64,000 nucleotides of DNA from Amylolactobacillus amylophilus DSM 20533 = JCM 1125 (lineage in GTDB: Bacteria > Bacillota > Bacilli > Lactobacillales > Lactobacillaceae), in NCBI RefSeq assembly GCF_001936335.1, contig NZ_CP018888.1, positions 1-64,000 on the forward strand, written 5' to 3'. The notes beneath the pieces are model-generated. The model had not been told where the DNA came from. It ran no database searches and worked only from the letters and a program-made list of their open reading frames with translations. A program made the position numbers and the translations under genes. This document shows positions 1 through 64,000 of the stretch, in pieces. The first letter of the stretch is position 1; each line of letters begins with the position of its first letter.

Positions 1-516
1 AGTAAGTTTTCAACTAAATCAAGGATAGTTGAGTCAATATTATGGTCTTTCAGCTCACCTTTCATTGACTCAATGATTGGAGTGATATAACTTAAAGTGA
101 AATGAAAAAATGTTTTTCATGATATCGATTAAGAATACAGACCAAAAAAGCAAATTCTAGTAATTTGTAGTGATTGGTGGCCGAGACAAAGCAGCCCTCC
201 AAAGTAACAAAGTCATCTTGAGCTAGTCTCCTGTTGGAAAGAATAGTTCCAAGCTGAGGTTTGCCAATAACTCGTTTAGTTCTGGTTCGTCTAATGTTAA
301 CCATGAATCATCAATCGGTCGATCGGCAATAAAACTTTCAGTTAGTATTTGAGCCAATTGCGGTAGTACCTGTCGTCTCTGTCGTAGTTCCAAGCTTACA
401 AGAATTTCCGTGAAACCAAAGTTTTCACAGTGTACAGCACTTAATAATCGTTGATTGAGAGCATCATAATTGTCTTGTTGTAGTAAGACTATGTATTGAG
501 AATTAGATTCGTTCAT
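1..516 (-). pseudogene. Decayed gene of unknown function, runs off left edge
   Basis: The first 97 codons from the ATG at 516 are open and end with a TAG at 223. Reading then makes sense only by switching frame: residues such as LAQDDFVTLEGCF follow in a second frame down to about 110, and a third frame carries HFTLSYITPIIES to the window edge. That is at least two or three frameshifts in one former gene. I do not recognise the family. The ATG directly follows the stop of the upstream gene (TAG-ATG), so it was probably the last gene of a minus-strand operon with the two entries below. An alternative is a short intact 97-aa protein followed by unrelated sequence. Confidence 0.45.
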
Positions 517-1038
517 CTATGATCCCTCTGATTCATTAAGTTTCTTAACAAGCATTCGTAGCACCAAGATTGTGTGGTAGTAGTGTACGCAGTTATGCAG
601 ATCTTGATTCTCTGCAAGTACTTGTTCGAAGAACTCAGTAACCTTGGTCAGGCCCTTTGCAAAGAGTGGTGGATACTCCTCAAGAATTGCACAGCAAAGT
701 AGAATTTCCGCGAGTATATCCAGCATGGATTCTTGTAGTGCATAGAATAATACTATTCTCAAGTATTTGCTGAAAACAATCCTTAGCCTAGTTTTAATTT
801 TTGCTTTACCAAGTAAAGACAAATAAAGTACCATGTGGGTGGCTTCGTAGATGTTGGCAATGGTTTGTGAGGGATCCGTGAGGTGTAGTACCAGATTGGA
901 CCGCTCAAATTGATGCTCGATATTCTGATTAGAATCATCACGGAAGACCGCTTCATAGCACTTGACTTCAAATTTCTGCATTGCTGTTAATTGCACTTTG
1001 TCTAACACAGCATCTAACCTGAAAGCATATTCATTCAA
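517..1038 (-). CDS. Hypothetical protein, 173 aa
   Basis: An open frame of 173 codons, mostly helical in appearance, rich in Leu, Glu and aromatic residues, with no signal peptide, no clear membrane segment and no motif I recognise. Its ATG overlaps the stop of the decayed gene upstream (TGAATG arrangement) and its TAG abuts the ATG of the decayed gene downstream, so all three look like one translationally coupled operon. No good Shine-Dalgarno sequence is seen. Since both neighbours are wrecked, this frame may be open only by chance and the protein may have no remaining role. Confidence 0.4.
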   Translation of the reverse strand: MNEYAFRLDAVLDKVQLTAMQKFEVKCYEAVFRDDSNQNIEHQFERSNLVLHLTDPSQTIANIYEATHMVLYLSLLGKAKIKTRLRIVFSKYLRIVLFYALQESMLDILAEILLCCAILEEYPPLFAKGLTKVTEFFEQVLAENQDLHNCVHYYHTILVLRMLVKKLNESEGS

Positions 1039-1554
1039 CTTGGACTATTAGTACTCGACATCCCTCTCTGATAAATTAAGGCAAGATATTTGATAGGTAT
1101 CAGCTTGATATCCTGCTTCTTGTCGTCAAAATAGCAACTGTAAAGCGCTGATTCATTCGAGCAACCTCGGCGGAATCTGTATTCAACCAAAATATTGAGA
1201 GAAAAGTAACTCTGATTTAATCTTCAACTGGAAATCGGCTTCATCAGTCACCCCGGTCATCTGGTAGTGAAATTGGCTTTTCGCAATATCAAAAAAGGCT
1301 AGATTTGTTTCTAGCCAATTCGTTAATTGAGTACTTAATATTAAAAAATTAGGAACATTATGATTAGATACCAGTAGTAATATCTGGCTTTGTCTTTTTG
1401 GATGCTCCATTAAACACAATTCCGGATTTATAAATCATGATAAACCTGACTTGTCCTTCTGATTCTGAAACAGTTAAACGTTTGTTAGCTCTTTCCAGCT
1501 TGTCGCCGATAATTAGGGTCTTATTATCTCTGTCAAAATTAAATTCATCGTCAT
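1035..1554 (-). pseudogene. Decayed gene of unknown function, several frameshifts
   Basis: A GGAGG site precedes an ATG at 1554, but that frame stops after 13 codons. A coherent reading needs three frames in turn: DEFNFDRDNKTLIIGD from about 1549, then EHPKRQSQILLLVSNHNV and on to 1183, then EYRFRRGCSNESALYSCYF to a TGA at 1035-1037. The last switch falls at a short T tract near 1190. Total length would be about 170 residues. The family is not recognised. It heads the decayed minus-strand operon that continues to the left edge. Confidence 0.5.
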
Positions 1555-1692
1555 CCCTCCATCATGATTATGTCAAGTATACTAATATTTGCCGTTTTCC
1601 TTTTTAAATAATTTTAATATTCTCCTTTTTTAATTATTATAAAACTTCATTTAACATTGTCAACAAAAAGTTAGCTGGTCTTATTTATCTCC

Positions 1693-3058
1693 TCAGGCCT
1701 TTGGATAAAAGTTCTTTAGGATACCATCGTTGCCGAGCTTACCCCAACTGAAGATTTTATGTTGGTATGCAACCGGTAAGAAACCACGGAGTGGCGACTC
1801 TACCTTGATGGTTTCACCATGAACAAATTCCTGAATTCCTCATCAGAATTCAATTTAATAAACGGTACTGAATCGGGATCCAGTATCTGCACTAGTTGAT
1901 GGTGTGGTAAGAAGCGCTTCTTCTTCAGTTCACCAAGTTCTAAGCCATTTCTGAGTATTCTGAGTCCCTTAATTGCTGCTGGGTTAATGATAGGCAGGAA
2001 TACATGATTATTGGATATGGTTGGCTGTCTCTTGCCACTGAGCAGATCAGTTTGTTTAATCTTGGCAAAAAATTCTCGAATGGCATCTTGATCGAATACA
2101 TTTTTTCTTGAGTCAAAGGCCATTAGCTGTGCTGCTACATGCGATTCATTCGCTGCCACAGCTGAACTTTTCTCTAGTATTGCGACAAATTGTCCCTCGC
2201 CGAAATTTCTCTGGGGCCAGAAACGGGCGGTATATCTTAACTCAGCATTACCAGTTGTCCCCCACTCTGGGTGGCCCGGATCAAACTCTGCCCTTGTTTG
2301 AATCGGAACCAGTTTCATATCTGAAAATTGACCAAGTAAATATTCAACAATTTGTTCATTTCTTCGGGAGAAAATGTGCACGTTGAATATATTAGTCGAC
2401 CACCTGGCCGTAACATCGCATAAGCGGCGGAAACTATTTCCTGCTGTCTAATTTGACATGTTGCGACATAATCTGGACTCCAATACTTGACGGGCTACCG
2501 GGTCCTTTCTAAACATACCTTCACCAGAACAGGGCGCATCCACCACGATTTTATCGAAAAAGCCGGTGAAATACGGGACTAGTCGCGCCGGACTTTCGTT
2601 CAATACCAAAGAATTTTGAATTCCCCAACGCTCAACATTTTCTAATAGTGTTTTTGCCCGCGACTGGTTAATCTCATTTGCAACAAGTACCCTTGCTGGT
2701 GCAACCCACTCGCCAGTTGGGTCGTCTTACCACCTGGTGCCGCACAGAGATCGAGCACTCGTTCTCCAGGGTGAACAGCGGCAGCCTCTGCAACAAACAT
2801 GGCGGCTGGGTCCTGGGAATAAACATAGCCAGCAAGCTGCTCTATGCTATGACCATCTATTTGCCCGACATAGGCATCTTTAATCAGTGCCAACTTTTCG
2901 GTCAGGTCTTGTTTAACATCTTTATAGCCTGACTTGAGTGGGTTTAAGCGAAATGCCTTTTTGGTGGGCTCTTGTAGTGCATTAAACAACTTGTTGGCCT
3001 CATCGCTCCCTAAGAGACCAGTAAATTTTTCAGTAAACTCAATGGGTAAATCAATCAT
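1693..3058 (-). pseudogene. rsmF: Broken 16S rRNA (cytosine-C5) methyltransferase, RsmF/YebU-NOL1/NOP2/sun family
   Basis: The N-terminal 125 codons are intact and show the RNA methyltransferase start and the SAM-binding motif LDLCAAPGGKT near residue 105. The frame is then lost at about 2660. Later pieces in other frames carry the motif IV region VVDAPCSGEGMFRKDP (about 2500-2560), a 193-codon C-terminal stretch (1800-2381), and finally the family's typical tail SWGKLGNDGILKNFYPKA ending with TGA at 1693-1695. At least three or four frameshifts are needed. The intact enzyme would methylate cytosine in 16S rRNA. Its ATG overlaps the stop of the preceding membrane protein gene. Confidence 0.85.
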
Positions 3059-4035
3059 TTTATATCTAATCCTTTATTGACTTTTTTGGTAGTACTTTTC
3101 GGTAGCACAATCATCGAGAAGTTAATATTCAAGATTACAAGCAAAATTACTAATAGCCATACATATTGGCTGATTTGACTGAAGTAAAAGAAGTAGTGGG
3201 AAATAATTAGTGCCAGACCTGCCAAAACCAGGGTAAAGCCACCAAAGCGAATTACGATGTTGGTCTGTAGGCTTTGGAATAGACTATCTCGAAGTTCTGT
3301 ATTCTTGTTAGCCCTTCTTGTGCCAATCCCAAGTAAAGTCGCAACCACCAAACCCACAAGAATAGAGAACACGGCCAGTGCGAAAAGATAAACGGGCTGT
3401 TGTCTATCCTGCATAATCTTTTGGATGAAGCGGGGTTGCTTTACTTTACCACCGATATGATGAGCGATGCTCGAATATTGTTTCTGAGAAAGGCCATCAA
3501 TTACCAGTGTGTAATCATTTAAAAAATTCTTATTCGTGGTTTGGTGCAGACCGGTGGTGATGTAGTAATTATCCTTTTGATAACCTTCACGCAAACTGCC
3601 AACTACAGAGATATAGCGATTATCATACAAAATATACGGGTTACCCTGAATCTCCTCCACATCGGCGGAAGAGTATTTCGTGTACAAAGCAAACGGAATG
3701 ATTCCGTCAAAATCGCTTTTTGTAAGGAAACGGCCCTTCTCAATGGGTAATTTTGTCAAATCAAAATTAGACCAGACCAAAATCTGACTGTTCTCTGTTT
3801 TATTGGTCAGCTGAATTTGGACCTTTTCCTTAGCATAATTCTGATCAACGTAAGCCAATAATTGCTTAATTGGGACTTTGTTCAGTGTTGTAATTTCTTT
3901 TGCCGAGGTTGAAAGTCCGTTTGTCGCAAGTGTCAATTCAGCGTTATTCGCTTGCACACGCGAAACCAATAGGCCTAGCAGCAAGAAGCTTAGGAATAGC
4001 GTAAAGTACAAAATGTTTTTCTTCAGATTAGACAT
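3055..4035 (-). CDS. Membrane protein with large extracytoplasmic domain, ABC-permease-like
   Basis: 326 aa. A hydrophobic N-terminal helix (about residues 9-28) is followed by a roughly 185-residue polar, probably extracellular domain and three C-terminal membrane helices (about 214-237, 262-282 and 288-308). This layout resembles a half-size MacB/FtsX-type permease with its extracellular core domain, but no FtsX signature is clear and no ATPase gene is adjacent. It starts 2 bases after the methyltransferase-like gene and overlaps the broken rsmF by 4 bases, so all three form one transcription unit. Function unknown. Confidence 0.6.
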   Translation of the reverse strand: MSNLKKNILYFTLFLSFLLLGLLVSRVQANNAELTLATNGLSTSAKEITTLNKVPIKQLLAYVDQNYAKEKVQIQLTNKTENSQILVWSNFDLTKLPIEKGRFLTKSDFDGIIPFALYTKYSSADVEEIQGNPYILYDNRYISVVGSLREGYQKDNYYITTGLHQTTNKNFLNDYTLVIDGLSQKQYSSIAHHIGGKVKQPRFIQKIMQDRQQPVYLFALAVFSILVGLVVATLLGIGTRRANKNTELRDSLFQSLQTNIVIRFGGFTLVLAGLALIISHYFFYFSQISQYVWLLVILLVILNINFSMIVLPKSTTKKVNKGLDIK

Positions 4036-4037
4036 AA

Positions 4038-4775
4038 TTACTCAACTTTCAGAATTTTCTCGTTGATGAAATCAAAGCTTTTGAAGCTGCGGTTAATGGC
4101 AGCACTAATAGTTGAAACCTTTGCTGTACGCCAAAATGCAGTTGAATTAGTCGCACCACCGCGTTCTCCCACCATCAATAATAAAGGTTTTCGCGGTAAG
4201 TTTCTATAAGCTTCGAGCAAAGCAATATCGGCATCGCCGAAATTAGGCGCCCAGGCCAGAATCACGAAATCCGCGACTGTGGCATAGCGAATGAGCGCCT
4301 CGATAGCTGTTAGCCTGGTTACCGGCGCAAAGTTCCTGGCGCCTGTCGCACTAGTTACGCTCCACGACAGGTCATCTGTTGCAACCATGTTAACTCCTAC
4401 ATCTTGAAAGGCTTTCGTCCACTGGGCATTTCCGGCCATTATTTCAAGGCCATCATGCAGATGATATTTCATCGCAATTAATTCCGCCGTGGTCAAGTTT
4501 GGAATCGACCAGAGACCAAATTCTTGCGCGAGGTAATTGCGAAGATTATTCAATAGCTGATTGATCACCTTAATTTCAAGTTCTTTCGTTGGCGCCTGTT
4601 CACACAGTCTCTCCAGCTTGTCCGGCAAAAAGCCGATATCTGCTAGATGCTTTTTGGGAATTCGCTGGTCGCCTAGAATGGTAGTTAACTCGTTAATTTG
4701 ATGCACCTGCTTCGTTACATCTTGTAATCCGATTTCTTGTGCTAACCAGTTTAATTTAGCTAAATATTTCATCAA
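4038..4775 (-). CDS. SAM-dependent methyltransferase-like protein, 245 aa
   Basis: The first ~100 residues are helical. The region around LEIMAGNAQWTKAFQDVG (about 110-127), followed by ATDDLSW, fits a Rossmann-type SAM pocket: a glycine-containing first strand and an acidic residue ending the second strand. A following segment, FVILAWAPNFGD, resembles the substrate/catalytic loop of such enzymes. I recognise the general fold, not a specific substrate. It leads a unit with the permease-like gene and the broken rsmF. Cytoplasmic; no signal sequence. Confidence 0.5.
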   Translation of the reverse strand: MMKYLAKLNWLAQEIGLQDVTKQVHQINELTTILGDQRIPKKHLADIGFLPDKLERLCEQAPTKELEIKVINQLLNNLRNYLAQEFGLWSIPNLTTAELIAMKYHLHDGLEIMAGNAQWTKAFQDVGVNMVATDDLSWSVTSATGARNFAPVTRLTAIEALIRYATVADFVILAWAPNFGDADIALLEAYRNLPRKPLLLMVGERGGATNSTAFWRTAKVSTISAAINRSFKSFDFINEKILKVE

Positions 4776-4856
4776 TCTTCACCTTTGAGAGATTTTAACA
4801 TGCAGAACCGTCAAAATCAGTTATAATATATTGTAATACAAATGAGGAGCTAGCTG

Positions 4857-5438
4857 ATGACAACTAATAAATATGCAAAAGAAAACACCGAGAATGACTC
4901 ACTCTTTAAATGGTTCCTACAAGTCATAGTATTAGCTCTAATATTTCTCGGCGCATATTTTCTTGTATTTAAGTTCGTCCTTTCAAACGAAATTGTCTCT
5001 GGGCCCTCGATGGAGCCAACTTTTAAAGACGGCGATCGCTTGATTGCTAACAGACACCCAACCATTAATCGCTACGACGTTGTAGTACTCGATGCACCAG
5101 ACAGTCCTGGTACATTATACATCAAGCGCGTGATTGGCCTTCCAGGAGATACGATTAGTTCTAAGAACGATGTAACATACATCAACGGTAAAGCAGTCAA
5201 GGAGCCTTACCTTGATGAATACAAGAAAGATTTGCCCGAGGGGCAGCAATTTACAGCAGATTTCAGTTTGCAATCTATCTTTGGCGTAGAGAAAGTTCCG
5301 GCAGATTCCTACTTTGTAATGGGTGATAACAGAAATGTCAGTCGGGACAGCCGGATGATTGGCTTCATCAAAAAATCGGCGATTGAGGGTAAGGTCAAGT
5401 TCAGGTATTTCCCCTTCACTAGAATGCAGTTCTATTAA
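4857..5438 (+). CDS. lepB: Signal peptidase I
   Basis: 193 aa, type I (S26) signal peptidase, which cuts signal peptides from secreted pre-proteins outside the membrane. One N-terminal membrane helix (about residues 18-41) anchors it. The catalytic serine is in GPSMEPT (Ser51) and the general-base lysine in YIKR (Lys90). The conserved GDNR...S.DSR box lies near residues 157-166. The ATG has a strong GAGGAG site 7 bases upstream, and a TATAAT hexamer at 4822-4827 is a plausible -10 element. It is divergently placed from the methyltransferase-like gene. Confidence 0.95.
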   Translation: MTTNKYAKENTENDSLFKWFLQVIVLALIFLGAYFLVFKFVLSNEIVSGPSMEPTFKDGDRLIANRHPTINRYDVVVLDAPDSPGTLYIKRVIGLPGDTISSKNDVTYINGKAVKEPYLDEYKKDLPEGQQFTADFSLQSIFGVEKVPADSYFVMGDNRNVSRDSRMIGFIKKSAIEGKVKFRYFPFTRMQFY

Positions 5439-5494
5439 TTTTATTTTGCAGTGAAAATTGCTAAAATTAATTTATATTAGATGAGGTGATAAAG

Positions 5495-5677
5495 ATGAAT
5501 CCAGATAATTTGTCAGACTTAATTGTTGAGTACCAAAGAAAACATTCAATGAACGATGCAGGATTGGCCTTTGCCAGCCACCTAGCAGTTGAGAAAATTC
5601 ACGGCATGAAGACTGGTGAGGCCGACGCGTCGGAAGCTGAGATTAGTCAGCTACTTGACTTCATTCAACGTAATTAG
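5495..5677 (+). CDS. Small protein of the LBP_cg2779 type, 60 aa
   Basis: A 60-residue acidic protein with a YQRKHSMND...LAFASHLAVEKIHGMK core, matching my recollection of the short LBP_cg2779 family found in lactobacilli. Function unknown. I chose the ATG at 5495 because GAGGTGAT lies just upstream at the right distance; an ATA three codons earlier is unlikely. It lies 56 bases after lepB and may be cotranscribed with it. It ends directly at a strong hairpin shared with the convergent tautomerase gene. Confidence 0.7.
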   Translation: MNPDNLSDLIVEYQRKHSMNDAGLAFASHLAVEKIHGMKTGEADASEAEISQLLDFIQRN

Positions 5678-5722
5678 AAAAGGTTCAAATTTGATTACTA
5701 TTAATCAAGTTTGAACCTTTTT
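5678..5722. terminator. Bidirectional terminator
   Basis: A near-perfect inverted repeat of about 20 bases (AAAGGTTCAAATTTGATTA pairing with its complement at 5702-5721) with a 4-base loop, A-rich on one side and T-rich on the other. It serves both the plus-strand small gene and the minus-strand tautomerase, whose last codons lie inside the stem. Confidence 0.85.
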
Positions 5723-5910
5723 GGTTTATTCAGCGCTTTTGAGCACTCCACCCACACTGTAGTGTTCTTTTTCATCTCGTTTAGAACAATATGGACGTGT
5801 TCTGCGGGTGCACCAGTATTCTTCACGATTGCTGCAGTAACCTCCTCAACCATCTTACTTAGTTGTTCAGCCGAACGTCCTTCAATTAAATCAATGTGTA
5901 CTAGAGGCAT
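5701..5910 (-). CDS. 4-oxalocrotonate tautomerase family protein
   Basis: 69 aa, the usual size of this family. After Met removal the N-terminal proline (MPLVHIDLIEGRS) would be the catalytic base, and the β-α-β layout with a HVHIVLNEM strand is typical. Such proteins catalyse keto-enol tautomerisation; the physiological substrate in lactobacilli is not known. An AGGAGTAGGGATCATG start region supports the ATG. Single gene, convergent with the small protein gene through a shared hairpin. Confidence 0.85.
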   Translation of the reverse strand: MPLVHIDLIEGRSAEQLSKMVEEVTAAIVKNTGAPAEHVHIVLNEMKKNTTVWVECSKALNKPKRFKLD

Positions 5911-5994
5911 GATCCCTACTCCTTTATTATTATTTATTGTCCTATTCTAGCATTTTAGGCAGCTTTTGCCAAAAAACAGCTGGGGTTTATCAAG

Positions 5995-6562
5995 CTAACG
6001 TTTCGCTGCGTCGAAACGCTCTTTCACGGCGAGAATATCTTCTCGTTTTTTTATATCTGCTTTTAAAGTACGCAACTCCTCTTCACGCCGATTCAGTTCG
6101 AGGTTACGTCTCATCATTCGGTTATTTAGCTGTAATTCACGCAAAATCTGTGCCTGTATCTCGTCGCCGGTCAGCGCACCAGCAGCATCCTGCTTCATGA
6201 TGGTCTTTTGCATGGCACGAATAACAATGTAAACGGCGATTGCGGTAATCAAGAAATTGATTAATTGGCTAATAAAATGCCCCCAGCTGATTACTATCTG
6301 GCCTTGCCCCCAAAACGAGCTTCTGGTTAACCAACAGCACAGATTTACCTGTTATTTTCGAAATGATTGGATCGAATAAATCCGTGATGAATGCCTGAAT
6401 CACCTTCGACAGTGCATTACCAACTAGGAAACCAACGGCAAAGTTGACGATATTCCCGGTAGCGAGGAAATCTCGAAAATCGTTGAAGACGTGGACAGAT
6501 TTTTCACCGATTGCACTATCTATCTGTGCTTGCTTCTGATTTTGACTACTTCTTTTTTCCAA
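5995..6562 (-). pseudogene. mscL: Large-conductance mechanosensitive channel, frameshifted
   Basis: The first part holds the first membrane helix of MscL (NIVNFAVGFLVGNALSKVI, and DLFDPIIS). At about 6310 the frame is lost at a run of four G. The second half (SWGHFISQLINFLITAIAV, second helix) continues in another frame to 5995. One single-base indel separates the two. The likely start is TTG at 6562 behind AAAAGGAG. The C-terminal tail is unusually long (about 60 charged, coiled-coil-like residues). Intact MscL opens on hypo-osmotic shock. A sequencing error or a reversible G-tract slip cannot be excluded. Confidence 0.75.
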
Positions 6563-6641
6563 AAAGTTCCAACTCCTTTTCAACTTGTTCAATTTAACAT
6601 ATTTATGTAAATATTTGGTGAATTTCAGCTTAAGTTTGCCA

Positions 6642-6667
6642 TAAAAAAAGGCCATGTGGCCTTTTTT
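6642..6667 (-). terminator. Terminator of pepT
   Basis: The perfect palindrome AAAGGCCATGTGGCCTTTT with a T run on the minus strand, just downstream of the pepT stop codon. Confidence 0.85.
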
Positions 6668-6674
6668 GTATATA

Positions 6675-7907
6675 CTACTTGTTCGTGTTCAACTCGCTAA
6701 TTTTCAGCAGTACATCTACTGCCTTTTCCATAGACTGCAGGGCCACATATTCATACCGACCGTGCATATTCTCGCCACCGGCAAACAGGTTTGGTGTTGG
6801 TAGTCCCATAAATGAAATCTTAGAGCCATCAGTTCCACCACGAACTGGTTCCTCATCTGGCTCAATACCGAGCGCACACATGGCATTCTCTGCCAGTTCA
6901 ACTACATCCATATGATCCTTCATCACCTCAACCATGTTGAAGTATTGTTCGACCATCGTTGTCTTGATACGTGGCTCAGCAAATTTTTGATTAATTTCCT
7001 TTGCAATATCAAGTACGAGTTGGCGGCGACGATTGAGCCCCGCGCGCTCAAAGTCCCGGATGATGTAGTCCATGTGGGCATCCTCGGCTGTGCCGTTTAG
7101 ATTAAGTAGGTGGAAGAATCCCTCTCGCCCTTCAGTAGTTTCGGCACGTTCAGCAGCTGGCAAGCTGTTATGGAAATCAATTGCCAGCTGAATTGCACTA
7201 ACCATTTTCCCCTTTGCTTCACTAGGATGGACATTTGTTCCTTGAATATCGACTTTCAGGCCGATCGCACTGAATGTTTCGAATTCAAGCTGGCCCACAG
7301 GGCCGCCATCAACCGTGTAGGCGAAATCAGCGCCAAAGTCAGCAACATCAAATTTATCTGCACCCGTACCGATTTCCTCGTCGGGACCAAAGGCCACACG
7401 AATTTTGCCGTGTTCAATCTCTGGCCGTACGATGAGGTATTCGGCCAAAGTCATGATTTCCGCCACACCAGCTTTATCATCTGCGCCTAAGAGCGTGGTT
7501 CCGTCAGTCGTGATTAGCGTCTGTCCTGCATATTTCTTTAGGCTAGGGAAAGAACTTGGATCAAGTTTGAATTCACTCTCGCCAAGATTGATGACACTTT
7601 GGCCGTCGTAATTTTCGACGATTTGGGGATTAATATTCTCCGAATTGAAATCGGCCGTATCGACGTGACTGATAAAGCCGATGACTGGCACGTCCTTAGT
7701 TGTCGTTGCGGGAATTGTCGCTGTCACATAACCATTAACTTTATTATATTTAACCTCAGCCAAGCCCAATTGTTCTAATTCTGCGACTAACTTTTGCAGG
7801 AAAACAACTTGATTTTGTGTTGAAGGGACGCTATTTGAGTATTCATCTGAGCGGGTGTTCTCCTTCACGTAGCCCAGAAAACGTGGTAATAAAGTTTCGT
7901 ATTTCAT
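6675..7907 (-). CDS. pepT: Peptidase T (tripeptide aminopeptidase)
   Basis: 410 aa, the family's normal length, M20B zinc peptidase that removes the N-terminal residue of tripeptides in the cytoplasm. Visible metal/catalytic motifs are [10 protein letters not shown] (near residue 80), [10 protein letters not shown] (near 142) and [12 protein letters not shown] (near 173); [11 protein letters not shown] and [13 protein letters not shown] are the C-terminal motifs. Single gene with its own terminator. It supplies amino acids from imported peptides, typical of lactic acid bacteria. Confidence 0.95.
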
Positions 7908-7936
7908 CTATTTGCTCCTTATCTGAGAATCGCTGT

Positions 7937-8743
7937 TTAAATAAATTGGTATGGATCAGTGGAAATTTGTGATGGTACAAAGTCGACGCCCCATTTATTA
8001 GCGGCAGACCATTCATTTAATTTATCCGACATCACCCGTTTGAAGATTTGCTCAATATGGTGACCTGGGTCGATTACGGCCAAATTTGCGGCCAGCATAT
8101 CGTGTCCGGTGTGGTAGTATACGTCTCCCGTAATGAAGAGGTCTAACTGATTGGTAATTGCCTGTTGGAAGTACTTTCCGCCGTCACCACCGATTATACC
8201 GACTTTTTGGATTAATTGGTGCGGATTATTGGCAATCAGGCGTAATCCTTCTAATTTAAAAATCTGTTTGATTTTCTCAGCAAAATTAGCTAGTTCAACT
8301 GGTTGTTTCAATACTCCCTTACGTCCAAGACCAATCGGACAACCGTCTTCGTTTAGTTCGAAGGCGAACGGTTTAATTTGCTCTAGCTGTAATTTTTCGG
8401 CGAGCCAATCATTCATGCCATGTTTTGCACAGTCAATGTTTGTATGCGCCGAATAAACTGTGATGTCGTGCTTAATAATCTCAGCATACATTGCGTTTTG
8501 CGGATCCCTGTAATCTAGGTTTTTAGCTGGTTTGAACATGGCAGGATGATGACTAAAGATAAAGTGGATATTCGAGTCGATTGCTTCCTGGACGATTTCT
8601 GGACGCACATCGAGCGTGACCAAAGCCTTAGTAATCCCCTCGTCTGCAGAACCAATCTGCAGTCCGACCGGATCTCCCGGCAGGGCAAGAGACTTGGGTG
8701 CAAATTCCTCGATTTTTGCAATAATTTCTTTAATCTCTGTCAT
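7937..8743 (-). CDS. Nif3-like dinuclear metal centre protein
   Basis: 268 aa, the short form of the family without the inserted PII-like domain. The metal ligands expected for the family are visible: FSHHPAMF (near residue 63), YSAHTNID (near 97), and DPGHHIEQI near the C-terminus. Biochemical role uncertain; bacterial relatives have been linked to GTP cyclohydrolase-like or DNA-related functions without consensus. It overlaps trmK by 14 bases, a pairing conserved in Firmicutes. Confidence 0.9.
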   Translation of the reverse strand: MTEIKEIIAKIEEFAPKSLALPGDPVGLQIGSADEGITKALVTLDVRPEIVQEAIDSNIHFIFSHHPAMFKPAKNLDYRDPQNAMYAEIIKHDITVYSAHTNIDCAKHGMNDWLAEKLQLEQIKPFAFELNEDGCPIGLGRKGVLKQPVELANFAEKIKQIFKLEGLRLIANNPHQLIQKVGIIGGDGGKYFQQAITNQLDLFITGDVYYHTGHDMLAANLAVIDPGHHIEQIFKRVMSDKLNEWSAANKWGVDFVPSQISTDPYQFI

Positions 8744-9434
8744 TTGAAAATAACTCCTCGATTTGCTGCATTTCTTGTTGTACCTCTGTTAATTTTGCTA
8801 AATTACTGGGCGATTCCTTGGCCATTCCTAGGTTGGCCGCCAAAACCTTCAGATAGGCTGCCCGACTACGCCATTTATCCCTGAATGTTGGGCTCATTTC
8901 AGTCATTAATACAGGGCCAAAGAGCAATTGGTTGGGCGACAATTGCCTGATCTTCTTCGCAACTTGTGCCTTAATAATCTCGTATGTGTGGCGTTCGTCC
9001 GCAACGATAGTTTCAGCAATAATATGATAGCGGTGCTCCATCAACCACTGTCGAACCAGTGGTTCATTGATATTTGGTTCCAGAATCAACGTTTCAAATC
9101 TCTGACCAGATGCCAGTGCATCAGTCAGAATTTGCGTGATGAGCTTACCGCCCATGCCGGCGATGATGACGGTGTTGATTTCGTCATCAGGTTCAATTGT
9201 CGAAAGTCCGGGCCCCATTCGAACTAAAATTCGGCCCTCTAGGCCCGCACTCTCAATATTATTCCTTGCGTTCTCTAAAGGTCCTGCACCAATATCGCTG
9301 GCAATCGCAAAGTCAATCTGTTGCTCCTCTACTAGTGCGATTGGTACATACGCATGATCGGTGCCAACATCGGCAACCCTTTGTCCCTGATCGACCATGT
9401 CTGATACTGCTTGTAGGCGGGGAGTTAAAGGCAT
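8730..9434 (-). CDS. trmK: tRNA (adenine(22)-N1)-methyltransferase
   Basis: About 234 aa with the class I SAM fold: VADVGTDHAYVPIALVE is the SAM motif I near the N-terminus and TVIIAGMGGKLI a later strand. TrmK makes m1A22 in tRNA. I prefer the ATG at 9434 (MPLTPRL), which has AGAAAGAAG upstream and matches the family start; a GTG at 9470 would add 12 residues. It follows rpoD and overlaps the Nif3-like gene. Confidence 0.9.
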   Translation of the reverse strand: MPLTPRLQAVSDMVDQGQRVADVGTDHAYVPIALVEEQQIDFAIASDIGAGPLENARNNIESAGLEGRILVRMGPGLSTIEPDDEINTVIIAGMGGKLITQILTDALASGQRFETLILEPNINEPLVRQWLMEHRYHIIAETIVADERHTYEIIKAQVAKKIRQLSPNQLLFGPVLMTEMSPTFRDKWRSRAAYLKVLAANLGMAKESPSNLAKLTEVQQEMQQIEELFSNDRD

Positions 9435-9499
9435 ATTTGCGCTTCTTTCTGCTTTATTTTGCGTTCCCACATGACTATCATTTTAGCATAAAAAGGAAC

Positions 9500-9526
9500 A
9501 AAAAAAGCCCCATTCCGGGGCAAATT
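9500..9526 (-). terminator. Terminator after rpoD
   Basis: The stem GCCCC/GGGGC with a 5-base loop and seven T on the minus strand, 7 bases past the rpoD stop. It separates rpoD-dnaG from trmK. Confidence 0.9.
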
Positions 9527-9532
9527 TATTCG

Positions 9533-10744
9533 TTAGTCTAGAAAATCCTTAAGTTGATTTGAACGACTAGGGTGCCGTAACTTACGCAGCGCCTTGGCCT
9601 CGATTTGACGAATACGTTCACGCGTAACGCCAAAGACCTTACCAACCTCTTCTAGAGTTCTCGTCCGTCCATCGTCCAAGCCAAAACGTAACCGCAACAC
9701 GTTTTCTTCGCGGTCCGTTAACGTATCTAAGACATCCTCAAGTTGTTCTTTCAACAACTCATACGAAGCGTGATCCTCAGGGCTCGTCGCATCTTGATCC
9801 TCGATGAAGTCACCCAAATGTGAATCATCCTCTTCACCAATTGGCGTCTCTAAGGAGACTGGCTCCTGTGCAATCTTCAGAATTTCACGAACCTTCTCGG
9901 TCGTCATGTCCATCTCGGCACCGATTTCCTCCGGTGTAGGTTCACGCCCAAGGTCTTGGAGCAGCTGACGTTGAATTCTAATCAATTTGTTGATTGTCTC
10001 AACCATATGAACCGGAATTCGAATCGTCCTTGCTTGGTCGGCAATGGCACGGGTAATCGCCTGTCTAATCCACCAAGTAGCGTAAGTGGAGAACTTAAAT
10101 CCGAGACGATAATCGAATTTATCGACTGCCTTCATTAAACCCATATTTCCCTCTTGAATTAAGTCGAGGAATTGCATACCACGCCCTACATAACGTTTCG
10201 CAATCGACACCACCAGACGGAGATTGGCTTCTGCAAGCTCTTGTTTCGCGCTGGCGTCACCCTGTTCGATTCTATGGGCAATCTCTACCTCTTGCTCGGC
10301 CTTTAAGAGCGGTACTCTACCAATTTCTTTCAGGTACATTCTGACAGGATCATTCATTCGAATGTTTGAAGGAGCGCTCACGTTCTTTAGCTCTGATTTT
10401 TCGACATTTTTTTGTTTCTTCAGTGCTAGTGGGCTTGGCTCACCCTTCTCATCAACGATACTGATACCATTATCTTCAAACTCTTGGACCAGTTGATCAA
10501 TTGCCTGATCCTCGAGATAGAATGGCTTGACTAACTGCTCAATAAAATTGGTCTCAGTGATTTCCTTTTCTTTCTTGGCTTCTTTAACAACCACCTTCAC
10601 AGCTTGGTCTAAAGTTTGACCGTCGACTTGTAGTTCTCCCTCGTCGTTGGTTTTTACTTGATCCTTAGTTGTCTTTGCCTTTGCGGTCTTCGTAGTTTTC
10701 GTTACTTTAGCGGTTTTCTTCGTGCTCTCTTTTTTTTCAGCCAT
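9533..10744 (-). CDS. rpoD: Primary sigma factor RpoD (sigma-70/SigA)
   Basis: 403 aa. A lysine/threonine-rich N-terminal tail (residues 1-35) precedes region 1.2 ([15 protein letters not shown]), region 2 with the -10 binding part ([19 protein letters not shown]), region 3, and region 4.2 with the -35-binding helix-turn-helix ([19 protein letters not shown]). It directs RNA polymerase to housekeeping promoters, consistent with the TTGACA/TATAAT elements seen in this window. It lies 11 bases after dnaG, the classic macromolecular synthesis arrangement. Confidence 0.98.
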
Positions 10745-10755
10745 TAAGAATACTC

Positions 10756-12585
10756 CTATAATCTCATCATTCTCTGCAGAGTTATAATTTTCTGAGTCAA
10801 AGCGACTTCCGCATCTTCATCGTGTTTACGTTTGGCCTCATTTAGTTCGTCTGTTAATGACGCAATTTGCCGCCGAACACGTTCTTTTGCGAAAGCTGCT
10901 AAATAATCATCAACCTCATCCATGCTGTAATCTTCCGGCATTTCAGACATCTCAACATTGACAATTATACTCTTTAACTCCTCAGGGACATAATCTAAAA
11001 AACTATCAACCTTTATATTATCATGCGTATCTCTAAAATTTTCCCATAAATTAGCAATTTTTGCAAAGTTTTGGTCTTGGAACTCAAAATTTTGTTCATG
11101 GAGATACTCCATTACCTCGTCATAATGGAGCTGCAAATACAACAACCTTCGTTCTGCCCGACTGATTGCGGTATCGACACCTGTTGCTTGGTTTTGCATG
11201 GGCTCAGGGCCATAACTACTTTGGCCTTGCTGATTTTGGGCCTGAGTATTTTGACTACGCCGTTGTACTTGCCGGTTTAGCCGGCGAACACGCACCAACT
11301 GGCCTTTTAAGGCATCGGTCGAAACAGATAGTTGATCCGCTAGTTGATTAAGATAAATCTCGGCAGCCACTGGCGAATTCACGGTTGCAATCAGCTTGAC
11401 CGCCTCTTCGCCATACTCAACTTTCTCCCGGTCATTTGCCAGATTATATTTCTGTTGCAAAACCTTCAACCGAAACTCTGTTGGTGTCACCGCGCCCTGT
11501 AATTCGTGGCGAAACTTCTCTGCACCATATTTCTTGATAAACTCGTCAGGATCGAGCTGCTCTGGTAAAGTGACCACACCAACTTCCAGGTCAAAATTTT
11601 TCTCATTGAACAGTACTAGGGCGCGCTCTGTAGCCTTTTGCCCGGGTTGATCACCATCGTACGCAAGAATAAGCTTGTTTGTGACCCGCCTGATTGCGTA
11701 AATTTGTTCATCGGTCAAACTCGTACCCATCGAGGCAATGCCGTTTTTCACGCCTGCCTGCGTGGCACTAATCACATCCATATAACCTTCAAACAGGATG
11801 AGATGTTGGTCATTCTTCAAGGTGGTTTTGGCCTGATCGAAGTTGAACAGTAATTTACTCTTGGTAAAAATTTTGGTTTCCGGACTATTGAGATACTTTG
11901 GTTGGTTTGAATCTTGATTGAGCTTTCGTCCGGAGAATGCAATAATTTGTCCCGACTGGTCTTTTAAGGGAAACATTACGCGATCGCGAAAACGGTCGAA
12001 GAGTTCTCCATTGTCATTTTCAACAAACAGTCCAGATGCGCGTAATTCGTCCGCCGTAAAATCCTGTTGTTGTAGATACTCCAGTAGAATGTTATGGACA
12101 TCCGGTGCATAGCCCAGTCCAAAGCTTTCAATCGCTGCAGCCGTAATCTGGCGACCCTTAAGGTAATCGAGTGCTTTAATACCGGTCTTTGTGGCATTTA
12201 AAATGTGTGCGTAAAATACTTCTGCCTCTTGATACATCTTCTTGAGCTTGTAAGAAACTGAACTCTTTTCCTGCACGCTGCGCTGGTTATCCGGCAGCTC
12301 AATGTTCGCATCTTGAGCAATCTTTCTAACGGCCTCTTGAAAGTTCATATCTTCAATATCCATGATGAACTTGAACAGGTTCCCGGCACGACCACAACTA
12401 AAACAATGATACAGTTGCTTATCTTCACTTACGGAAAAAGAAGGGGTTTTCTCTTCATGAAACGGACACAAACCCATGTAGTTTTTGCCTTTACGGCTTA
12501 GCTCCACATACTGACCAATTACATCAACAATATTTACTTGTTGGCGCACGTTTTCTATCACGCTATCGTCAAAGTATCCTGCCAT
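10756..12585 (-). CDS. dnaG: DNA primase
   Basis: 609 aa. An N-terminal zinc-binding domain has Cys40, His43, Cys61 and Cys64; a TOPRIM core includes LFEGYMDV near residue 265 and [11 protein letters not shown] near 310; a C-terminal helicase-binding domain follows a Gln/Arg-rich linker at about residues 430-460. It makes RNA primers at the replication fork. It sits directly upstream of rpoD and 40 bases downstream of glyS. Confidence 0.98.
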
Positions 12586-12625
12586 TTTGAGTAACCCCCT
12601 TACTTTTTATTTTATCCTATGGTAA

Positions 12626-14692
12626 TTACTTAATTACCAATTGACTTAAATCACCTAATTGATGTGAAAGGCGATTCAAAATACTTAGTTGAGTTAACCT
12701 ATTCATTCGAACCGCATCATCGTCAGCCATGATCATATTATCGTTGAAGTAACTCTCAATGATTGGCCTTACGTCGACGAATTCTTCATAGAGTTGTTCA
12801 AAGTCTGTTTGCTCCATCAATACGGCCGTGGCGTTTGCCAATTCTACTTCCGAATCATTCTCAAACAAGGTGTCATCGACAACTTTATTACCAGCCGGTT
12901 TGACCTTCTTCAAAATGTTATTGATTCTAGTGAGGGCCTCAACTACCGGCTTAAATTGTTGATCGTCATGATGCTGTTCAAGCACTTGAGCAGCCTGGTT
13001 AATCTTCAATGGATCCTGTTGAATTGAAGCTAATACAGCATCTATCACATCATACCTGTAGTCCGCTACTTGTAGATATTGTTTGACACGATCACGGATG
13101 AAGCTGGCTATTTGGGCAGTCTCCGCGCCGCTCTTTGGCAGTGGCGCTGGTGTGAGACCATCTAACCCTGCAATTAATTCAGGTAATGCAGTCTGGAAGT
13201 CAAGTGCCCATTTTTGCTTCAACAGAATTCTTACGATACCGTATGCATAGCGACGCAAAGCGTAGGGATCGTTTGAACTGGTTGGAATCATGCCTGCGCT
13301 AAAGAACGTAATTATCGTGTCTAGCTTGTCACTCAATGCAAGCAGCGCCCCTACCTTAGAACTTGGCAACTTGGATTCTGCGGTGATGGGTTGATAGTGC
13401 TCCTTGATTGCTAGACTGACGGCGTCACGTTCACCGGCTAATTTGGCATAATGTTGCCCCATAATCCCCTGTAACTCAGCAAACTCACCGACCATGCCTG
13501 TAACCAAATCAAACTTGTAAATCTCACTTGCGCGGTTGAAATCAACCATGCTTTGTTCAGAGAGCGCAAACTGTTGTGCGATGATCTGGCCAATTTTTTG
13601 GACACGTTGCATCTTCTCAGCCATCGAGCCGATCTTGTCATGAAACGAAACATTATTTAATCTGTCGACATAGTGACTAATCGGAAACTTCTGGTCTTCT
13701 TCATAGAAGAACTTGGCATCGTCTAATCTCGCAACAAGTACCTTCTCATTTCCCATGATGACGTTGTCTAGGTGATCGCGGTTACCGTTACGAACCGCGA
13801 TAAAGTGATTGCTCAATTTCCCATCCTGGTCACGAACATCGAAGTAACGTTGATTGTCCTTCATAGAGGTAATCAGTACCTCCTCTGGAATTGCCAGATA
13901 CTGCGCATCAAACGAGCCAGCAAAACTCGTTGGGTACTCGACCAGATTGGTCACTTCTTCTAACAAGCTTTGGTCAAGGTTAACTTGCCAACTATTCGCC
14001 GCGGCAAGTTCCTTAATCTGACTCGTGATAATTGCCTTGCGGTCGGCTGCGTCAGCGATGACAAATTCGTTTTTCAAAGCTTCCTCATAATCATCAGCCC
14101 GCGCAAGCACTACGGGGTCTCCGAGAAATCTGTGACCCTTAGTTTGCCGGCCAGCCTGCACATCAACCACCGAAAATGGCACAACAACATCATCCAATAA
14201 AGAAACCAACCAGTGAATCGGCCGAATATATTCGAAGTCGTTACTTGCCCAGCGCATCCTCGTTTTAAAGGTCAGGGATTTGATCACACCCGCAAGCTCG
14301 GGCAGAATCTCTTGTGCAGTCTTCCCCTTCTTTTGAACGTGAATATATGCGTAACTAGTTCCCTTCAGATCTTCAAAGTAAATATCGTCTACCGTCATCT
14401 GTTGTGAATTGGCGAAACCGATTGCCGCTTTGCTCCAATTACCTTCTTGGTCTTGGGCAATCTTTTGCGCAGGACCCTTTTGAACTAAGTCAACGTCGTC
14501 TTGCTGTTCACTCAGTCCTTCTACAAGAAGAGCTAATCTTCTTGGTGTAGAGAATGGCTTAATGTTCTTGAATGTTAAACCCTGTTCTTTCAGAAATTTC
14601 GTTACCTTTTGCACTAGTTGTTTAATGCTTGGTGTTACCACATGTGCCGGCATTTCCTCCAGCCCAATTTCTAATAAGTAGTTTTTAGTCAT
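12626..14692 (-). CDS. glyS: Glycyl-tRNA synthetase beta subunit
   Basis: 688 aa, the normal length. It starts [11 protein letters not shown], the family's opening, and ends in a DALR-like anticodon-binding region. With GlyQ it forms the bacterial alpha2-beta2 enzyme that charges tRNA-Gly. Its ATG overlaps the end of glyQ by 8 bases, so translation is coupled. Under control of the glyQ T-box leader. Confidence 0.98.
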
Positions 14693-15596
14693 TTAAAGCA
14701 CCAACCTCTGTTTGATTATTCTTCAGTAACGGGAAGCCACGCTTCTCACGCTCTTCAACGAATGCCTTGGCAACTTCATGTGCCATATTTCGGATACGAC
14801 TCAAGTAACCTGCACGCTCTGTCACAGAGACTGCACCACGAGCATCTAGTAAGTTAAACGTATGGCTACACTTTAAGATATAGTCATATGCGGGATGAAC
14901 CAAGTTTAAAACCAGTAGCCGTTTAGCCGTCTTCTCGTAGGTATCAAATAATTCCAGGAGGATATCTTGGTTGCTCTCCTCAAAAGCATACTTAGAGTGC
15001 TCGTATTCAGGTTCTTTGAAGATATCTCCGTAGAGCACACCATCGCTCCATTCAAGTTCGAATACCGTGCTTACATCTTGGATGTAGGATGCCAAACGCT
15101 CAACTCCGTAGGTAATCTCGCTAGTGACGGGTTTAACATCTAGCCCACCAACAACTTGGAAGTAGGTAAACTGTGATACTTCCATACCGTCAAGCCAGAC
15201 TTCCCAACCAACCCCGGCACAACCCATAGATGGGTTCTCCCAGTTATCCTCCACGAAGCGGATATCATGCTCTAATGGGTCGATACCAAGCGCACGCAAG
15301 CTATCAAGGTAGTATTCCTGGATGTCTTTTGGTGATGGCTTCATGACCACCTGGAATTGGTGGTGTTGGAATAGTCTGTTCGGGTTTTCACCGTAACGAC
15401 CATCAGCGGGGCGACGCGAAGGCTCCACATAAGCTGCATTCCAGGGTTCCGGCCCAACGGCACGCAGGAAAGTATAGGGGCTCATGGTCCCAGCACCCTT
15501 CTCGACGTCGTAGGCATTCATGATCATACAGCCTTTAGAGGCCCAGAACTCTTGTAATTTAAAAATCATTTGTTGAATGTTCAATTTTTCAGTCAT
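14685..15596 (-). CDS. glyQ: Glycyl-tRNA synthetase alpha subunit
   Basis: 303 aa with the class II core motifs: FWASKGCMI near the start, [13 protein letters not shown], and [20 protein letters not shown]. The start is the ATG at 15596 behind AGGAG; the longer reading from 15632 would begin inside the terminator stem of the leader. First gene of glyQ-glyS, which continues into dnaG-rpoD without an obvious terminator. Confidence 0.98.
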
Positions 15597-15611
15597 TTTT
15601 TCTCCTTTTGG

Positions 15612-15797
15612 CAATAAAAAAAGCCTATGCACAAATATGCATAGGGACGATTTAATCGCGGTTCCACCCTAATTCAGGGAAATATTCCCTGCACTTAATT
15701 CTGTTTGACTAAGGGTGCCTCTTCTGGATGTCCTTCTCACCATGACCGACATTCGCTGACCAGAATTTATTCTCCCTATGATCATCAAAATCACAAT
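15612..15797 (-). promoter_or_regulatory. T-box leader of glyQS
   Basis: On the minus strand the conserved T-box AGGGTGGAACCGCG lies at 15657-15670, followed by a terminator hairpin (CCCTATGCA with its complement, then seven T, about 15618-15649). Upstream, a stem I-like region contains GGTGAGAA (distal loop) and then GAAGAGGCACC, where GGC at 15717-15719 is a good candidate specifier for tRNA-Gly. A TATAAT -10 lies at 15802-15807. Uncharged tRNA-Gly should prevent termination and raise glyQS expression. Confidence 0.93.
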
Positions 15798-15837
15798 TAC
15801 TATTATAGCACCGGCTGTGGTAATTGCCTACTGCTTT

Positions 15838-16593
15838 TCACCAAAAATGCATTGAATCAATAAACGTCTTCGTCTTCAAGTTGAGATCGAGCGTCTGACG
15901 ATAGATTCGATCTAGCGCATTCAAGACCTCACGCAGTAAGGCCGCAGATACTGAAATCTGGCCCAGTTGGACAATCTTAATCAGGCCCAGTGTCCGCATC
16001 AAACCTACCGCCTTAGGACTTAGATGTAACCTTGTTGGTACCTGGTTAAAATGGTCCGAGCAGATGACGCCCCCTAAATCAATCGAGTAATCGAATTTCC
16101 CCTGCTGCTTTCCACAGATGATACATTCACGTAGCTGTGGCCCCACACCAAAAATGGGGAGCATTTGAAGCTCAAAGAGAGCGAGCACCGCTTCTGGATT
16201 GACCGTTTGATTAAGCAATTGTAGACTGGTCCGAACAAGCGTAAAGCTCTCCCCCACATCCTCGTATTCAACGAATGCGTGATCAACCAGGTCCAACATG
16301 TAACTTGCGTATGCATTTAATTTTAAGTCAGTAAAGAGTTGGTCAAACGTCTGTACATGCCCGGGTGCGCGCAATGTGCTGATTCCTGCTCCATTCGTCA
16401 TGATCTTGTAATCACCAAAAGAAAAATTCAGAGTGGCAGCATTTAATTTTGATTTAGGCTTTAACGCGCCCTTAACTGCAATAGAAAAAAGCCCGTCTTT
16501 TTCGGTCAAAATCCGGGCGAAGACGTCCGCCTCGTTCGCAGCGCGTCTTTTATAGATAATTCCTGTCACTGTTTTTTCTTTTTTGGCTTGCAT
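15838..16593 (-). CDS. recO: DNA repair protein RecO
   Basis: 251 aa. N-terminal OB-fold (GIIYKRRAANEADVFARIL), a central helical domain, and a cysteine-bearing segment CIICGKQ...GGVIC near residues 148-171. RecO works with RecR and RecF to load RecA on single-stranded DNA. It follows era by 3 bases and ends just before the glyQ promoter region. Confidence 0.96.
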   Translation of the reverse strand: MQAKKEKTVTGIIYKRRAANEADVFARILTEKDGLFSIAVKGALKPKSKLNAATLNFSFGDYKIMTNGAGISTLRAPGHVQTFDQLFTDLKLNAYASYMLDLVDHAFVEYEDVGESFTLVRTSLQLLNQTVNPEAVLALFELQMLPIFGVGPQLRECIICGKQQGKFDYSIDLGGVICSDHFNQVPTRLHLSPKAVGLMRTLGLIKIVQLGQISVSAALLREVLNALDRIYRQTLDLNLKTKTFIDSMHFW

Positions 16594-16596
16594 GAA

Positions 16597-17502
16597 CTAC
16601 AAATCCTTCAGATTATACCCTACCCTGGAAAGGAAGAGAGGATCCTTTCGCCAGTTCTTCTGTACTTTGACCCAAAGCTTGAGATTAATCTTCTCGCCCA
16701 GCAGCTCCTCAATTTCTCGGCGTGAATTGATGCCAATCTGTTTGAGCATTGACCCGCCACGGCCAATCACTATTGGCTTCTGGGTGGCGCGCTCGACATA
16801 GATAGTGGCATCAATCTGTAACTTGCCGTTAACCCGCTGGTTCATCTGTTCCACGATAACAGCAGTTGAGTGGGGAATCTCGTCTTGAGTGAGGTGGAGA
16901 ATTTGCTCTCGAATCAACTCACCCACAACGAAATACTCGGGTCTGTCAGTAATCTGGTCCTCATCGAACATCTTTGGACCTTCCGGCAGATACTTCTGAA
17001 TGGTGGCCAGTAGATCCTCAATATTATTCCCCTGGGTAGCTGAGATTGGAATAATTTCTGCAAATTTACCAATTTGTTGGTAAGAATTAATAATATCCAG
17101 CAGGTCATCTGGGTGAACTAAATCAATCTTATTGATTACAAGAAAAACCGGTACGCTGATTTTCTCTAGCATATCCGCAATATAACGGTCCCCAGGACCA
17201 ACTTTCTTGGGCTCGGTTAGAAATAGTACACAATCTACTTGCCCAAATGTGGTGAAACTGGACTCATCCATGTATTGATCAAGGTCATTTTTGGGCTTAT
17301 GGATACCCGGCGTATCAACGAAAATTATTTGTTGCGTGTCAGAGGTATAGATACCCTGAATCTTGTTCCTAGTCGTCTGCGGCTTGTCGGACATAATAGC
17401 AATCTTCTGACCGACAACGCGGTTCATGAGAGTCGACTTACCAACATTTGGTCTGCCAATTAGCCCGACAAAACCGGAGCGGTAGTTATTATTGTTAATC
17501 AT
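16597..17502 (-). CDS. era: GTPase Era
   Basis: 301 aa. The G domain shows GRPNVGKST (G1), DTPGIH (G3) and NKID (G4); the C-terminal KH domain contains [13 protein letters not shown]. Era binds the 3' end of 16S rRNA and is needed for 30S assembly. It overlaps cdd by 8 bases and belongs to the phoH-ybeY-cdd-era-recO unit. Confidence 0.98.
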
Positions 17503-17914
17503 TTAAATCCTCTTTTTTAAAGTAGTATGGTAGTAACTCTACCATGGTCATGTGTTTAACCGCACCGGTCAAATTGGTTAAAGTAATGGTAGCATCACTT
17601 GGCAGAAATTCCGAAAGCACCTGACGGCAAGCGCCGCACGGTGAGATTGGATCATCCGTACCACCAATAATCAAAAATTCACTGATTGGATCTGCTAAGG
17701 AACCGGCACTAATGTAATTAAAGATGCAGGAGCGCTCCGCACAATTTGTTAAGCCAAACGAGGCATTTTCGACGTTGACGCCCTTGAAAATTTGACCAGA
17801 TTTAGTCCGTAACACCGCCGCCACCTGAAAGTGCGAGTATGGGACGTATGCGTGCTTCATCTCAGCTTGTGCAATGTTGTATAATTCTAACTCTGGCTCG
17901 GTTAACTTGTCCAT
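17495..17914 (-). CDS. cdd: Cytidine deaminase
   Basis: 139 aa, homotetrameric-type length. Zinc ligands and catalytic acid are Cys58-Ala-Glu60 in NCAERS and Cys93/Cys96 in PCGAC. It converts cytidine and deoxycytidine to uridine and deoxyuridine. It overlaps ybeY by one base and era by 8. The diacylglycerol/undecaprenol kinase gene often found between ybeY and era in Firmicutes is absent here. Confidence 0.97.
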
Positions 17915-18399
17915 TAGCGCTCCAATCCATACTCATCAAGAATTTGGTTTTGCAGACCAATCATCTCTTTTTCCTCACCTGGATCGATGTGATCATAGCC
18001 ATTCAAGTGGAGAAATCCATGGACCAGTGTGTAGCCAAATTCCCGCTTAAAGCCATGGCCATATTCTTTACCGTGCTCTTCAACGACCTTTGGTGCAATG
18101 AAGAGGTCGCCGATGTCCTCGACAAAATCGGGGTCATCTAAGAAATCACTCATGTCAATATCGAATCCACCATCTTCAATTGCAAAGCTAATGACATCGG
18201 TTACGCGATCTTTGTCCCGATACTCTCGATTAATTTTCCTAATTTCATCGTTTGAGACAAAGTTGATGCTCATCTCTAACTTGTTGGTCTTAGCGATTCT
18301 TGTATAAGCCAGATCAAGTAATTGCTCAATCCAAGTCTGCCAGTTGGCATCCGTTAAAAAATCAATCTCGTCATTAAATGTGATATCAATGTTTGTCAT
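17914..18399 (-). CDS. ybeY: Endoribonuclease YbeY
   Basis: 161 aa with the zinc-binding signature HGFLHLNGYDH near residues 123-133. YbeY takes part in 16S rRNA 3'-end maturation and ribosome quality control. It overlaps phoH by 14 bases. Confidence 0.97.
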   Translation of the reverse strand: MTNIDITFNDEIDFLTDANWQTWIEQLLDLAYTRIAKTNKLEMSINFVSNDEIRKINREYRDKDRVTDVISFAIEDGGFDIDMSDFLDDPDFVEDIGDLFIAPKVVEEHGKEYGHGFKREFGYTLVHGFLHLNGYDHIDPGEEKEMIGLQNQILDEYGLER

Positions 18400-19363
18400 T
18401 CAAATCGTCTCTTTCGTATGCTTCAATTATTTTAGCTACAACGGGATGGCGAACCACATCGTTGAAGGTAAAATTCACGAATTCAATTTGTTTGATGTTA
18501 TGCAACCGATCTTGTGCTTCAATCAAGCCACTCCTGTGATTTCCCGGTAAGTCAATTTGTGTTACATCACCATTGATAATCATCTTCGAGTTGAAGCCAA
18601 GTCTAGTCAGAAACATCTTCATCTGGGCTTTGGTGGCATTCTGCGCTTCATCTAGAATCACGAAAGCCTCATCGAGTGTTCGCCCCCTCATATAGGCAAG
18701 CGGCGCAACTTCAATCGTGCCCCGTTCCATCAAACGGTTGGTCGTCTCGGTTCCGAGAATTGCGTACAATGAGTCATAGATTGGCCGCAGGTAGGGATCA
18801 ACCTTGTCTTTCAAATCGCCCGGTAGAAAGCCGAGACTTTCGCCGGCTTCAACAGCAGGTCTTGTCAGAATAATCCGACTAACTTCACCCTTCTTGAATG
18901 CGGAGATGGCCATGACAACGGCAAGAAATGTCTTACCAGTTCCGGCAGGTCCTACACCGAAGACAACATCTTTCTGCTTAATTGCCTTAACATACCGTCT
19001 TTGGCCGAGGTTCTTCACCCGGATTGCGCGTCCCTTGGCATCGTGGATGAGCGTTTCCGAATAAAGGTCAAAGAAATACTCAAGCGTGCCCTTCTCTGCC
19101 ATCTTGAGCGCGCTGACCACGTCTGTTGCGCCAATCGTAATTCCATGATTCACGACATTTTCCAGTTGGCTTAGTACAGCGATACCAGTTACGACGTCAG
19201 GCGGAGCACCATGTAAGGTAATCGTACTACCCGTATCGGTTGCTTGGATATTTAATGCTTCCTCCAGAATCTTGAGGTTACTATCGTTCACCCCAACTAG
19301 ACTCGCAATCGTTGCAGGTACTTTGGGTGTGTATACGTTCTTTTCAGTCAGTTTGTCTGTCAA
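18386..19363 (-). CDS. phoH: PhoH-like P-loop ATPase
   Basis: 325 aa. Walker A in GVGPAGTGKTFLAV near residue 140, Walker B in FVILDEAQNA near 235. Members are linked to RNA metabolism and are nearly always upstream of ybeY, as here. First gene of the phoH-ybeY-cdd-era-recO unit, 25 bases after yqeY. Confidence 0.95.
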   Translation of the reverse strand: MTDKLTEKNVYTPKVPATIASLVGVNDSNLKILEEALNIQATDTGSTITLHGAPPDVVTGIAVLSQLENVVNHGITIGATDVVSALKMAEKGTLEYFFDLYSETLIHDAKGRAIRVKNLGQRRYVKAIKQKDVVFGVGPAGTGKTFLAVVMAISAFKKGEVSRIILTRPAVEAGESLGFLPGDLKDKVDPYLRPIYDSLYAILGTETTNRLMERGTIEVAPLAYMRGRTLDEAFVILDEAQNATKAQMKMFLTRLGFNSKMIINGDVTQIDLPGNHRSGLIEAQDRLHNIKQIEFVNFTFNDVVRHPVVAKIIEAYERDDLNDKH

Positions 19364-19387
19364 AAAAAGCCTCCGTCGGGAAAAATT

Positions 19388-19828
19388 TTAACTTAGTTTT
19401 TGGTTGACCAACTGGTTAACTAGGCCACCATCAGCTTTACCTTTAACCTTAGGCATCAAAGTCTTCATCACTTTACCAAAGTCAGCCTTACCTGTTGCGC
19501 CAGTTTCCTCGATTACTGAGTCGATTAGTTTACCGACTTCCTCAGCAGACATTTGGGCAGGCAAATAACGCTCAACGATTTTCATCTCTTCTTGAACCTT
19601 TTCAACTAAGTCGGTCCGATTACCCTTCTCAAATTCTGCGAGTGAATCTCTTCGTTGTTTCATCTCGGTCGATAATACGGCAACTTCCTCTTCCTCAGTT
19701 AAGTCATGGCCAAGCTCAATTTTTTTATTAGCTAAAGCTGACTTGATCATGCGAATTGTATCGAGCGCCACTTTGTCGTGAGCCTTCATTGCCGTCTTTA
19801 AGTCATTCATAATTTGTTCGTTTAACAT
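19388..19828 (-). CDS. yqeY: GatB/YqeY domain protein
   Basis: 146 aa, related to the C-terminal tRNA-binding domain of the amidotransferase subunit GatB (MKAHDKVALDTIRMIKSALANKK, quoted here only in part as DTIRMIKSA; VERYLPAQMSAEE). Exact role unknown. It follows rpsU, as in many Firmicutes, behind a terminator hairpin that may let some transcription through. Confidence 0.93.
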   Translation of the reverse strand: MLNEQIMNDLKTAMKAHDKVALDTIRMIKSALANKKIELGHDLTEEEEVAVLSTEMKQRRDSLAEFEKGNRTDLVEKVQEEMKIVERYLPAQMSAEEVGKLIDSVIEETGATGKADFGKVMKTLMPKVKGKADGGLVNQLVNQKLS

Positions 19829-19842
19829 TTTATTCTCCTAGA

Positions 19843-19884
19843 AAAAAAACTCCCATAATGAACCAAAAGGTCAATATGAGAGTT
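19843..19884 (-). terminator. Terminator after rpsU
   Basis: On the minus strand, AACTCTCATATTGACC pairs imperfectly with GGTTCATTATGGGAGTT around a TTTT loop, followed by a run of eight T. It lies between rpsU and yqeY and may act as a partial terminator. Confidence 0.85.
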
Positions 19885-19891
19885 CATGAAA

Positions 19892-20068
19892 TTAGTATTT
19901 CTTACGCTTACGAGCTGCTTCTGATTTCAACTTACGCTTAACACTAGGTTTTTCGTAATATTCGCGTTTACGGTATTCTTGCAACGTACCACTCTTAGAA
20001 ACGGAACGTTTGAAACGACGAAGAGCATCATCAAGAGACTCGTTTTCATGAACGACTGTCTTAGCCAT
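19892..20068 (-). CDS. rpsU: 30S ribosomal protein S21
   Basis: 58 aa, normal length. The protein starts [19 protein letters not shown] and ends in a basic [11 protein letters not shown] tail, typical S21. An AAGGAGGG site precedes the ATG. It has its own promoter (20122-20150) and terminator. S21 helps translation initiation on the 30S subunit. Confidence 0.97.
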
Positions 20069-20121
20069 GTGATATCCCTCCTTCCGTTTTCTAGGTCATC
20101 TGACCAGAACATCTGACAACA

Positions 20122-20150
20122 ATTATAGCGGAGTTCAAAACAGCGGTCAA
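20122..20150 (-). promoter_or_regulatory. Sigma-A promoter of rpsU
   Basis: On the minus strand, TTGACC and TATAAT separated by 17 bases, about 50 bases upstream of the rpsU start. Confidence 0.8.
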
Positions 20151-20240
20151 CTGCTTTTGTCTATTTTTTTCTATATTTTTTAAAGTAAATTGATATACTT
20201 AAGATAACAACATAGATTATAGAAATTAAGAGGATAAAGC

Positions 20241-21068
20241 ATGAGTGAACAAGTTAACGTTGTCATTATATCAGATTCCGTCGGTGAGACAGGATTTAAA
20301 TTAATGCAAGCGGCATCAGCGCAGTTTCCGAATACAGATTTCACCTTTAATCGTTACCCCTTCATTACGACCATGCAGAAGTTACAGGCTGTCCTGACTG
20401 AGAATCAACATCAAGATAATTTACTAATTGCACACACGTTACTTTCGAAAGAACTAAATGATGAGGTGTTTCGCTTTGGTCGGGCCAACAAAGTCAAGAC
20501 CATTGATTTAATTACCGATGCAATCAATGTGATTGGCAAGCTAACTAACGAGAAGCCAAGCGGTGAGTCTGGTGCAATCCATCACCTGACACAGAAGTAT
20601 TTCGACCGCATCAGCGCCATGGAATTTGCTGTGATGTATGATGATGGGAAAGATCCTAAGGGGTTTCTCAAGGCCGACGTGGTGTTGCTGGGTGTTTCGC
20701 GAACCTCAAAGACCCCCCTATCGTTGTTTCTCGCCAACAAGAATCTAAAGGTCGCAAACTTACCACTTGTACCGCAGGCCCATATACCCGATGAAATTTT
20801 TAAGATTAATCCGACTCAGATCATTGGCCTGACTAACGATCCAGCAGTGCTCAATCGCATTCGACGAGAGCGCATGAAGGCCTACGGTCTGAACCCGGAT
20901 ACGAGTTATTCAAATATGAACGAGATCAATGCTGAACTGAAGTTTGCCCAAGAACTTTACGACAAGCTGGGATGTTACGTCATCAATGTTGCAAACAGAA
21001 GCATCGAGGAAACTGCCGCTCTAATCATGGCGCACCTCGGTATCGATGACTTCAAACAGCAACTCTAA
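20241..21068 (+). CDS. ppsR: Pyruvate, phosphate dikinase regulatory protein (DUF299 kinase/pyrophosphorylase)
   Basis: 275 aa. The N-terminus IISDSVGETG and the phosphate-binding loop LGVSRTSKTPLS near residue 150 mark the DUF299 family, which inactivates PPDK (or PEP synthetase) by ADP-dependent threonine phosphorylation and reactivates it by phosphorolysis. An AAGAGGATAAAGC site precedes the ATG. Monocistronic with a strong terminator; no PPDK gene is in this window. Confidence 0.93.
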   Translation: MSEQVNVVIISDSVGETGFKLMQAASAQFPNTDFTFNRYPFITTMQKLQAVLTENQHQDNLLIAHTLLSKELNDEVFRFGRANKVKTIDLITDAINVIGKLTNEKPSGESGAIHHLTQKYFDRISAMEFAVMYDDGKDPKGFLKADVVLLGVSRTSKTPLSLFLANKNLKVANLPLVPQAHIPDEIFKINPTQIIGLTNDPAVLNRIRRERMKAYGLNPDTSYSNMNEINAELKFAQELYDKLGCYVINVANRSIEETAALIMAHLGIDDFKQQL

Positions 21069-21150
21069 GCAATTCCATCCTGATTTCAGTTAAGCATTAT
21101 TTGGACATGGTATTAACCAAAAAATTAATAGTATGCGTTATTTCAATGCT

Positions 21151-21204
21151 AATTGGCTAGAATGAATTCGGCAATCAACCGGAGTCATTCTAACCAATTT
21201 TTTT
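21151..21204 (+). terminator. Terminator of ppsR
   Basis: TTGGCTAGAATGA pairs with TCATTCTAACCAA across a 23-base loop, followed by seven T. The 370-base gap after ppsR otherwise shows only AT-rich sequence and a short GCCG/CGGC palindrome near 21259 without a T run. Confidence 0.8.
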
Positions 21205-21440
21205 GTTTCCTTTATTCAGAATCATCTAGACCCCAATGCAATACGTTTAATAAAAGAGCCGGAAAATTTCGGCAGGAGCTCAATAACTATTCTCCATAAC
21301 CATACGTTCATCGTGAAAAATACTACATTTATTATAAATTGTTTCCTTTTCTGAAAAAGGTATTATAATAAAATTTAATTAAACAAATTAACGGGGAGTG
21401 TAAAATATCTTGTGTAAACTCGTCTTCGTATGATGAAAGC

Positions 21441-21941
21441 TTGACTCTTAGTCGAACATTGATTCAAGTGTATCTTGGCCATTTTCAACTCGCTATGTTA
21501 TTCCCTCTGACAGGAACCTTAACTCAACTAGTCACAGAACTTGCAAGGCAATTTCTGGTTAACCAAGACGTCAACCTAACGTTAAATAATGATCTTATCT
21601 CTTCGTATTACTTACTTGCAATTCGTTTCGCATCCTCGTCGACTATTTTTATGATGTATTTTATGTTTGTAAATGCAGTATTGATAAATCGTCAGCTAAG
21701 AAAACAATTCTTCCAGCACCATACTGTACAGAACATCATATTTTTGTTACTTTCTTTTTTATTAATCTATACACTACTAACACCCGTTATATACCAAGTT
21801 CCCCTAGAAATGCACGACATTGCCCATTTTATTTGTGTCCTGCTTGGCATTATCGTATCCTCAATTTTGCTACTGATACTTAGAAAAAGAGGTATTCACA
21901 ACCATGAACGGGCCATGGGCAACAATGCGCACGCCTATTAA
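21441..21941 (+). CDS. Small membrane protein of unknown function, uncertain start
   Basis: 166 aa with about four membrane segments (near residues 14-30, 55-75, 95-118 and 126-145) and a short polar tail. No family is recognised. The start is doubtful: the first start-like codon in frame is TTG at 21441 with weak upstream complementarity, whereas a good GGGGAG site at 21393-21398 points to TTG at 21410 in another frame that stops after seven codons. The 5' end may therefore be frameshifted. The frame is open back to about 21390. Confidence 0.45.
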   Translation: MTLSRTLIQVYLGHFQLAMLFPLTGTLTQLVTELARQFLVNQDVNLTLNNDLISSYYLLAIRFASSSTIFMMYFMFVNAVLINRQLRKQFFQHHTVQNIIFLLLSFLLIYTLLTPVIYQVPLEMHDIAHFICVLLGIIVSSILLLILRKRGIHNHERAMGNNAHAY

Positions 21942-22225
21942 AAATACAGAAATCCACATTAATTGAGGCATATTAGGCTTATCAAAAATAATTCAAGAGT
22001 CGTTTCATTGCACCAATCATAATCTTCTTCATTCCTTTGGATGTTGAAGATCTTTTTTTGTTTAAGTACCAAGCTCAGGAGAAGTTACCTGAATAAGCTG
22101 CAAAGTAGCCTTTTTATCCTGCTGCATGAGTCAAAGGCTCCTATAACTATAGTTTCATAGCCAAACTACCAAAAAGTGGTGCAGCCATTCCCGTCGGAAT
22201 GATTACACCACTAATGTTAGTAAGT

Positions 22226-23149
22226 TTATTTGTTTTCTGCCAGTACATGTTCTGCAAGTGCGGGATCAAACGTTTGTTGACGTAACTCACTGATCTCAAA
22301 TTTATATGGTGAATACTTCTTTTTCGGATTCGCAGGATCCACAATTAGCGGCGTCTCCATGATCTTTGGAATCGACTTCAGCTCAGGAAGGTATGCTACA
22401 GTATTCAACAGCTGGAAGCCTAATTCACCATAGCCCAGATTGGCGTGTCTATCTTTGTGCGAATTTAAGCCAAATTTTGAGTCGTTCAAGTGAATTGTTG
22501 AAATTCTGTCCAAGCCCACTATCTGATCAAACTGGGTCAACACACCTGAAAGATCGTTCTTGATATCGTAACCGCCATCGTAGACATGACAGGTGTCAAA
22601 TGTGATGGCCAGACGATCATTGTGGCTAGTCTGTGTGATAATTGAAGCAAGTTCCTCAAATGTCTTACCTACCTCTGTCCCCTTGCCAGCCATGGTTTCA
22701 ATCGCAATTGTGACCTTCTTAGTTGCAGTCTGGCCTAAGATACGGTCAAGCATCTGAGCAATTTGCTTGATGGCTGCTGCACTACCGGCTCCAACGTGTG
22801 CCCCAGGATGGAAACTAATAGTACTTGCGCCAATTGCCTCTGCGCGTTCTAGCTCACCTAAGAGAAACTCTTCGGCAAAACCAAGGGTCTCGGTCTTAAT
22901 CGTATTACCAAGATTGATGATGTAAGGTGCATGCACAACAACCGGTGCAATCTTAGCCTCTTTAAGCAGCGCTTTACCAGCTTCGATATTGAAGGCAGAA
23001 AGCTCCTTCCGCCGAGTATTTTGTGGCGCACCCGTAAAGACCATCATCGTATTTGCACCATTTTGCATAGATTCCTCGGCAGCGCCAACCAGCATCTTTG
23101 TGCCACCCATGCTGACATGACTGCCAATCAGTAAATCAGAATTAATCAA
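22226..23149 (-). CDS. nfo: Endonuclease IV (AP endonuclease)
   Basis: 307 aa TIM-barrel enzyme with a trinuclear zinc site; ligand motifs visible include SFHPGAHVG, AIETMAGKG, ITFDTCHVYDGGYD and HLNDSKFGLNSHKDRHANLG (shown in part). It cleaves DNA at abasic sites in base excision repair. It overlaps the preceding YitT-family gene by 8 bases. About 280 bases downstream hold no convincing gene. Confidence 0.97.
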   Translation of the reverse strand: MINSDLLIGSHVSMGGTKMLVGAAEESMQNGANTMMVFTGAPQNTRRKELSAFNIEAGKALLKEAKIAPVVVHAPYIINLGNTIKTETLGFAEEFLLGELERAEAIGASTISFHPGAHVGAGSAAAIKQIAQMLDRILGQTATKKVTIAIETMAGKGTEVGKTFEELASIITQTSHNDRLAITFDTCHVYDGGYDIKNDLSGVLTQFDQIVGLDRISTIHLNDSKFGLNSHKDRHANLGYGELGFQLLNTVAYLPELKSIPKIMETPLIVDPANPKKKYSPYKFEISELRQQTFDPALAEHVLAENK

Positions 23150-24020
23150 CTTCTACCTCCTTAAATCGTCCAAGAGTTTTGACAGTTTCCGTGATGCTGA
23201 CAAAGGCATACGGGTCGTTTTTACGGATAATCTGTTCGATGTCATAAATCTCATAACGCGCAACAATCGTTATCAGAACAGTCTTTTCCGTGTGACCAAA
23301 CGCACCCTCGGCGTCATGAATAATAGTGATACCACGGTGCATTCGCGCCTGAATACTATCAATGATTTTCCGCGATTGACTAGTCACAATGAGTACCTGC
23401 ATCCGTTGGTGCTGTGTGTAGATCATGTCGATCACTCGACCGTTGACAAAGATACTGATGGCGGTGTATAACGCATGAATCCAGCCAAACGTGACACCAG
23501 CAAGTGCAACAATCACTAGGTTAACCGCAATATTAATTGTGCCGAAACTTCTCCCGGTTTTTTTACGGAGGATAATCCCGGCGATATCGAGTCCACCAGT
23601 AGAGATCCCACTCTTCAGCGCAATCCCAGTACCAGCACCGTTAATGAGTCCACCAAAAAGTGCGCACAAAATCGGATCAAACTTGATCGTTAGCGGTGGA
23701 ATCAGGTGCATCATAATCGAGCCCAGGAGTACCGCAATCATTGAAAACATCGTGAACCGATGCCCAATCTTAAACCACCCGAGGAAGAATAACGGAATAT
23801 TCAACACAAAGTACATAATTGAGGTGGAGAGGACAAACGGAAAATACCGTTCAGTGAGGGTTTGCACCACTTGCGCAAATCCCGTCACCCCACTCGCATA
23901 AATGCCCCCCGGATGCCAGAAAAAGTTCAAAGCAATCGCCACCGCAATTGAATAGAAGAAGGCGGCGGTGACTTTAGAGATTAAATTGTGTTGGCGCGAC
24001 ATCTGTGTCAAATGATCCAT
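23142..24020 (-). CDS. YitT family membrane protein (DUF161/DUF2179)
   Basis: 292 aa. Five or six membrane helices in the first 180 residues, including the repeated GG...G.G.....G motifs (ASGVTGFAQVV, GGLINGAGTGIALKSG), then a cytoplasmic DUF2179 domain from about residue 205 to 285. The family is widespread in Firmicutes; transport substrate unknown. The start is the ATG at 24020 with AGGAAG upstream. Confidence 0.9.
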   Translation of the reverse strand: MDHLTQMSRQHNLISKVTAAFFYSIAVAIALNFFWHPGGIYASGVTGFAQVVQTLTERYFPFVLSTSIMYFVLNIPLFFLGWFKIGHRFTMFSMIAVLLGSIMMHLIPPLTIKFDPILCALFGGLINGAGTGIALKSGISTGGLDIAGIILRKKTGRSFGTINIAVNLVIVALAGVTFGWIHALYTAISIFVNGRVIDMIYTQHQRMQVLIVTSQSRKIIDSIQARMHRGITIIHDAEGAFGHTEKTVLITIVARYEIYDIEQIIRKNDPYAFVSITETVKTLGRFKEVEVD

Positions 24021-24080
24021 AAATTGACTTCCTTTAGGTTCTTACAGTTCATTTTAACAAATATCGCGCAAAGATAAAGC

Positions 24081-24623
24081 TTATTTATGCCAATGTTTTT
24101 TGATAAATTCACTGCGGCCACCGGCCTCTTCTAGCGCATATCTAGTAGGATCCTTCTTGTAGAAGTCCTGGTGATACTCTTCTGCTTCATAGAAAGGCTT
24201 CGCAGGTTCAATTGTGGTCACAATCGGATCATCAAAGCGATTACTTTCGTCCAGTTGTTGCTTTGATTGTTCAGCGATTTGTTCCTGCTCAGTCGAATTG
24301 TAGAAAATAACTGGGCGGTACGAATCACCACGGTCTTGGAATTGGCCACCCGCATCTGTTGGATCAGTCACCTGCCAATAAAGTTCCACGAGTTCAGCGT
24401 AACTTATTTTGCTTTTGTCAAAAGTAATCTTTACGGCTTCTGTGTGCCCAGTTGTGTGCGAACACACTTGCTCATATGTTGGGTTTGGCACATGTCCACC
24501 AGTGTAACCAGAACGTACTGAAACTATTCCCTCGTGTTGGTCAAAGGGCTCGACCATACACCAGAAACAACCTCCTGCAAAAATAGCTGTATCAATATTA
24601 GAATTTTTCAGTTGCTCTGTCAT
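24081..24623 (-). CDS. msrA: Peptide methionine (S)-S-oxide reductase
   Basis: 180 aa. The catalytic cysteine lies in [13 protein letters not shown] (about residue 19), the usual position. Reduces the S epimer of methionine sulfoxide in proteins. It overlaps msrB by one base, so both stereoisomers are handled by one operon. Confidence 0.97.
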
Positions 24624-25066
24624 TATTCATTTCCCCTATCAAAAAGTTCGAGATAATCACCATAACCTGCCGCCGTAAGTTGCTCAACCGGGATAAAGCG
24701 TAGTGCAGCAGAATTAATGCAGTAACGTAGGCCACCACGGTCCTCCGGGCCATCTGTGAACACGTGACCTAGATGCGAGTCAGCTTCTTTACTACGCACC
24801 TCCGTCCGTTCTTGCATTAATTTTGTATCACGCTTCTCAGTTAACTTTACAATTGGTTTCGTGAATGAGGGCCAACCACAACCGGCATCATATTTATCCG
24901 TTGAGGAGAACAACGGCTCACCGCTGACCACATCAACGAAGATTCCGTCTTGCCAGAAATCATCGTATTCACCACTAAAAGGCATCTCTGTTGCAGCGTT
25001 TTGGGTGACCTCGAATTGCTCCTTTGTCAGTCTTTCCTTTAAATCTGCTTGATCTTTGTGCATCAT
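24623..25066 (-). CDS. msrB: Peptide methionine (R)-S-oxide reductase
   Basis: 147 aa. DAGCGWPSF and the catalytic-cysteine motif [11 protein letters not shown] near residue 118 identify MsrB; the zinc-binding CxxC pairs are absent, as in many Firmicute forms. First gene of msrB-msrA. Confidence 0.97.
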
Positions 25067-25178
25067 CTGACCTCACTTTTCTGCTTGAACATCTTATTGT
25101 TCATGATTGTATGTTTAATTATAGTTGTTTACAAGTAATTTGCGAATAAACAGTTCGGTAAATTCCGTTATTTAAAAA

Positions 25179-25212
25179 TAAAATAAAAAAGCAAGACTAA
25201 TCCTGCTTTTCC
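25179..25212 (-). terminator. Terminator of hisS-aspS
   Basis: On the minus strand AAAGCAGGA...TCTTGCTTTTTTATTTT forms a short hairpin with a T run, overlapping the last aspS codons. Confidence 0.75.
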
Positions 25213-26963
25213 ACCTCTAAACCGAGCTCATCTAGTTGTTTAGCATCAACGGGTGCTGGGGCCTGCATCATAGGCTCACTTGCCTTTGAGTTCTTCGGAA
25301 ATGCGATTACATCACGAATGTTTTTCCGATCCGCCAGAAGCATGGCAAATCGATCGAGTCCGATTGCCAAACCGCCAATTGGTGGGAAGCCGTAGTCAAG
25401 CGCCTCTAAGAGGAACCCAAATTGCTCTTCGGCCTGCTCCTGCGTAAATCCTAACGCATGCAACATTTTCTCCTGGATCTCTCTTGTGTGTATTCTGATT
25501 GATCCACCACCAAGTTCGTAGCCGTCTAAGACGATATCATAACTTCTCGCGTGGGCCGCGTGGGGGTCACTATCAAGCAACTTCACACCGGCATCGTCCG
25601 GCATTGTAAATGGATGGTGGGCCGCAGTCCAGCGCTCATCACCCTCATCGTATTCGAAGAGCGGCCAATCAACTACCCAAGTGAATGCAAATTGAGATTC
25701 ATCAATCAGGTTAAATTCCTTAGCGAGAGCAGTTCGGAGATAACCAAGGCTGTCAGCAACCACCTTAGCACGATCTGCCACGAACAGTACCAAATCGTCG
25801 TCCGTGACGTTTAATTTATCGGCCAACAAAGGCAACTCATTTGGTAGGAATTTGGTAATTGGCCCGCTAAATTCGCCATTAGTAAACTTCAACCAAGCGA
25901 GACCTTTTGCACCAAAGCGTTTGATGTAATCTTGTTTTGTATCAATTTGCTTCCTGGAATACTGAGCAGCAGCGCCCGGAACCACAATGGCCTTAACCTG
26001 ACCACCATTAGCAACGGTACCAGAGAATACCTTGAAATCACTATTCTTAACTAAGGCGGAGACATCTTGTAACTCCATCCCAAACCGTAAATCCGGCTTG
26101 TCGGAACCAAAGCGGTCCATCGCTTCCTGCCAAGTTAGCCGCGGAAACGGTAGCTGCACATCAACACCCATGACGTCATGCATCACTTTTTGAAGCAGTC
26201 CCTCAGTCAGAGTTTGAATCTGTTCCTCATCGAGGAAACTAGTCTCTAAATCAATCTGGGTGAATTCTGGTTGCCGGTCGCCACGTAGATCCTCATCACG
26301 GAAGCAACGGGCAATTTGATAATAGCGGTCGAAACCAGCACCCATCAGTAATTGTTTAAACAGTTGAGGTGATTGGGGCAACGCGTAGAAGCTGCCCGGA
26401 TAAATGCGAGATGGCACCAGATAGTCGCGCGCACCTTCTGGGGTTGATTTACCCAAGATTGGTGTTTCAATGTCGATGAATCCTTGCTCATCAAGATACT
26501 GATGCGTTGCTTGCATAATCTTTGCTCTTTTGATGATTGCTGCCTGCATCTCTGGCCGACGTAGATCTAAGTAACGGTACTTTAACTTAGTTTCCTCCGT
26601 TGCTGTCGTGTCATCCTTCACATCAAATGGCGGTGTTTTAGACTTATTGAGCAGCTCAAGTTCAGAGACCTCTACTTCAATCTGGCCCGTCTTCATCTGG
26701 TCATTGACTGCGCCCTGACCCCGCTTTACAACCCGTCCGTGAACCGTAATCACGTCTTCGGCACGCAAAGACTCTGCACTAGTAAGTAGCGCGGTCCCAC
26801 TTGCCTGGCTCACAACCAGCTGGACGATGCCCTCGCGGTCCCGCAAGTCAATGAAAACCAGATTACCTAAGCTGCGGGCCTTTTGAACCCAACCGTATAA
26901 CACAACGTCTTGATTCAGATATTCTTCTGTGATTAGGCCACAATAATTTGTTCGTTGATCCAT
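25197..26963 (-). CDS. aspS: Aspartyl-tRNA synthetase
   Basis: 588 aa, bacterial type. N-terminal OB-fold anticodon-binding domain, class II core with [13 protein letters not shown] and [19 protein letters not shown] (motif 2), a GAD insert domain, and GIGLDR-type motif 3 ([13 protein letters not shown]). Charges tRNA-Asp (possibly also tRNA-Asn). Cotranscribed with hisS under one T-box leader. Confidence 0.98.
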
Positions 26964-26980
26964 TATTTTCAGTATCTCCT

Positions 26981-28267
26981 CTAATTAAATTGTCTCAAGA
27001 CATTTTGTAAGTCTGTTTCTATCTGGTCAAAAGTGGTCGCGACTTGCTTGCCGTCTGTCAACCTTTTCACTGCAACCGACTTCGTAGCAATCTCTTCATC
27101 ACCCAACGTGATGACATATTGGGCATTTGCCCGAGTAGCTGCCTTAAATTGAGCCTTCAATTTACGTTGCTCCACGTCGTATTCCGCGCTAAAGCCTGCA
27201 CTTCTAATACTTTCTGTTAACTTAATTGTTGGTACAATTGTGTCGTCGCCAACATTTGCAATAAAGAAATCAATTCCTGATTCCGCGAACAATTGTGGAT
27301 TCTGGACGTTCAAGACTAAGAGAAGGCGTTCAAGGCCAATACCAAAACCGACAGCCGGCGTCTGCGGACCCGAAAATTCCGCGACGAGATCGTCGTAACG
27401 ACCCCCACCAAGAATAGTAGACTTGCTGTGCCAGAGCTCTTGATCGTCAACCATGAATTCGAAGATCGTACCGGTATAGTAGTCAAGTCCCCGGACCAAA
27501 TCATCGTCTAGTTCATAATTTACGCCAAGTTGTGTCAGAGTATCAGTAATTAGATTAAAGTTGGCTTTTGATTCATCGTCCAGATAGTCAATAATTTTCG
27601 GTGCATCTGGAAGAAATTGTTGATCTGCCTCATCTTTAGAATCGAGAATCCTCAAAGGATTCGTCGTGAGGCGGCGTTTTGAATCCGCGCTGAGTGAGTC
27701 AACGAGCGGTGTGAAGTAGGCAACTAGGGCATCATGGTACTTTGCCCGCACATATTTCGTACCTAAGCTATTGATGTGTAATTCGTAATTTTTCACGCCG
27801 AGAGTCTGCAACAGCTTGTAACCAAGCATGACAACCTCAATATCCTGCAGAGCGTTACTTGAACCGAATGATTCCACACCGATTTGGTGGAACTGCCGTT
27901 GACGTCCCGCCTGGGGACGCTCATAACGAAACATCGGTTCGATGTAGAAAAGCTTATATGGCTTCGCGTATTCTGGTCCATACAATTTATTTTCAACAAA
28001 CGAACGCACAACGCCAGCTGTACCCTCGGGACGTAGGGCTAGCCTTCTATTCCCCTTATCCAAGAAATCGTACATTTCCTTCTGGACGACATCACTCTCT
28101 TCACCACTTGAGCGCGCGAAGAGCTCGTAGTTCTCGAAGATTGGGGTGCGAATCTCCTGATAATTAGCTTTTTGGAAAAAGTTCCGGGTAATCTCCTCCA
28201 CCTTCTGCCATTGTCTGACAGTCTGGGGTAGAATATCTACGGTTCCCTTTGGTTTTTGTAATTTCAT
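26981..28267 (-). CDS. hisS: Histidyl-tRNA synthetase
   Basis: 428 aa. Class II motifs include [10 protein letters not shown] and [16 protein letters not shown] (motif 2), then the His-specific [13 protein letters not shown] and GGGRYDDL, and a C-terminal anticodon domain. First gene of hisS-aspS; start ATG at 28267 behind GGAGGAG. Confidence 0.98.
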
Positions 28268-28279
28268 TTAATCTCCTCC

Positions 28280-28475
28280 AAAATAAAAAGCACCCTTGAT
28301 TAATTCATCAAGGGCGCATTCCTACGCGGTACCACCTTAGTAATTGCTACGAATAACGCTCGCCAAACGGTTTAATCTCAAAAGTTGTCACGAGCGTTTC
28401 AATAGCTTTACACCGACCAGCTACTCTCTGTCTTTTTTGCTCTCAGTCTTTCTCATTGATTAATTACTTAATTGG
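28280..28475 (-). promoter_or_regulatory. T-box leader of hisS-aspS
   Basis: The T-box AAGGTGGTACCGCG lies at 28325-28338 on the minus strand, followed by the terminator stem GCACCCTTGAT and its complement with a T run (28284-28316). Upstream, AGAGAG and GGTGTAAA mark the distal part of stem I; downstream of these, GTGACAACTTT places GAC (Asp) at 28387-28389 in the position where the glyQ leader has GGC. No CAC or CAT fits that spot. Confidence 0.92.
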
Positions 28476-28480
28476 TATCT

Positions 28481-28509
28481 AGAATACTTAATTGAACAGG
28501 CCTTGTCAA
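28481..28509 (-). promoter_or_regulatory. Sigma-A promoter of hisS-aspS
   Basis: On the minus strand, TTGACA at 28504-28509 and TATTCT at 28481-28486 separated by 17 bases, just before the T-box leader. Confidence 0.8.
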
Positions 28510-28549
28510 TACTCATTCGGTGTTAAACCGAAATTTCATACCGAAGCAC

Positions 28550-29346
28550 CTAAAATTCGTTATTTTGAACAGTTAAATTATTTCGGCCCCGGGCCTTTGA
28601 CCGGTAAAGCATTTGATCAGCACGCTCATATAAATCCTCCGGGCTATAATCTGCTAGGCTGGTCTGTGCGACGCCAATGGAAATAGTGACGATTAATTCC
28701 TCACCATCCACGGAGGTAAAGGTCATCTTATTCAGACTTTCCTTCAACTTTTCTGCAGCACATGTTGCCTCTTCTAAGCTACAATTCGGCAGAACAATAT
28801 TAATTTCATCACCGCCAACACGGTAGCTTTTGGCACTCTTGAAATAACCTGCTCCATCACGGTACTAGCCTCCGCTAACCGCGGTTACCTGTAAAGTGGC
28901 CAAAGCCGTCATTCAGATTTTTGAAGTGATCAATATCGAGGGCAATCATCAAGAGTGGCTCTTTTGTCTTCTGCCAATGCTTAAAATTGTTCGCTAATTG
29001 TTCAACAAATGAACCGTAGTTATTTAAGCTGGTCAACCAATCGGTGTTTGCCTGCTGTAAAATGGTGTCCACATAAATATCCTCTGCATTAAATTGTGAG
29101 AGCATGAAGTAGACGAGTCCATCGAGGATAATTAAAGAGCTAGAATAGAAAAGAGCTTCGCTCAAGCTAATCATTCCCATTCCGGGCACAACACCATTTT
29201 TGAAAGTGGCTAAGAAATAGAAGATACAAAAAAGAATCAATGCACTTGCATGGAGCACAATCGTGCTGACCTTTTGTTTTCTAATTAATATCACCATGAT
29301 GCCTAAAAACAGTTGAACAACAATGAAAATGGCAACGACAGGAATA
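28550..29346 (-). pseudogene. Membrane-anchored GGDEF (diguanylate cyclase) remnant
   Basis: About three membrane segments (IPVVAIFIVVQLFLG and following) lead into the GGDEF-domain opening ANTDWLTSLNNYGSF and MIALDIDHFKNLNDGFGH. The frame is then lost: EASTVMEQ, SYRVGGDEINIVLP and the C-terminal SIGVAQTS...YERADQMLYRSK lie in different frames, needing at least two frameshifts around 28790-28880. The active-site motif reads GGDEI. The upstream part is fused in frame to a flavoprotein fragment. A working enzyme would make c-di-GMP; this one cannot. Confidence 0.8.
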
Positions 29347-30371
29347 GTAAGTCCCGTGTTTGCCAGTGTATAGTCAAAGAAACGTAGTGCAGTTTTTCCT
29401 TGTTTGCCAGGAAACTTCTGCACGTGGCCAAACACGTTTCTACCCGCAATGTAACCTTGCTTCACGGCGTTCGATGCTAACGGAATATACATATCTTGTT
29501 TTAGTGGATTATAAGTGATTGCCGCTGAATCACCGGCGGCTAAAATGTCCGGTTCAGAGGTCTCAAGCCATTCGTTCGTCAACAGCGCACCAGTTTTGTC
29601 CATCTCGACCTTACCAAACAATAATTCAGTATTTGCCAAGAAGCCAGTGCAGACAATTACTAGATCTGCGGTAATCTGCCCTTGCGCGGTATTAATGAGT
29701 ACCTGCTTGGTCCCATTTACACTGCCAAAGGAGTTTTAACCCGATGACCTAAGCGAACGTCTACCCCATGTTGTTGCAGTGTTTCTACGATTTTAAGCGA
29801 CATGTCTGCGTCTACGTAGTTATTAAGCAATTGCTTATTACCCTGAATTAGCGTTACTTGGTGGTCTGTGTTGGCATAGGCCTCGGCCAGTTCAATCCCA
29901 ATAAAGCAGCCACCTACAATCGCGATATGCTGGTTGTCTTTCGCGCTATTATAGATTGCTTTTGCCTGCTTATAACCATACACAATAGCACCTTATCGTT
30001 ATCTATGCCCGTTAAAGGAGGTACCTGAACATAAGAACCCGTGCTCATAATCAACTTATCGTAAGTATCTGTCACAACCTTTTTGGTGCTCATGTCTTGC
30101 ACGAGTATGGATTTTTCTTTTGGATTGATCTTTAAAACGTCGTGCATAGTCTTGACTTTTGCGCCAATACTTGCCAGATGCTCCGGTGTTTCGTAGAACA
30201 TATCCTCAAGTTTGTCGACGACTCCCTCTAAGTATAAAGAGATACCACACGACAGAAAAGAAACGTTGTCATTTCGTTCATAAATAGTTAATCAGTGTCT
30301 GGATGATTCGTTATAATTTCTTTCGCGGTTGAAACACCAGCGTGTGTGCAGCCAACTATTACTAACTTCAT
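29347..30371 (-). pseudogene. NADH oxidase/peroxidase-like flavoprotein remnant
   Basis: Starts MKLVIVGCTHAGVSTAKEI (FAD-binding strand), then in other frames SFLSCGISLYL (redox-active Cys), IAIVGGCFIGIELAEAY (NADH-binding), and DILAAGDSAAI...PLASNAVKQG, the second FAD motif. Frameshifts are needed near 30288, 29985 and 29735. The expected C-terminal dimerisation domain is missing: after FFDYTLANTGLT, near 29347, the frame runs straight into the membrane part of the GGDEF gene, as if a deletion joined the two. Confidence 0.8.
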
Positions 30372-30392
30372 CTTATTCCCCTTTTCTTTTAC

Positions 30393-31007
30393 TTAATTAT
30401 CCGGGTCATCATCAAGTAGCTTCAAAATATGTGGCTTACCATAATAGTACCCTTGTCTTAACGTGATATTCATTTTATTCAACAGTTGATCTTCTTCCTC
30501 ACTCTCAATACCTTCAAGGATAAATCTTAGGTTGTTCTTCTGTGCTAAGTCCCGCAAGAAAACTATTTTGTCTTGAATTTCCTGGTCAAAAACTGACTCT
30601 TCAAAGTTTTGTAGCGCAAATTTCAGTTCACTCAAGTAAGGCATGAATCTGTCGACGTTATCCAGCTGGTTCAAGCCAGTGCCAACGTCATCAAGCGAGA
30701 GTTCAATGCCCCGTAACTGATAGTTAACTAGTGCTTGTTGTAAATCTTCAAAGTTAATTTCAACAGGATTATCCTCCTCAGTAAGCTCCACGACGAGTTT
30801 TAGGGGGCGCAACAGATTTTGTACATAGATAAGCGCTTCATTAATCTCTGACGTTAATAGCTGCTGCCGGTTCAGATTAACGGACACGTAACCCACCTTC
30901 AAGGCCAGTTTCTGCATACTGCCAATTAGAATACTAGCAATTGTCTTGGCTGGAATCTTACTGAAGTCTGCTAGCGGGCGCCATCCATCAGCTGTGTTAA
31001 CCTTCAT
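30393..31007 (-). pseudogene. Truncated EAL-domain (c-di-GMP phosphodiesterase-like) protein
   Basis: 204 codons. Conserved EAL-domain residues are present: VNLNRQQL, VVELTEED, LSLDDVGTGLNQL, ELKF, FILEGIESEEE and RQGYYYGKP. The first strand with the EAL signature itself is missing; upstream, GYKLLMKV continues in frame for about 17 codons and then meets a TAA, with no start site. Lacking the EAL glutamate, hydrolysis of c-di-GMP is unlikely, though binding is conceivable. It lies just upstream of the flavoprotein/GGDEF remnants and probably belonged with them. Confidence 0.7.
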
Positions 31008-31080
31008 TAAAAGCTTATAGCCAACAGATGTTATTTTTCCGCTTTTTGATGATTATTTTTTCAGCAGTTTTGATTGCTAC

Positions 31081-31108
31081 AAAAAAACAACCGAAATGGT
31101 TGCCTTAT
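31081..31108 (-). terminator. Terminator of the relA-dtd unit
   Basis: On the minus strand GCAACCATTTCGGTTG is followed by seven T, 35 bases after the dtd stop. Confidence 0.85.
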
Positions 31109-31142
31109 TCTCATGGTCCTAGAAAAACTAATAATTATTTAT

Positions 31143-31589
31143 TTAACTAACCCGTTCCTCAAATATAATCGTCACCGGTCCGTCGTTGTGCAGGTTAACC
31201 TGCATATCCGCGCCAAATTCACCGGTTTGAACCAAAAGACCGTTGGCACGCAATCGGTCATTGAATTGCTCAAATAGCGGTTCTGCAAGCTCGGGCCGCA
31301 TTGCTTGTGTGAAACTCGGCCGGTTACCATGGCTCGTGTCCGCCAGTAGCGTGAATTGACTGACAGAGAGAATCTGGCCAGCCACATCCGCTAACGCTAG
31401 GTTCATCTTGTCATTTTGGTCACTGAAAACACGGAGTTTCGTGATTTTGTCAGCAAATTTATGTGCTAAGGATAGTGTATCCCCCTGCTCGATTCCGACG
31501 AGTAGTAGAAAACCCTTACCTATCCGGGCGATTTGATTCTGGGCGACCGTGACGCTAGCTTCTGTAACGCGTTGAACTACAATTCTCAT
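31143..31589 (-). CDS. dtd: D-aminoacyl-tRNA deacylase
   Basis: 148 aa. The family signatures SQFTLLADTSHGNRPSF and the C-terminal NDGPVTI (cross-subunit GP motif) are clear. Removes D-amino acids and glycine wrongly attached to tRNA. Overlaps the upstream (p)ppGpp synthetase gene by one base, a common Firmicute pairing. Confidence 0.97.
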   Translation of the reverse strand: MRIVVQRVTEASVTVAQNQIARIGKGFLLLVGIEQGDTLSLAHKFADKITKLRVFSDQNDKMNLALADVAGQILSVSQFTLLADTSHGNRPSFTQAMRPELAEPLFEQFNDRLRANGLLVQTGEFGADMQVNLHNDGPVTIIFEERVS

Positions 31590-33862
31590 TAGCTATCAGA
31601 CCTCTTCGCTTCATAGACATTTGGCACATCTTTAATCCTCGCCAGGATTTCCTCTAAGTGTAAGGCGTTTTTCACTGCTACTGTGACATAGATGTGTGCC
31701 ATGTTGTTGTTATCAACTTTACCAGTGATACTTGCCAGGTTCTTAGACTGTGAATTCAAAGTTTGGAGAATATCATTCAGCAAACCATTACGGTTGAAGC
31801 CATAGATTTCAATGTCGGCGTTATAATTCTGCTCTTTTGCAGCATCATTCACATTCTCCCAGGCAACATCAATCAACCGACCATTAGTCCTGTCTTCCTC
31901 TTTGATATTCTTACAATCATTACGGTGGATGGTCACACCGCGCCCACGCGTGACGTAACCCACAATGTCGTCACCAGGTAATGGATTACAACACTTAGCC
32001 AAACGGATCAAGAGGTTACCAACGCCTTGGATCATGATGCCGTTGTCGTGTTTGATCTTCATTGGATCTGAAGACTTCTGCCTGTCGTTTTTATTCTTCT
32101 TCTGGGCCTTCTTCGGTTCCTGTTTTTGGTCGGGCTCAGAGGTGTTGGTAAGAATAGCCTGCTCCATCGACTTTTGTTTGTCAGATTGCCGTTTGCGCCG
32201 TTCCTTCTCTGTCAGCTTATTAGCCACCACCAGTGCGGTAACTTCACCATAACCAATTGCACTAAACAATTCGCTCTCAGTACTAAAGTTAAATTTCATC
32301 AGCGCAATCTGCATGTGTTCTTTGTCCATGTAATTCTTAGGTAAAAAGCCTAGATCACTTAGCTGATTCTCAAGGGCAGCAACGCCTTTCTCAACGTTCT
32401 CGTCCTTTTCCTCGCTCTTAAAGAAACGCTTAATTTTATTGCGGGCGCGACTTGTCTTGACGATATTAATCCAATCTCGGCTAGGACGGGCATTACTCTG
32501 AGTCAACATCTCGACGATATCACCGTTTTTTAGTTGGTAGGTCAACGGTACAATCTTCCCGTTGACGCGCGCACCAACCGAGTGACTTCCGACCTCGGTG
32601 TGGACTAGATAGGCAAAATCCAGGGGAATCGAACCCTTTGGCAGCTCGTACACATCGCCAGCTGGCGTGAAGACATAAACGCGATCCGAGAAGATGTCTC
32701 CTTTCACGCTCTCCATGAATTCGTGCGCATCAGTACTCTCGTCTTTAATCTCCAGGATCTCCCGGAAGATATCAATCTTTTTGCCGGCTTCATCGAGCTT
32801 AACGGGATTCTTGACTCCTTCTTTATACGCCCAGTGGGCGGCAATACCATACTCGGCAACCTCATGCATCTGTTCGGTCCGAATCTGAATTTCTAGTGGC
32901 TTAGCGCCGGGTCCAATAATCGTTGTGTGCAGTGACTGATACCCGTTCGCCTTAGGCACCGCAATGTAATCCTTGAACCTACCAGGCATTGGCTTCCATT
33001 TAGTGTGGACTGCGCCCAAAACCGCGTAGCAATCCTTGACCGTCTCGACGAGGACTCGAATAGCAAGCAAGTCATATAATTCATTGAACTGCTTGTGTTT
33101 GTCCTTCATTTTTTTATAAATTGAGTAGATGTGCTTGGGCCGCCCGTATATTTCGTACTTAATACCGAGCTCGTCCAGCGTAGCGGTGATTACATCGACA
33201 GCGTCTGCGATATAACGTTCACGCTCGTCACGCTTAGACTTCATCAAATTAACTATCCGGTAATATTGTTGGGGATTGATATAGTGGAGACTCAAATCCT
33301 CCAGCTCCCACTTGATCATACTGATACCTAAGCGGTCGGCTAGTGGTGCATATATTTCCAGTGTTTCATCAGCGATTCTACGCTGCTTATCTGGACGCAG
33401 GTGGTCCAGCGTGCGCATGTTATGCAGACGATCAGCCAGTTTAACCATGATTACCCGCAAGTCTTGCGCCATTGCGATGAGCATTTTGCGGTGATTCTCA
33501 GCTAGTTGTTCCTCATGTGATTTGTACTTAATTTTACCCAGCTTAGTCACACCATCAACGATAGCGGCAACGTCTTTCCCAAATAATTCTGACACGTCAC
33601 CCAGTGTAATATTGGTGTCCTCGACCACATCGTGGAGATAGCCGCTAGCAACTGTCTCTGGATCCATCTTCAGTTCCGCCAAAATACCGGCAACTTGAAT
33701 AGGGTGAATGATATAAGGTTGACCCGATTTCCTAATCTGGTCGTGATGCACGTATGAGGCGAACTCGTAAGCCCTCTGGACGAAAGCTAGGTGCTCGTCA
33801 TTCATATAAAGACGACAAAGTTCAATGACGTCTTCTTGCGTTAGTTCTTTTGGTTTCGCCAT
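31589..33862 (-). CDS. relA: Bifunctional (p)ppGpp synthetase/hydrolase (RSH)
   Basis: 757 aa. The N-terminal HD hydrolase domain has HPIQVAG and GYLHDVVEDT; the synthetase domain has YEIYGRPKHIYSIYKKM and ANGYQSLHT; TGS (VFTPAGDVYELPKGS) and a C-terminal ACT domain follow. Both active sites look complete, so this is the long Rel enzyme that controls the stringent response. Cotranscribed with dtd. Confidence 0.97.
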   Translation of the reverse strand: MAKPKELTQEDVIELCRLYMNDEHLAFVQRAYEFASYVHHDQIRKSGQPYIIHPIQVAGILAELKMDPETVASGYLHDVVEDTNITLGDVSELFGKDVAAIVDGVTKLGKIKYKSHEEQLAENHRKMLIAMAQDLRVIMVKLADRLHNMRTLDHLRPDKQRRIADETLEIYAPLADRLGISMIKWELEDLSLHYINPQQYYRIVNLMKSKRDERERYIADAVDVITATLDELGIKYEIYGRPKHIYSIYKKMKDKHKQFNELYDLLAIRVLVETVKDCYAVLGAVHTKWKPMPGRFKDYIAVPKANGYQSLHTTIIGPGAKPLEIQIRTEQMHEVAEYGIAAHWAYKEGVKNPVKLDEAGKKIDIFREILEIKDESTDAHEFMESVKGDIFSDRVYVFTPAGDVYELPKGSIPLDFAYLVHTEVGSHSVGARVNGKIVPLTYQLKNGDIVEMLTQSNARPSRDWINIVKTSRARNKIKRFFKSEEKDENVEKGVAALENQLSDLGFLPKNYMDKEHMQIALMKFNFSTESELFSAIGYGEVTALVVANKLTEKERRKRQSDKQKSMEQAILTNTSEPDQKQEPKKAQKKNKNDRQKSSDPMKIKHDNGIMIQGVGNLLIRLAKCCNPLPGDDIVGYVTRGRGVTIHRNDCKNIKEEDRTNGRLIDVAWENVNDAAKEQNYNADIEIYGFNRNGLLNDILQTLNSQSKNLASITGKVDNNNMAHIYVTVAVKNALHLEEILARIKDVPNVYEAKRSDS

Positions 33863-33879
33863 TTTAAATTTGTCCCCTT

Positions 33880-34212
33880 TTAACGATAATTATTATGGTG
33901 ATTATAGCCCAATACGGAAAGCACCAGGTAAATTAAGCCGAAGAAATAATTATAATCTGCATAACGAATCAAGACCGTGACTGAAAATACTACCGGCCAA
34001 AACAGCAACCAGAAAATATTCAATCTCTGTTTTTTGACCCAATAACCAATGAAGTAAGAGATTAAAAAGTTAAGCGCAATAAAAATCCAGCCCACTCGAA
34101 GCGGTACCTTAAGTCCAAATAATCCCATAACTAGTGCAAATAGGACCGAGAACAAAGAAAGATATACAATTACGGCTGTTTTTGACTGCAAAATATGTTT
34201 CATAGTTTGCAT
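33880..34212 (-). CDS. Small membrane protein, 110 aa
   Basis: Four predicted membrane helices (about residues 13-33, 41-59, 66-82 and 86-101) with a short basic loop VKKQR. No family recognised. It sits 3 bases after rsmE and 17 bases before the Rel gene, so it is probably cotranscribed with prmA-rsmE and Rel. An internal ATG (34203) is an alternative start. Confidence 0.65.
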   Translation of the reverse strand: MQTMKHILQSKTAVIVYLSLFSVLFALVMGLFGLKVPLRVGWIFIALNFLISYFIGYWVKKQRLNIFWLLFWPVVFSVTVLIRYADYNYFFGLIYLVLSVLGYNHHNNYR

Positions 34213-34215
34213 CGA

Positions 34216-34959
34216 TTAACTCATCTCCAATTGATATGATAAGGCGCTCAAGAAGTATAATGGGGCAGTTTCAACGCGTAGAATCCTATTACCAAGCGCA
34301 GCGGCTTTAAATTGCTTGCTTTCGAGGAAGCCAATTTCCAGAGGCGAAATACCCCCCTCAGGCCCGAACACCATGATGATTCTCTGGCTCGGCCTAAGTG
34401 CGGTCAGAGCCTCGCGTAGAGCGGAGTGTTCGTGTTGCTTCGCAGCTTCTTCATAGGCAATCAATCTCGTATCGTAGTCGGTAAAGCTCAACTCGGACAG
34501 CTTATCGATTAATCTAACTGTTGGAATATTCTCACGGCGAGACTGCTCTGCTGCCTGTTGTGCTATCTTCTGGTAACGACTTAATTTTTTATCTATCTTA
34601 TCACTTTTGATGCGTGAAATTGAGTAGTCTGCATTAAAAAAGATGATATGTTGCACGCCCATCTCTGTGGCTTTCTGAATAATAAACTCATTTTTGTCGC
34701 CCTTACTAGTACCAACCACAATCGTGGAACTTACTGGTAACTCCGGATTAAGTACCGCTTCCCGGACAACCTTCACGAGCACCTCATTACCCTTTAGTGC
34801 CATAATCACTGCCACGTAGGCATTGTGCTCGGCATCAACTAGTTCAATCTCGTCACTGACTTGGCTCCGGCGTACCTTAACGATTCTGTGGGCAATCTCA
34901 CCGTCCAGAATAATCTGGTCATTAATCGAAGCCGTTTTTTCGATAAAATAATGCTGCAT
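34216..34959 (-). CDS. rsmE: 16S rRNA m3U1498 methyltransferase
   Basis: About 247 aa, SPOUT superfamily. The C-terminal knot shows IIMVFGPEGGISPLEI and LGNRILRVETAPLYFLS. Start taken as the ATG at 34959 (MQHYFIEK) with AGGAG 8 bases upstream; a GTG three codons earlier is possible. It follows prmA, a conserved pair. Confidence 0.96.
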   Translation of the reverse strand: MQHYFIEKTASINDQIILDGEIAHRIVKVRRSQVSDEIELVDAEHNAYVAVIMALKGNEVLVKVVREAVLNPELPVSSTIVVGTSKGDKNEFIIQKATEMGVQHIIFFNADYSISRIKSDKIDKKLSRYQKIAQQAAEQSRRENIPTVRLIDKLSELSFTDYDTRLIAYEEAAKQHEHSALREALTALRPSQRIIMVFGPEGGISPLEIGFLESKQFKAAALGNRILRVETAPLYFLSALSYQLEMS

Positions 34960-34986
34960 CTCAGCCACTCCTTTATAAAAAATAAC

Positions 34987-35931
34987 CTAATCTTGCTGGC
35001 GTTCTATCAGTAAGGCAACCCAACGCTCTTGTTGGACCCGAATTGTAATCGAGAAACCATGTAGCCTCAGTGCTTCCTCTAATTTAGGCAACTGATCTTG
35101 ATCAATGCCTGACATGATTACTCGACCTGTTGCTGCTAGGTGTTCCGCTAACTGCTCGGTTAACGGGAGCAACACCTCGGTCAGAATATTAGCGACAATC
35201 AAATCGAATTGCCCAGAGACATTGTTTAGTAGGTCACTTTGAACTAATGCTATTTTACTACTATTATTCAATCCAATATTCTCTTTTGCGGCGGTCATTG
35301 CTTGTTCATCGATGTCTGTCGCTATCACTTGGTCTGCACCTAACTTCTCAGCAGCTATACTGAGAATGCCCGAACCCGTCCCTACGTCTAGGACCCGTTG
35401 GCGCGCTCTTAAGGCCTTTTCAATGAGTAAAAGCGCCAGCTGCGTGGTAATATGAGTCCCTGTGCCAAAGGAAAGCCCCGGATCAAGTATGATAGTCTGC
35501 TCGTCGGGCAATACTGGCGTGTAGTCCAGCCATTTAGGTACAATCGTGAGGTTTCTGGTCACGTGCACCACGTGATAATATTGTTTCCAGCTCTCGCTCC
35601 AATCCGTGTCTGCAACCACCTGTTGCGTAATTTGACGTGTACCCGTTTGGAGACCATAAGACGCTAACTCTGCTAACTTAGCCTGAACCAGAAGCTGCAG
35701 CTTGTGGGCATCCTCTGTAGCATTAAAATAGCCAGTGACCTCGATGTCTTCTGGCAAAGCTGCAACAGAAGCCAAATCAATAGTCTCACCGTGGCTTCTG
35801 TTTGGTACGGCAATAAAGTCACTGCGCCGTCTAACCTCCACCCCTTGAGCTAATAACTCGTTGGTAAGATACTCCGTTAGAGCTTCCTCGGCTTCTTGTG
35901 CGGTAGCGATAGTTAGTTGTAATAATTTCAT
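34987..35931 (-). CDS. prmA: Ribosomal protein L11 methyltransferase
   Basis: 314 aa. The SAM motif DVGTGSGILSIAAEKLGA near residue 180 and the VANILTEVLLPL motif near 248 are typical of PrmA, which trimethylates L11. First gene of prmA-rsmE; ATG preceded by AGGAG. Confidence 0.97.
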   Translation of the reverse strand: MKLLQLTIATAQEAEEALTEYLTNELLAQGVEVRRRSDFIAVPNRSHGETIDLASVAALPEDIEVTGYFNATEDAHKLQLLVQAKLAELASYGLQTGTRQITQQVVADTDWSESWKQYYHVVHVTRNLTIVPKWLDYTPVLPDEQTIILDPGLSFGTGTHITTQLALLLIEKALRARQRVLDVGTGSGILSIAAEKLGADQVIATDIDEQAMTAAKENIGLNNSSKIALVQSDLLNNVSGQFDLIVANILTEVLLPLTEQLAEHLAATGRVIMSGIDQDQLPKLEEALRLHGFSITIRVQQERWVALLIERQQD

Positions 35932-36006
35932 GGTGGCTCCTTTTAAAAGCGGTCTATTTTGACAGTAAAAACTTCCCTTGCTAGAATAACCAATGAGGTT
36001 AAACTA

Positions 36007-36501
36007 ATGTCGAAGAAGAATAAAATTGATAAAACGCTTGTAGAGAAGATTCTTGATCGGAAGAAAATTGCCTACGAACAGGTTACTTTCGAGACTCAGC
36101 GTCACGGTAACGTGGCTGAGATGGATACTACTAGTCTAACCGAAGATGAGCGATTGGTCTATAAAACATTGGTTGCTTCTGGCAACAAAACTGGCCCAAT
36201 TGTCGCAGTCGTTCCGTTAGACCACCACCTCAGCTTGAAGAAGTTCGCCGCGGTTAGTGGTAACAAGAAGGTAGAGATGCTGCCGTTGAAAATTTTGGAA
36301 CAAACGACGGGCTACGTCCACGGTGCCAACACACCGGTTGGCATACACGAGCAGAAACATTTCCCTATCTATATCGAACAAACAGCGAAGGATCAGCCTT
36401 TCATGGTGGTTTCGGCTGGTAAAATCGGTCGCAGTGTGAAACTAAATCCGCTCGATCTACAGCAAGTCACTGCCGCTACTTTCGCTGACCTCAAAGAGTA
36501 A
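36007..36501 (+). CDS. ybaK: Cys-tRNA(Pro) deacylase (YbaK/EbsC)
   Basis: 164 aa YbaK-type editing domain; KTLVASGNKTGPIVAVVPLDH and the essential lysine region KKFAAVSGNKKVEMLP, then GYVHGANTPVGI. It hydrolyses Cys-tRNA(Pro). I chose the ATG at 36007 because GAGG lies 8 bases upstream; a longer reading from 35959 lacks a site. Divergent from prmA. Confidence 0.93.
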   Translation: MSKKNKIDKTLVEKILDRKKIAYEQVTFETQRHGNVAEMDTTSLTEDERLVYKTLVASGNKTGPIVAVVPLDHHLSLKKFAAVSGNKKVEMLPLKILEQTTGYVHGANTPVGIHEQKHFPIYIEQTAKDQPFMVVSAGKIGRSVKLNPLDLQQVTAATFADLKE

Positions 36502-36551
36502 GCACTAGATAATAACACAAAAATGAACTAAGAAGAGAGATGTTAGAAACC

Positions 36552-36863
36552 ATGTTCGCACAAAACTCCCCAAGATTCGCTACTTATGCCGTAATCGACC
36601 GCATCCCTGGTCGCATGATCGACACCGTCTGGTACCTAATTGACCAGAATTTAACCGGTGTCGTCAAGCTAGGCAACCTGATTAATTTCGATATCCTAGC
36701 CGACCAGGATGGCAAGGCAGCGATGATGTTCTCCCAGAAGAACAATCCCCTGAAGATTAAATTTGATTTGCCCATCAAGTACGATCCATCATATCCAGCG
36801 TCCTTAGTTGTATATGATGATGGGGTTAACCAAACCGTGATGCTCCCAAGCGAGGTCAAGTAG
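36552..36863 (+). CDS. DUF960 family protein
   Basis: 103 aa. The opening RFATYAVIDRIPGRMID and the later QVN-like/MLPSEVK end match my memory of the DUF960 family, short Firmicute proteins of unknown role. The ATG at 36552 fits the family start; an ATG at 36540 is too close to the AGAAGAGAG ribosome site. Possibly cotranscribed with ybaK; followed by a terminator. Confidence 0.7.
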   Translation: MFAQNSPRFATYAVIDRIPGRMIDTVWYLIDQNLTGVVKLGNLINFDILADQDGKAAMMFSQKNNPLKIKFDLPIKYDPSYPASLVVYDDGVNQTVMLPSEVK

Positions 36864-36884
36864 TCCGACTACTGGCCTTTTTTT
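36859..36884 (+). terminator. Terminator after the DUF960 gene
   Basis: AGTAGT-CCG-ACTACT followed by GGCC and seven T; the stem overlaps the stop codon. Short stem, so moderate strength. Confidence 0.6.
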
Positions 36885-36995
36885 GTAAATTTTTCTAAAA
36901 ATTAAACTGTGCTGTGGCTGTCACCAAAAAGAACGACTATGATGACAATACCATAGATAACACAGCGATTCTTGCACTAAGTTAGGAGTGAAATT

Positions 36996-37484
36996 ATGAC
37001 TAAATTGATCAGCAACTTTTTACGACTCGCATTAATTGGCATTACAGGCCTTATTTTGTTTATCAGTACCTTGATCGGTCTGGAAGGAATTCCGGCGTTA
37101 GTCGTGACTTATCCCACCCACGCTTGGCTGTTCTACACTATCCTCACTGGAATTTACGTCTCAGTAATCATCTTCCTTTACGGCATGTATCAGGCTTTCA
37201 GGTTGCTACGTAATTTCGAGCTGCAGGACACTTTTTCGGTCAAGACCAGCCTAAGATTGGCCAAGATTAAGTATGCGGCCTTAGCAATTGCGATGCTGTA
37301 TTTCATCGGCAGCCCATTCGCGTATATTTGGGCAGACTTCGAAGACGCACCGGGAGTGCTGCTCATTGAACTAATCTTTTTAGGTCTGGCGCTCGCTGTT
37401 ACCGCGTTTGCCAAACTCGCCCAGTCTATCGTGATTGAGGGCACTAATAAAATCAATAGCGCTGAACAGCAGAAACTTGCTTAG
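36996..37484 (+). CDS. DUF2975 family membrane protein
   Basis: 162 aa with four membrane helices (about residues 9-28, 44-66, 89-109 and 119-140). The FRLLRNFELQDTFSVKT loop between helices 2 and 3 is characteristic of DUF2975. These genes usually precede a small Cro/CI-type regulator gene; none follows here, since the next gene is convergent. TTAGGAG precedes the ATG. Role unknown. Confidence 0.75.
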   Translation: MTKLISNFLRLALIGITGLILFISTLIGLEGIPALVVTYPTHAWLFYTILTGIYVSVIIFLYGMYQAFRLLRNFELQDTFSVKTSLRLAKIKYAALAIAMLYFIGSPFAYIWADFEDAPGVLLIELIFLGLALAVTAFAKLAQSIVIEGTNKINSAEQQKLA

Positions 37485-37840
37485 TTAAATGCGTGTTCAA
37501 TCAGGCTGGTGACTGCAGTTTCGTCTATTGGTCTGCCAGGAACTATCTTAATGTGCCGCATCGTTTGTCCCGTACCGGTTAATAATCTCTTCGAGTCAAA
37601 CTCTAACAAATCTACCCCATACGTGAACCCAAGGTTCACGTATTTTTTAGCTACTTGGATGTACATTTTCTGGCCGCTTTCTGGGAGCTCGTAGCTTGGC
37701 ATAGACCACTTATGGTCCTCAATCACTGCCGAATTACTCTCTAGAATCAGTAAGCGATACTGCTGCACAATGAGCGCTAGCTCTTCTGGAAGCTTACTAA
37801 TCAATTCATCGACTTGTGCATTCGCCCTTCGTTCTAGCAT
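37481..37840 (-). CDS. DUF1801 family protein
   Basis: 119 aa. KWSMPSYEL, QVAKKYVNLGFTYG and LLTGTGQTMRHIKI match DUF1801 (YdhG/YobT-like). The ATG at 37840 has AAGGAGGAG upstream; the longer frame to 38059 overlaps the divergent acetyltransferase gene and is not used. Its last bases overlap the end of the convergent DUF2975 gene by 4. Function unknown. Confidence 0.8.
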   Translation of the reverse strand: MLERRANAQVDELISKLPEELALIVQQYRLLILESNSAVIEDHKWSMPSYELPESGQKMYIQVAKKYVNLGFTYGVDLLEFDSKRLLTGTGQTMRHIKIVPGRPIDETAVTSLIEHAFN

Positions 37841-37942
37841 TAGTCTACTCCTCCTTTGACTATCATTTACCGATGTTTTATGATGACTTATTATGAATAG
37901 ATTATCTGATTTTATAAATTTTAATGCTGGTGGAGGCTTCAT

Positions 37943-38464
37943 TTGAAAGTAATTATTGACCGAATCACAACCAACCAAATTAAAGAACTCATGACGATTA
38001 GTCGTGAGACATTCACTGATACCTTTGGTAGTGCGAATGATCCGCAGAATTTGACACAATATCTGGATTCCGCTTATAGCGCTCTTCAGCTTCGAAGTGA
38101 ACTGAATAATGCTGACTCAACCTTTTGGTCAATCACCGTTGACGGGGTATGGGCTGGTTACTTGAAACTCAATATTGGTCAAGCGCAGTCTGAAAACTTC
38201 GGAGATGCGGCTCTTGAAATTGAGCGGATCTATGTCCGCCGCAGATTCAAACGCCAAGGATTGGGTACAAAGTTGTACCAGCTTGCGCTAAACCAGGCAG
38301 AGCAACTAGGCAAGACAAGGATTATCTTGGGAGTTTGGGAGCATAATGAGCCCGCGCAGAAATTCTATCAACGGCTGGGATTCCACCAGATCGGTGCCCA
38401 TACTTTCCAATTGGGCACGGATGCCCAGACAGACTACATTATGGAGAAGAAGCTAACGAATTAA
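37943..38464 (+). CDS. GNAT family N-acetyltransferase
   Basis: 173 aa. Motif A is visible as IYVRRRFKRQGLGTKLYQLAL (partly quoted: RFKRQGLGTKLY) with the acetyl-CoA loop Q-x-x-G-x-G/T, and NEPAQKFYQRLGF is motif B. Start is TTG at 37943 behind GGTGGAGG. Substrate unknown, possibly a polyamine or peptide. Ends in a terminator. Confidence 0.9.
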   Translation: MKVIIDRITTNQIKELMTISRETFTDTFGSANDPQNLTQYLDSAYSALQLRSELNNADSTFWSITVDGVWAGYLKLNIGQAQSENFGDAALEIERIYVRRRFKRQGLGTKLYQLALNQAEQLGKTRIILGVWEHNEPAQKFYQRLGFHQIGAHTFQLGTDAQTDYIMEKKLTN

Positions 38465-38471
38465 CCTGTTT

Positions 38472-38513
38472 CACCACTTGCACCATTTATCTCAGTGGCT
38501 TTTTTTGTAAGTG
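38472..38513 (+). terminator. Terminator after the acetyltransferase gene
   Basis: CCACT and AGTGG separated by about 15 bases, then GC and seven T. Confidence 0.65.
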
Positions 38514-38517
38514 TTCG

Positions 38518-38561
38518 TTGACCTTAATCTCCCCTATCCCTAGAATGAGGATAATTCTCAT
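38518..38561 (+). promoter_or_regulatory. azlC: Promoter of azlCD with possible operator
   Basis: TTGACC (38518-38523) and TAGAAT (38541-38546) are 17 bases apart. An inverted repeat ATGAG-GATAATT-CTCAT (38545-38561) overlaps the end of the -10 and the likely transcription start, a position suited to a repressor. The promoter is convincing; the operator is inference. Confidence 0.6.
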
Positions 38562-38588
38562 CAATCAGCCAGGGAGGTAGCAGGATCA

Positions 38589-39296
38589 ATGAACGAGCAA
38601 CTGACAGTCAAAAGTGCCATTAAGGAAACATTACCAACTGTTTTTGGCTATGTGGGTATCGGCATGGCGTTCGGTATTATTGGGCGAGCAAGCGGCTTTA
38701 GTCCCGTCATCGTCCTACTCATGTCCCTCTTTATCTACGCTGGATCGGCTCAGTTTACGACTGTCAGCATGCTTAGTGGGGGTAGTCCAGTGCTCTCGAT
38801 TATCTTAGCTACTTTTCTCGTCAATTCGCGCATGATTCTCATGAGTACAACACTCACCAATTATTTCAAAAACGCACCATTAAGGCAGAATATCCTGCTG
38901 GGAACGCTCCTCACCGACGAAAGTTTCGCCCTCTCGATGAACAAGCAAAATTATACACGGGGACAACTGAACTTCACGTGGATTAACACGGCAAACTTAA
39001 TCGCGTATCTCAGCTGGGTTCTTTCCTCGGTGATTGGTGCGCTCCTTGGCGGTATCGTGGCTGATCCAAAGTTTCTTGGCCTAGACTTCGCGATTGTTGC
39101 GATGTTCATGGGACTAGTCTATCTTCAGGTGATTGGCGATAAATCTTTGAAACATGGTTTGCAACTTGTGGTGATTGTGCTGACCTGCGTGTTAACATAC
39201 CTGGCACTGATTTTACTGCCAGCAAACCTCGTCATTATTGTGGTGACCTTATTTGGCTGTTCGTTAGGAGTGTGGTGCAAGCATGCTTTCTTCTAA
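38589..39296 (+). CDS. azlC: Branched-chain amino acid exporter, large subunit (AzlC)
   Basis: 235 aa, AzlC/LIV-E family. GYVGIGMAFGIIG and PVIVLLMSLFIYAGSAQF near the start are the family hallmark; about eight membrane helices. With AzlD it forms an exporter for branched-chain amino acids or analogues. GGGAGG precedes the ATG; overlaps azlD by 14 bases. Confidence 0.95.
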   Translation: MNEQLTVKSAIKETLPTVFGYVGIGMAFGIIGRASGFSPVIVLLMSLFIYAGSAQFTTVSMLSGGSPVLSIILATFLVNSRMILMSTTLTNYFKNAPLRQNILLGTLLTDESFALSMNKQNYTRGQLNFTWINTANLIAYLSWVLSSVIGALLGGIVADPKFLGLDFAIVAMFMGLVYLQVIGDKSLKHGLQLVVIVLTCVLTYLALILLPANLVIIVVTLFGCSLGVWCKHAFF

Positions 39297-39615
39297 CACA
39301 ATCATTCTGACCATTATCGGTTGTTCAATCGTCACTTGGCTCTCGCGTATTCTGCCGTTTGTCCTGTTGCAGAAATTCACGCTCCACAGCAGAATAATTG
39401 AATTTCTCCAATTCGTGCCAATTGTCATCATGTCCACGCTCTGGTTTAGCTCCCTATTCACCCCACATCAAGGCCACCTACCACAGCTGAACCTAGCATA
39501 CTTACTGACCACGATTCCGAGCTTCCTCGCTGCTGTTATCAGTAAGAGTTTATTGGTGATTGTAGCTGTTGGGATCATTTCACTAGCAATTATCCGTAGT
39601 CTAGGCATTGCCTAG
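39283..39615 (+). CDS. azlD: Branched-chain amino acid exporter, small subunit (AzlD)
   Basis: 110 aa with four membrane helices; WLSRILPFVLL and FVPIVIMSTLWF match AzlD. Its ATG lies inside the end of azlC, so translation is coupled. The stop codon is part of the terminator stem. Confidence 0.93.
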   Translation: MLSSNTIILTIIGCSIVTWLSRILPFVLLQKFTLHSRIIEFLQFVPIVIMSTLWFSSLFTPHQGHLPQLNLAYLLTTIPSFLAAVISKSLLVIVAVGIISLAIIRSLGIA

Positions 39616-39623
39616 GCTTTTTT
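39600..39623 (+). terminator. Terminator of azlCD
   Basis: CTAGGC-ATT-GCCTAG followed by GC and six T; the stop codon TAG is in the stem. Confidence 0.8.
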
Positions 39624-39683
39624 GGTGGCAAAAAAAAGATCGAGTTTCTCCACTCAACCTTTTACTGAGATGATTCAAATTTT

Positions 39684-39889
39684 TTATTCGCCGAAGCGTT
39701 CCTGTTTCTGCACGTTGACTATCCAGTTCACACCAAACTTATCCACCAGATTAACCTGCAGACCATCGATATCGATGACAGAGTGCATGATCAGATTTTT
39801 GGCATCTGCCGAGACTTCGTTTGGAAGACTTCCCCGTAGAAGTCCAACGCTGCCTGCGCATTACCAGCAAAATTCAAATAAATATTCAT
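39684..39889 (-). pseudogene. VOC-family (PhnB-like) protein remnant
   Basis: Starts MNIYLNFAGNAQAALDFYGEVF, the usual PhnB/glyoxalase-like opening (quoted in part: NAQAALDFYGEVFQ). After 24 codons the frame shifts, a second frame gives IMHSVIDIDG, and then a large piece is missing before the C-terminal KFGVNWIVNVQKQ. About half of a normal 140-residue protein is deleted. Convergent with azlD. Confidence 0.75.
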
Positions 39890-39994
39890 CTTAATTTGCC
39901 TCCATTTTTAGTGGTAACTGTTTTTGTAAGCGCATTCTTGCATATAATAAAGTTAGAACACCAGAAATATGATTTAAATAAAGGGAGCAAACTG

Positions 39995-40339
39995 ATGAAT
40001 AAACGTGAATTAATTGACCTAGTCTTACACGAGACAACGTCGTTTGAAGATTACCCGTTCAATGGCGAACATAGTCATGAGACAATCGAATGGACCGCCA
40101 TCAAGCATCTAAGTAATAAGAAGATTATCGCACTGATCTTTGAGAAGGATCATGAGCTATTAATTGACTTAAAGCTGACGCCTGAGCACGGAGAAATTAT
40201 GCGTAAAACTCGGGGTGTTTTTCCGGGCTACCACATGAACAAAACGCACTGGAACACCATCAGTGTCAATCAGACCGATGTCGGTCTCACAGAGCTCGTC
40301 AACATGATTCATGAAAGTGCTGTGCTAACAGGTAAATAA
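39995..40339 (+). CDS. MmcQ/YjbR family protein
   Basis: 114 aa. LKLTPEHGEIMRKTRGVFPGYHMNKTHW is the family core (key part PGYHMNKTHW). The fold is CyaY-like; some members are annotated as DNA-binding, but function is not established. The ATG at 39995 follows AAGGGAG; a reading from 39821 would overlap the PhnB-like remnant. Confidence 0.88.
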   Translation: MNKRELIDLVLHETTSFEDYPFNGEHSHETIEWTAIKHLSNKKIIALIFEKDHELLIDLKLTPEHGEIMRKTRGVFPGYHMNKTHWNTISVNQTDVGLTELVNMIHESAVLTGK

Positions 40340-40361
40340 CGGTGGGCCAACAAACTTATTT

Positions 40362-41363
40362 TTATCGATCGACGAGAATTGTCCCTGCAGCCGGGTTTTG
40401 CGTAAGTGACCCTACTACTTCGTGTGGTTGATACGGCTCCTCTAGGTAAGCCAGTTCGTCGTCCGTCAGATGAACATCAATGGCTGCCACAGCGTCGTCT
40501 AGATGCTTTATTTTAGTCGAACCAATGATGGGTGCGGCCACTCCTTTGACAAAAAGCCAAGCAAGAGAAATTTGACTCATCGAGATTTCGTGTCTATCAG
40601 CTAACTCAGCAACTCGCGCAATAATTTGCAAATCATTCTCCTTGGCACGGTCATACTTACCCATGGAAACTCGGTCAGTCTTACTTCGTAAGGTGTCCGC
40701 TTGCCACTCACGCCTACTCAAATGGTCTGCAGCCAATGGGCTATACGGCATCAAGGAAACGTCAAACTGCTGCGTCACTGGAATTAACTCGCGCTCATCT
40801 TAACGATAGAGCAGATTATAATGATTCTCCATCGTCTGAAAGGTCTCCCAGTGGTTATCTAGCGCTACCTGCTGCAAGTTATGAAATTGATAACCATACA
40901 TTGCAGAAGCACCAATCGCCCTTACTTTACCAGATTGAACTAGTTGATTGAGTGTCGCCATCGTCTCCTCAATAGGCGTTTCATAGTCAAATCTGTGAAT
41001 GATGTACAAATCGAGGTAATCAGTTTGCAGTCTTTTCAGTGTTCCTTCTATTTCGCGGTTAATCGCATCTTTTGCTAAACGTCCCGGATTAAAGTAAACC
41101 TTTGATGCCAGCACGACTTTCTCGCGTGGAATGCCTAGCTGCTTGATTGCACGACCAAGATATTCCTCACTGGTTCCTTTTGAATAGCTATTCGCTGTAT
41201 CAAAGAAGTTAATACCGCTGTCTAGCGCGTGCTTAATAACTTGCTTACTTCCTTTCTAATCAAGCGTCCAGTCATGCATTGTTCCAGGTTCCCCGAAGCT
41301 CATTGCACCAACACAAATTTTAGAAACCTCAATATCTGTCTTGCCTAATTTCGTATATTGCAT
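40362..41363 (-). pseudogene. Aldo/keto reductase with two in-frame stops
   Basis: 334 codons in a single frame from ATG 41363 to the stop at 40362, with TAG at codon 36 (41256-41258) and TAA at codon 188 (40800-40802). Otherwise a complete AKR: FDTANSYSKG (catalytic Tyr), KVVLASKV (Lys), LYIIHRFD (His). As I recall the family, both stops replace a glutamate (TLDE, YREDER). No frameshift. It lies in a run of oxidoreductase genes on the same strand. Confidence 0.9.
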
Positions 41364-41395
41364 CCCTAATACACTCTCCTCTGCAGGGACCTTAG

Positions 41396-42034
41396 CTATT
41401 CAACACTACTAAGGGCATCTGCGATAGTCTTGTCACCTGTACTCATCGCAATCACATGACCAATAGTATTATCGTGTTGCAAGATTTCCGCCAAAGTCTG
41501 GGCCACATCTGGAATTGGGTTCGTAGTAGCCAGGTCAGTGACTACGCTAATTCTGCCAGTGCCAGATTTCTCGGTTAGACTCGTCGGCTGAAGAATCGTG
41601 TAATCAAGCTTGGTTTGATTAACTAGGTAATTATCGGCAAAAAACTTTGCAACATTATAATCCATCAAATCGCGCAGTCCCTCACGGTGCCATTGCTCTG
41701 GTTCAAGCGATGAGTTCGAGCTGAGCATCACGTAGCGCTTGATTCCGGCCTGCTCAGCGGCCTGCATTGTTTTCACTGCCCCAAAGGCATCCGTCTGCAG
41801 TAGATCCTTGCCGCGTGAACCCGCAGTGAAATAGACCACAGCACTACCTTTCATCAGTTCAACCAACTCACGTACTGGTGCATGCAAGTCCAGGTGGACC
41901 GGCTTTACTGCTGGTAACTTGACAATTTGCTCCTCGTGTCTGGCACCCGCAACGACGGTATGACCCATCTCTACCAAATCTTTAATTAACTCCGTAGCAA
42001 CACGTCCTGAGCCACCAACTACAAAAATTTGCAT
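41396..42034 (-). CDS. NAD(P)-binding SDR-like protein (atypical short-chain dehydrogenase)
   Basis: 212 aa with the N-terminal Rossmann motif VVGGSGRVATELIKDL and a later YVMLSSNSSLEP segment; the YxxxK motif is replaced by DYNVAKFFAD, as in the NAD(P)H-binding NmrA/YwnB-like group. Substrate unknown. GGTAGG precedes the ATG. Between the broken AKR and a zinc-dependent dehydrogenase. Confidence 0.85.
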   Translation of the reverse strand: MQIFVVGGSGRVATELIKDLVEMGHTVVAGARHEEQIVKLPAVKPVHLDLHAPVRELVELMKGSAVVYFTAGSRGKDLLQTDAFGAVKTMQAAEQAGIKRYVMLSSNSSLEPEQWHREGLRDLMDYNVAKFFADNYLVNQTKLDYTILQPTSLTEKSGTGRISVVTDLATTNPIPDVAQTLAEILQHDNTIGHVIAMSTGDKTIADALSSVE

Positions 42035-42073
42035 ATCCTACCTCCATTTTTTTGCTAATATTGACCAACGAAA

Positions 42074-43108
42074 CTATTCGCTAACGATGAGTAAGGACTT
42101 GATTGCCTCTCTTCTATCCATCGCCTCGTAAGCTTGTTGTATATCATCCAATTTAAACCGTTTCGTGAAGACGAGTCCTGGATTGATCTGTCCGCCGAGC
42201 ACGGCTTCTAGTAATCTACTCTTATCGTACGTTGTCACAGCAGCAATTCCACCCCGAAGGCCTATATTGCGCCAGAATAAGTTATTTGTATTCATTGTCT
42301 CCTTCTGAGGCACACCAACACGTCCAACGACAGCTCCTGGCCGTCCTAATTGAACAGCCGTCGAAACAGCTTGCTCCGTCCCAACACACTCGAGGACTGC
42401 ATCGACACCTACTCCAGTTAATTCCAGCACGTGATCAATCCCGGCTTGATCTCGTTCCGGTACAATATCCGTCGCACCAAATTTCAATGCTAACTGCTGC
42501 CGGTCTTCGTGACGACTCATGGCGATAATTCTTTTTGCACCTAATAGTTTGGCAGCTAAAACACCACTCAAGCCAACAGCGCCATCACCCATGACAGCGA
42601 CGGTTGATCCTGGCTTTACTTCCGCTGTGATTGCCGCATGGTAACCAGTTGCCATCACATCAGCTAAAGTGACGAACGAATTAAGCTGTTCATCGGAATA
42701 ATCACTAGGTTGACCTGGAATCTTGACTAAGCCCCAATTGGCGTTACCATAGCGTATGTACTCTGCCTGATAACCCGTGCCGTCAGCCGGTGGATTCAAG
42801 CAGTTACCATCAAACCCGGCTAGACAAGCGGCGCAATGACCGCAACCGTGCGTGAAGGGCACAATCACAAAGTCACCCTTTTGAATATTTGTTACGGTGT
42901 CTCCTACGTCCTCAACAATGCCAATTGCCTCATGCCCCACGAAAGAATTTATTGGACGCTCGCTGAGACCGCGAAACCACCATAAGTCGGACCCACAGAC
43001 ACTGGCACGAATGACCTTAATAATCGCATCTCCCGCATTTTTAATTGCTGGTTTAGCAATTTCCTGAATCTCGACCTTACCAGGTCCCATAAATGCTGTT
43101 GCTTTCAT
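42074..43108 (-). CDS. Zinc-dependent alcohol dehydrogenase family protein
   Basis: 344 aa MDR enzyme. Catalytic zinc Cys is in ASVCGSDLW, GHEAIGIVEDVG follows, and structural zinc cysteines in GCGHCAACLAGFDGNC. The NAD(P) site is VAVMGDGAVGLSGVLAAKLLG near 170. Closest by eye to threonine-dehydrogenase-like/alcohol dehydrogenases; substrate not inferable. AGGAGG precedes the ATG. Confidence 0.92.
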   Translation of the reverse strand: MKATAFMGPGKVEIQEIAKPAIKNAGDAIIKVIRASVCGSDLWWFRGLSERPINSFVGHEAIGIVEDVGDTVTNIQKGDFVIVPFTHGCGHCAACLAGFDGNCLNPPADGTGYQAEYIRYGNANWGLVKIPGQPSDYSDEQLNSFVTLADVMATGYHAAITAEVKPGSTVAVMGDGAVGLSGVLAAKLLGAKRIIAMSRHEDRQQLALKFGATDIVPERDQAGIDHVLELTGVGVDAVLECVGTEQAVSTAVQLGRPGAVVGRVGVPQKETMNTNNLFWRNIGLRGGIAAVTTYDKSRLLEAVLGGQINPGLVFTKRFKLDDIQQAYEAMDRREAIKSLLIVSE

Positions 43109-43326
43109 ACTCGTCCTCCTAAAATAGATTATTGATTTTTAGAATATCATTTTGATTAGTATAAACCCTCAACTCAACTTTAGGGCAAGTATAAATTCAG
43201 AAATTCCTTGAACACTGGATATTATTTTAAATCTGTGCTCTAAATTTTTTCAGTTGTTATTATCGAAAATAATTGTAATATCATAAACGAGCAAACATAG
43301 GTTCGCAAATGAGGGAGTAATATTAA

Positions 43327-43932
43327 ATGAAAAAGGCAATCTTTTGTGTTTTAGATATTTATGCAGATTGGAAATTTGGTTATTTAGCTGGCCAATTAAA
43401 TCAAAGTAAAGAACGGCGAGTCGAAACTACCTCGAGACAATCACTAGTAACTTCAATTGGTGGCTTCAAAACCCAAGTTAATCATCGGATAGACCAGTTG
43501 CCCGACAAGATTAATTTGCTGGTATTAAGTGGTGGCGATTCTTGGTCCACCGATAATCAATAATTAAAACAACTAATTTCTGTTCGACTAGCTACTAATC
43601 AACCGATAGCTGCTATTTGCGGTGCAGTAGACTTTCTAGCGAGAAATGGCTTACTTTCTCATTATAGGCACACAGGCAACGCACAGTATCTATGGCAGAA
43701 TTTTAAAGAATACACTAATCATGAAGAATTCATCGAACAACAGGCGGTAAAAGACCGCAATCTGGTAACAGCTAATGGTACTGCTGCACTAGAATTTACA
43801 CACCTGGTATTAAAAATGATCAATTTTGCAGCTGAATCGGAGATAGATAAGACTACTGATTTGTATACATTGGGCTTTTATAATTTCAGCGCTAAATACG
43901 GAATCCCGTTTACTACAGAAACATACTATTAA
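43327..43932 (+). pseudogene. DJ-1/PfpI-type glutamine amidotransferase-like gene with one in-frame stop
   Basis: 202 codons in one frame, interrupted only by TAA at codon 79 (43561-43563). Before it: KKAIFCVLDIYADWKFGYLAG and LVLSGGDSWS; after it: QPIAAICGAVDFLARNG, where the cysteine is the nucleophile, and LVTANGTAALEFT. This matches the type 1 glutamine amidotransferase-like/PfpI family of about 200 residues. GGGAG precedes the ATG. Truncated at 78 codons it would lack the nucleophile. Confidence 0.85.
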
Positions 43933-44140
43933 TAAGTAGTATCCACCGTGGAATTATAACCTATTACTCAGCTTAATTGAGATGTAGCTGATAAATTTCA
44001 ATGAAGCTGAGGCAGAGTGAGTATACGGTACAACATTTAAACGACCAAGTTAGATTAAACAATAGCCATACCCCATACTAGAAAGTTTGAGATATAGCCA
44101 ACAAAATATTTGTCCCAATTCAACACAATATGTAGCAAAA

Positions 44141-44258
44141 ATTAATAAGAAAGTCCTTTAAACCTATTAAACATAGATCAAGTTCGGAATGCAGTTGGAG
44201 TAGGCGCCTGACTAACGAAACCTCAGGTTCTATATTTAACATAGCCTGAGGTTTTTGT
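44141..44258 (+). ncRNA. Candidate structured RNA upstream of abiF
   Basis: The 338 bases between the amidotransferase remnant and abiF hold no credible gene. The last 120 are hairpin-rich: GTTGG (about 44194) can pair with CTAAC (44212-44216) around a GGCGCC palindrome, and AACCTCAGG (44219-44227) pairs perfectly with CCTGAGGTT (44245-44253), extended inside by CTAT/ATAG, followed by a T run. That is an intrinsic terminator ending 13 bases before the abiF start, so a short transcript would finish there. AbiF genes are known to be preceded by structured RNAs. The 5' end is a guess. Confidence 0.45.
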
Positions 44259-44270
44259 TTTGGAAGAAAA

Positions 44271-45242
44271 ATGGTTAATGGAAAGCCCTTTAAAACGCAC
44301 AATCAACAAATGAAAATTTTGCGAATGCGCGGATTGGAAGTTTCAACAGCAAATAAAAGAAGTCTCAAACAAATAGGTTACTACGCACTAATTAATGGAT
44401 ACAAATGGAATTTTTTACAGAGAGATTCTACCGGAGAAATTTTAAAGCCAGAAAAGTATATAAATGGCGCCAAATTCAGTGAGATCAGAGATTTATACTA
44501 ATTTGACTCTGAACTACAATCAATACTATACAAGTATCTATTAAAGTATGAATCTGTTCTCGGAGCTTCTATATCATATAACTTTTCAATGGAGTATCCC
44601 GAAGAACATTCATATCTTGCAGTTGATAACTATAGCCGCCTTCCCTCCAAGGTAAGCAGTGTGGTATCTACTATTAGTTCGTTGTCGAATGTAATCAAGA
44701 AAAACGCTAATTCTACAGCCGCAATTAAACATTATCTTAATAACCATGGCCATATACCACTTTGGGTATTGGTAAATTTTTTGACCTTTGGAGAAATAAA
44801 TCACTTTTATTCAAACTTAGTTGACAATTTACAAATTAAGATTGCTACCGAATTTTCAAGGGAAAGATCCAGAGAGTGGTCATCAGAAAACAAAATCAGA
44901 ATTACTCCCGAAACGATTAAGACAGTGAACCATTTAGTTAATTTATTCAGAAATTCAGTGGCCCACGGCGAAATAACCTATTCAAGAAAAATTGCAAAGT
45001 CTCCGAAAACAACTCCTATCCGAATTGCCTTAAATATGGATAAATCAGTTTTTTCAAGTCAAGCGGGCGTTTTTGAATTAATTCTTTCGCTTAAGGTAAT
45101 GTTACCAAAAAAATACTACATAAAACTTTCTCACGAACTTATCAATCTCTTAAGCCAATATAAAAATAAATTTCAATCAATAGATTTTTCAAGTATTTTG
45201 CAAGATATGAATTTTCCAAATAATTACCAAGAGTATATATAA
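44271..45242 (+). pseudogene. AbiF/AbiD (Abi_2) HEPN RNase-type abortive infection gene with one in-frame stop
   Basis: 324 codons in a single frame, interrupted by TAA at codon 77 (44499-44501). The N-terminus GKPFKTHNQQMKILRMRGL and IGYYALINGYKWNFL are typical of Abi_2; the family's usual LY-E-FD-x-EL motif reads LY-stop-FDSEL. The C-terminal part has the HEPN active-site pattern RxxxxH in FRNSVAHGE. GGAAG precedes the ATG. Such proteins are RNases or RNase-like toxins in phage defence. AT-richer than its neighbours, beside an integrase tail and a tRNA, so probably acquired. Confidence 0.85.
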
Positions 45243-45269
45243 AATAGCCATATTGTTCCATTATTGTAA

Positions 45270-45404
45270 TACAAACATTCAGCTACTGATTTTCAGGCAA
45301 TTCTTGGCAATGACACTGTATAGATGACGTTAGACATCTATACCCATATGACGGACAACGGCAAGAGTCGAGTGGCTAATGCATTGAACGGTTTAAATAT
45401 TTAG
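45270..45404 (+). mobile_element. Tyrosine-recombinase (phage/ICE integrase) C-terminal remnant
   Basis: 45 codons after a stop encode FQAILGNDTV, a TAG (45321-45323), then MTLDIYTHMTDNGKSRVANAL, the C-terminus of phage-type integrases with the nucleophile tyrosine in IYTHM. The rest of the gene is gone. The piece lies 64 bases from tRNA-Ser, a usual integration target, and marks the right edge of a small decayed island. Confidence 0.8.
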
Positions 45405-45467
45405 TTAGTCAAAAACAAAAATAAAATGCGCAAACCCTCTTTTATTAAGGACTTACGCACATATCGA

Positions 45468-45555
45468 AGGAGAGTACAGGATTTGAACCTGCGCGCCGGT
45501 ATTAGCCGGTTCGCCGGATTTCGAGTCCGGTGCATTACCACTCTGCCAACTCTCC
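45468..45555 (-). tRNA. tRNA-Ser (anticodon CGA)
   Basis: On the minus strand a 7-bp acceptor stem GGAGAGT/ACTCTCC, anticodon arm CCGGA-CTCGAAA-TCCGG giving CGA, a long variable arm as expected for Ser, and TTCAAATC in the T arm. About 88 bases; CCA is not encoded. Reads UCG codons. Confidence 0.95.
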
Positions 45556-45617
45556 ATATTACTCAGTTAATTATAGCAAAGTTTGCTGCTAGAACAAACT
45601 GGGTTTTTATATTTTTG

Positions 45618-46079
45618 TTACCAAACGAGCTTATCCGAAAGAAGTTGTGCAATCTGTTCAAGGTATTCTTGATCTAACTCATCATAGGCCGCTGTTGTTG
45701 GTGCATCAAGATCAAGTACGCCTACTAACTTGTCATTAGAATACATTGGCACGACAATCTCAGACATTGCAGCAGAATCACACTGAATGTAATTCTCCCG
45801 CTGTGTCACATCATCAACAATAATTGTCTCATTCTTCTCGGCGGACTCACCACAAACACCCTTACCGAGTGCAATCCTAGTGCAAGACACACTACCTTGA
45901 AATGGTGCGAGCACGAGTTCGTCACCATTATACAAGTAGAATCCAGCAAATACTGACTCAGGTAGGAACTGTTTGATGGCGGCGGAGACATTGCCTAATG
46001 TCGCAATTTTGTCCGGCTCCATCTCAATTAATCCCTCAACTTGGGCAACTAATATTTCATAATCATCTTTTTTGGTCAT
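45618..46079 (-). CDS. Free methionine-(R)-sulfoxide reductase, GAF domain
   Basis: 153 aa. Cysteines at 66, 76 and 100 (SVSCTRI, KGVCGE, IQCDS) show the 10/24 spacing of the fRMsr (YebR) family, which reduces free R-methionine sulfoxide. It complements the MsrA/MsrB pair elsewhere in the window. Start ATG at 46079. Confidence 0.93.
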   Translation of the reverse strand: MTKKDDYEILVAQVEGLIEMEPDKIATLGNVSAAIKQFLPESVFAGFYLYNGDELVLAPFQGSVSCTRIALGKGVCGESAEKNETIIVDDVTQRENYIQCDSAAMSEIVVPMYSNDKLVGVLDLDAPTTAAYDELDQEYLEQIAQLLSDKLVW

Positions 46080-46112
46080 TATTAAACCTCAATTATTTTC
46101 TCGTCCAGAATA

Positions 46113-46634
46113 TTAGTAGGTCGTAAGCGAGAAGACATCATAGTCTTTCAAGTTATCACGTCCAGGCAATTCACTCAGTTCAATAATGAAGGCAACACCC
46201 ACTACCTCACCGCCAAGTCGCTCAATCAGGCGAATTGTCGCCTGAATTGTGCCACCTGTAGCTAATAAATCGTCTACAACTAAAACCTTATCGCCGGGCT
46301 TAATCGCGTCAAGATGCATCTCTAGCGTAGAGCTAGTACCGTACTCAAGATCATACGTCTCGGATTCTGTTGCCCGAGGTAGTTTGCCTTCTTTCCTAGC
46401 CTGAACAAAGCCAACACCAAGTTCTGTTGCAATTGGTGCACCCACCAGAAAACCCCGTGCTTCAGGTGCAGCAACTGCAGTTGCGCCCTTTCTCCGCCCG
46501 AATTCTGCTAGTTCACTGATTGCTTCCTTGAATGCTGGACCGTTCCCCACCAACGGTGAGAAGTCCCGAAAAATAATTCCCTTTTCCGGAAAGTCTGGAA
46601 TATCCGCAATATATTTCTTAAAATCAAAAGACAT
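46113..46634 (-). CDS. apt: Adenine phosphoribosyltransferase
   Basis: 173 aa. PRPP-binding motif [13 protein letters not shown] near residue 122 and the [10 protein letters not shown] segment identify Apt, which salvages adenine to AMP. 12 bases after recJ, the common recJ-apt pair. GGAGG precedes the ATG. Confidence 0.97.
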
Positions 46635-46646
46635 GTAAATCCTCCA

Positions 46647-48926
46647 TTATTGAAGCAACGATTCGATGTAACGGACCAACTCTCTGCTCGAAAGAGACTT
46701 CATTTGTTCCTTAAATTTCAGTCTCTGCTCAGTCAATTGAAGATATTTAGAACTGGTCAAAGGCGTCGCTACGACATCTTTATTTGGCACAATTTTGAAC
46801 TCATCTATTTTAACAAAATTTAGATCAAAAAACACTCTAAATATGAATTTTAAGGTAGATTCGTTCGTTTCTAAGTATTTATTTGCCAAATTGTATGATG
46901 CAATTGTTAGCCCGGGATGTTGATAAACATACTTTAAAACATTTTTAAAGATACGTTCGTCAGGAATTTGGTCAATCGTGAGATTGTCATAGTTAAATTT
47001 CAATAAAACACGCTCAAATTCGTATGTTTTAAAGAGTTGGCGTAAATCATTCGGCGTTTGGGGTAGCTCCATCAGCGCAGCACTCTGTAGCCTTCGCGGC
47101 TCGTCATAATCAACGAGCAGAATCTTACTGCGATCTAGCTGTTCCTGAATACAGAAGTTTTCTGCTAAATCCTCGTGATAGAACAGATATGAATCACCCA
47201 CGTGAAGAGTTGTCTGCTCACTCCGTAAGTCCACTACTCTACTAGTAGTTGTTGCTGGCAACTCGTACCTAAAATCAGCGACGATAATCTGTAACTTTGC
47301 TTGACCGCGCCAGATATTCAGGGAAATTCCGCCATACAGCTCAGCCACATAGTTTAAGAGACGCTCGTCAAAGTTTGCCAAATTAAAACTAACTAGGTCA
47401 AATTGCTGTTTAGTATCTGATTTTAGACTAGCCTTGAAGTATTGTTGGTTGCTGCCAATTTTTTTGAAATTGCTAATTAGTGGTCTGTTAAAGCGGAAGA
47501 CTGGCTCCTCATTGTCAGTGCCAAAGGGGCCTAAGAGCATGATTTGATTATACAAGTCAATATTCAATTGATCAAGGTCAATACTTGTATCATACAAATT
47601 ACTGGTTTCAAGCGTTTGTGGTACGTAAGTCTGCTCGAAAGCCTGACGGAATTCTGCCAAATTCTCCTCAGGCATACTGAGGCCGCAAGCCATGGTATGA
47701 CCGCCAAACTTACTGAGCAAGGTATGTGACAATGGCTCTAGGGCAGCGAATATATCGAAACCCTCGACGCTTCTGCCGGAACCCTTCAGCAAACCACTGC
47801 TATCTTTAGTTAGCACGATAGTTGGCCGATGATATCGTTGAATCAAGCGACTAGCAACTATTCCCAGTACTCCTTCATGAAAGTCTGGTCCAACGACGAC
47901 TAACGTTCTATTTTTGTCTAACTGTTGCGCGGCAATCAGCTCTTGCGCCGTCTCAAAGGCCTCTTCAGATATTTCCTTCCGACGAACGTTTTGGTCCTCA
48001 AGCTCTTGGGCGAGCTTGTGGGCCACCTCTTCATCTTCCGCTAAAAGTAACTCGACTGCCTTATTGGCGTCGTCTAACCGGCCAATCGAATTCAAACGCG
48101 GTGCGAAGCCAAATGAGATATCCTGTGCGGTTAAGTTGTCCAACTGGATTTTGGCGACATCAAGCAAGGCGTTTAGGCCCAGACGGTTCTGTTGCTTAAT
48201 CACTTCAATGCCGTACTTAACCAGCAGGTGATTCTCACCACGAAGTGGTACGAGATCTGCTATAGTACCGATTGCTACCAGGTCTAGTAAATCCTCTAAA
48301 GGATCACCGTCCATCAATGCACGTGCCAAACTATAGGCTACTCCTACACCAGAATAGTCGTGAAAAGGATAGGACTGATTGCTGAGTTTAGGATGAATGA
48401 TGCTATAGGCAAGTGGTAGCCGTGCCGGGATTGTGTGGTGATCCGTCACGATGACGTCAACACCCCGTTTAGCCATCTCGTCAATCTCGGTAGCACCTGT
48501 GATGCCGTTGTCGACCGTAATCAAGAGTTTGGTGCCGGCAGCGATTAATTCTTCGTACTTTCGTAAATTTGGGCCATAGCCATCCTTGAAACGGCTGGGG
48601 ATATAATAATTTACCTCTGCCCCGAGTATCTGGAGGGTCTCCACTAGGACTACGGTGCTCGTAATGCCATCGGCGTCATAATCGCCATAGACCGTGATTT
48701 GCTCCCCTGCATCAATTGCAGCCATGATACGCTCTAACGTCTTGTCCATCTCGTTGAATAAAAACGGGTCGGCGAGATCAGCCAATGTGCCATTCAGCCA
48801 GTAATTTATTTCATCCGCGGAGCTAATTCCCCTAGAAGCAAATAAACTTGCCACCACCGGTGACAAGTTAAATTGTGCAGCAAGTTCAGAATCAATTGTT
48901 GTCTCTCTTAATCTCTGTTTCCACAT
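46647..48926 (-). CDS. recJ: Single-stranded-DNA exonuclease RecJ
   Basis: 759 aa. DHH motifs VYGDYDADGIT (near residue 80) and VIVTDHHTIP (near 160), DHHA1 with GSGRSVEGFDI, plus the extra C-terminal domain of Firmicute RecJ. 5'-3' exonuclease of recombination and mismatch repair. It forms a unit with sortase/lepA upstream (5-12 base gaps) and apt downstream. Confidence 0.96.
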   Translation of the reverse strand: MWKQRLRETTIDSELAAQFNLSPVVASLFASRGISSADEINYWLNGTLADLADPFLFNEMDKTLERIMAAIDAGEQITVYGDYDADGITSTVVLVETLQILGAEVNYYIPSRFKDGYGPNLRKYEELIAAGTKLLITVDNGITGATEIDEMAKRGVDVIVTDHHTIPARLPLAYSIIHPKLSNQSYPFHDYSGVGVAYSLARALMDGDPLEDLLDLVAIGTIADLVPLRGENHLLVKYGIEVIKQQNRLGLNALLDVAKIQLDNLTAQDISFGFAPRLNSIGRLDDANKAVELLLAEDEEVAHKLAQELEDQNVRRKEISEEAFETAQELIAAQQLDKNRTLVVVGPDFHEGVLGIVASRLIQRYHRPTIVLTKDSSGLLKGSGRSVEGFDIFAALEPLSHTLLSKFGGHTMACGLSMPEENLAEFRQAFEQTYVPQTLETSNLYDTSIDLDQLNIDLYNQIMLLGPFGTDNEEPVFRFNRPLISNFKKIGSNQQYFKASLKSDTKQQFDLVSFNLANFDERLLNYVAELYGGISLNIWRGQAKLQIIVADFRYELPATTTSRVVDLRSEQTTLHVGDSYLFYHEDLAENFCIQEQLDRSKILLVDYDEPRRLQSAALMELPQTPNDLRQLFKTYEFERVLLKFNYDNLTIDQIPDERIFKNVLKYVYQHPGLTIASYNLANKYLETNESTLKFIFRVFFDLNFVKIDEFKIVPNKDVVATPLTSSKYLQLTEQRLKFKEQMKSLSSRELVRYIESLLQ

Positions 48927-48931
48927 AAATC

Positions 48932-49615
48932 CTATTTTACCATATCTTCCAGATCAAAAATCTTGAGTGTTTTAGATGTTGCCTTCTGGGTTTTAACTAA
49001 CTTACCTCGAATTGCCCACCGGCTGATTCCACCGTTGGCACAGGTAATGAGCGTTACCATTTTTTTCTTGGTGTTATTAACCAGCCAGACAGCGTAGGGA
49101 TTAACAACTTTCTTGTAATATATTTTGTATGTGTAGACCTTTTTCAAATCTGTCAGGTACACCTTCTGCCCTATTTGGGCACGTTCAATGGGCGAGAACA
49201 GTATTCCCTTATTGGTCATATAGTGGCCAGCTAAGGGATAGTTACCCTGACCCATCTTTTGGTCAGGTCGCATCGTACCACCACCGCTGGACAGCGCCGC
49301 GTCACTCAAGCCTTTCAGAATCGGTAAGCGCATCTTCACGGACGGAATGGCGAGGACTCCAAGTGTCTGGGCCGTATTATTCGCCATACTATTGCCAATC
49401 TGTGCCATGTCGATACTCTTGACCTTACTGAAGTCGAAATCTCCCTTAGACTTATTAGCCTGCTCGATACTCTTCGGCGAAATCTTCGCCATCTTATTCT
49501 CTTGGTTCATTTGGACCAACCAACCTTTAATTGGCTCGTTGAAGATTAAAACAAGCCCAATTAACAGTAAGATAGTCGCTAGAATAGTTAAAATAATTCT
49601 CCGTGCTTTTCTCAT
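48932..49615 (-). CDS. srtA: Class A sortase
   Basis: About 227 aa. One N-terminal membrane anchor (about residues 10-27), then the sortase barrel with His in AGHYMTNKG, Cys in LITCANGG and Arg in ISRWAIRG (131, 192 and 199 from this start). It links LPxTG-type surface proteins to the cell wall. Start taken at ATG 49615 with AGGTG upstream. Set between recJ and lepA, a known location in lactobacilli. Confidence 0.93.
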   Translation of the reverse strand: MRKARRIILTILATILLLIGLVLIFNEPIKGWLVQMNQENKMAKISPKSIEQANKSKGDFDFSKVKSIDMAQIGNSMANNTAQTLGVLAIPSVKMRLPILKGLSDAALSSGGGTMRPDQKMGQGNYPLAGHYMTNKGILFSPIERAQIGQKVYLTDLKKVYTYKIYYKKVVNPYAVWLVNNTKKKMVTLITCANGGISRWAIRGKLVKTQKATSKTLKIFDLEDMVK

Positions 49616-49627
49616 TACCACACCTAA

Positions 49628-51466
49628 TTATTTACCTTTAATATCGTCGTCATTCATTTTCAAAACGGCCATGAAGGCCTCCTGCGGAACTTCAACCTTA
49701 CCAACCGACTTCATGCGCTTCTTACCGCGCTTCTGCTTGTCTAGGAGCTTTGCACGACGGTCGGGATCACCTGTGTGGATTCTCGCGGTAACATCCTTAC
49801 GGTATGCCTTAATAGTCGTTCGTGCAATTACCTTCGCACCAATAGCAGCTTGGACGGCCACCTCAAAGTTTTGCCGTGGAATGATATTCTTCATCATTGA
49901 GGCAATCTCCCGCCCGCGTTCAGCAGAGAACTCGCGGTGCACAATGAAACTCAGTGCATCCACCGGTTCCTTGTTCAGCAAGATATCGATTTTGACTAAA
50001 TCACTCGCACGGTAGCCGATAATATCGTAGTCGAGTGATGCATAGCCTTTCGTGTTTGATTTCAAGTCATCAAAGAAATCGAAAATTATTTCTGACAGTG
50101 GCATCTCATAAACAACGTTAACCCGGTATTTATCCAAGTAATCCATGGTCTGAAAGACACCACGTTTTCTTTGACAGAGTTCCATCACAGAGCCAACATA
50201 CTCCTCTGGCACCATGATCTCCGCCTTAACGAATGGCTCCTTAATCTCTTTAAGCTGGCCAACCTCCGGCATCTCTGCTGGGTTTGAAATCATCCGCTCT
50301 GACCCATCTGTCAGCGTGGCATGGTAATCAACTGAAGGTGCGGTCATGATCAGATCGAGATTGAATTCCCGCTCTAAGCGTTCCTGCACCACATCCATAT
50401 GGAGTAATCCTAAAAAGCCACAGCGGAAACCAAAGCCCAATGCCTGAGATGTCTCAGGTTCAAATTCGAGTGCCGCATCGTTTAATTGTAACTTCTCAAG
50501 CGCCTCACGCAAGTCATTAAACTTCCCATTGTCAACCGGATAAAGGCCGGCATACACCATCGGTTTAATCTGGCGGTACCCAGGTAGGGCCGCCGGCGCC
50601 GGATTGGCGGGTGAAGTAATCGTATCACCAACATGGGTTTCCCGGACGGATTTGATGTTCGCCGTAATGTAACCAACGTCTCCGGCGATTAATTCTTTTT
50701 TGGCTACGGGTTTGGGTGATTGCACGCCCACCTCTGTTACCTCAAATTTCTTGCCGGTGCTCATGATTTGAATCTCATCACCAACCTTAACTCGGCCGGT
50801 TTTCAATCGCACACTTAGTACGACCCCTCTGTATGAATCATAGATGGAATCGAAAATTAGGGCTTGCAATGGACCGTTGATATCGCCAGTAGGTGCTGGG
50901 ATGTCCGTCACAATCCGCTCTAACAATTCCTCAATTCCGAACCCGGTTTTACCAGACACGAGGACTGCTTCCGTCGCATCAATCCCAATCATATCCTCAA
51001 TTTCTTCTTTGACCATCTCTGGGTCGGCCGAGGGCAAGTCGATTTTGTTCAAAACCGGGAGAATCTCGAGGTCGTTATCGAGCGCCAGGTAGGTGTTCGC
51101 TAGTGTCTGCGCCTCAACACCCTGTGCTGCGTCCACTACTAGTAGGGCGCCCTCACAGGCAGCTAGGCTCCTGGAAACCTCATAAGTGAAGTCGACATGT
51201 CCTGGGGTATCGATCAAATGGAAGGTGTATTCCTCCCCATCCTGAGCGGTGTACTTGAGTTCAACCGAATTAAGCTTAATCGTAATCCCACGCTCGCGCT
51301 CTAGGTCCATGTTATCGAGTAATTGCTGCTTCATGTCACGCTCAGCCACCGTATCCGTCAGCTCGAGAATGCGGTCCGCAATCGTCGACTTACCATGATC
51401 AATGTGCGCGACAATCGAGAAGTTACGCATATGTGCCTGGTAGTCTTGTAATTCTTCATTATTCAT
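49628..51466 (-). CDS. lepA: Elongation factor 4 (LepA)
   Basis: 612 aa translational GTPase: AHIDHGKST (G1), [13 protein letters not shown] (G3), NKIDLPSA (G4), and the LepA-specific C-terminal domain with [14 protein letters not shown] and GGDPDRR-like [11 protein letters not shown]. Acts on the ribosome under stress. Upstream of sortase and recJ in the same orientation. Confidence 0.98.
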
Positions 51467-51532
51467 ATCTAATCAACCTTTTCTGTCTAGCATTATAACA
51501 AAGCTGGCAGCTGTTGAGAAAGAAACTGCACT

Positions 51533-52612
51533 TTAGTATCCTTTAACAATTTCTTCAACTGTGGATTTATCTAATCCACGTAAAACTTTCACCAATAACT
51601 CCTGGGCCGCATCAAAATCGGCGATCGAGAACATCGTTTGGTGCGTGTGAATATAACGTCCAGGAACCCCGATTACCGTACTTGGAATACCCTCATTTGC
51701 GGTGTGGGCTGCACCGGCATCCGTGCCACCCTTTGAGACAAAGTACTGGTAAGGAATGTTATTATCTTCTGCAGTAGTCAATAAGTAATCTCGCAGCTTT
51801 GGCAATGTAATTAGGCCCGGATCTTGAATTCTAATCATCACGCCCTCACCTAGGTGCCCAAATGTACCTGTTTTCGTGTGGATATCATCCGCCGCAGAAC
51901 AATCAACGGCGAAGAACAAATCAGGCTGGAACTTGGTGACCGCCGGTTTAGCTCCACGCAAGCCCACTTCTTCCTGAACATTAGCCCCCATAACCAGATT
52001 ACTGTCCAAATTATCATTCTGTAGGGTCTCTAAAGCCTCTAATACCATCGTGCAGCCATACCTATTATCCCACGCCTTTGAGATAATATTCTTACCATTG
52101 GCAGTCTTGATAGTGGAGACATCTGGCACGATGGTGTCTCCCGGTTTAATCCCAAAGGAAAGCACTTCGTCTTTGTCTGTGAAGCCGCCATCAAACAGGA
52201 TATCTGTTACCTGAAGATTCTGCTGACCGTTAGTGCCCCGGAGCAAGTGTGGTGGGATCGAGGATGAAATCACTGGATAGTTCTGACCGTTGCTCGCCTT
52301 TAGCGTAAATCGTTGGGCAGAGACCACTGTTGGGTTCCAGCCTCCCAATGGAACAACCTTGAAGAAGCCGTTGGCGGTAATTTGGGCTATCATAAAGCCA
52401 ACTTCGTCCATGTGTGCCGCAACCATCACTGTTTTAGCATCCGTGACCCGACTCTTCTTCACACCGAAAATTCCGCCTAAGCCATCTTGTTCAACCGAAT
52501 CAACCAGTGGGGTAATTTGGGCACGCATATAACTTCTGATGTCGTGTTCGAAACCGCTTGTTCCCTGCAGCTCTGTTAGTGTTTTAATTCGTTGAAATGT
52601 TTTCTCTTCCAT
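51533..52612 (-). CDS. M42 family metallopeptidase (glutamyl aminopeptidase type)
   Basis: 359 aa. AAHMDEVGFMI (metal His/Asp), SKAWDNRYGC, NVQEEVGLRGAK (catalytic Glu pair) and the C-terminal GVPGRYIHTHQTM. Resembles PepA/FrvX of lactic acid bacteria. Start at ATG 52612 with GAGGGAAGAG upstream; the longer frame to 52684 enters the dnaJ terminator. Confidence 0.93.
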   Translation of the reverse strand: MEEKTFQRIKTLTELQGTSGFEHDIRSYMRAQITPLVDSVEQDGLGGIFGVKKSRVTDAKTVMVAAHMDEVGFMIAQITANGFFKVVPLGGWNPTVVSAQRFTLKASNGQNYPVISSSIPPHLLRGTNGQQNLQVTDILFDGGFTDKDEVLSFGIKPGDTIVPDVSTIKTANGKNIISKAWDNRYGCTMVLEALETLQNDNLDSNLVMGANVQEEVGLRGAKPAVTKFQPDLFFAVDCSAADDIHTKTGTFGHLGEGVMIRIQDPGLITLPKLRDYLLTTAEDNNIPYQYFVSKGGTDAGAAHTANEGIPSTVIGVPGRYIHTHQTMFSIADFDAAQELLVKVLRGLDKSTVEEIVKGY

Positions 52613-52656
52613 AGCTCTTCCCTCTTGTTCAAACAGATATAATATATCTATTCTAG

Positions 52657-52688
52657 CAAAAAAAGATGAGGTTTTCTCCCTCATCTTC
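52657..52688 (-). terminator. Terminator of the hrcA-grpE-dnaK-dnaJ operon
   Basis: On the minus strand AGATGAGGGAGAAAACCTCATCT followed by seven T, 12 bases after the dnaJ stop (stem AGATGAGG/CCTCATCT). Confidence 0.9.
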
Positions 52689-52699
52689 TAAAAAGCTTA

Positions 52700-53836
52700 T
52701 TATTTCAGTTTATCCTTCATCTTTTCGAAGAAATTCTTTTCTTGTGGTTCTACTGATTCACCACTAGCCTTGATATATTGCATCAACGCATCTTTTTGTG
52801 CTTTATTCAGCTTATTTGGAATTGCCACCTTAATTGTGACTTCCTGATCACCAGTTCCGTTGCCACGCAAGTAAGGTACACCCTTACCACGTAACTTGAA
52901 CTTCGTTCCAGGCTGAGTACCTGCTGGAACGCGGAGTTCTATCTTACCATGGACGGTGTTCACCTCAATCTCATCACCAAGTGTCGCCTGGGCGAATGAG
53001 ATATTTTGTGTGCTGTAGATTGTGTTGCCGTTCCGTTCGAATTCCTTACTTGGTTTCACGCGGAAGACGATGTAGAGGTCACCGTATGGACCACCGTTTT
53101 GTCCAGCCTCACCCTGGCCACTCAAACGAATTTGCTGACCATTGTCGATTCCGGCTGGCACCTTAACTTCAATCGTGTGCTTCTCATCTGTGACGCCACG
53201 GCCTGCACAGGTATGGCAAGGTGTTGGTATAAGCACGCCACGACCATTACATTGGTCACAAGTAACTTGTTGTCTGATTACACCAAGCATTGACTGACGC
53301 TCCACTGTCATGTAGCCCGATCCTTGACACTTAGGACACGTCTGCACAGAGGTTCCTGGTTCTGCACCGTTACCACCACAGGTGTGACAAGTTTCAGAAC
53401 GTGTATAGGTAATATTGGTTTTCTTACCAAAAATCGCCTCTTTAAAAGCAACCGTCATGGTGTAATCGAGGTCCGAACCACGTGTTGGTGCGGTAGGATC
53501 AACGCGTTGCCGTGCTTGACCACCACCAAAGAATTGGCTAAAGATATCACCGACATCATCGAAGCCGCCACCAAATCCTTGGCCGCCGAAACCACCCTGG
53601 CCATAACTACCATCGACTCCTGCCTGACCATATTGGTCGTAAGCAGCACGTTTCTGGTCGTCACTCAGGACCTCGTAAGCCTCATTGACTTCCTTAAACT
53701 TTTCTTCGGCATCAGGTGCCTTATTAATATCTGGGTGGTACTTCTTCGATAGTTTGCGGTACGCTTTTTTAATCTCATCAGCACTCGCATCACGACTAAG
53801 ACCTAGCACCTCATAATAGTCTCTCTTATCTGCCAT
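52700..53836 (-). CDS. dnaJ: Chaperone DnaJ
   Basis: 378 aa. J domain with KYHPDINK (HPD near residue 34), a Gly/Phe-rich stretch (about 75-105), four zinc-finger repeats ([32 protein letters not shown]; about 150-215) and the C-terminal peptide-binding domains. Co-chaperone of DnaK. Last gene of the HrcA operon. Confidence 0.98.
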
Positions 53837-53890
53837 TAAAATTCCTCTTTCAAAAAATCAAAGAACAAGACGTCCTTTGATTAATTTGAT

Positions 53891-55732
53891 TTATTTTTTA
53901 TCTGGGTCTACTTCCTTGAAGTCACCATCGACAGTATTATCGTCCTTTTGACCGCCATCGGTTGAGTCTGCTCCAGGTTGTGCCCCTGATTGCTCACTTT
54001 GAGCCTGTTGATAGAGTTTCACAGTTAAGTCTTGCACAATTTTGTTCAAATCGTCTTTCTTAGCCTTCATCTCTTCTAGGTTGTTATCTTCTTGAGCCTT
54101 CTTCAAAGCATCTTTAGCATCAGTTGCCTTCTTTATCTCGTCGTCTGATACCTTACCTTTGAGCTCTTCAAGTGTCTTGTCAGTTTGGAAGAGGATTTGC
54201 TCGACTTCATTTCTGAGATCAACCTCTTCTTTTTTCTTGTTATCTTCCTCAGCGTGCTCTTCGGCTTCCTTCTTCATCTTTTCGATTTCTTCGTCTGAAA
54301 GACCTGATGAACTTTGGATGGTAATCTTTTGTTCCTTCTTAGTACCAAGGTCCTTAGCTGAAACGTTGACGATACCGTTTTTGTCGATGTCGAACTTAAC
54401 TTCGATTTGTGGTACGCCACGTGGAGCAGCAGGAATATCAGTTAATTGGAAACGACCAAGTGTCTTGTTGTCGGCAGCCATTGGACGTTCACCTTGCAAG
54501 ACATGAACATCAACAGCTGGTTGATTGTCAGCGGCGGTTGAGAACACCTGGGACTTACTGGTTGGAATAGTCGTGTTCCGGTCGATTAGCTTGGTGAATA
54601 CACCACCCATCGTCTCGATACCAAGTGATAATGGGGTGACATCAAGCAACACGATATCCTTCACGTCTCCGGAAATTACACCACCCTGAATGGCTGCACC
54701 AAGTGCAACGGCTTCATCTGGGTTAATTGAATGGTCTGGATCTTTGCCAGTCCAGTTCTTGACTGCTTCTTGAACAGCGGGAATTCGCGTTGAACCACCG
54801 TTTAGGATTACTTTATCAATATCGGAATTTGATAGACCAGCATCCTTCATGGCGTTATCAAGTGCTACTTTAGTCTTTTCAACCAGATCATGGGTTAATT
54901 CATCGAATTTAGCACGTGTAAGAGTAGTCTCTAGGTGCAATGGGCCGCTCTCACCTGCAGAGATAAACGGCAAGCTGATCTGAGTGCTAGTAACCCCTGA
55001 GAGATCCTTCTTAGCCTTTTCAGCAGCATCCTTCAGTCTTTGTAAGGCCATCTTATCCTTCGAGAGGTCGATACCATGTTCATTCTTGAATTCAGAAACA
55101 AGGTAGTCAATTATTTTTTGGTCAAAGTCGTCACCACCAAGATGAGTATCACCATTAGTCGAAAGGACTTGGAAGACACCATCACCGAGCTCTAGGACGG
55201 ACACATCAAACGTACCACCACCTAAGTCATATACCAGAATCTTCTCGTCGGCATCGTCTTTGTCTAAGCCATATGCTAGCGAAGAAGCAGTTGGTTCGTT
55301 GATAATTCTCTTAACGTCTAATCCGGCAATCTTACCAGCATCTTTGGTCGCCTGTCTTTGTGAATCGTTGAAGTAGGCAGGAACGGTGATAACAGCTTCT
55401 GTCACGGGTTCGCCCAAGTAATCCTCAGCGAATTTCTTAATGTATTGCAAAATCATTGCGGAGATTTCTTGTGGTGTGTAGTCCTTGCCATCAACACTAA
55501 CTTTGTATCCCGGTTCACCCATGTGGCTCTTGATTGAGATAACTGTATTTGGGTTCGTGACGGCTTGGCGCTTTGCAACCTCACCAACCTGAATTTCGCC
55601 ATCCTTGAATGAAACAACAGATGGGGTAGTTCTGTTACCTTCAGGGTTTGTGATAATTTTTGGTTCTGATCCTTCTAAGACAGCAACGGCTGAGTTAGTA
55701 GTACCTAAGTCAATACCAATTACTTTTGACAT
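53891..55732 (-). CDS. dnaK: Chaperone DnaK (Hsp70)
   Basis: 613 aa. [14 protein letters not shown] at the start, [12 protein letters not shown] near 170, and a C-terminal tail rich in Gln, Gly and Asp. Shorter Gram-positive form lacking the extra segment of the ATPase domain. Third gene of the operon. Confidence 0.99.
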
Positions 55733-55805
55733 TTAAAAAATACTTCCTTTCGATTCTTTTTTTTTTAATTTGATGAACAAACTTAAGTGAAACTAAGAGA
55801 TGTGC

Positions 55806-56441
55806 TTATTGGGCGACCACGACCATGGCCGGACGAATAACCCTGTCCTTAAACTTGTAGCCCTTTTGTAGGATTGAGACTACCTGGTCCGCTTCATGAT
55901 CGGCGTCCTTTGGGACGGTCTGAACCGCTTGGTGAATACTTGGATCAAACTTGACTGAATCATCTGCGATTTCGGTTACACCCTCTTCTGTGAGTGCGGC
56001 CAACAGATTATCGAGCGTCATTTGAACACCCTTCTTAAATTGCTTGCTGGCCTCATCGTCCACTTTGATATCGAGAGCTCGCTCTAAGTTATCAACGGCA
56101 GGCAAAACTTTTTTGGCTAAATCACTACCAGCATATTTTAGCATACTAGCAGTCTCCTTTTTCTGCCTGGACTGCATGTTTTGCATCTCGGCCTGGGCGC
56201 GTAGTAGCTTGTCATCAAAGTCGGCTAATTCAGTCTTCAATGACTCAATTTCCTTGGTCAAAGAAGCCACTCTATCATCCTGCTCCGTTGACTCCTGCTT
56301 CTTAGACTTCTTTTTTGGTTTCTGTTCTAGCTGATCCTCGTTATTAGCGCCCTGCGGCTTTTGCTCAGCTTGTGTCGGCGTTTTTGTTTTGGTTGAATCT
56401 AAATCCTTCTCAGATGGAAATTCATCTTTCGTATGCTCCAA
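55806..56441 (-). CDS. grpE: Nucleotide exchange factor GrpE
   Basis: 211 aa. A charged, Lys/Gln-rich N-terminal region (to about 65), a long coiled coil, and the β-domain with VSILQKGYKFKDRVIRPAMV. Drives ADP release from DnaK. 15 bases after hrcA. Confidence 0.97.
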   Translation of the reverse strand: MEHTKDEFPSEKDLDSTKTKTPTQAEQKPQGANNEDQLEQKPKKKSKKQESTEQDDRVASLTKEIESLKTELADFDDKLLRAQAEMQNMQSRQKKETASMLKYAGSDLAKKVLPAVDNLERALDIKVDDEASKQFKKGVQMTLDNLLAALTEEGVTEIADDSVKFDPSIHQAVQTVPKDADHEADQVVSILQKGYKFKDRVIRPAMVVVAQ

Positions 56442-56456
56442 AGCGATCCTCCTTAG

Positions 56457-57518
56457 TTATTGGAAATTTCCATAATAATCTAGTAATTTCTTAGCTAGCT
56501 CGTTTCTAAAGTACTCCATCAGACTAATCATCTGTGAATACGGCATGTTTGAGGGCCCTAGTAAAGCGATAATGCCGCTACCGTGATCCCCTACCGAGTA
56601 ATTAGCGGTCAACAGACTATAATCTTTCAGCAGATCTCCCGGCAATTCATTGCCAAGCTTGACCCGAACCGGAAAATCTAGGCCAACCTGCACATCATCC
56701 AGATCATCCATTGTAAGCAAATCGGTCAGATAACTCTCATGATCAAGCATCTGGTACAAAGACTTTAGTTGATCAACATTACTGGCATTGTAATTATTCA
56801 ACAAATTAATCTGACCATTGACATAGAGTTGTTCAGACGCGGCGTCCTTAAACACATCGGATAGCAGGTCAATAATTTGAGCCGCAGCAGAATTACTACC
56901 ATCAATTGTCCCAACCAACTCTTCGATGCTCATCTGGTTGATTGCTAAGACACTCTTACCAACCAACTTATCGTTGATAATTCTGACCCCCTTCTCAATC
57001 TCATCGCCACTGACACTACGATGAATATTGTATACGCGGCTTCTAACACTACCGTCAGACGTTACCAGAATTGCCATAATTTGATGATTGGGTAACGGCA
57101 CTATGCGAAAGCCTGTGACGGTTACATTATTTAGCTCAGGACCAGCAGCAAACGCAGTATAGCTAGTCAAGTCCGATAGAATCTTAGCAGCTTCCTCTAC
57201 AATCTCATTCACTTGGTGAAATGGTCGATCAAGGTTTGACAGAACCTTCTGATAAACCTGATTAGGAATGCTAATGGGTTCTACCAGATAATCCAGGTAG
57301 AAACGGTAGCCAGCGCTCGACGGAATTCGTCCCGATGAAGAATGCGTCTTCTCAATCAGGCCGAGCTCCTCTAACGTAGCCATTTCGTTTCTGATGGTTG
57401 CGGACGAAACTTTAATCGGCAATTGCTCCATTAAAGTCTTCGATCCAACGGGCTCATGATCATTAGTGAAATTCTTGATGATCATCTTCAAGATAAGCTC
57501 CTGTCGCTTTGTTAACAT
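56457..57518 (-). CDS. hrcA: Heat-inducible transcription repressor HrcA
   Basis: 353 aa. N-terminal winged helix ([13 protein letters not shown], and [23 protein letters not shown], shown in part as SSATIRNEM), then the dimerisation and inserted domains; ends [16 protein letters not shown]. It represses its own operon by binding the CIRCE element immediately upstream. Confidence 0.97.
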
Positions 57519-57533
57519 CCAGTCACCTCTTTA

Positions 57534-57560
57534 TTAGCACTTAACTATTCAGAGTGCTAA
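57534..57560 (-). promoter_or_regulatory. CIRCE operator
   Basis: A 9-9-9 inverted repeat, TTAGCACTT/GAGTGCTAA as read on the plus strand, differing from the consensus half-site at one base. It lies between the promoter and the hrcA start, so HrcA binding would block the operon. Confidence 0.93.
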
Positions 57561-57567
57561 CTATTAG

Positions 57568-57596
57568 AATATAACAACTATCAAAAAGATTGTCAA
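57568..57596 (-). promoter_or_regulatory. Sigma-A promoter of hrcA operon
   Basis: On the minus strand TTGACA (57591-57596) and TATATT (57568-57573) with a 17-base spacer, just upstream of CIRCE. Confidence 0.88.
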
Positions 57597-57634
57597 ATAA
57601 AAAAGAGCTTAAATATTGTTAAAGTAAGCTCTTG
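57597..57634 (-). terminator. Terminator of truB-ribF
   Basis: AAGAGCTTA and its complement around a 14-base loop, followed on the minus strand by a T-rich run. It overlaps the ribF stop codon and separates the translation cluster from the chaperone operon. Confidence 0.85.
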
Positions 57635-58544
57635 TTGCTTGTTCATCTTTCTTTAGCTGCTCTTTCAATCCAGCAAGCCCGGCCAACTTCTTCTCCCCGC
57701 GGAGAAATTTATACCACGCGACCGTGATTGTCTCGCCATAAATATCTTCATCGAAGTCGAAGATATTCGTTTCGATGAAGATCTGCTGCGTATCGTTGAA
57801 TGTGATGTTATAGCCGATACTGGTCATTGCTTCGTGCCATTGCCCGTGAACCAACAACTTAGTCGCATAGACGCCGATACCCGGGATTAGCTTATGCTCC
57901 GGCAATGCAAGATTTGCGGTCCGAAAACCGATTGTACGCCCACGTTGCTTACCGGTAACCACCTTGCCAGTAATTGAGTAAGGATAACCAAGAAGTTGAT
58001 TAGCCTCCGTCACATCACCATTTAACAAATCCTGCCGAATTATTGTCGAGCCAATTTTTCGCCCTGCAAAAACCTGCTCCGGTAACTCGACAATATCAAA
58101 CCGGCCGTGACTAAATTCAGGCAGATGACGCATATTGGCAATATTCTTGTCACCGTAGGTGTAATCAAAGCCAGCCACCACAACGGCGGCATTCAAGCCC
58201 AAGATTACCTGATCAACGAAATCCTGTGGCGCCAAATGCGCCAGCTGCTCGTTAAACTTGAAGACCGCCAGATAATCTACGCCCAGTTTGGCCATTACAG
58301 CAGCTTTCTCCGGGATGGTGGTGAGGTAGGCGAAGTTGGTCTCATGAGCGTACACCACACGCGGATGCTTATCAAAGGTCATCACCATTAACGGCAGATT
58401 CCTTGACTTGGCCTCCTTCAGACCTGCGGCAATTAAACGCTGATGACCAAGGTGAACACCATCAAAAAAGCCGAGAACGAGCACGACTTGCTTGGTTGTG
58501 ATTAAATTTTTTGCAAACGGAAATTCAACATCAATTACCTTCAT
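57609..58544 (-). CDS. ribF: Bifunctional riboflavin kinase/FAD synthetase
   Basis: 311 aa. Adenylyltransferase domain with LGFFDGVHLGHQRLI and VVAGFDYTYGDKN, and riboflavin kinase domain from about 185 with GKVVTGKQRGRTIGFRTANL. Makes FMN and FAD. Follows truB by 25 bases. Confidence 0.97.
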   Translation of the reverse strand: MKVIDVEFPFAKNLITTKQVVLVLGFFDGVHLGHQRLIAAGLKEAKSRNLPLMVMTFDKHPRVVYAHETNFAYLTTIPEKAAVMAKLGVDYLAVFKFNEQLAHLAPQDFVDQVILGLNAAVVVAGFDYTYGDKNIANMRHLPEFSHGRFDIVELPEQVFAGRKIGSTIIRQDLLNGDVTEANQLLGYPYSITGKVVTGKQRGRTIGFRTANLALPEHKLIPGIGVYATKLLVHGQWHEAMTSIGYNITFNDTQQIFIETNIFDFDEDIYGETITVAWYKFLRGEKKLAGLAGLKEQLKKDEQATRAYFNNI

Positions 58545-58569
58545 TAAATCAGTTCCTTAACACATTTAT

Positions 58570-59478
58570 TTAGTCATTCTGGAGCAACATTAAACCGGGA
58601 ACATACAGGTCGGTCCTGCCCGCCATTCGCTTGTAGATTGCCTTAATCTTGCCGCCGAAAACGAGTGCAATCTCCTGTTCGTCCGCACTAATATCCTGCA
58701 GCTGTAATACCGCGCCATTCTGCACTTTTTGCCACTGTCCTTTTGACAGCTCGACCTTCACTAGATCCGTAAACAAAGCATCAAGTGGGAGTAGAAATTG
58801 TGCGGGATTTGCCATATTTTGCTCAACGTCTTCTATTGTAACAGTTTGCGTCAAGTCAAAACCAGCACTTTTTGTCCGCACAAGCTTAGTCATGACCGCA
58901 GGTAAGTTGAGTTCTGTCCCGACCTGTTCCACTAAGGTTCTGACGTACGTTCCCTTTGAACAGGTCACACCGAAACTGAAGTCTTCCACATGACTAGTTT
59001 CATCAAAAAGTGGCTCGCCGGTCAGAACGAATTCCTCCACATTAACCGTGCGGGCGGGGACTTCAACGGTTTCACCAGCCCGCGCATACTCATATAGCTT
59101 TCGACCATTGACCTTCACGGCGGAATATAGCGGTGGCACCTGTTGAACCGCACCCGTGAGACTCTCGAGCGCAGTCGCCAATTGGTCGTATGTTACTGGT
59201 CGTTCCACCTGTTGTTTCGCAATGACTCTTCCCGAGAGATCGCCAGTGTCAGTCTGCAGGCCCAATCGGCCTGTACCGTGATACTGCTTCGAACGCTCAT
59301 GTAAGCGATCAATTAACTTCGTCGCCTGGCCAACCGCAATTGGCAAAACGCCGCTGACCGCTGGATCTAGCGTGCCAGCGTGACCGATTTTTTTAAGATG
59401 CAGGATTTTACGTAGCTTATAAACTACGTCTGCGCTCGTCATCCCAACCGGTTTATTAATTAAAATCAGTCCGTTCAT
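58570..59478 (-). CDS. truB: tRNA pseudouridine(55) synthase
   Basis: 302 aa. NGLILINKPVGMTSADVV, HAGTLDPAVSGVLPIAVG (catalytic Asp) and the GTYVRTLVEQVG motif. Makes pseudouridine 55 in the T arm of tRNA. ATG at 59478 with GAGGTGG upstream; the longer frame begins inside the terminator hairpin. Confidence 0.97.
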   Translation of the reverse strand: MNGLILINKPVGMTSADVVYKLRKILHLKKIGHAGTLDPAVSGVLPIAVGQATKLIDRLHERSKQYHGTGRLGLQTDTGDLSGRVIAKQQVERPVTYDQLATALESLTGAVQQVPPLYSAVKVNGRKLYEYARAGETVEVPARTVNVEEFVLTGEPLFDETSHVEDFSFGVTCSKGTYVRTLVEQVGTELNLPAVMTKLVRTKSAGFDLTQTVTIEDVEQNMANPAQFLLPLDALFTDLVKVELSKGQWQKVQNGAVLQLQDISADEQEIALVFGGKIKAIYKRMAGRTDLYVPGLMLLQND

Positions 59479-59492
59479 CTTATCCACCTCAA

Positions 59493-59520
59493 TAAAAAAA
59501 ACGCCCAAGGCGTTTTAGTC
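59493..59520 (-). terminator. Intrinsic terminator between rbfA and truB
   Basis: On the minus strand AAAACGCC-TTG-GGCGTTTTTTTT, overlapping the rbfA stop region and ending a few bases before the truB ribosome-binding site. No separate promoter for truB is evident, so this may be an attenuator lowering truB-ribF relative to nusA-infB-rbfA. Confidence 0.8.
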
Positions 59521-59871
59521 TTTATTATTTAAGCCTCTGATTAATTCATCTATTCTGGAGCCATACTCGACCGATTGATCGCGTTTGAAAATTAATTCTG
59601 GCACTTTGTAAATTGTTAATCTTTGACCTAATTCGTGACGCATCATACCCTTAGCTTTCTCTAGTCCAGCCTCGACTTCCGCAATACTTGCCGGATCGTC
59701 GTTTAGCGTACTGTAGAAGATGGTGGCATACGACAGGTCCTTCGTTACCTCAACAGCGGTAATTGTGACGTCAGCCACCCGCGGGTCACGAATTTTTTTA
59801 CGTAAAATATCCGTAATTTCGCGCAATGTTTCTTGTTCAACTCTACCTACACGATGTTTCATGGCATTCAC
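59515..59871 (-). CDS. rbfA: 30S ribosome-binding factor A
   Basis: 118 aa KH-like protein: RVGRVEQETLREITDILRK, DPRVADVTITAVEVTKDLS and the VPELIFKRDQSVEYGSRI end (each in part). Helps 16S rRNA 5' maturation and cold-adaptation. 3 bases after infB. Confidence 0.97.
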   Translation of the reverse strand: MNAMKHRVGRVEQETLREITDILRKKIRDPRVADVTITAVEVTKDLSYATIFYSTLNDDPASIAEVEAGLEKAKGMMRHELGQRLTIYKVPELIFKRDQSVEYGSRIDELIRGLNNKD

Positions 59872-59874
59872 CTC

Positions 59875-62496
59875 TTAGTCTACGGGAACTTCTTCCATTA
59901 CATAAGCTTCGATTTCGTCGTCAACCTTGATATCGTTGTAGTTTTCAATCATGAGTCCACAATCAAAGCCAGAGCGAACTTCCTTCACGTCGTCCTTGAA
60001 TCTCTTCAATGAACTGAGCTTGCCCTCATAGATGACGATGCCGTCACGAATCAGACGGACACCACTATCTCTTTGAATATAACCGTTTGTGACAAGTGCT
60101 CCAGCAATAGTACCCAGTTTCGTCACGTGGAATGTCTCACGGACAATCAAGTTACCAGTAACTTTCTCTTCAAAAGTTGGCTCGAGCATGCCCTTCATGG
60201 CTGCTTCGATTTCATCGATTGCCTTATAGATCACGTTATGCAGTCTGATATCAACCTTTTCCTCATCCGCTTGTTGCTTTGCCTGTGGAGTTGGTCGCAC
60301 GTTGAAACCAATAATAACGGCATTACTTGCGCTTGCCAGGGTAACATCACTCTCGTTGATTGCACCAACTGCAGAGTGGATGATGTTCACTTTGACACCC
60401 TCGACGTCAATCTTCTGCAGTGAACCTGAGATTGCCTCGGCACTACCTTGCACGTCAGCCTTAATAATCACATCAACTTGTTTAAGGTCTCCTTGCTTCA
60501 TTGTATCAAACAAGTTGTCGAGTGTAACGTGATGTACATTATTCCGTTCTTTAATGAGCGCCTTCTTGGCCCGTTCTTCACCAGCTGCCCGAGCAGTCTT
60601 CTCATCATCGAAGACCACGAACTTATCGGCAGCTTCCGGTACATTGTTCAGACCAGTAATCTCCACGGGCTCTGATGGCAGCGCCGTTTTGACACGTCGA
60701 CCACGATCATTCGTCATGACCCGGACACGACCGAATGTGTTACCAACGACGATGGGGTCACCGATATGGAGCGTTCCTTGTTGCACAAGCAGCGAGGTCA
60801 CAGGACCTTTACCCTTATCTAGTCGGGCTTCGATAACTGTACCAATGGCCTTTTGGTTAGGATTAGCCTTTAGCTCCATCACATCGGCCTGTAACAGGAT
60901 CATTTGGAGGAGCTCATCAATGTTTAGACCCTGCTTAGCAGAAATCTTCACGAAGATGGTCTCGCCACCCCACTCTTCAGGAACCAAACCGTATTCCATC
61001 AATTGTTCCATGACGTGATTTGGATTGGCATCAGGCTTGTCAATCTTGTTCACAGCAACGATGATTGGTGCACCTGCAGCCTTCGCGTGGTTAATGGCTT
61101 CGATAGTTTGTGGCATCACACCATCGTCAGCAGCAACCACCAAGACGATAATGTCGGTAATGTCGGCACCACGAGCTCGCATATTGGTAAATGCGGCGTG
61201 TCCTGGCGTATCCAGGAAAGTAATCAATCTGTTATCAAGCTTAACTTGGTAAGCACCAATGTGTTGCGTAATTCCACCGGCTTCACCAGAAGTTACGTGA
61301 GAGTTTCTTAATTGGTCAAGTAACGTGGTTTTACCGTGGTCAACGTGCCCCATGATGGTCACGACTGGTGGTCTGTTTTCTTGGTGTTCAGTATTTGCTA
61401 ATTCTTCTTCGAAAAGTGTGTCGATATCAGAGATATCTTCGGTCACTTTCTCTTCAGATTTGATGCCATAATCTTCAGCAAGTAATTCGATGGTATCTTT
61501 GTCCAATGATTGGTTTTGGTTAATCATAACGCCGAGCATGAATAATTTCTTCACGATCTCAGCAGGCTCACGGTGAATCAACTTAGCAATATCTTGGGCG
61601 TTCATACCCTCCTCGAAAACTAAGACTTCTGGTAGTGGCCGATCTTTACGTTGTGGTAGATCCTTCTTCACAACAGGAACTTCTTGTCTGCGTTTGTTCT
61701 TCTTTCTGGACCAGTCATTACGACGAAAAGCAGGCTTATTCTGATTTCTGAAGGTTTTCTTGCGTCCCTCTCCCTCAGACTTCTTCACCTCGACAGGTGG
61801 AATTGGAGTGATAGGAGTTGGATTTGGCTTTACTGGGCGAGCAGGGCGATTATTATTTGACCTGGCCTGATTTGTATTCGGACGAGCAGTTGGTTTCTTC
61901 TCTGCAGGCTTTCTTGTTTGCTGCTGACTCTGATTACGACGCAGCTCTTCTTCACGCCGTAACGCACTTTGCTGCTCATCTCTTTGATGCTGCTTGTATT
62001 GCTCTAGGTGCTTTGTGGCATTATTAGAGCGTACTGGTGCAGCCTGTTGGTTGTTGTTTCTCTGGTTCGTTTGGTTACCACGACCTTGGCCTTGACGATT
62101 CTGATTATTTCGTCCCTGACCTTGGTTGTTGCCGCGATTTCGACCTTGGTTATTATTTGACCGGTTATGATTAGCACCACCTTGCGCAGGCTTATTATCG
62201 CGGCGTCTCATTGAACTAACGCTGATCTTCACCTTGCCGTCGTCTGCTTTCTTAGGAGTTGAAGCAGGCTTTGCTGTTGATGCTGGCTTCGTTGCTGGCT
62301 TTTCAACCGGCTTAGGTGCAGTCTTTTTAGCAGCTGGTTTCTTCCCCAACTTACTCATAATTGTCTTCTCTTGGTCTGTATCTAATGATGACATGTGGCT
62401 CTTGACGTCAAATCCCAATGCCTTTGCCTGGTCGACCACGACTTTGTTCTCGACGCCCAATTCTTTAGCTAACTCATATATTCTTACTTTCGTCAT
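59875..62496 (-). CDS. infB: Translation initiation factor IF-2
   Basis: 873 aa. A short N-terminal IF2N domain ([14 protein letters not shown]), a long Lys/Pro then Asn/Gln/Arg low-complexity region (about 50-270), a second IF2N-like domain, then the GTPase domain from about residue 375 with [22 protein letters not shown] and NKIDKP, and the C-terminal domains that bind fMet-tRNA. Member of the nusA operon. Confidence 0.98.
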
Positions 62497-62814
62497 CTAA
62501 TCACACTCCTTGTTTAATTTATCCAGCATTGCACGTGAAAAGCCACGGTCTTGTACAGCAACGACCTTTCGTTTCTTGCCCAGGGCATCGGAGATTTCCT
62601 GACTACTGAACGTGCTTACTAGCTGAATTTGGAATTTATCGCTCAAAAACGCGAATTCCTTAATTGTGTTTTCACTTGAATCACTTGCGAGCAAAACGAG
62701 GTTGACCGTTTTCCCCTGAATAGCATGCGCCACCATTTCCGTGCCGCTAATTACTTTGCCAGCCTTTTGGGCCAAGCCAAGCAAATTTAGTACCTTTTGT
62801 TTGTTGTCTATCAA
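62497..62814 (-). CDS. rplGA: L7Ae-family RNA-binding protein YlxQ
   Basis: 105 aa. KVLNLLGLAQKAGKVISGTEMV is the L7Ae/YbxF-type opening (key part LGLAQKAGK). Probable RNA-binding protein. Stop and start codons abut those of infB and ylxR, as in the standard nusA-ylxR-ylxQ-infB operon. Confidence 0.92.
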   Translation of the reverse strand: MIDNKQKVLNLLGLAQKAGKVISGTEMVAHAIQGKTVNLVLLASDSSENTIKEFAFLSDKFQIQLVSTFSSQEISDALGKKRKVVAVQDRGFSRAMLDKLNKECD

Positions 62815-63111
62815 TTAATTTTCACCGAATAATTCTAGTCGGGCCTTCTTGTGGTCGACGTAGTCGAAAAGCTCTTGGTAAAAGTCTGGACTAACTTTAG
62901 TCTTCAAGGCCTTCTCAATAATCTGCTTCTTCTGTGCTTCTTGAATGACTTCCGGTTTGAGTGAGACATATGCACCACGGCCGGGTTTCTTTCCGGTCGG
63001 ATCAACGCTCAATTCCCCCTCCTTATTCAGGACAATGCGCACCATTTCCTTCTTTGGGAGCATTTCATCAGTCAACAAGTCTTTTCTTAAAGGAATCTTT
63101 CTTTGTTTCAT
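62815..63111 (-). CDS. rnpM: YlxR (RNase P modulator RnpM family)
   Basis: 98 aa with RKIPLRKDLLTDEMLPKKE near the start and GRGAYVS in the middle, the DUF448 signature; the usual CxxC-type CVGCR start is replaced here by PLRKD. Relatives bind RNase P RNA. Start at MKQRK (63111), three codons after an earlier ATG at 63120. Confidence 0.88.
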   Translation of the reverse strand: MKQRKIPLRKDLLTDEMLPKKEMVRIVLNKEGELSVDPTGKKPGRGAYVSLKPEVIQEAQKKQIIEKALKTKVSPDFYQELFDYVDHKKARLELFGEN

Positions 63112-63120
63112 TGAAATCAC

Positions 63121-64000
63121 CTACTCTTCCGTAGTTTCTTCCTCATCGGTGCTGGGCTCTTCTGTCAAATCATCTTCAATAACTTCTGAATCCTCAGTAA
63201 CTGTTGATTCAGGCTCAGCATCATCGTAATCAGCATCGACATCCTCATCAACGAATTCAACTTCTGATTCGGGCTTGATATCAATCTTATAACCAGTGAG
63301 GCGGGCGGCAAGTCGGACGTTCTGGCCCTTTTTACCAATAGCTAATGAAAGTTGATAGTCAGGGACAATCACCAGGCAACTCTTGTTCTCCTCATCGAAT
63401 TGGACGGCAATTACTTCAGCCGGATTCAACGCATTAGCAATGTAATCGGAGGCATCATCCTCGTACTTCACGATGTCAATATTCTCACCGTGTAGCTCTG
63501 TCACGATAGTCTGTACCCGTGCACCTTTTGGACCCACACAGGTGCCGACGGGATCGACATCTGGATTGTCAGACCGCACAGCAACCTTGGTCCGGTCTCC
63601 GGCTTCTCGCGCGATTGAAACAATCTCAACAGTACCATCATATATTTCGGGAACTTCTTGTTCAAATAAACGCTTTACAAGTTCTGGACTAGTACGTGAG
63701 ACAGAAATTTTCAAGCCGTGTGAATCACTACCAACTTGCGTGACCAACACCTTAATCCGACTCTGTGGGTTATAGACTTCATTAGGCATCTGATCGTTCT
63801 TTCCCATAACAGCTTCGACTTTACCGATATTTACATAAACATAACGGTTGTCCTTGCGGGCAATAGTACCAGACATTAACTCATCTTGATATTGAGCGTA
63901 TTCATCAAGAATATTTGCTCGTTCAGCTTCACGCATTCTCTGCATAATAACCTGTTTAGCAGTTTGGGCAGCTATCCGGCCGAAGTTAGTTGGTGTAACC
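63121..64000 (-). CDS. nusA: Transcription termination/antitermination factor NusA (N-terminus outside window)
   Basis: At least 292 codons visible; the frame is open through the right edge and the first residues there, VTPTNFGRIAAQTAKQVI, belong to the N-terminal domain. S1 domain (about 63700-63880), KH domains with VGTCVGPKGARVQ and AIGKKGQNVRLAARLTG, then an acidic Glu/Asp/Ser/Thr-rich tail of about 40 residues. First gene of the nusA-ylxR-ylxQ-infB-rbfA unit. Confidence 0.97.
   Translation of the reverse strand, partial: VTPTNFGRIAAQTAKQVIMQRMREAERANILDEYAQYQDELMSGTIARKDNRYVYVNIGKVEAVMGKNDQMPNEVYNPQSRIKVLVTQVGSDSHGLKISVSRTSPELVKRLFEQEVPEIYDGTVEIVSIAREAGDRTKVAVRSDNPDVDPVGTCVGPKGARVQTIVTELHGENIDIVKYEDDASDYIANALNPAEVIAVQFDEENKSCLVIVPDYQLSLAIGKKGQNVRLAARLTGYKIDIKPESEVEFVDEDVDADYDDAEPESTVTEDSEVIEDDLTEEPSTDEEETTEE

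Follow-up and report, generated by a model that had tools for sequence, protein, structure and literature searches.

The junction at which a flavoprotein reading frame runs into a membrane GGDEF reading frame is very probably the scar of a deletion between two neighbouring, now broken genes, and not a new hybrid sensor. It lies in the window, the whole stretch of 64,000 nucleotides analysed here, which opens contig NZ_CP018888.1 of Amylolactobacillus amylophilus DSM 20533. The locus contains the following features, all on the minus strand and listed in the direction of reading:

30393 to 31025, minus strand: remnant of a stand-alone EAL gene (Pfam EAL, E value of 2.6e-19), with its N-terminal residues and start region gone
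29343 to 30371, minus strand: remnant of the gene for an NADH-oxidase-like flavoprotein (NOX), lying in three frames and recognized by tblastn, by pieces of Pfam Pyr_redox_2, and by a profile
28878 to 29735, minus strand: 286-codon open frame across the join, measured from stop to stop, with a 254-codon open reading frame (ORF) inside it
29342 to 29343, minus strand: the join, at which two profiles abut; 29343 is the last NOX-homologous base and 29342 the first base homologous to the GGDEF protein
28550 to 29342, minus strand: remnant of the gene for a membrane GGDEF protein, comprising the last membrane helices and the GGDEF domain (profile, Pfam, and tblastn)

As the sequence-only reading had described, a single uninterrupted frame of 254 codons leads from the NADH-oxidase-like FAD region into the membrane GGDEF protein. 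In the list of ORFs it occupies positions 28875 to 29639 of the minus strand and starts from the TTG codon at 29639. Pfam finds in this same frame the last part of Pyr_redox_2 (profile positions 240 to 291 of 291), followed by the beginning of GGDEF (positions 1 to 56 of 161). The enclosing stop-to-stop frame of 286 codons is the longest open frame between 28550 and 31007. Since it exceeds the 220 codons that 300 dinucleotide-shuffled versions of the locus reached at most (mean, 107 codons), its openness reflects inherited coding sequence and not chance.

The join was positioned with profiles of the NOX and GGDEF proteins, built from 12 side-by-side gene pairs of relatives in which both genes are whole. 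The NOX profile matches over positions 217 to 346 of 456, ending at residue 131 of the fused frame (base 29343), and the GGDEF-protein profile matches over positions 124 to 275 of 385, beginning at residue 132 (base 29342), so that zero residues remain between the two matches. The join, previously put near 29347, thus shifts by 4 to 5 bases. The absence of the flavoprotein dimerisation domain at this point, also noted earlier, is borne out: the last 110 of the 456 NOX positions are gone, including most of this domain, which Pfam places at residues 334 to 427 of the NOX protein from genome G033. A loss on the other side, which had escaped that reading, has removed the first 123 or so of the 385 positions of the GGDEF protein, which belong to its N-terminal membrane part. 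In the 12 whole pairs, the gap between NOX and GGDEF genes ranges from −4 to 124 bases; adding these gaps to the missing positions gives an expected deletion of approximately 698 to 826 bases. The genome has five matches to the dimerisation domain, all of them far from the locus, and therefore no relocated end of the NOX gene is found nearby.

Small lesions are found on either side of the join. Comparison of the NOX proteins of seven relatives with the locus by tblastn reveals three frame changes in the NOX remnant, near 30291, 29977, and 29725. In the GGDEF remnant, Pfam and tblastn show one frame change near 28881 to 28903, which splits the GGDEF domain over two frames. (In these searches, the NOX query from G022 lacked its 80 leading residues, and the GGDEF protein of G021 was cut to 160.) The EAL protein of a relative aligns to the EAL remnant only from residue 15 to 17 onward. 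The signature motifs have changed as well: the GGDEF motif reads GGDEI, as opposed to GGEEF in all 12 relatives compared, and the signature Glu residue of the EAL motif, conserved in 50 of 50 relatives, is replaced here by Lys. Since the frame changes both before the join and within the GGDEF domain, the locus does not hold a start-to-stop gene that combines a sensor with a GGDEF domain.

In the relatives, the two joined genes are separate. With an intact GGDEF protein as the query (E value of at most 1e-12), 159 out of 350 family genomes gave matches, and the top match was examined in each of the 30 best, which include G033, the genome that supplied the query. A separate NOX gene lies immediately upstream on the same strand in 14 of these 30 loci, and in one further locus it is 1.2 kb away. 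Two of the 14 loci, those of G169 and G105, each have one gene split and were left out of the profiles. The EAL gene adjoins NOX in 13 of the 14, the remaining locus (G192) being truncated by the end of its contig. All three genes follow one another on one strand, as in the window, in G014, G022, G067, G072, G081, G111, and G125; in others, EAL is divergent. Among the matches listed, the best 26 (E values below 1e-69) correspond to frames no longer than 411 codons, as befits a stand-alone GGDEF protein.

The genes flanking the cluster in the window, which by eye from their translations we take to be hisS, aspS, dtd, and rel, have no counterparts next to the EAL, NOX, or GGDEF genes in 38 relative loci (L041 was left out), so the chromosomal place is not common to these loci. 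In a second genome of the same genus, 65% complete, neither the region nor the neighbouring hisS-like protein found a match. The stretch from 28280 to 28480, which precedes the hisS-like gene, resembles by eye a T-box leader on the minus strand; an Rfam scan of positions 28200 to 31200 had no hit at the gathering threshold.

The gene order in relatives, the homology boundaries, and the lesions lead us to infer a single deletion. The ancestor would have had three adjacent genes, coding for the EAL protein, NOX, and the membrane GGDEF protein, an arrangement that several relatives retain. The deletion, some 0.70 to 0.83 kb long, would have taken away the end of the NOX gene, the short gap between the genes, and the initial third of the GGDEF gene. 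After a random deletion, two open remainders share a frame one time in three, and it is by this one-in-three chance that the remainders of NOX and GGDEF would have been left in a single frame. Small frame changes and the loss of the EAL start would also have broken the cluster. Such a deletion explains at once why two internally cut genes abut, why the relatives have separate genes, and why decay surrounds the join. As the undeleted locus was not seen in close relatives, it is deduced from members of other genera, whose matched pieces share 24 to 62% identity with the locus in tblastn.

Of the two possibilities raised by the sequence-only reading, the in-frame fusion of two neighbours by a deletion is supported: relatives have these as two separate genes, arranged as in the window, and both are truncated at the join. 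Two separate genes with complete ends in relatives, which had been named as the mark of a mere deletion scar, are what the relatives display. The other possibility, a redox-input diguanylate cyclase made as a single protein, finds no support, as none of 39 relative loci read for this purpose contains a NOX-GGDEF fusion. Nor does anything point to use of the joined frame, whose state suggests that it is unused: its upstream part is not intact, the NOX dimerisation domain is missing, and the GGDEF domain is frame-broken. The shared frame in itself neither proves nor excludes transient expression of a hybrid.

It is very unlikely that the lineage once had a fused membrane GGDEF cyclase with a flavoprotein sensor, which has since decayed. 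In favour of such a history, the frame is open across the join, and the adjoining positions of the NOX and GGDEF genes in relatives make a functional link between them plausible. However, the ORFs of at least 60 codons read in the 39 relative loci include no NOX-GGDEF or NOX-EAL fusion, and the five longer GGDEF proteins in these loci (598 to 624 codons) have no NOX part. The same holds for the only frames long enough for a hybrid among the matches listed from the 350 genomes, five frames of 616 to 639 codons on four contigs. When named genomes were scanned with the fused frame, a single distant match was returned, confined to the flavoprotein portion (L035; 38% identical across query residues 3 to 100). 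In addition, the join discards both the NOX dimerisation domain and some 123 residues of the membrane part, so that a hybrid would require a fusion that lost parts of both proteins, unseen in the relatives examined, and then decayed.

The quality of the assembly also bears on the join. The end of the contig, positions 1577294 to 1610352, repeats window positions 1 to 35968. The end copy has no mismatches to the window, but shows 25 one-base gap positions and lacks window positions 20874 to 23783, a 2.9-kb difference. The one-base gaps are located near the contig ends, within window positions 1 to 6307 and 33109 to 35638. This repeat reads as the untrimmed overlap of a circular chromosome; a true duplication was considered and rejected because of this overlap-like arrangement. 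Both kinds of error are thus present in the assembly, and any single frame change could be one of them, given the small indels between the overlapping ends. That the join and all the frame changes are sequencing or assembly errors in an intact EAL-NOX-GGDEF cluster is nevertheless scarcely credible, since the two copies are identical over 28400 to 31700, lesions and join included, their small differences are confined to regions near the contig ends, and the long flanking ORFs within 24081 to 28267 and 31143 to 35931 are open. The agreement of the copies is not fully independent evidence, as they may share reads; together with the open flanking ORFs, it indicates that the lesions are probably real.

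Apart from the contig-end copy of the same stretch, this locus is the only one in the genome with GGDEF or EAL matches at an E value of 0.001. Thus, judging from domain searches, the synthesis and breakdown of c-di-GMP by these enzyme classes appear to have been lost. The scar itself carries little weight; it points to a complete loss of c-di-GMP metabolism as genes decayed in a small genome, and cautions against taking in-frame joins between dead genes for hybrid proteins. More weight attaches to the strongly conserved neighbourhood of EAL and NOX, often with GGDEF, which offers a testable hypothesis on what the c-di-GMP enzymes of this family sense.

The EAL protein of G033, compared with the 350 family genomes (E value of at most 1e-25), has matches in 121 of them. 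A NOX gene is found within 1.5 kb in all 30 of the best EAL loci (L125 to L154, counting G033 itself) and within about 2.6 kb in 18 of 20 second-tier loci (L155 to L174, the exceptions being L157 and L170). The second-tier loci were picked by hand from the matches listed; without three that were already known to lie near NOX (G102, G004 near 2,166,000, and G016 contig 23), the count is 15 of 17. Combined, a stand-alone EAL gene is found near NOX in 48 of 50 loci, of which 20 were hand-picked. The two genes are not always direct neighbours, as a 155-codon ORF separates EAL from NOX in G004, and they may be co-directional, divergent, or convergent, depending on the genome. In 11 loci with EAL proteins below 40% identity to the query, no NOX gene was found within the stretch read. 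Of the 20 second-tier loci, only 3 contain a GGDEF gene, which makes EAL the constant partner of NOX. The number of NOX-like genes per genome in the family is small (at most 11 matches to the fused frame of the window, with GGDEF matches included), and by a rough estimate NOX would be close to EAL by chance in some 1 to 2% of loci.

The EAL proteins involved look like a subfamily proper to this family, at least in a sample of 295 genomes from across the order. At an E value of 1e-20 or less, matches were found in 17 of these genomes, 13 from this family, including the window's own, and 4 from outside it, none of the latter better than 1.8e-26. All 50 relatives retain the residues E, N, E, D, D, K, E, E, and Q at nine positions described in the EAL literature as metal binding or catalytic, and they are accordingly predicted to be c-di-GMP phosphodiesterases. 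In the KID motif, all 50 have Ala in place of Asp.

The window may hold a dead copy of a family-wide module that combines a phosphodiesterase of this EAL subfamily with an NADH-oxidase-like flavoprotein and, often, a membrane GGDEF cyclase, and in which the state of oxygen or NADH would set the level of c-di-GMP. We consider this a tentative proposal, somewhat short of an even chance. The flavoprotein could inform the c-di-GMP enzymes of the oxygen or NADH state, or could be co-regulated with them; the persistence of the EAL-NOX linkage through changes of orientation favours a working protein partnership over just a shared promoter. A literature search, limited for subscription journals, found no title or opening of an abstract that deals with a partnership of EAL or GGDEF proteins with NADH oxidase.

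The intact NOX protein of G033 resembles the solved structure 5er0 (E value of 3.4e-155 over residues 3 to 449 of 458) and belongs with the NADH oxidase, NADH peroxidase, and CoA-disulfide reductase group, represented by the structures 5er0/5vn0 and 2cdu; the best-matching structures are from lactobacilli and, along with the gene content, suggest Lactobacillaceae as the taxon. Unlike the members of this group, the window copy is frame-broken and has no dimerisation domain. The FLSCG motif is found in 11 of the 12 profiled NOX relatives and reads FLSSG in G014; the interrupted NOX of G021 has a different sequence at this position. With 413.5 and 401.1 bits, respectively, the intact NOX proteins of G033 and G014 fall below the 600-bit cut-off of NCBIfam NF046103 for the H2O-forming NADH oxidase, and they are also under the NCBIfam cut-off for CoA-disulfide reductase, so these scores do not fix the substrate. 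A second NADH-oxidase-like gene of the window's own genome, at contig positions 924842 to 925861 (L045, L087), is also interrupted, by one TGA and one TAA codon in the matched frame; its ORF has only 282 codons, with no match to the dimerisation domain.

In the window cluster, as in the DgcA and PdeA pair of Lactobacillus acidophilus (PMC6123363), a stand-alone EAL protein is encoded next to a membrane GGDEF protein whose N-terminal part has several helices. In contrast to that pair, the window cluster has a NOX gene between EAL and GGDEF; the words NADH and oxidoreductase are absent from the main text of the paper on DgcA and PdeA.

The cluster is interrupted in other genomes, too. NOX and EAL are split in G105 (L092), as is the GGDEF gene in G169 (L088) and NOX in G021 (L039). 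These broken clusters hint at repeated loss, or at errors in draft sequences.
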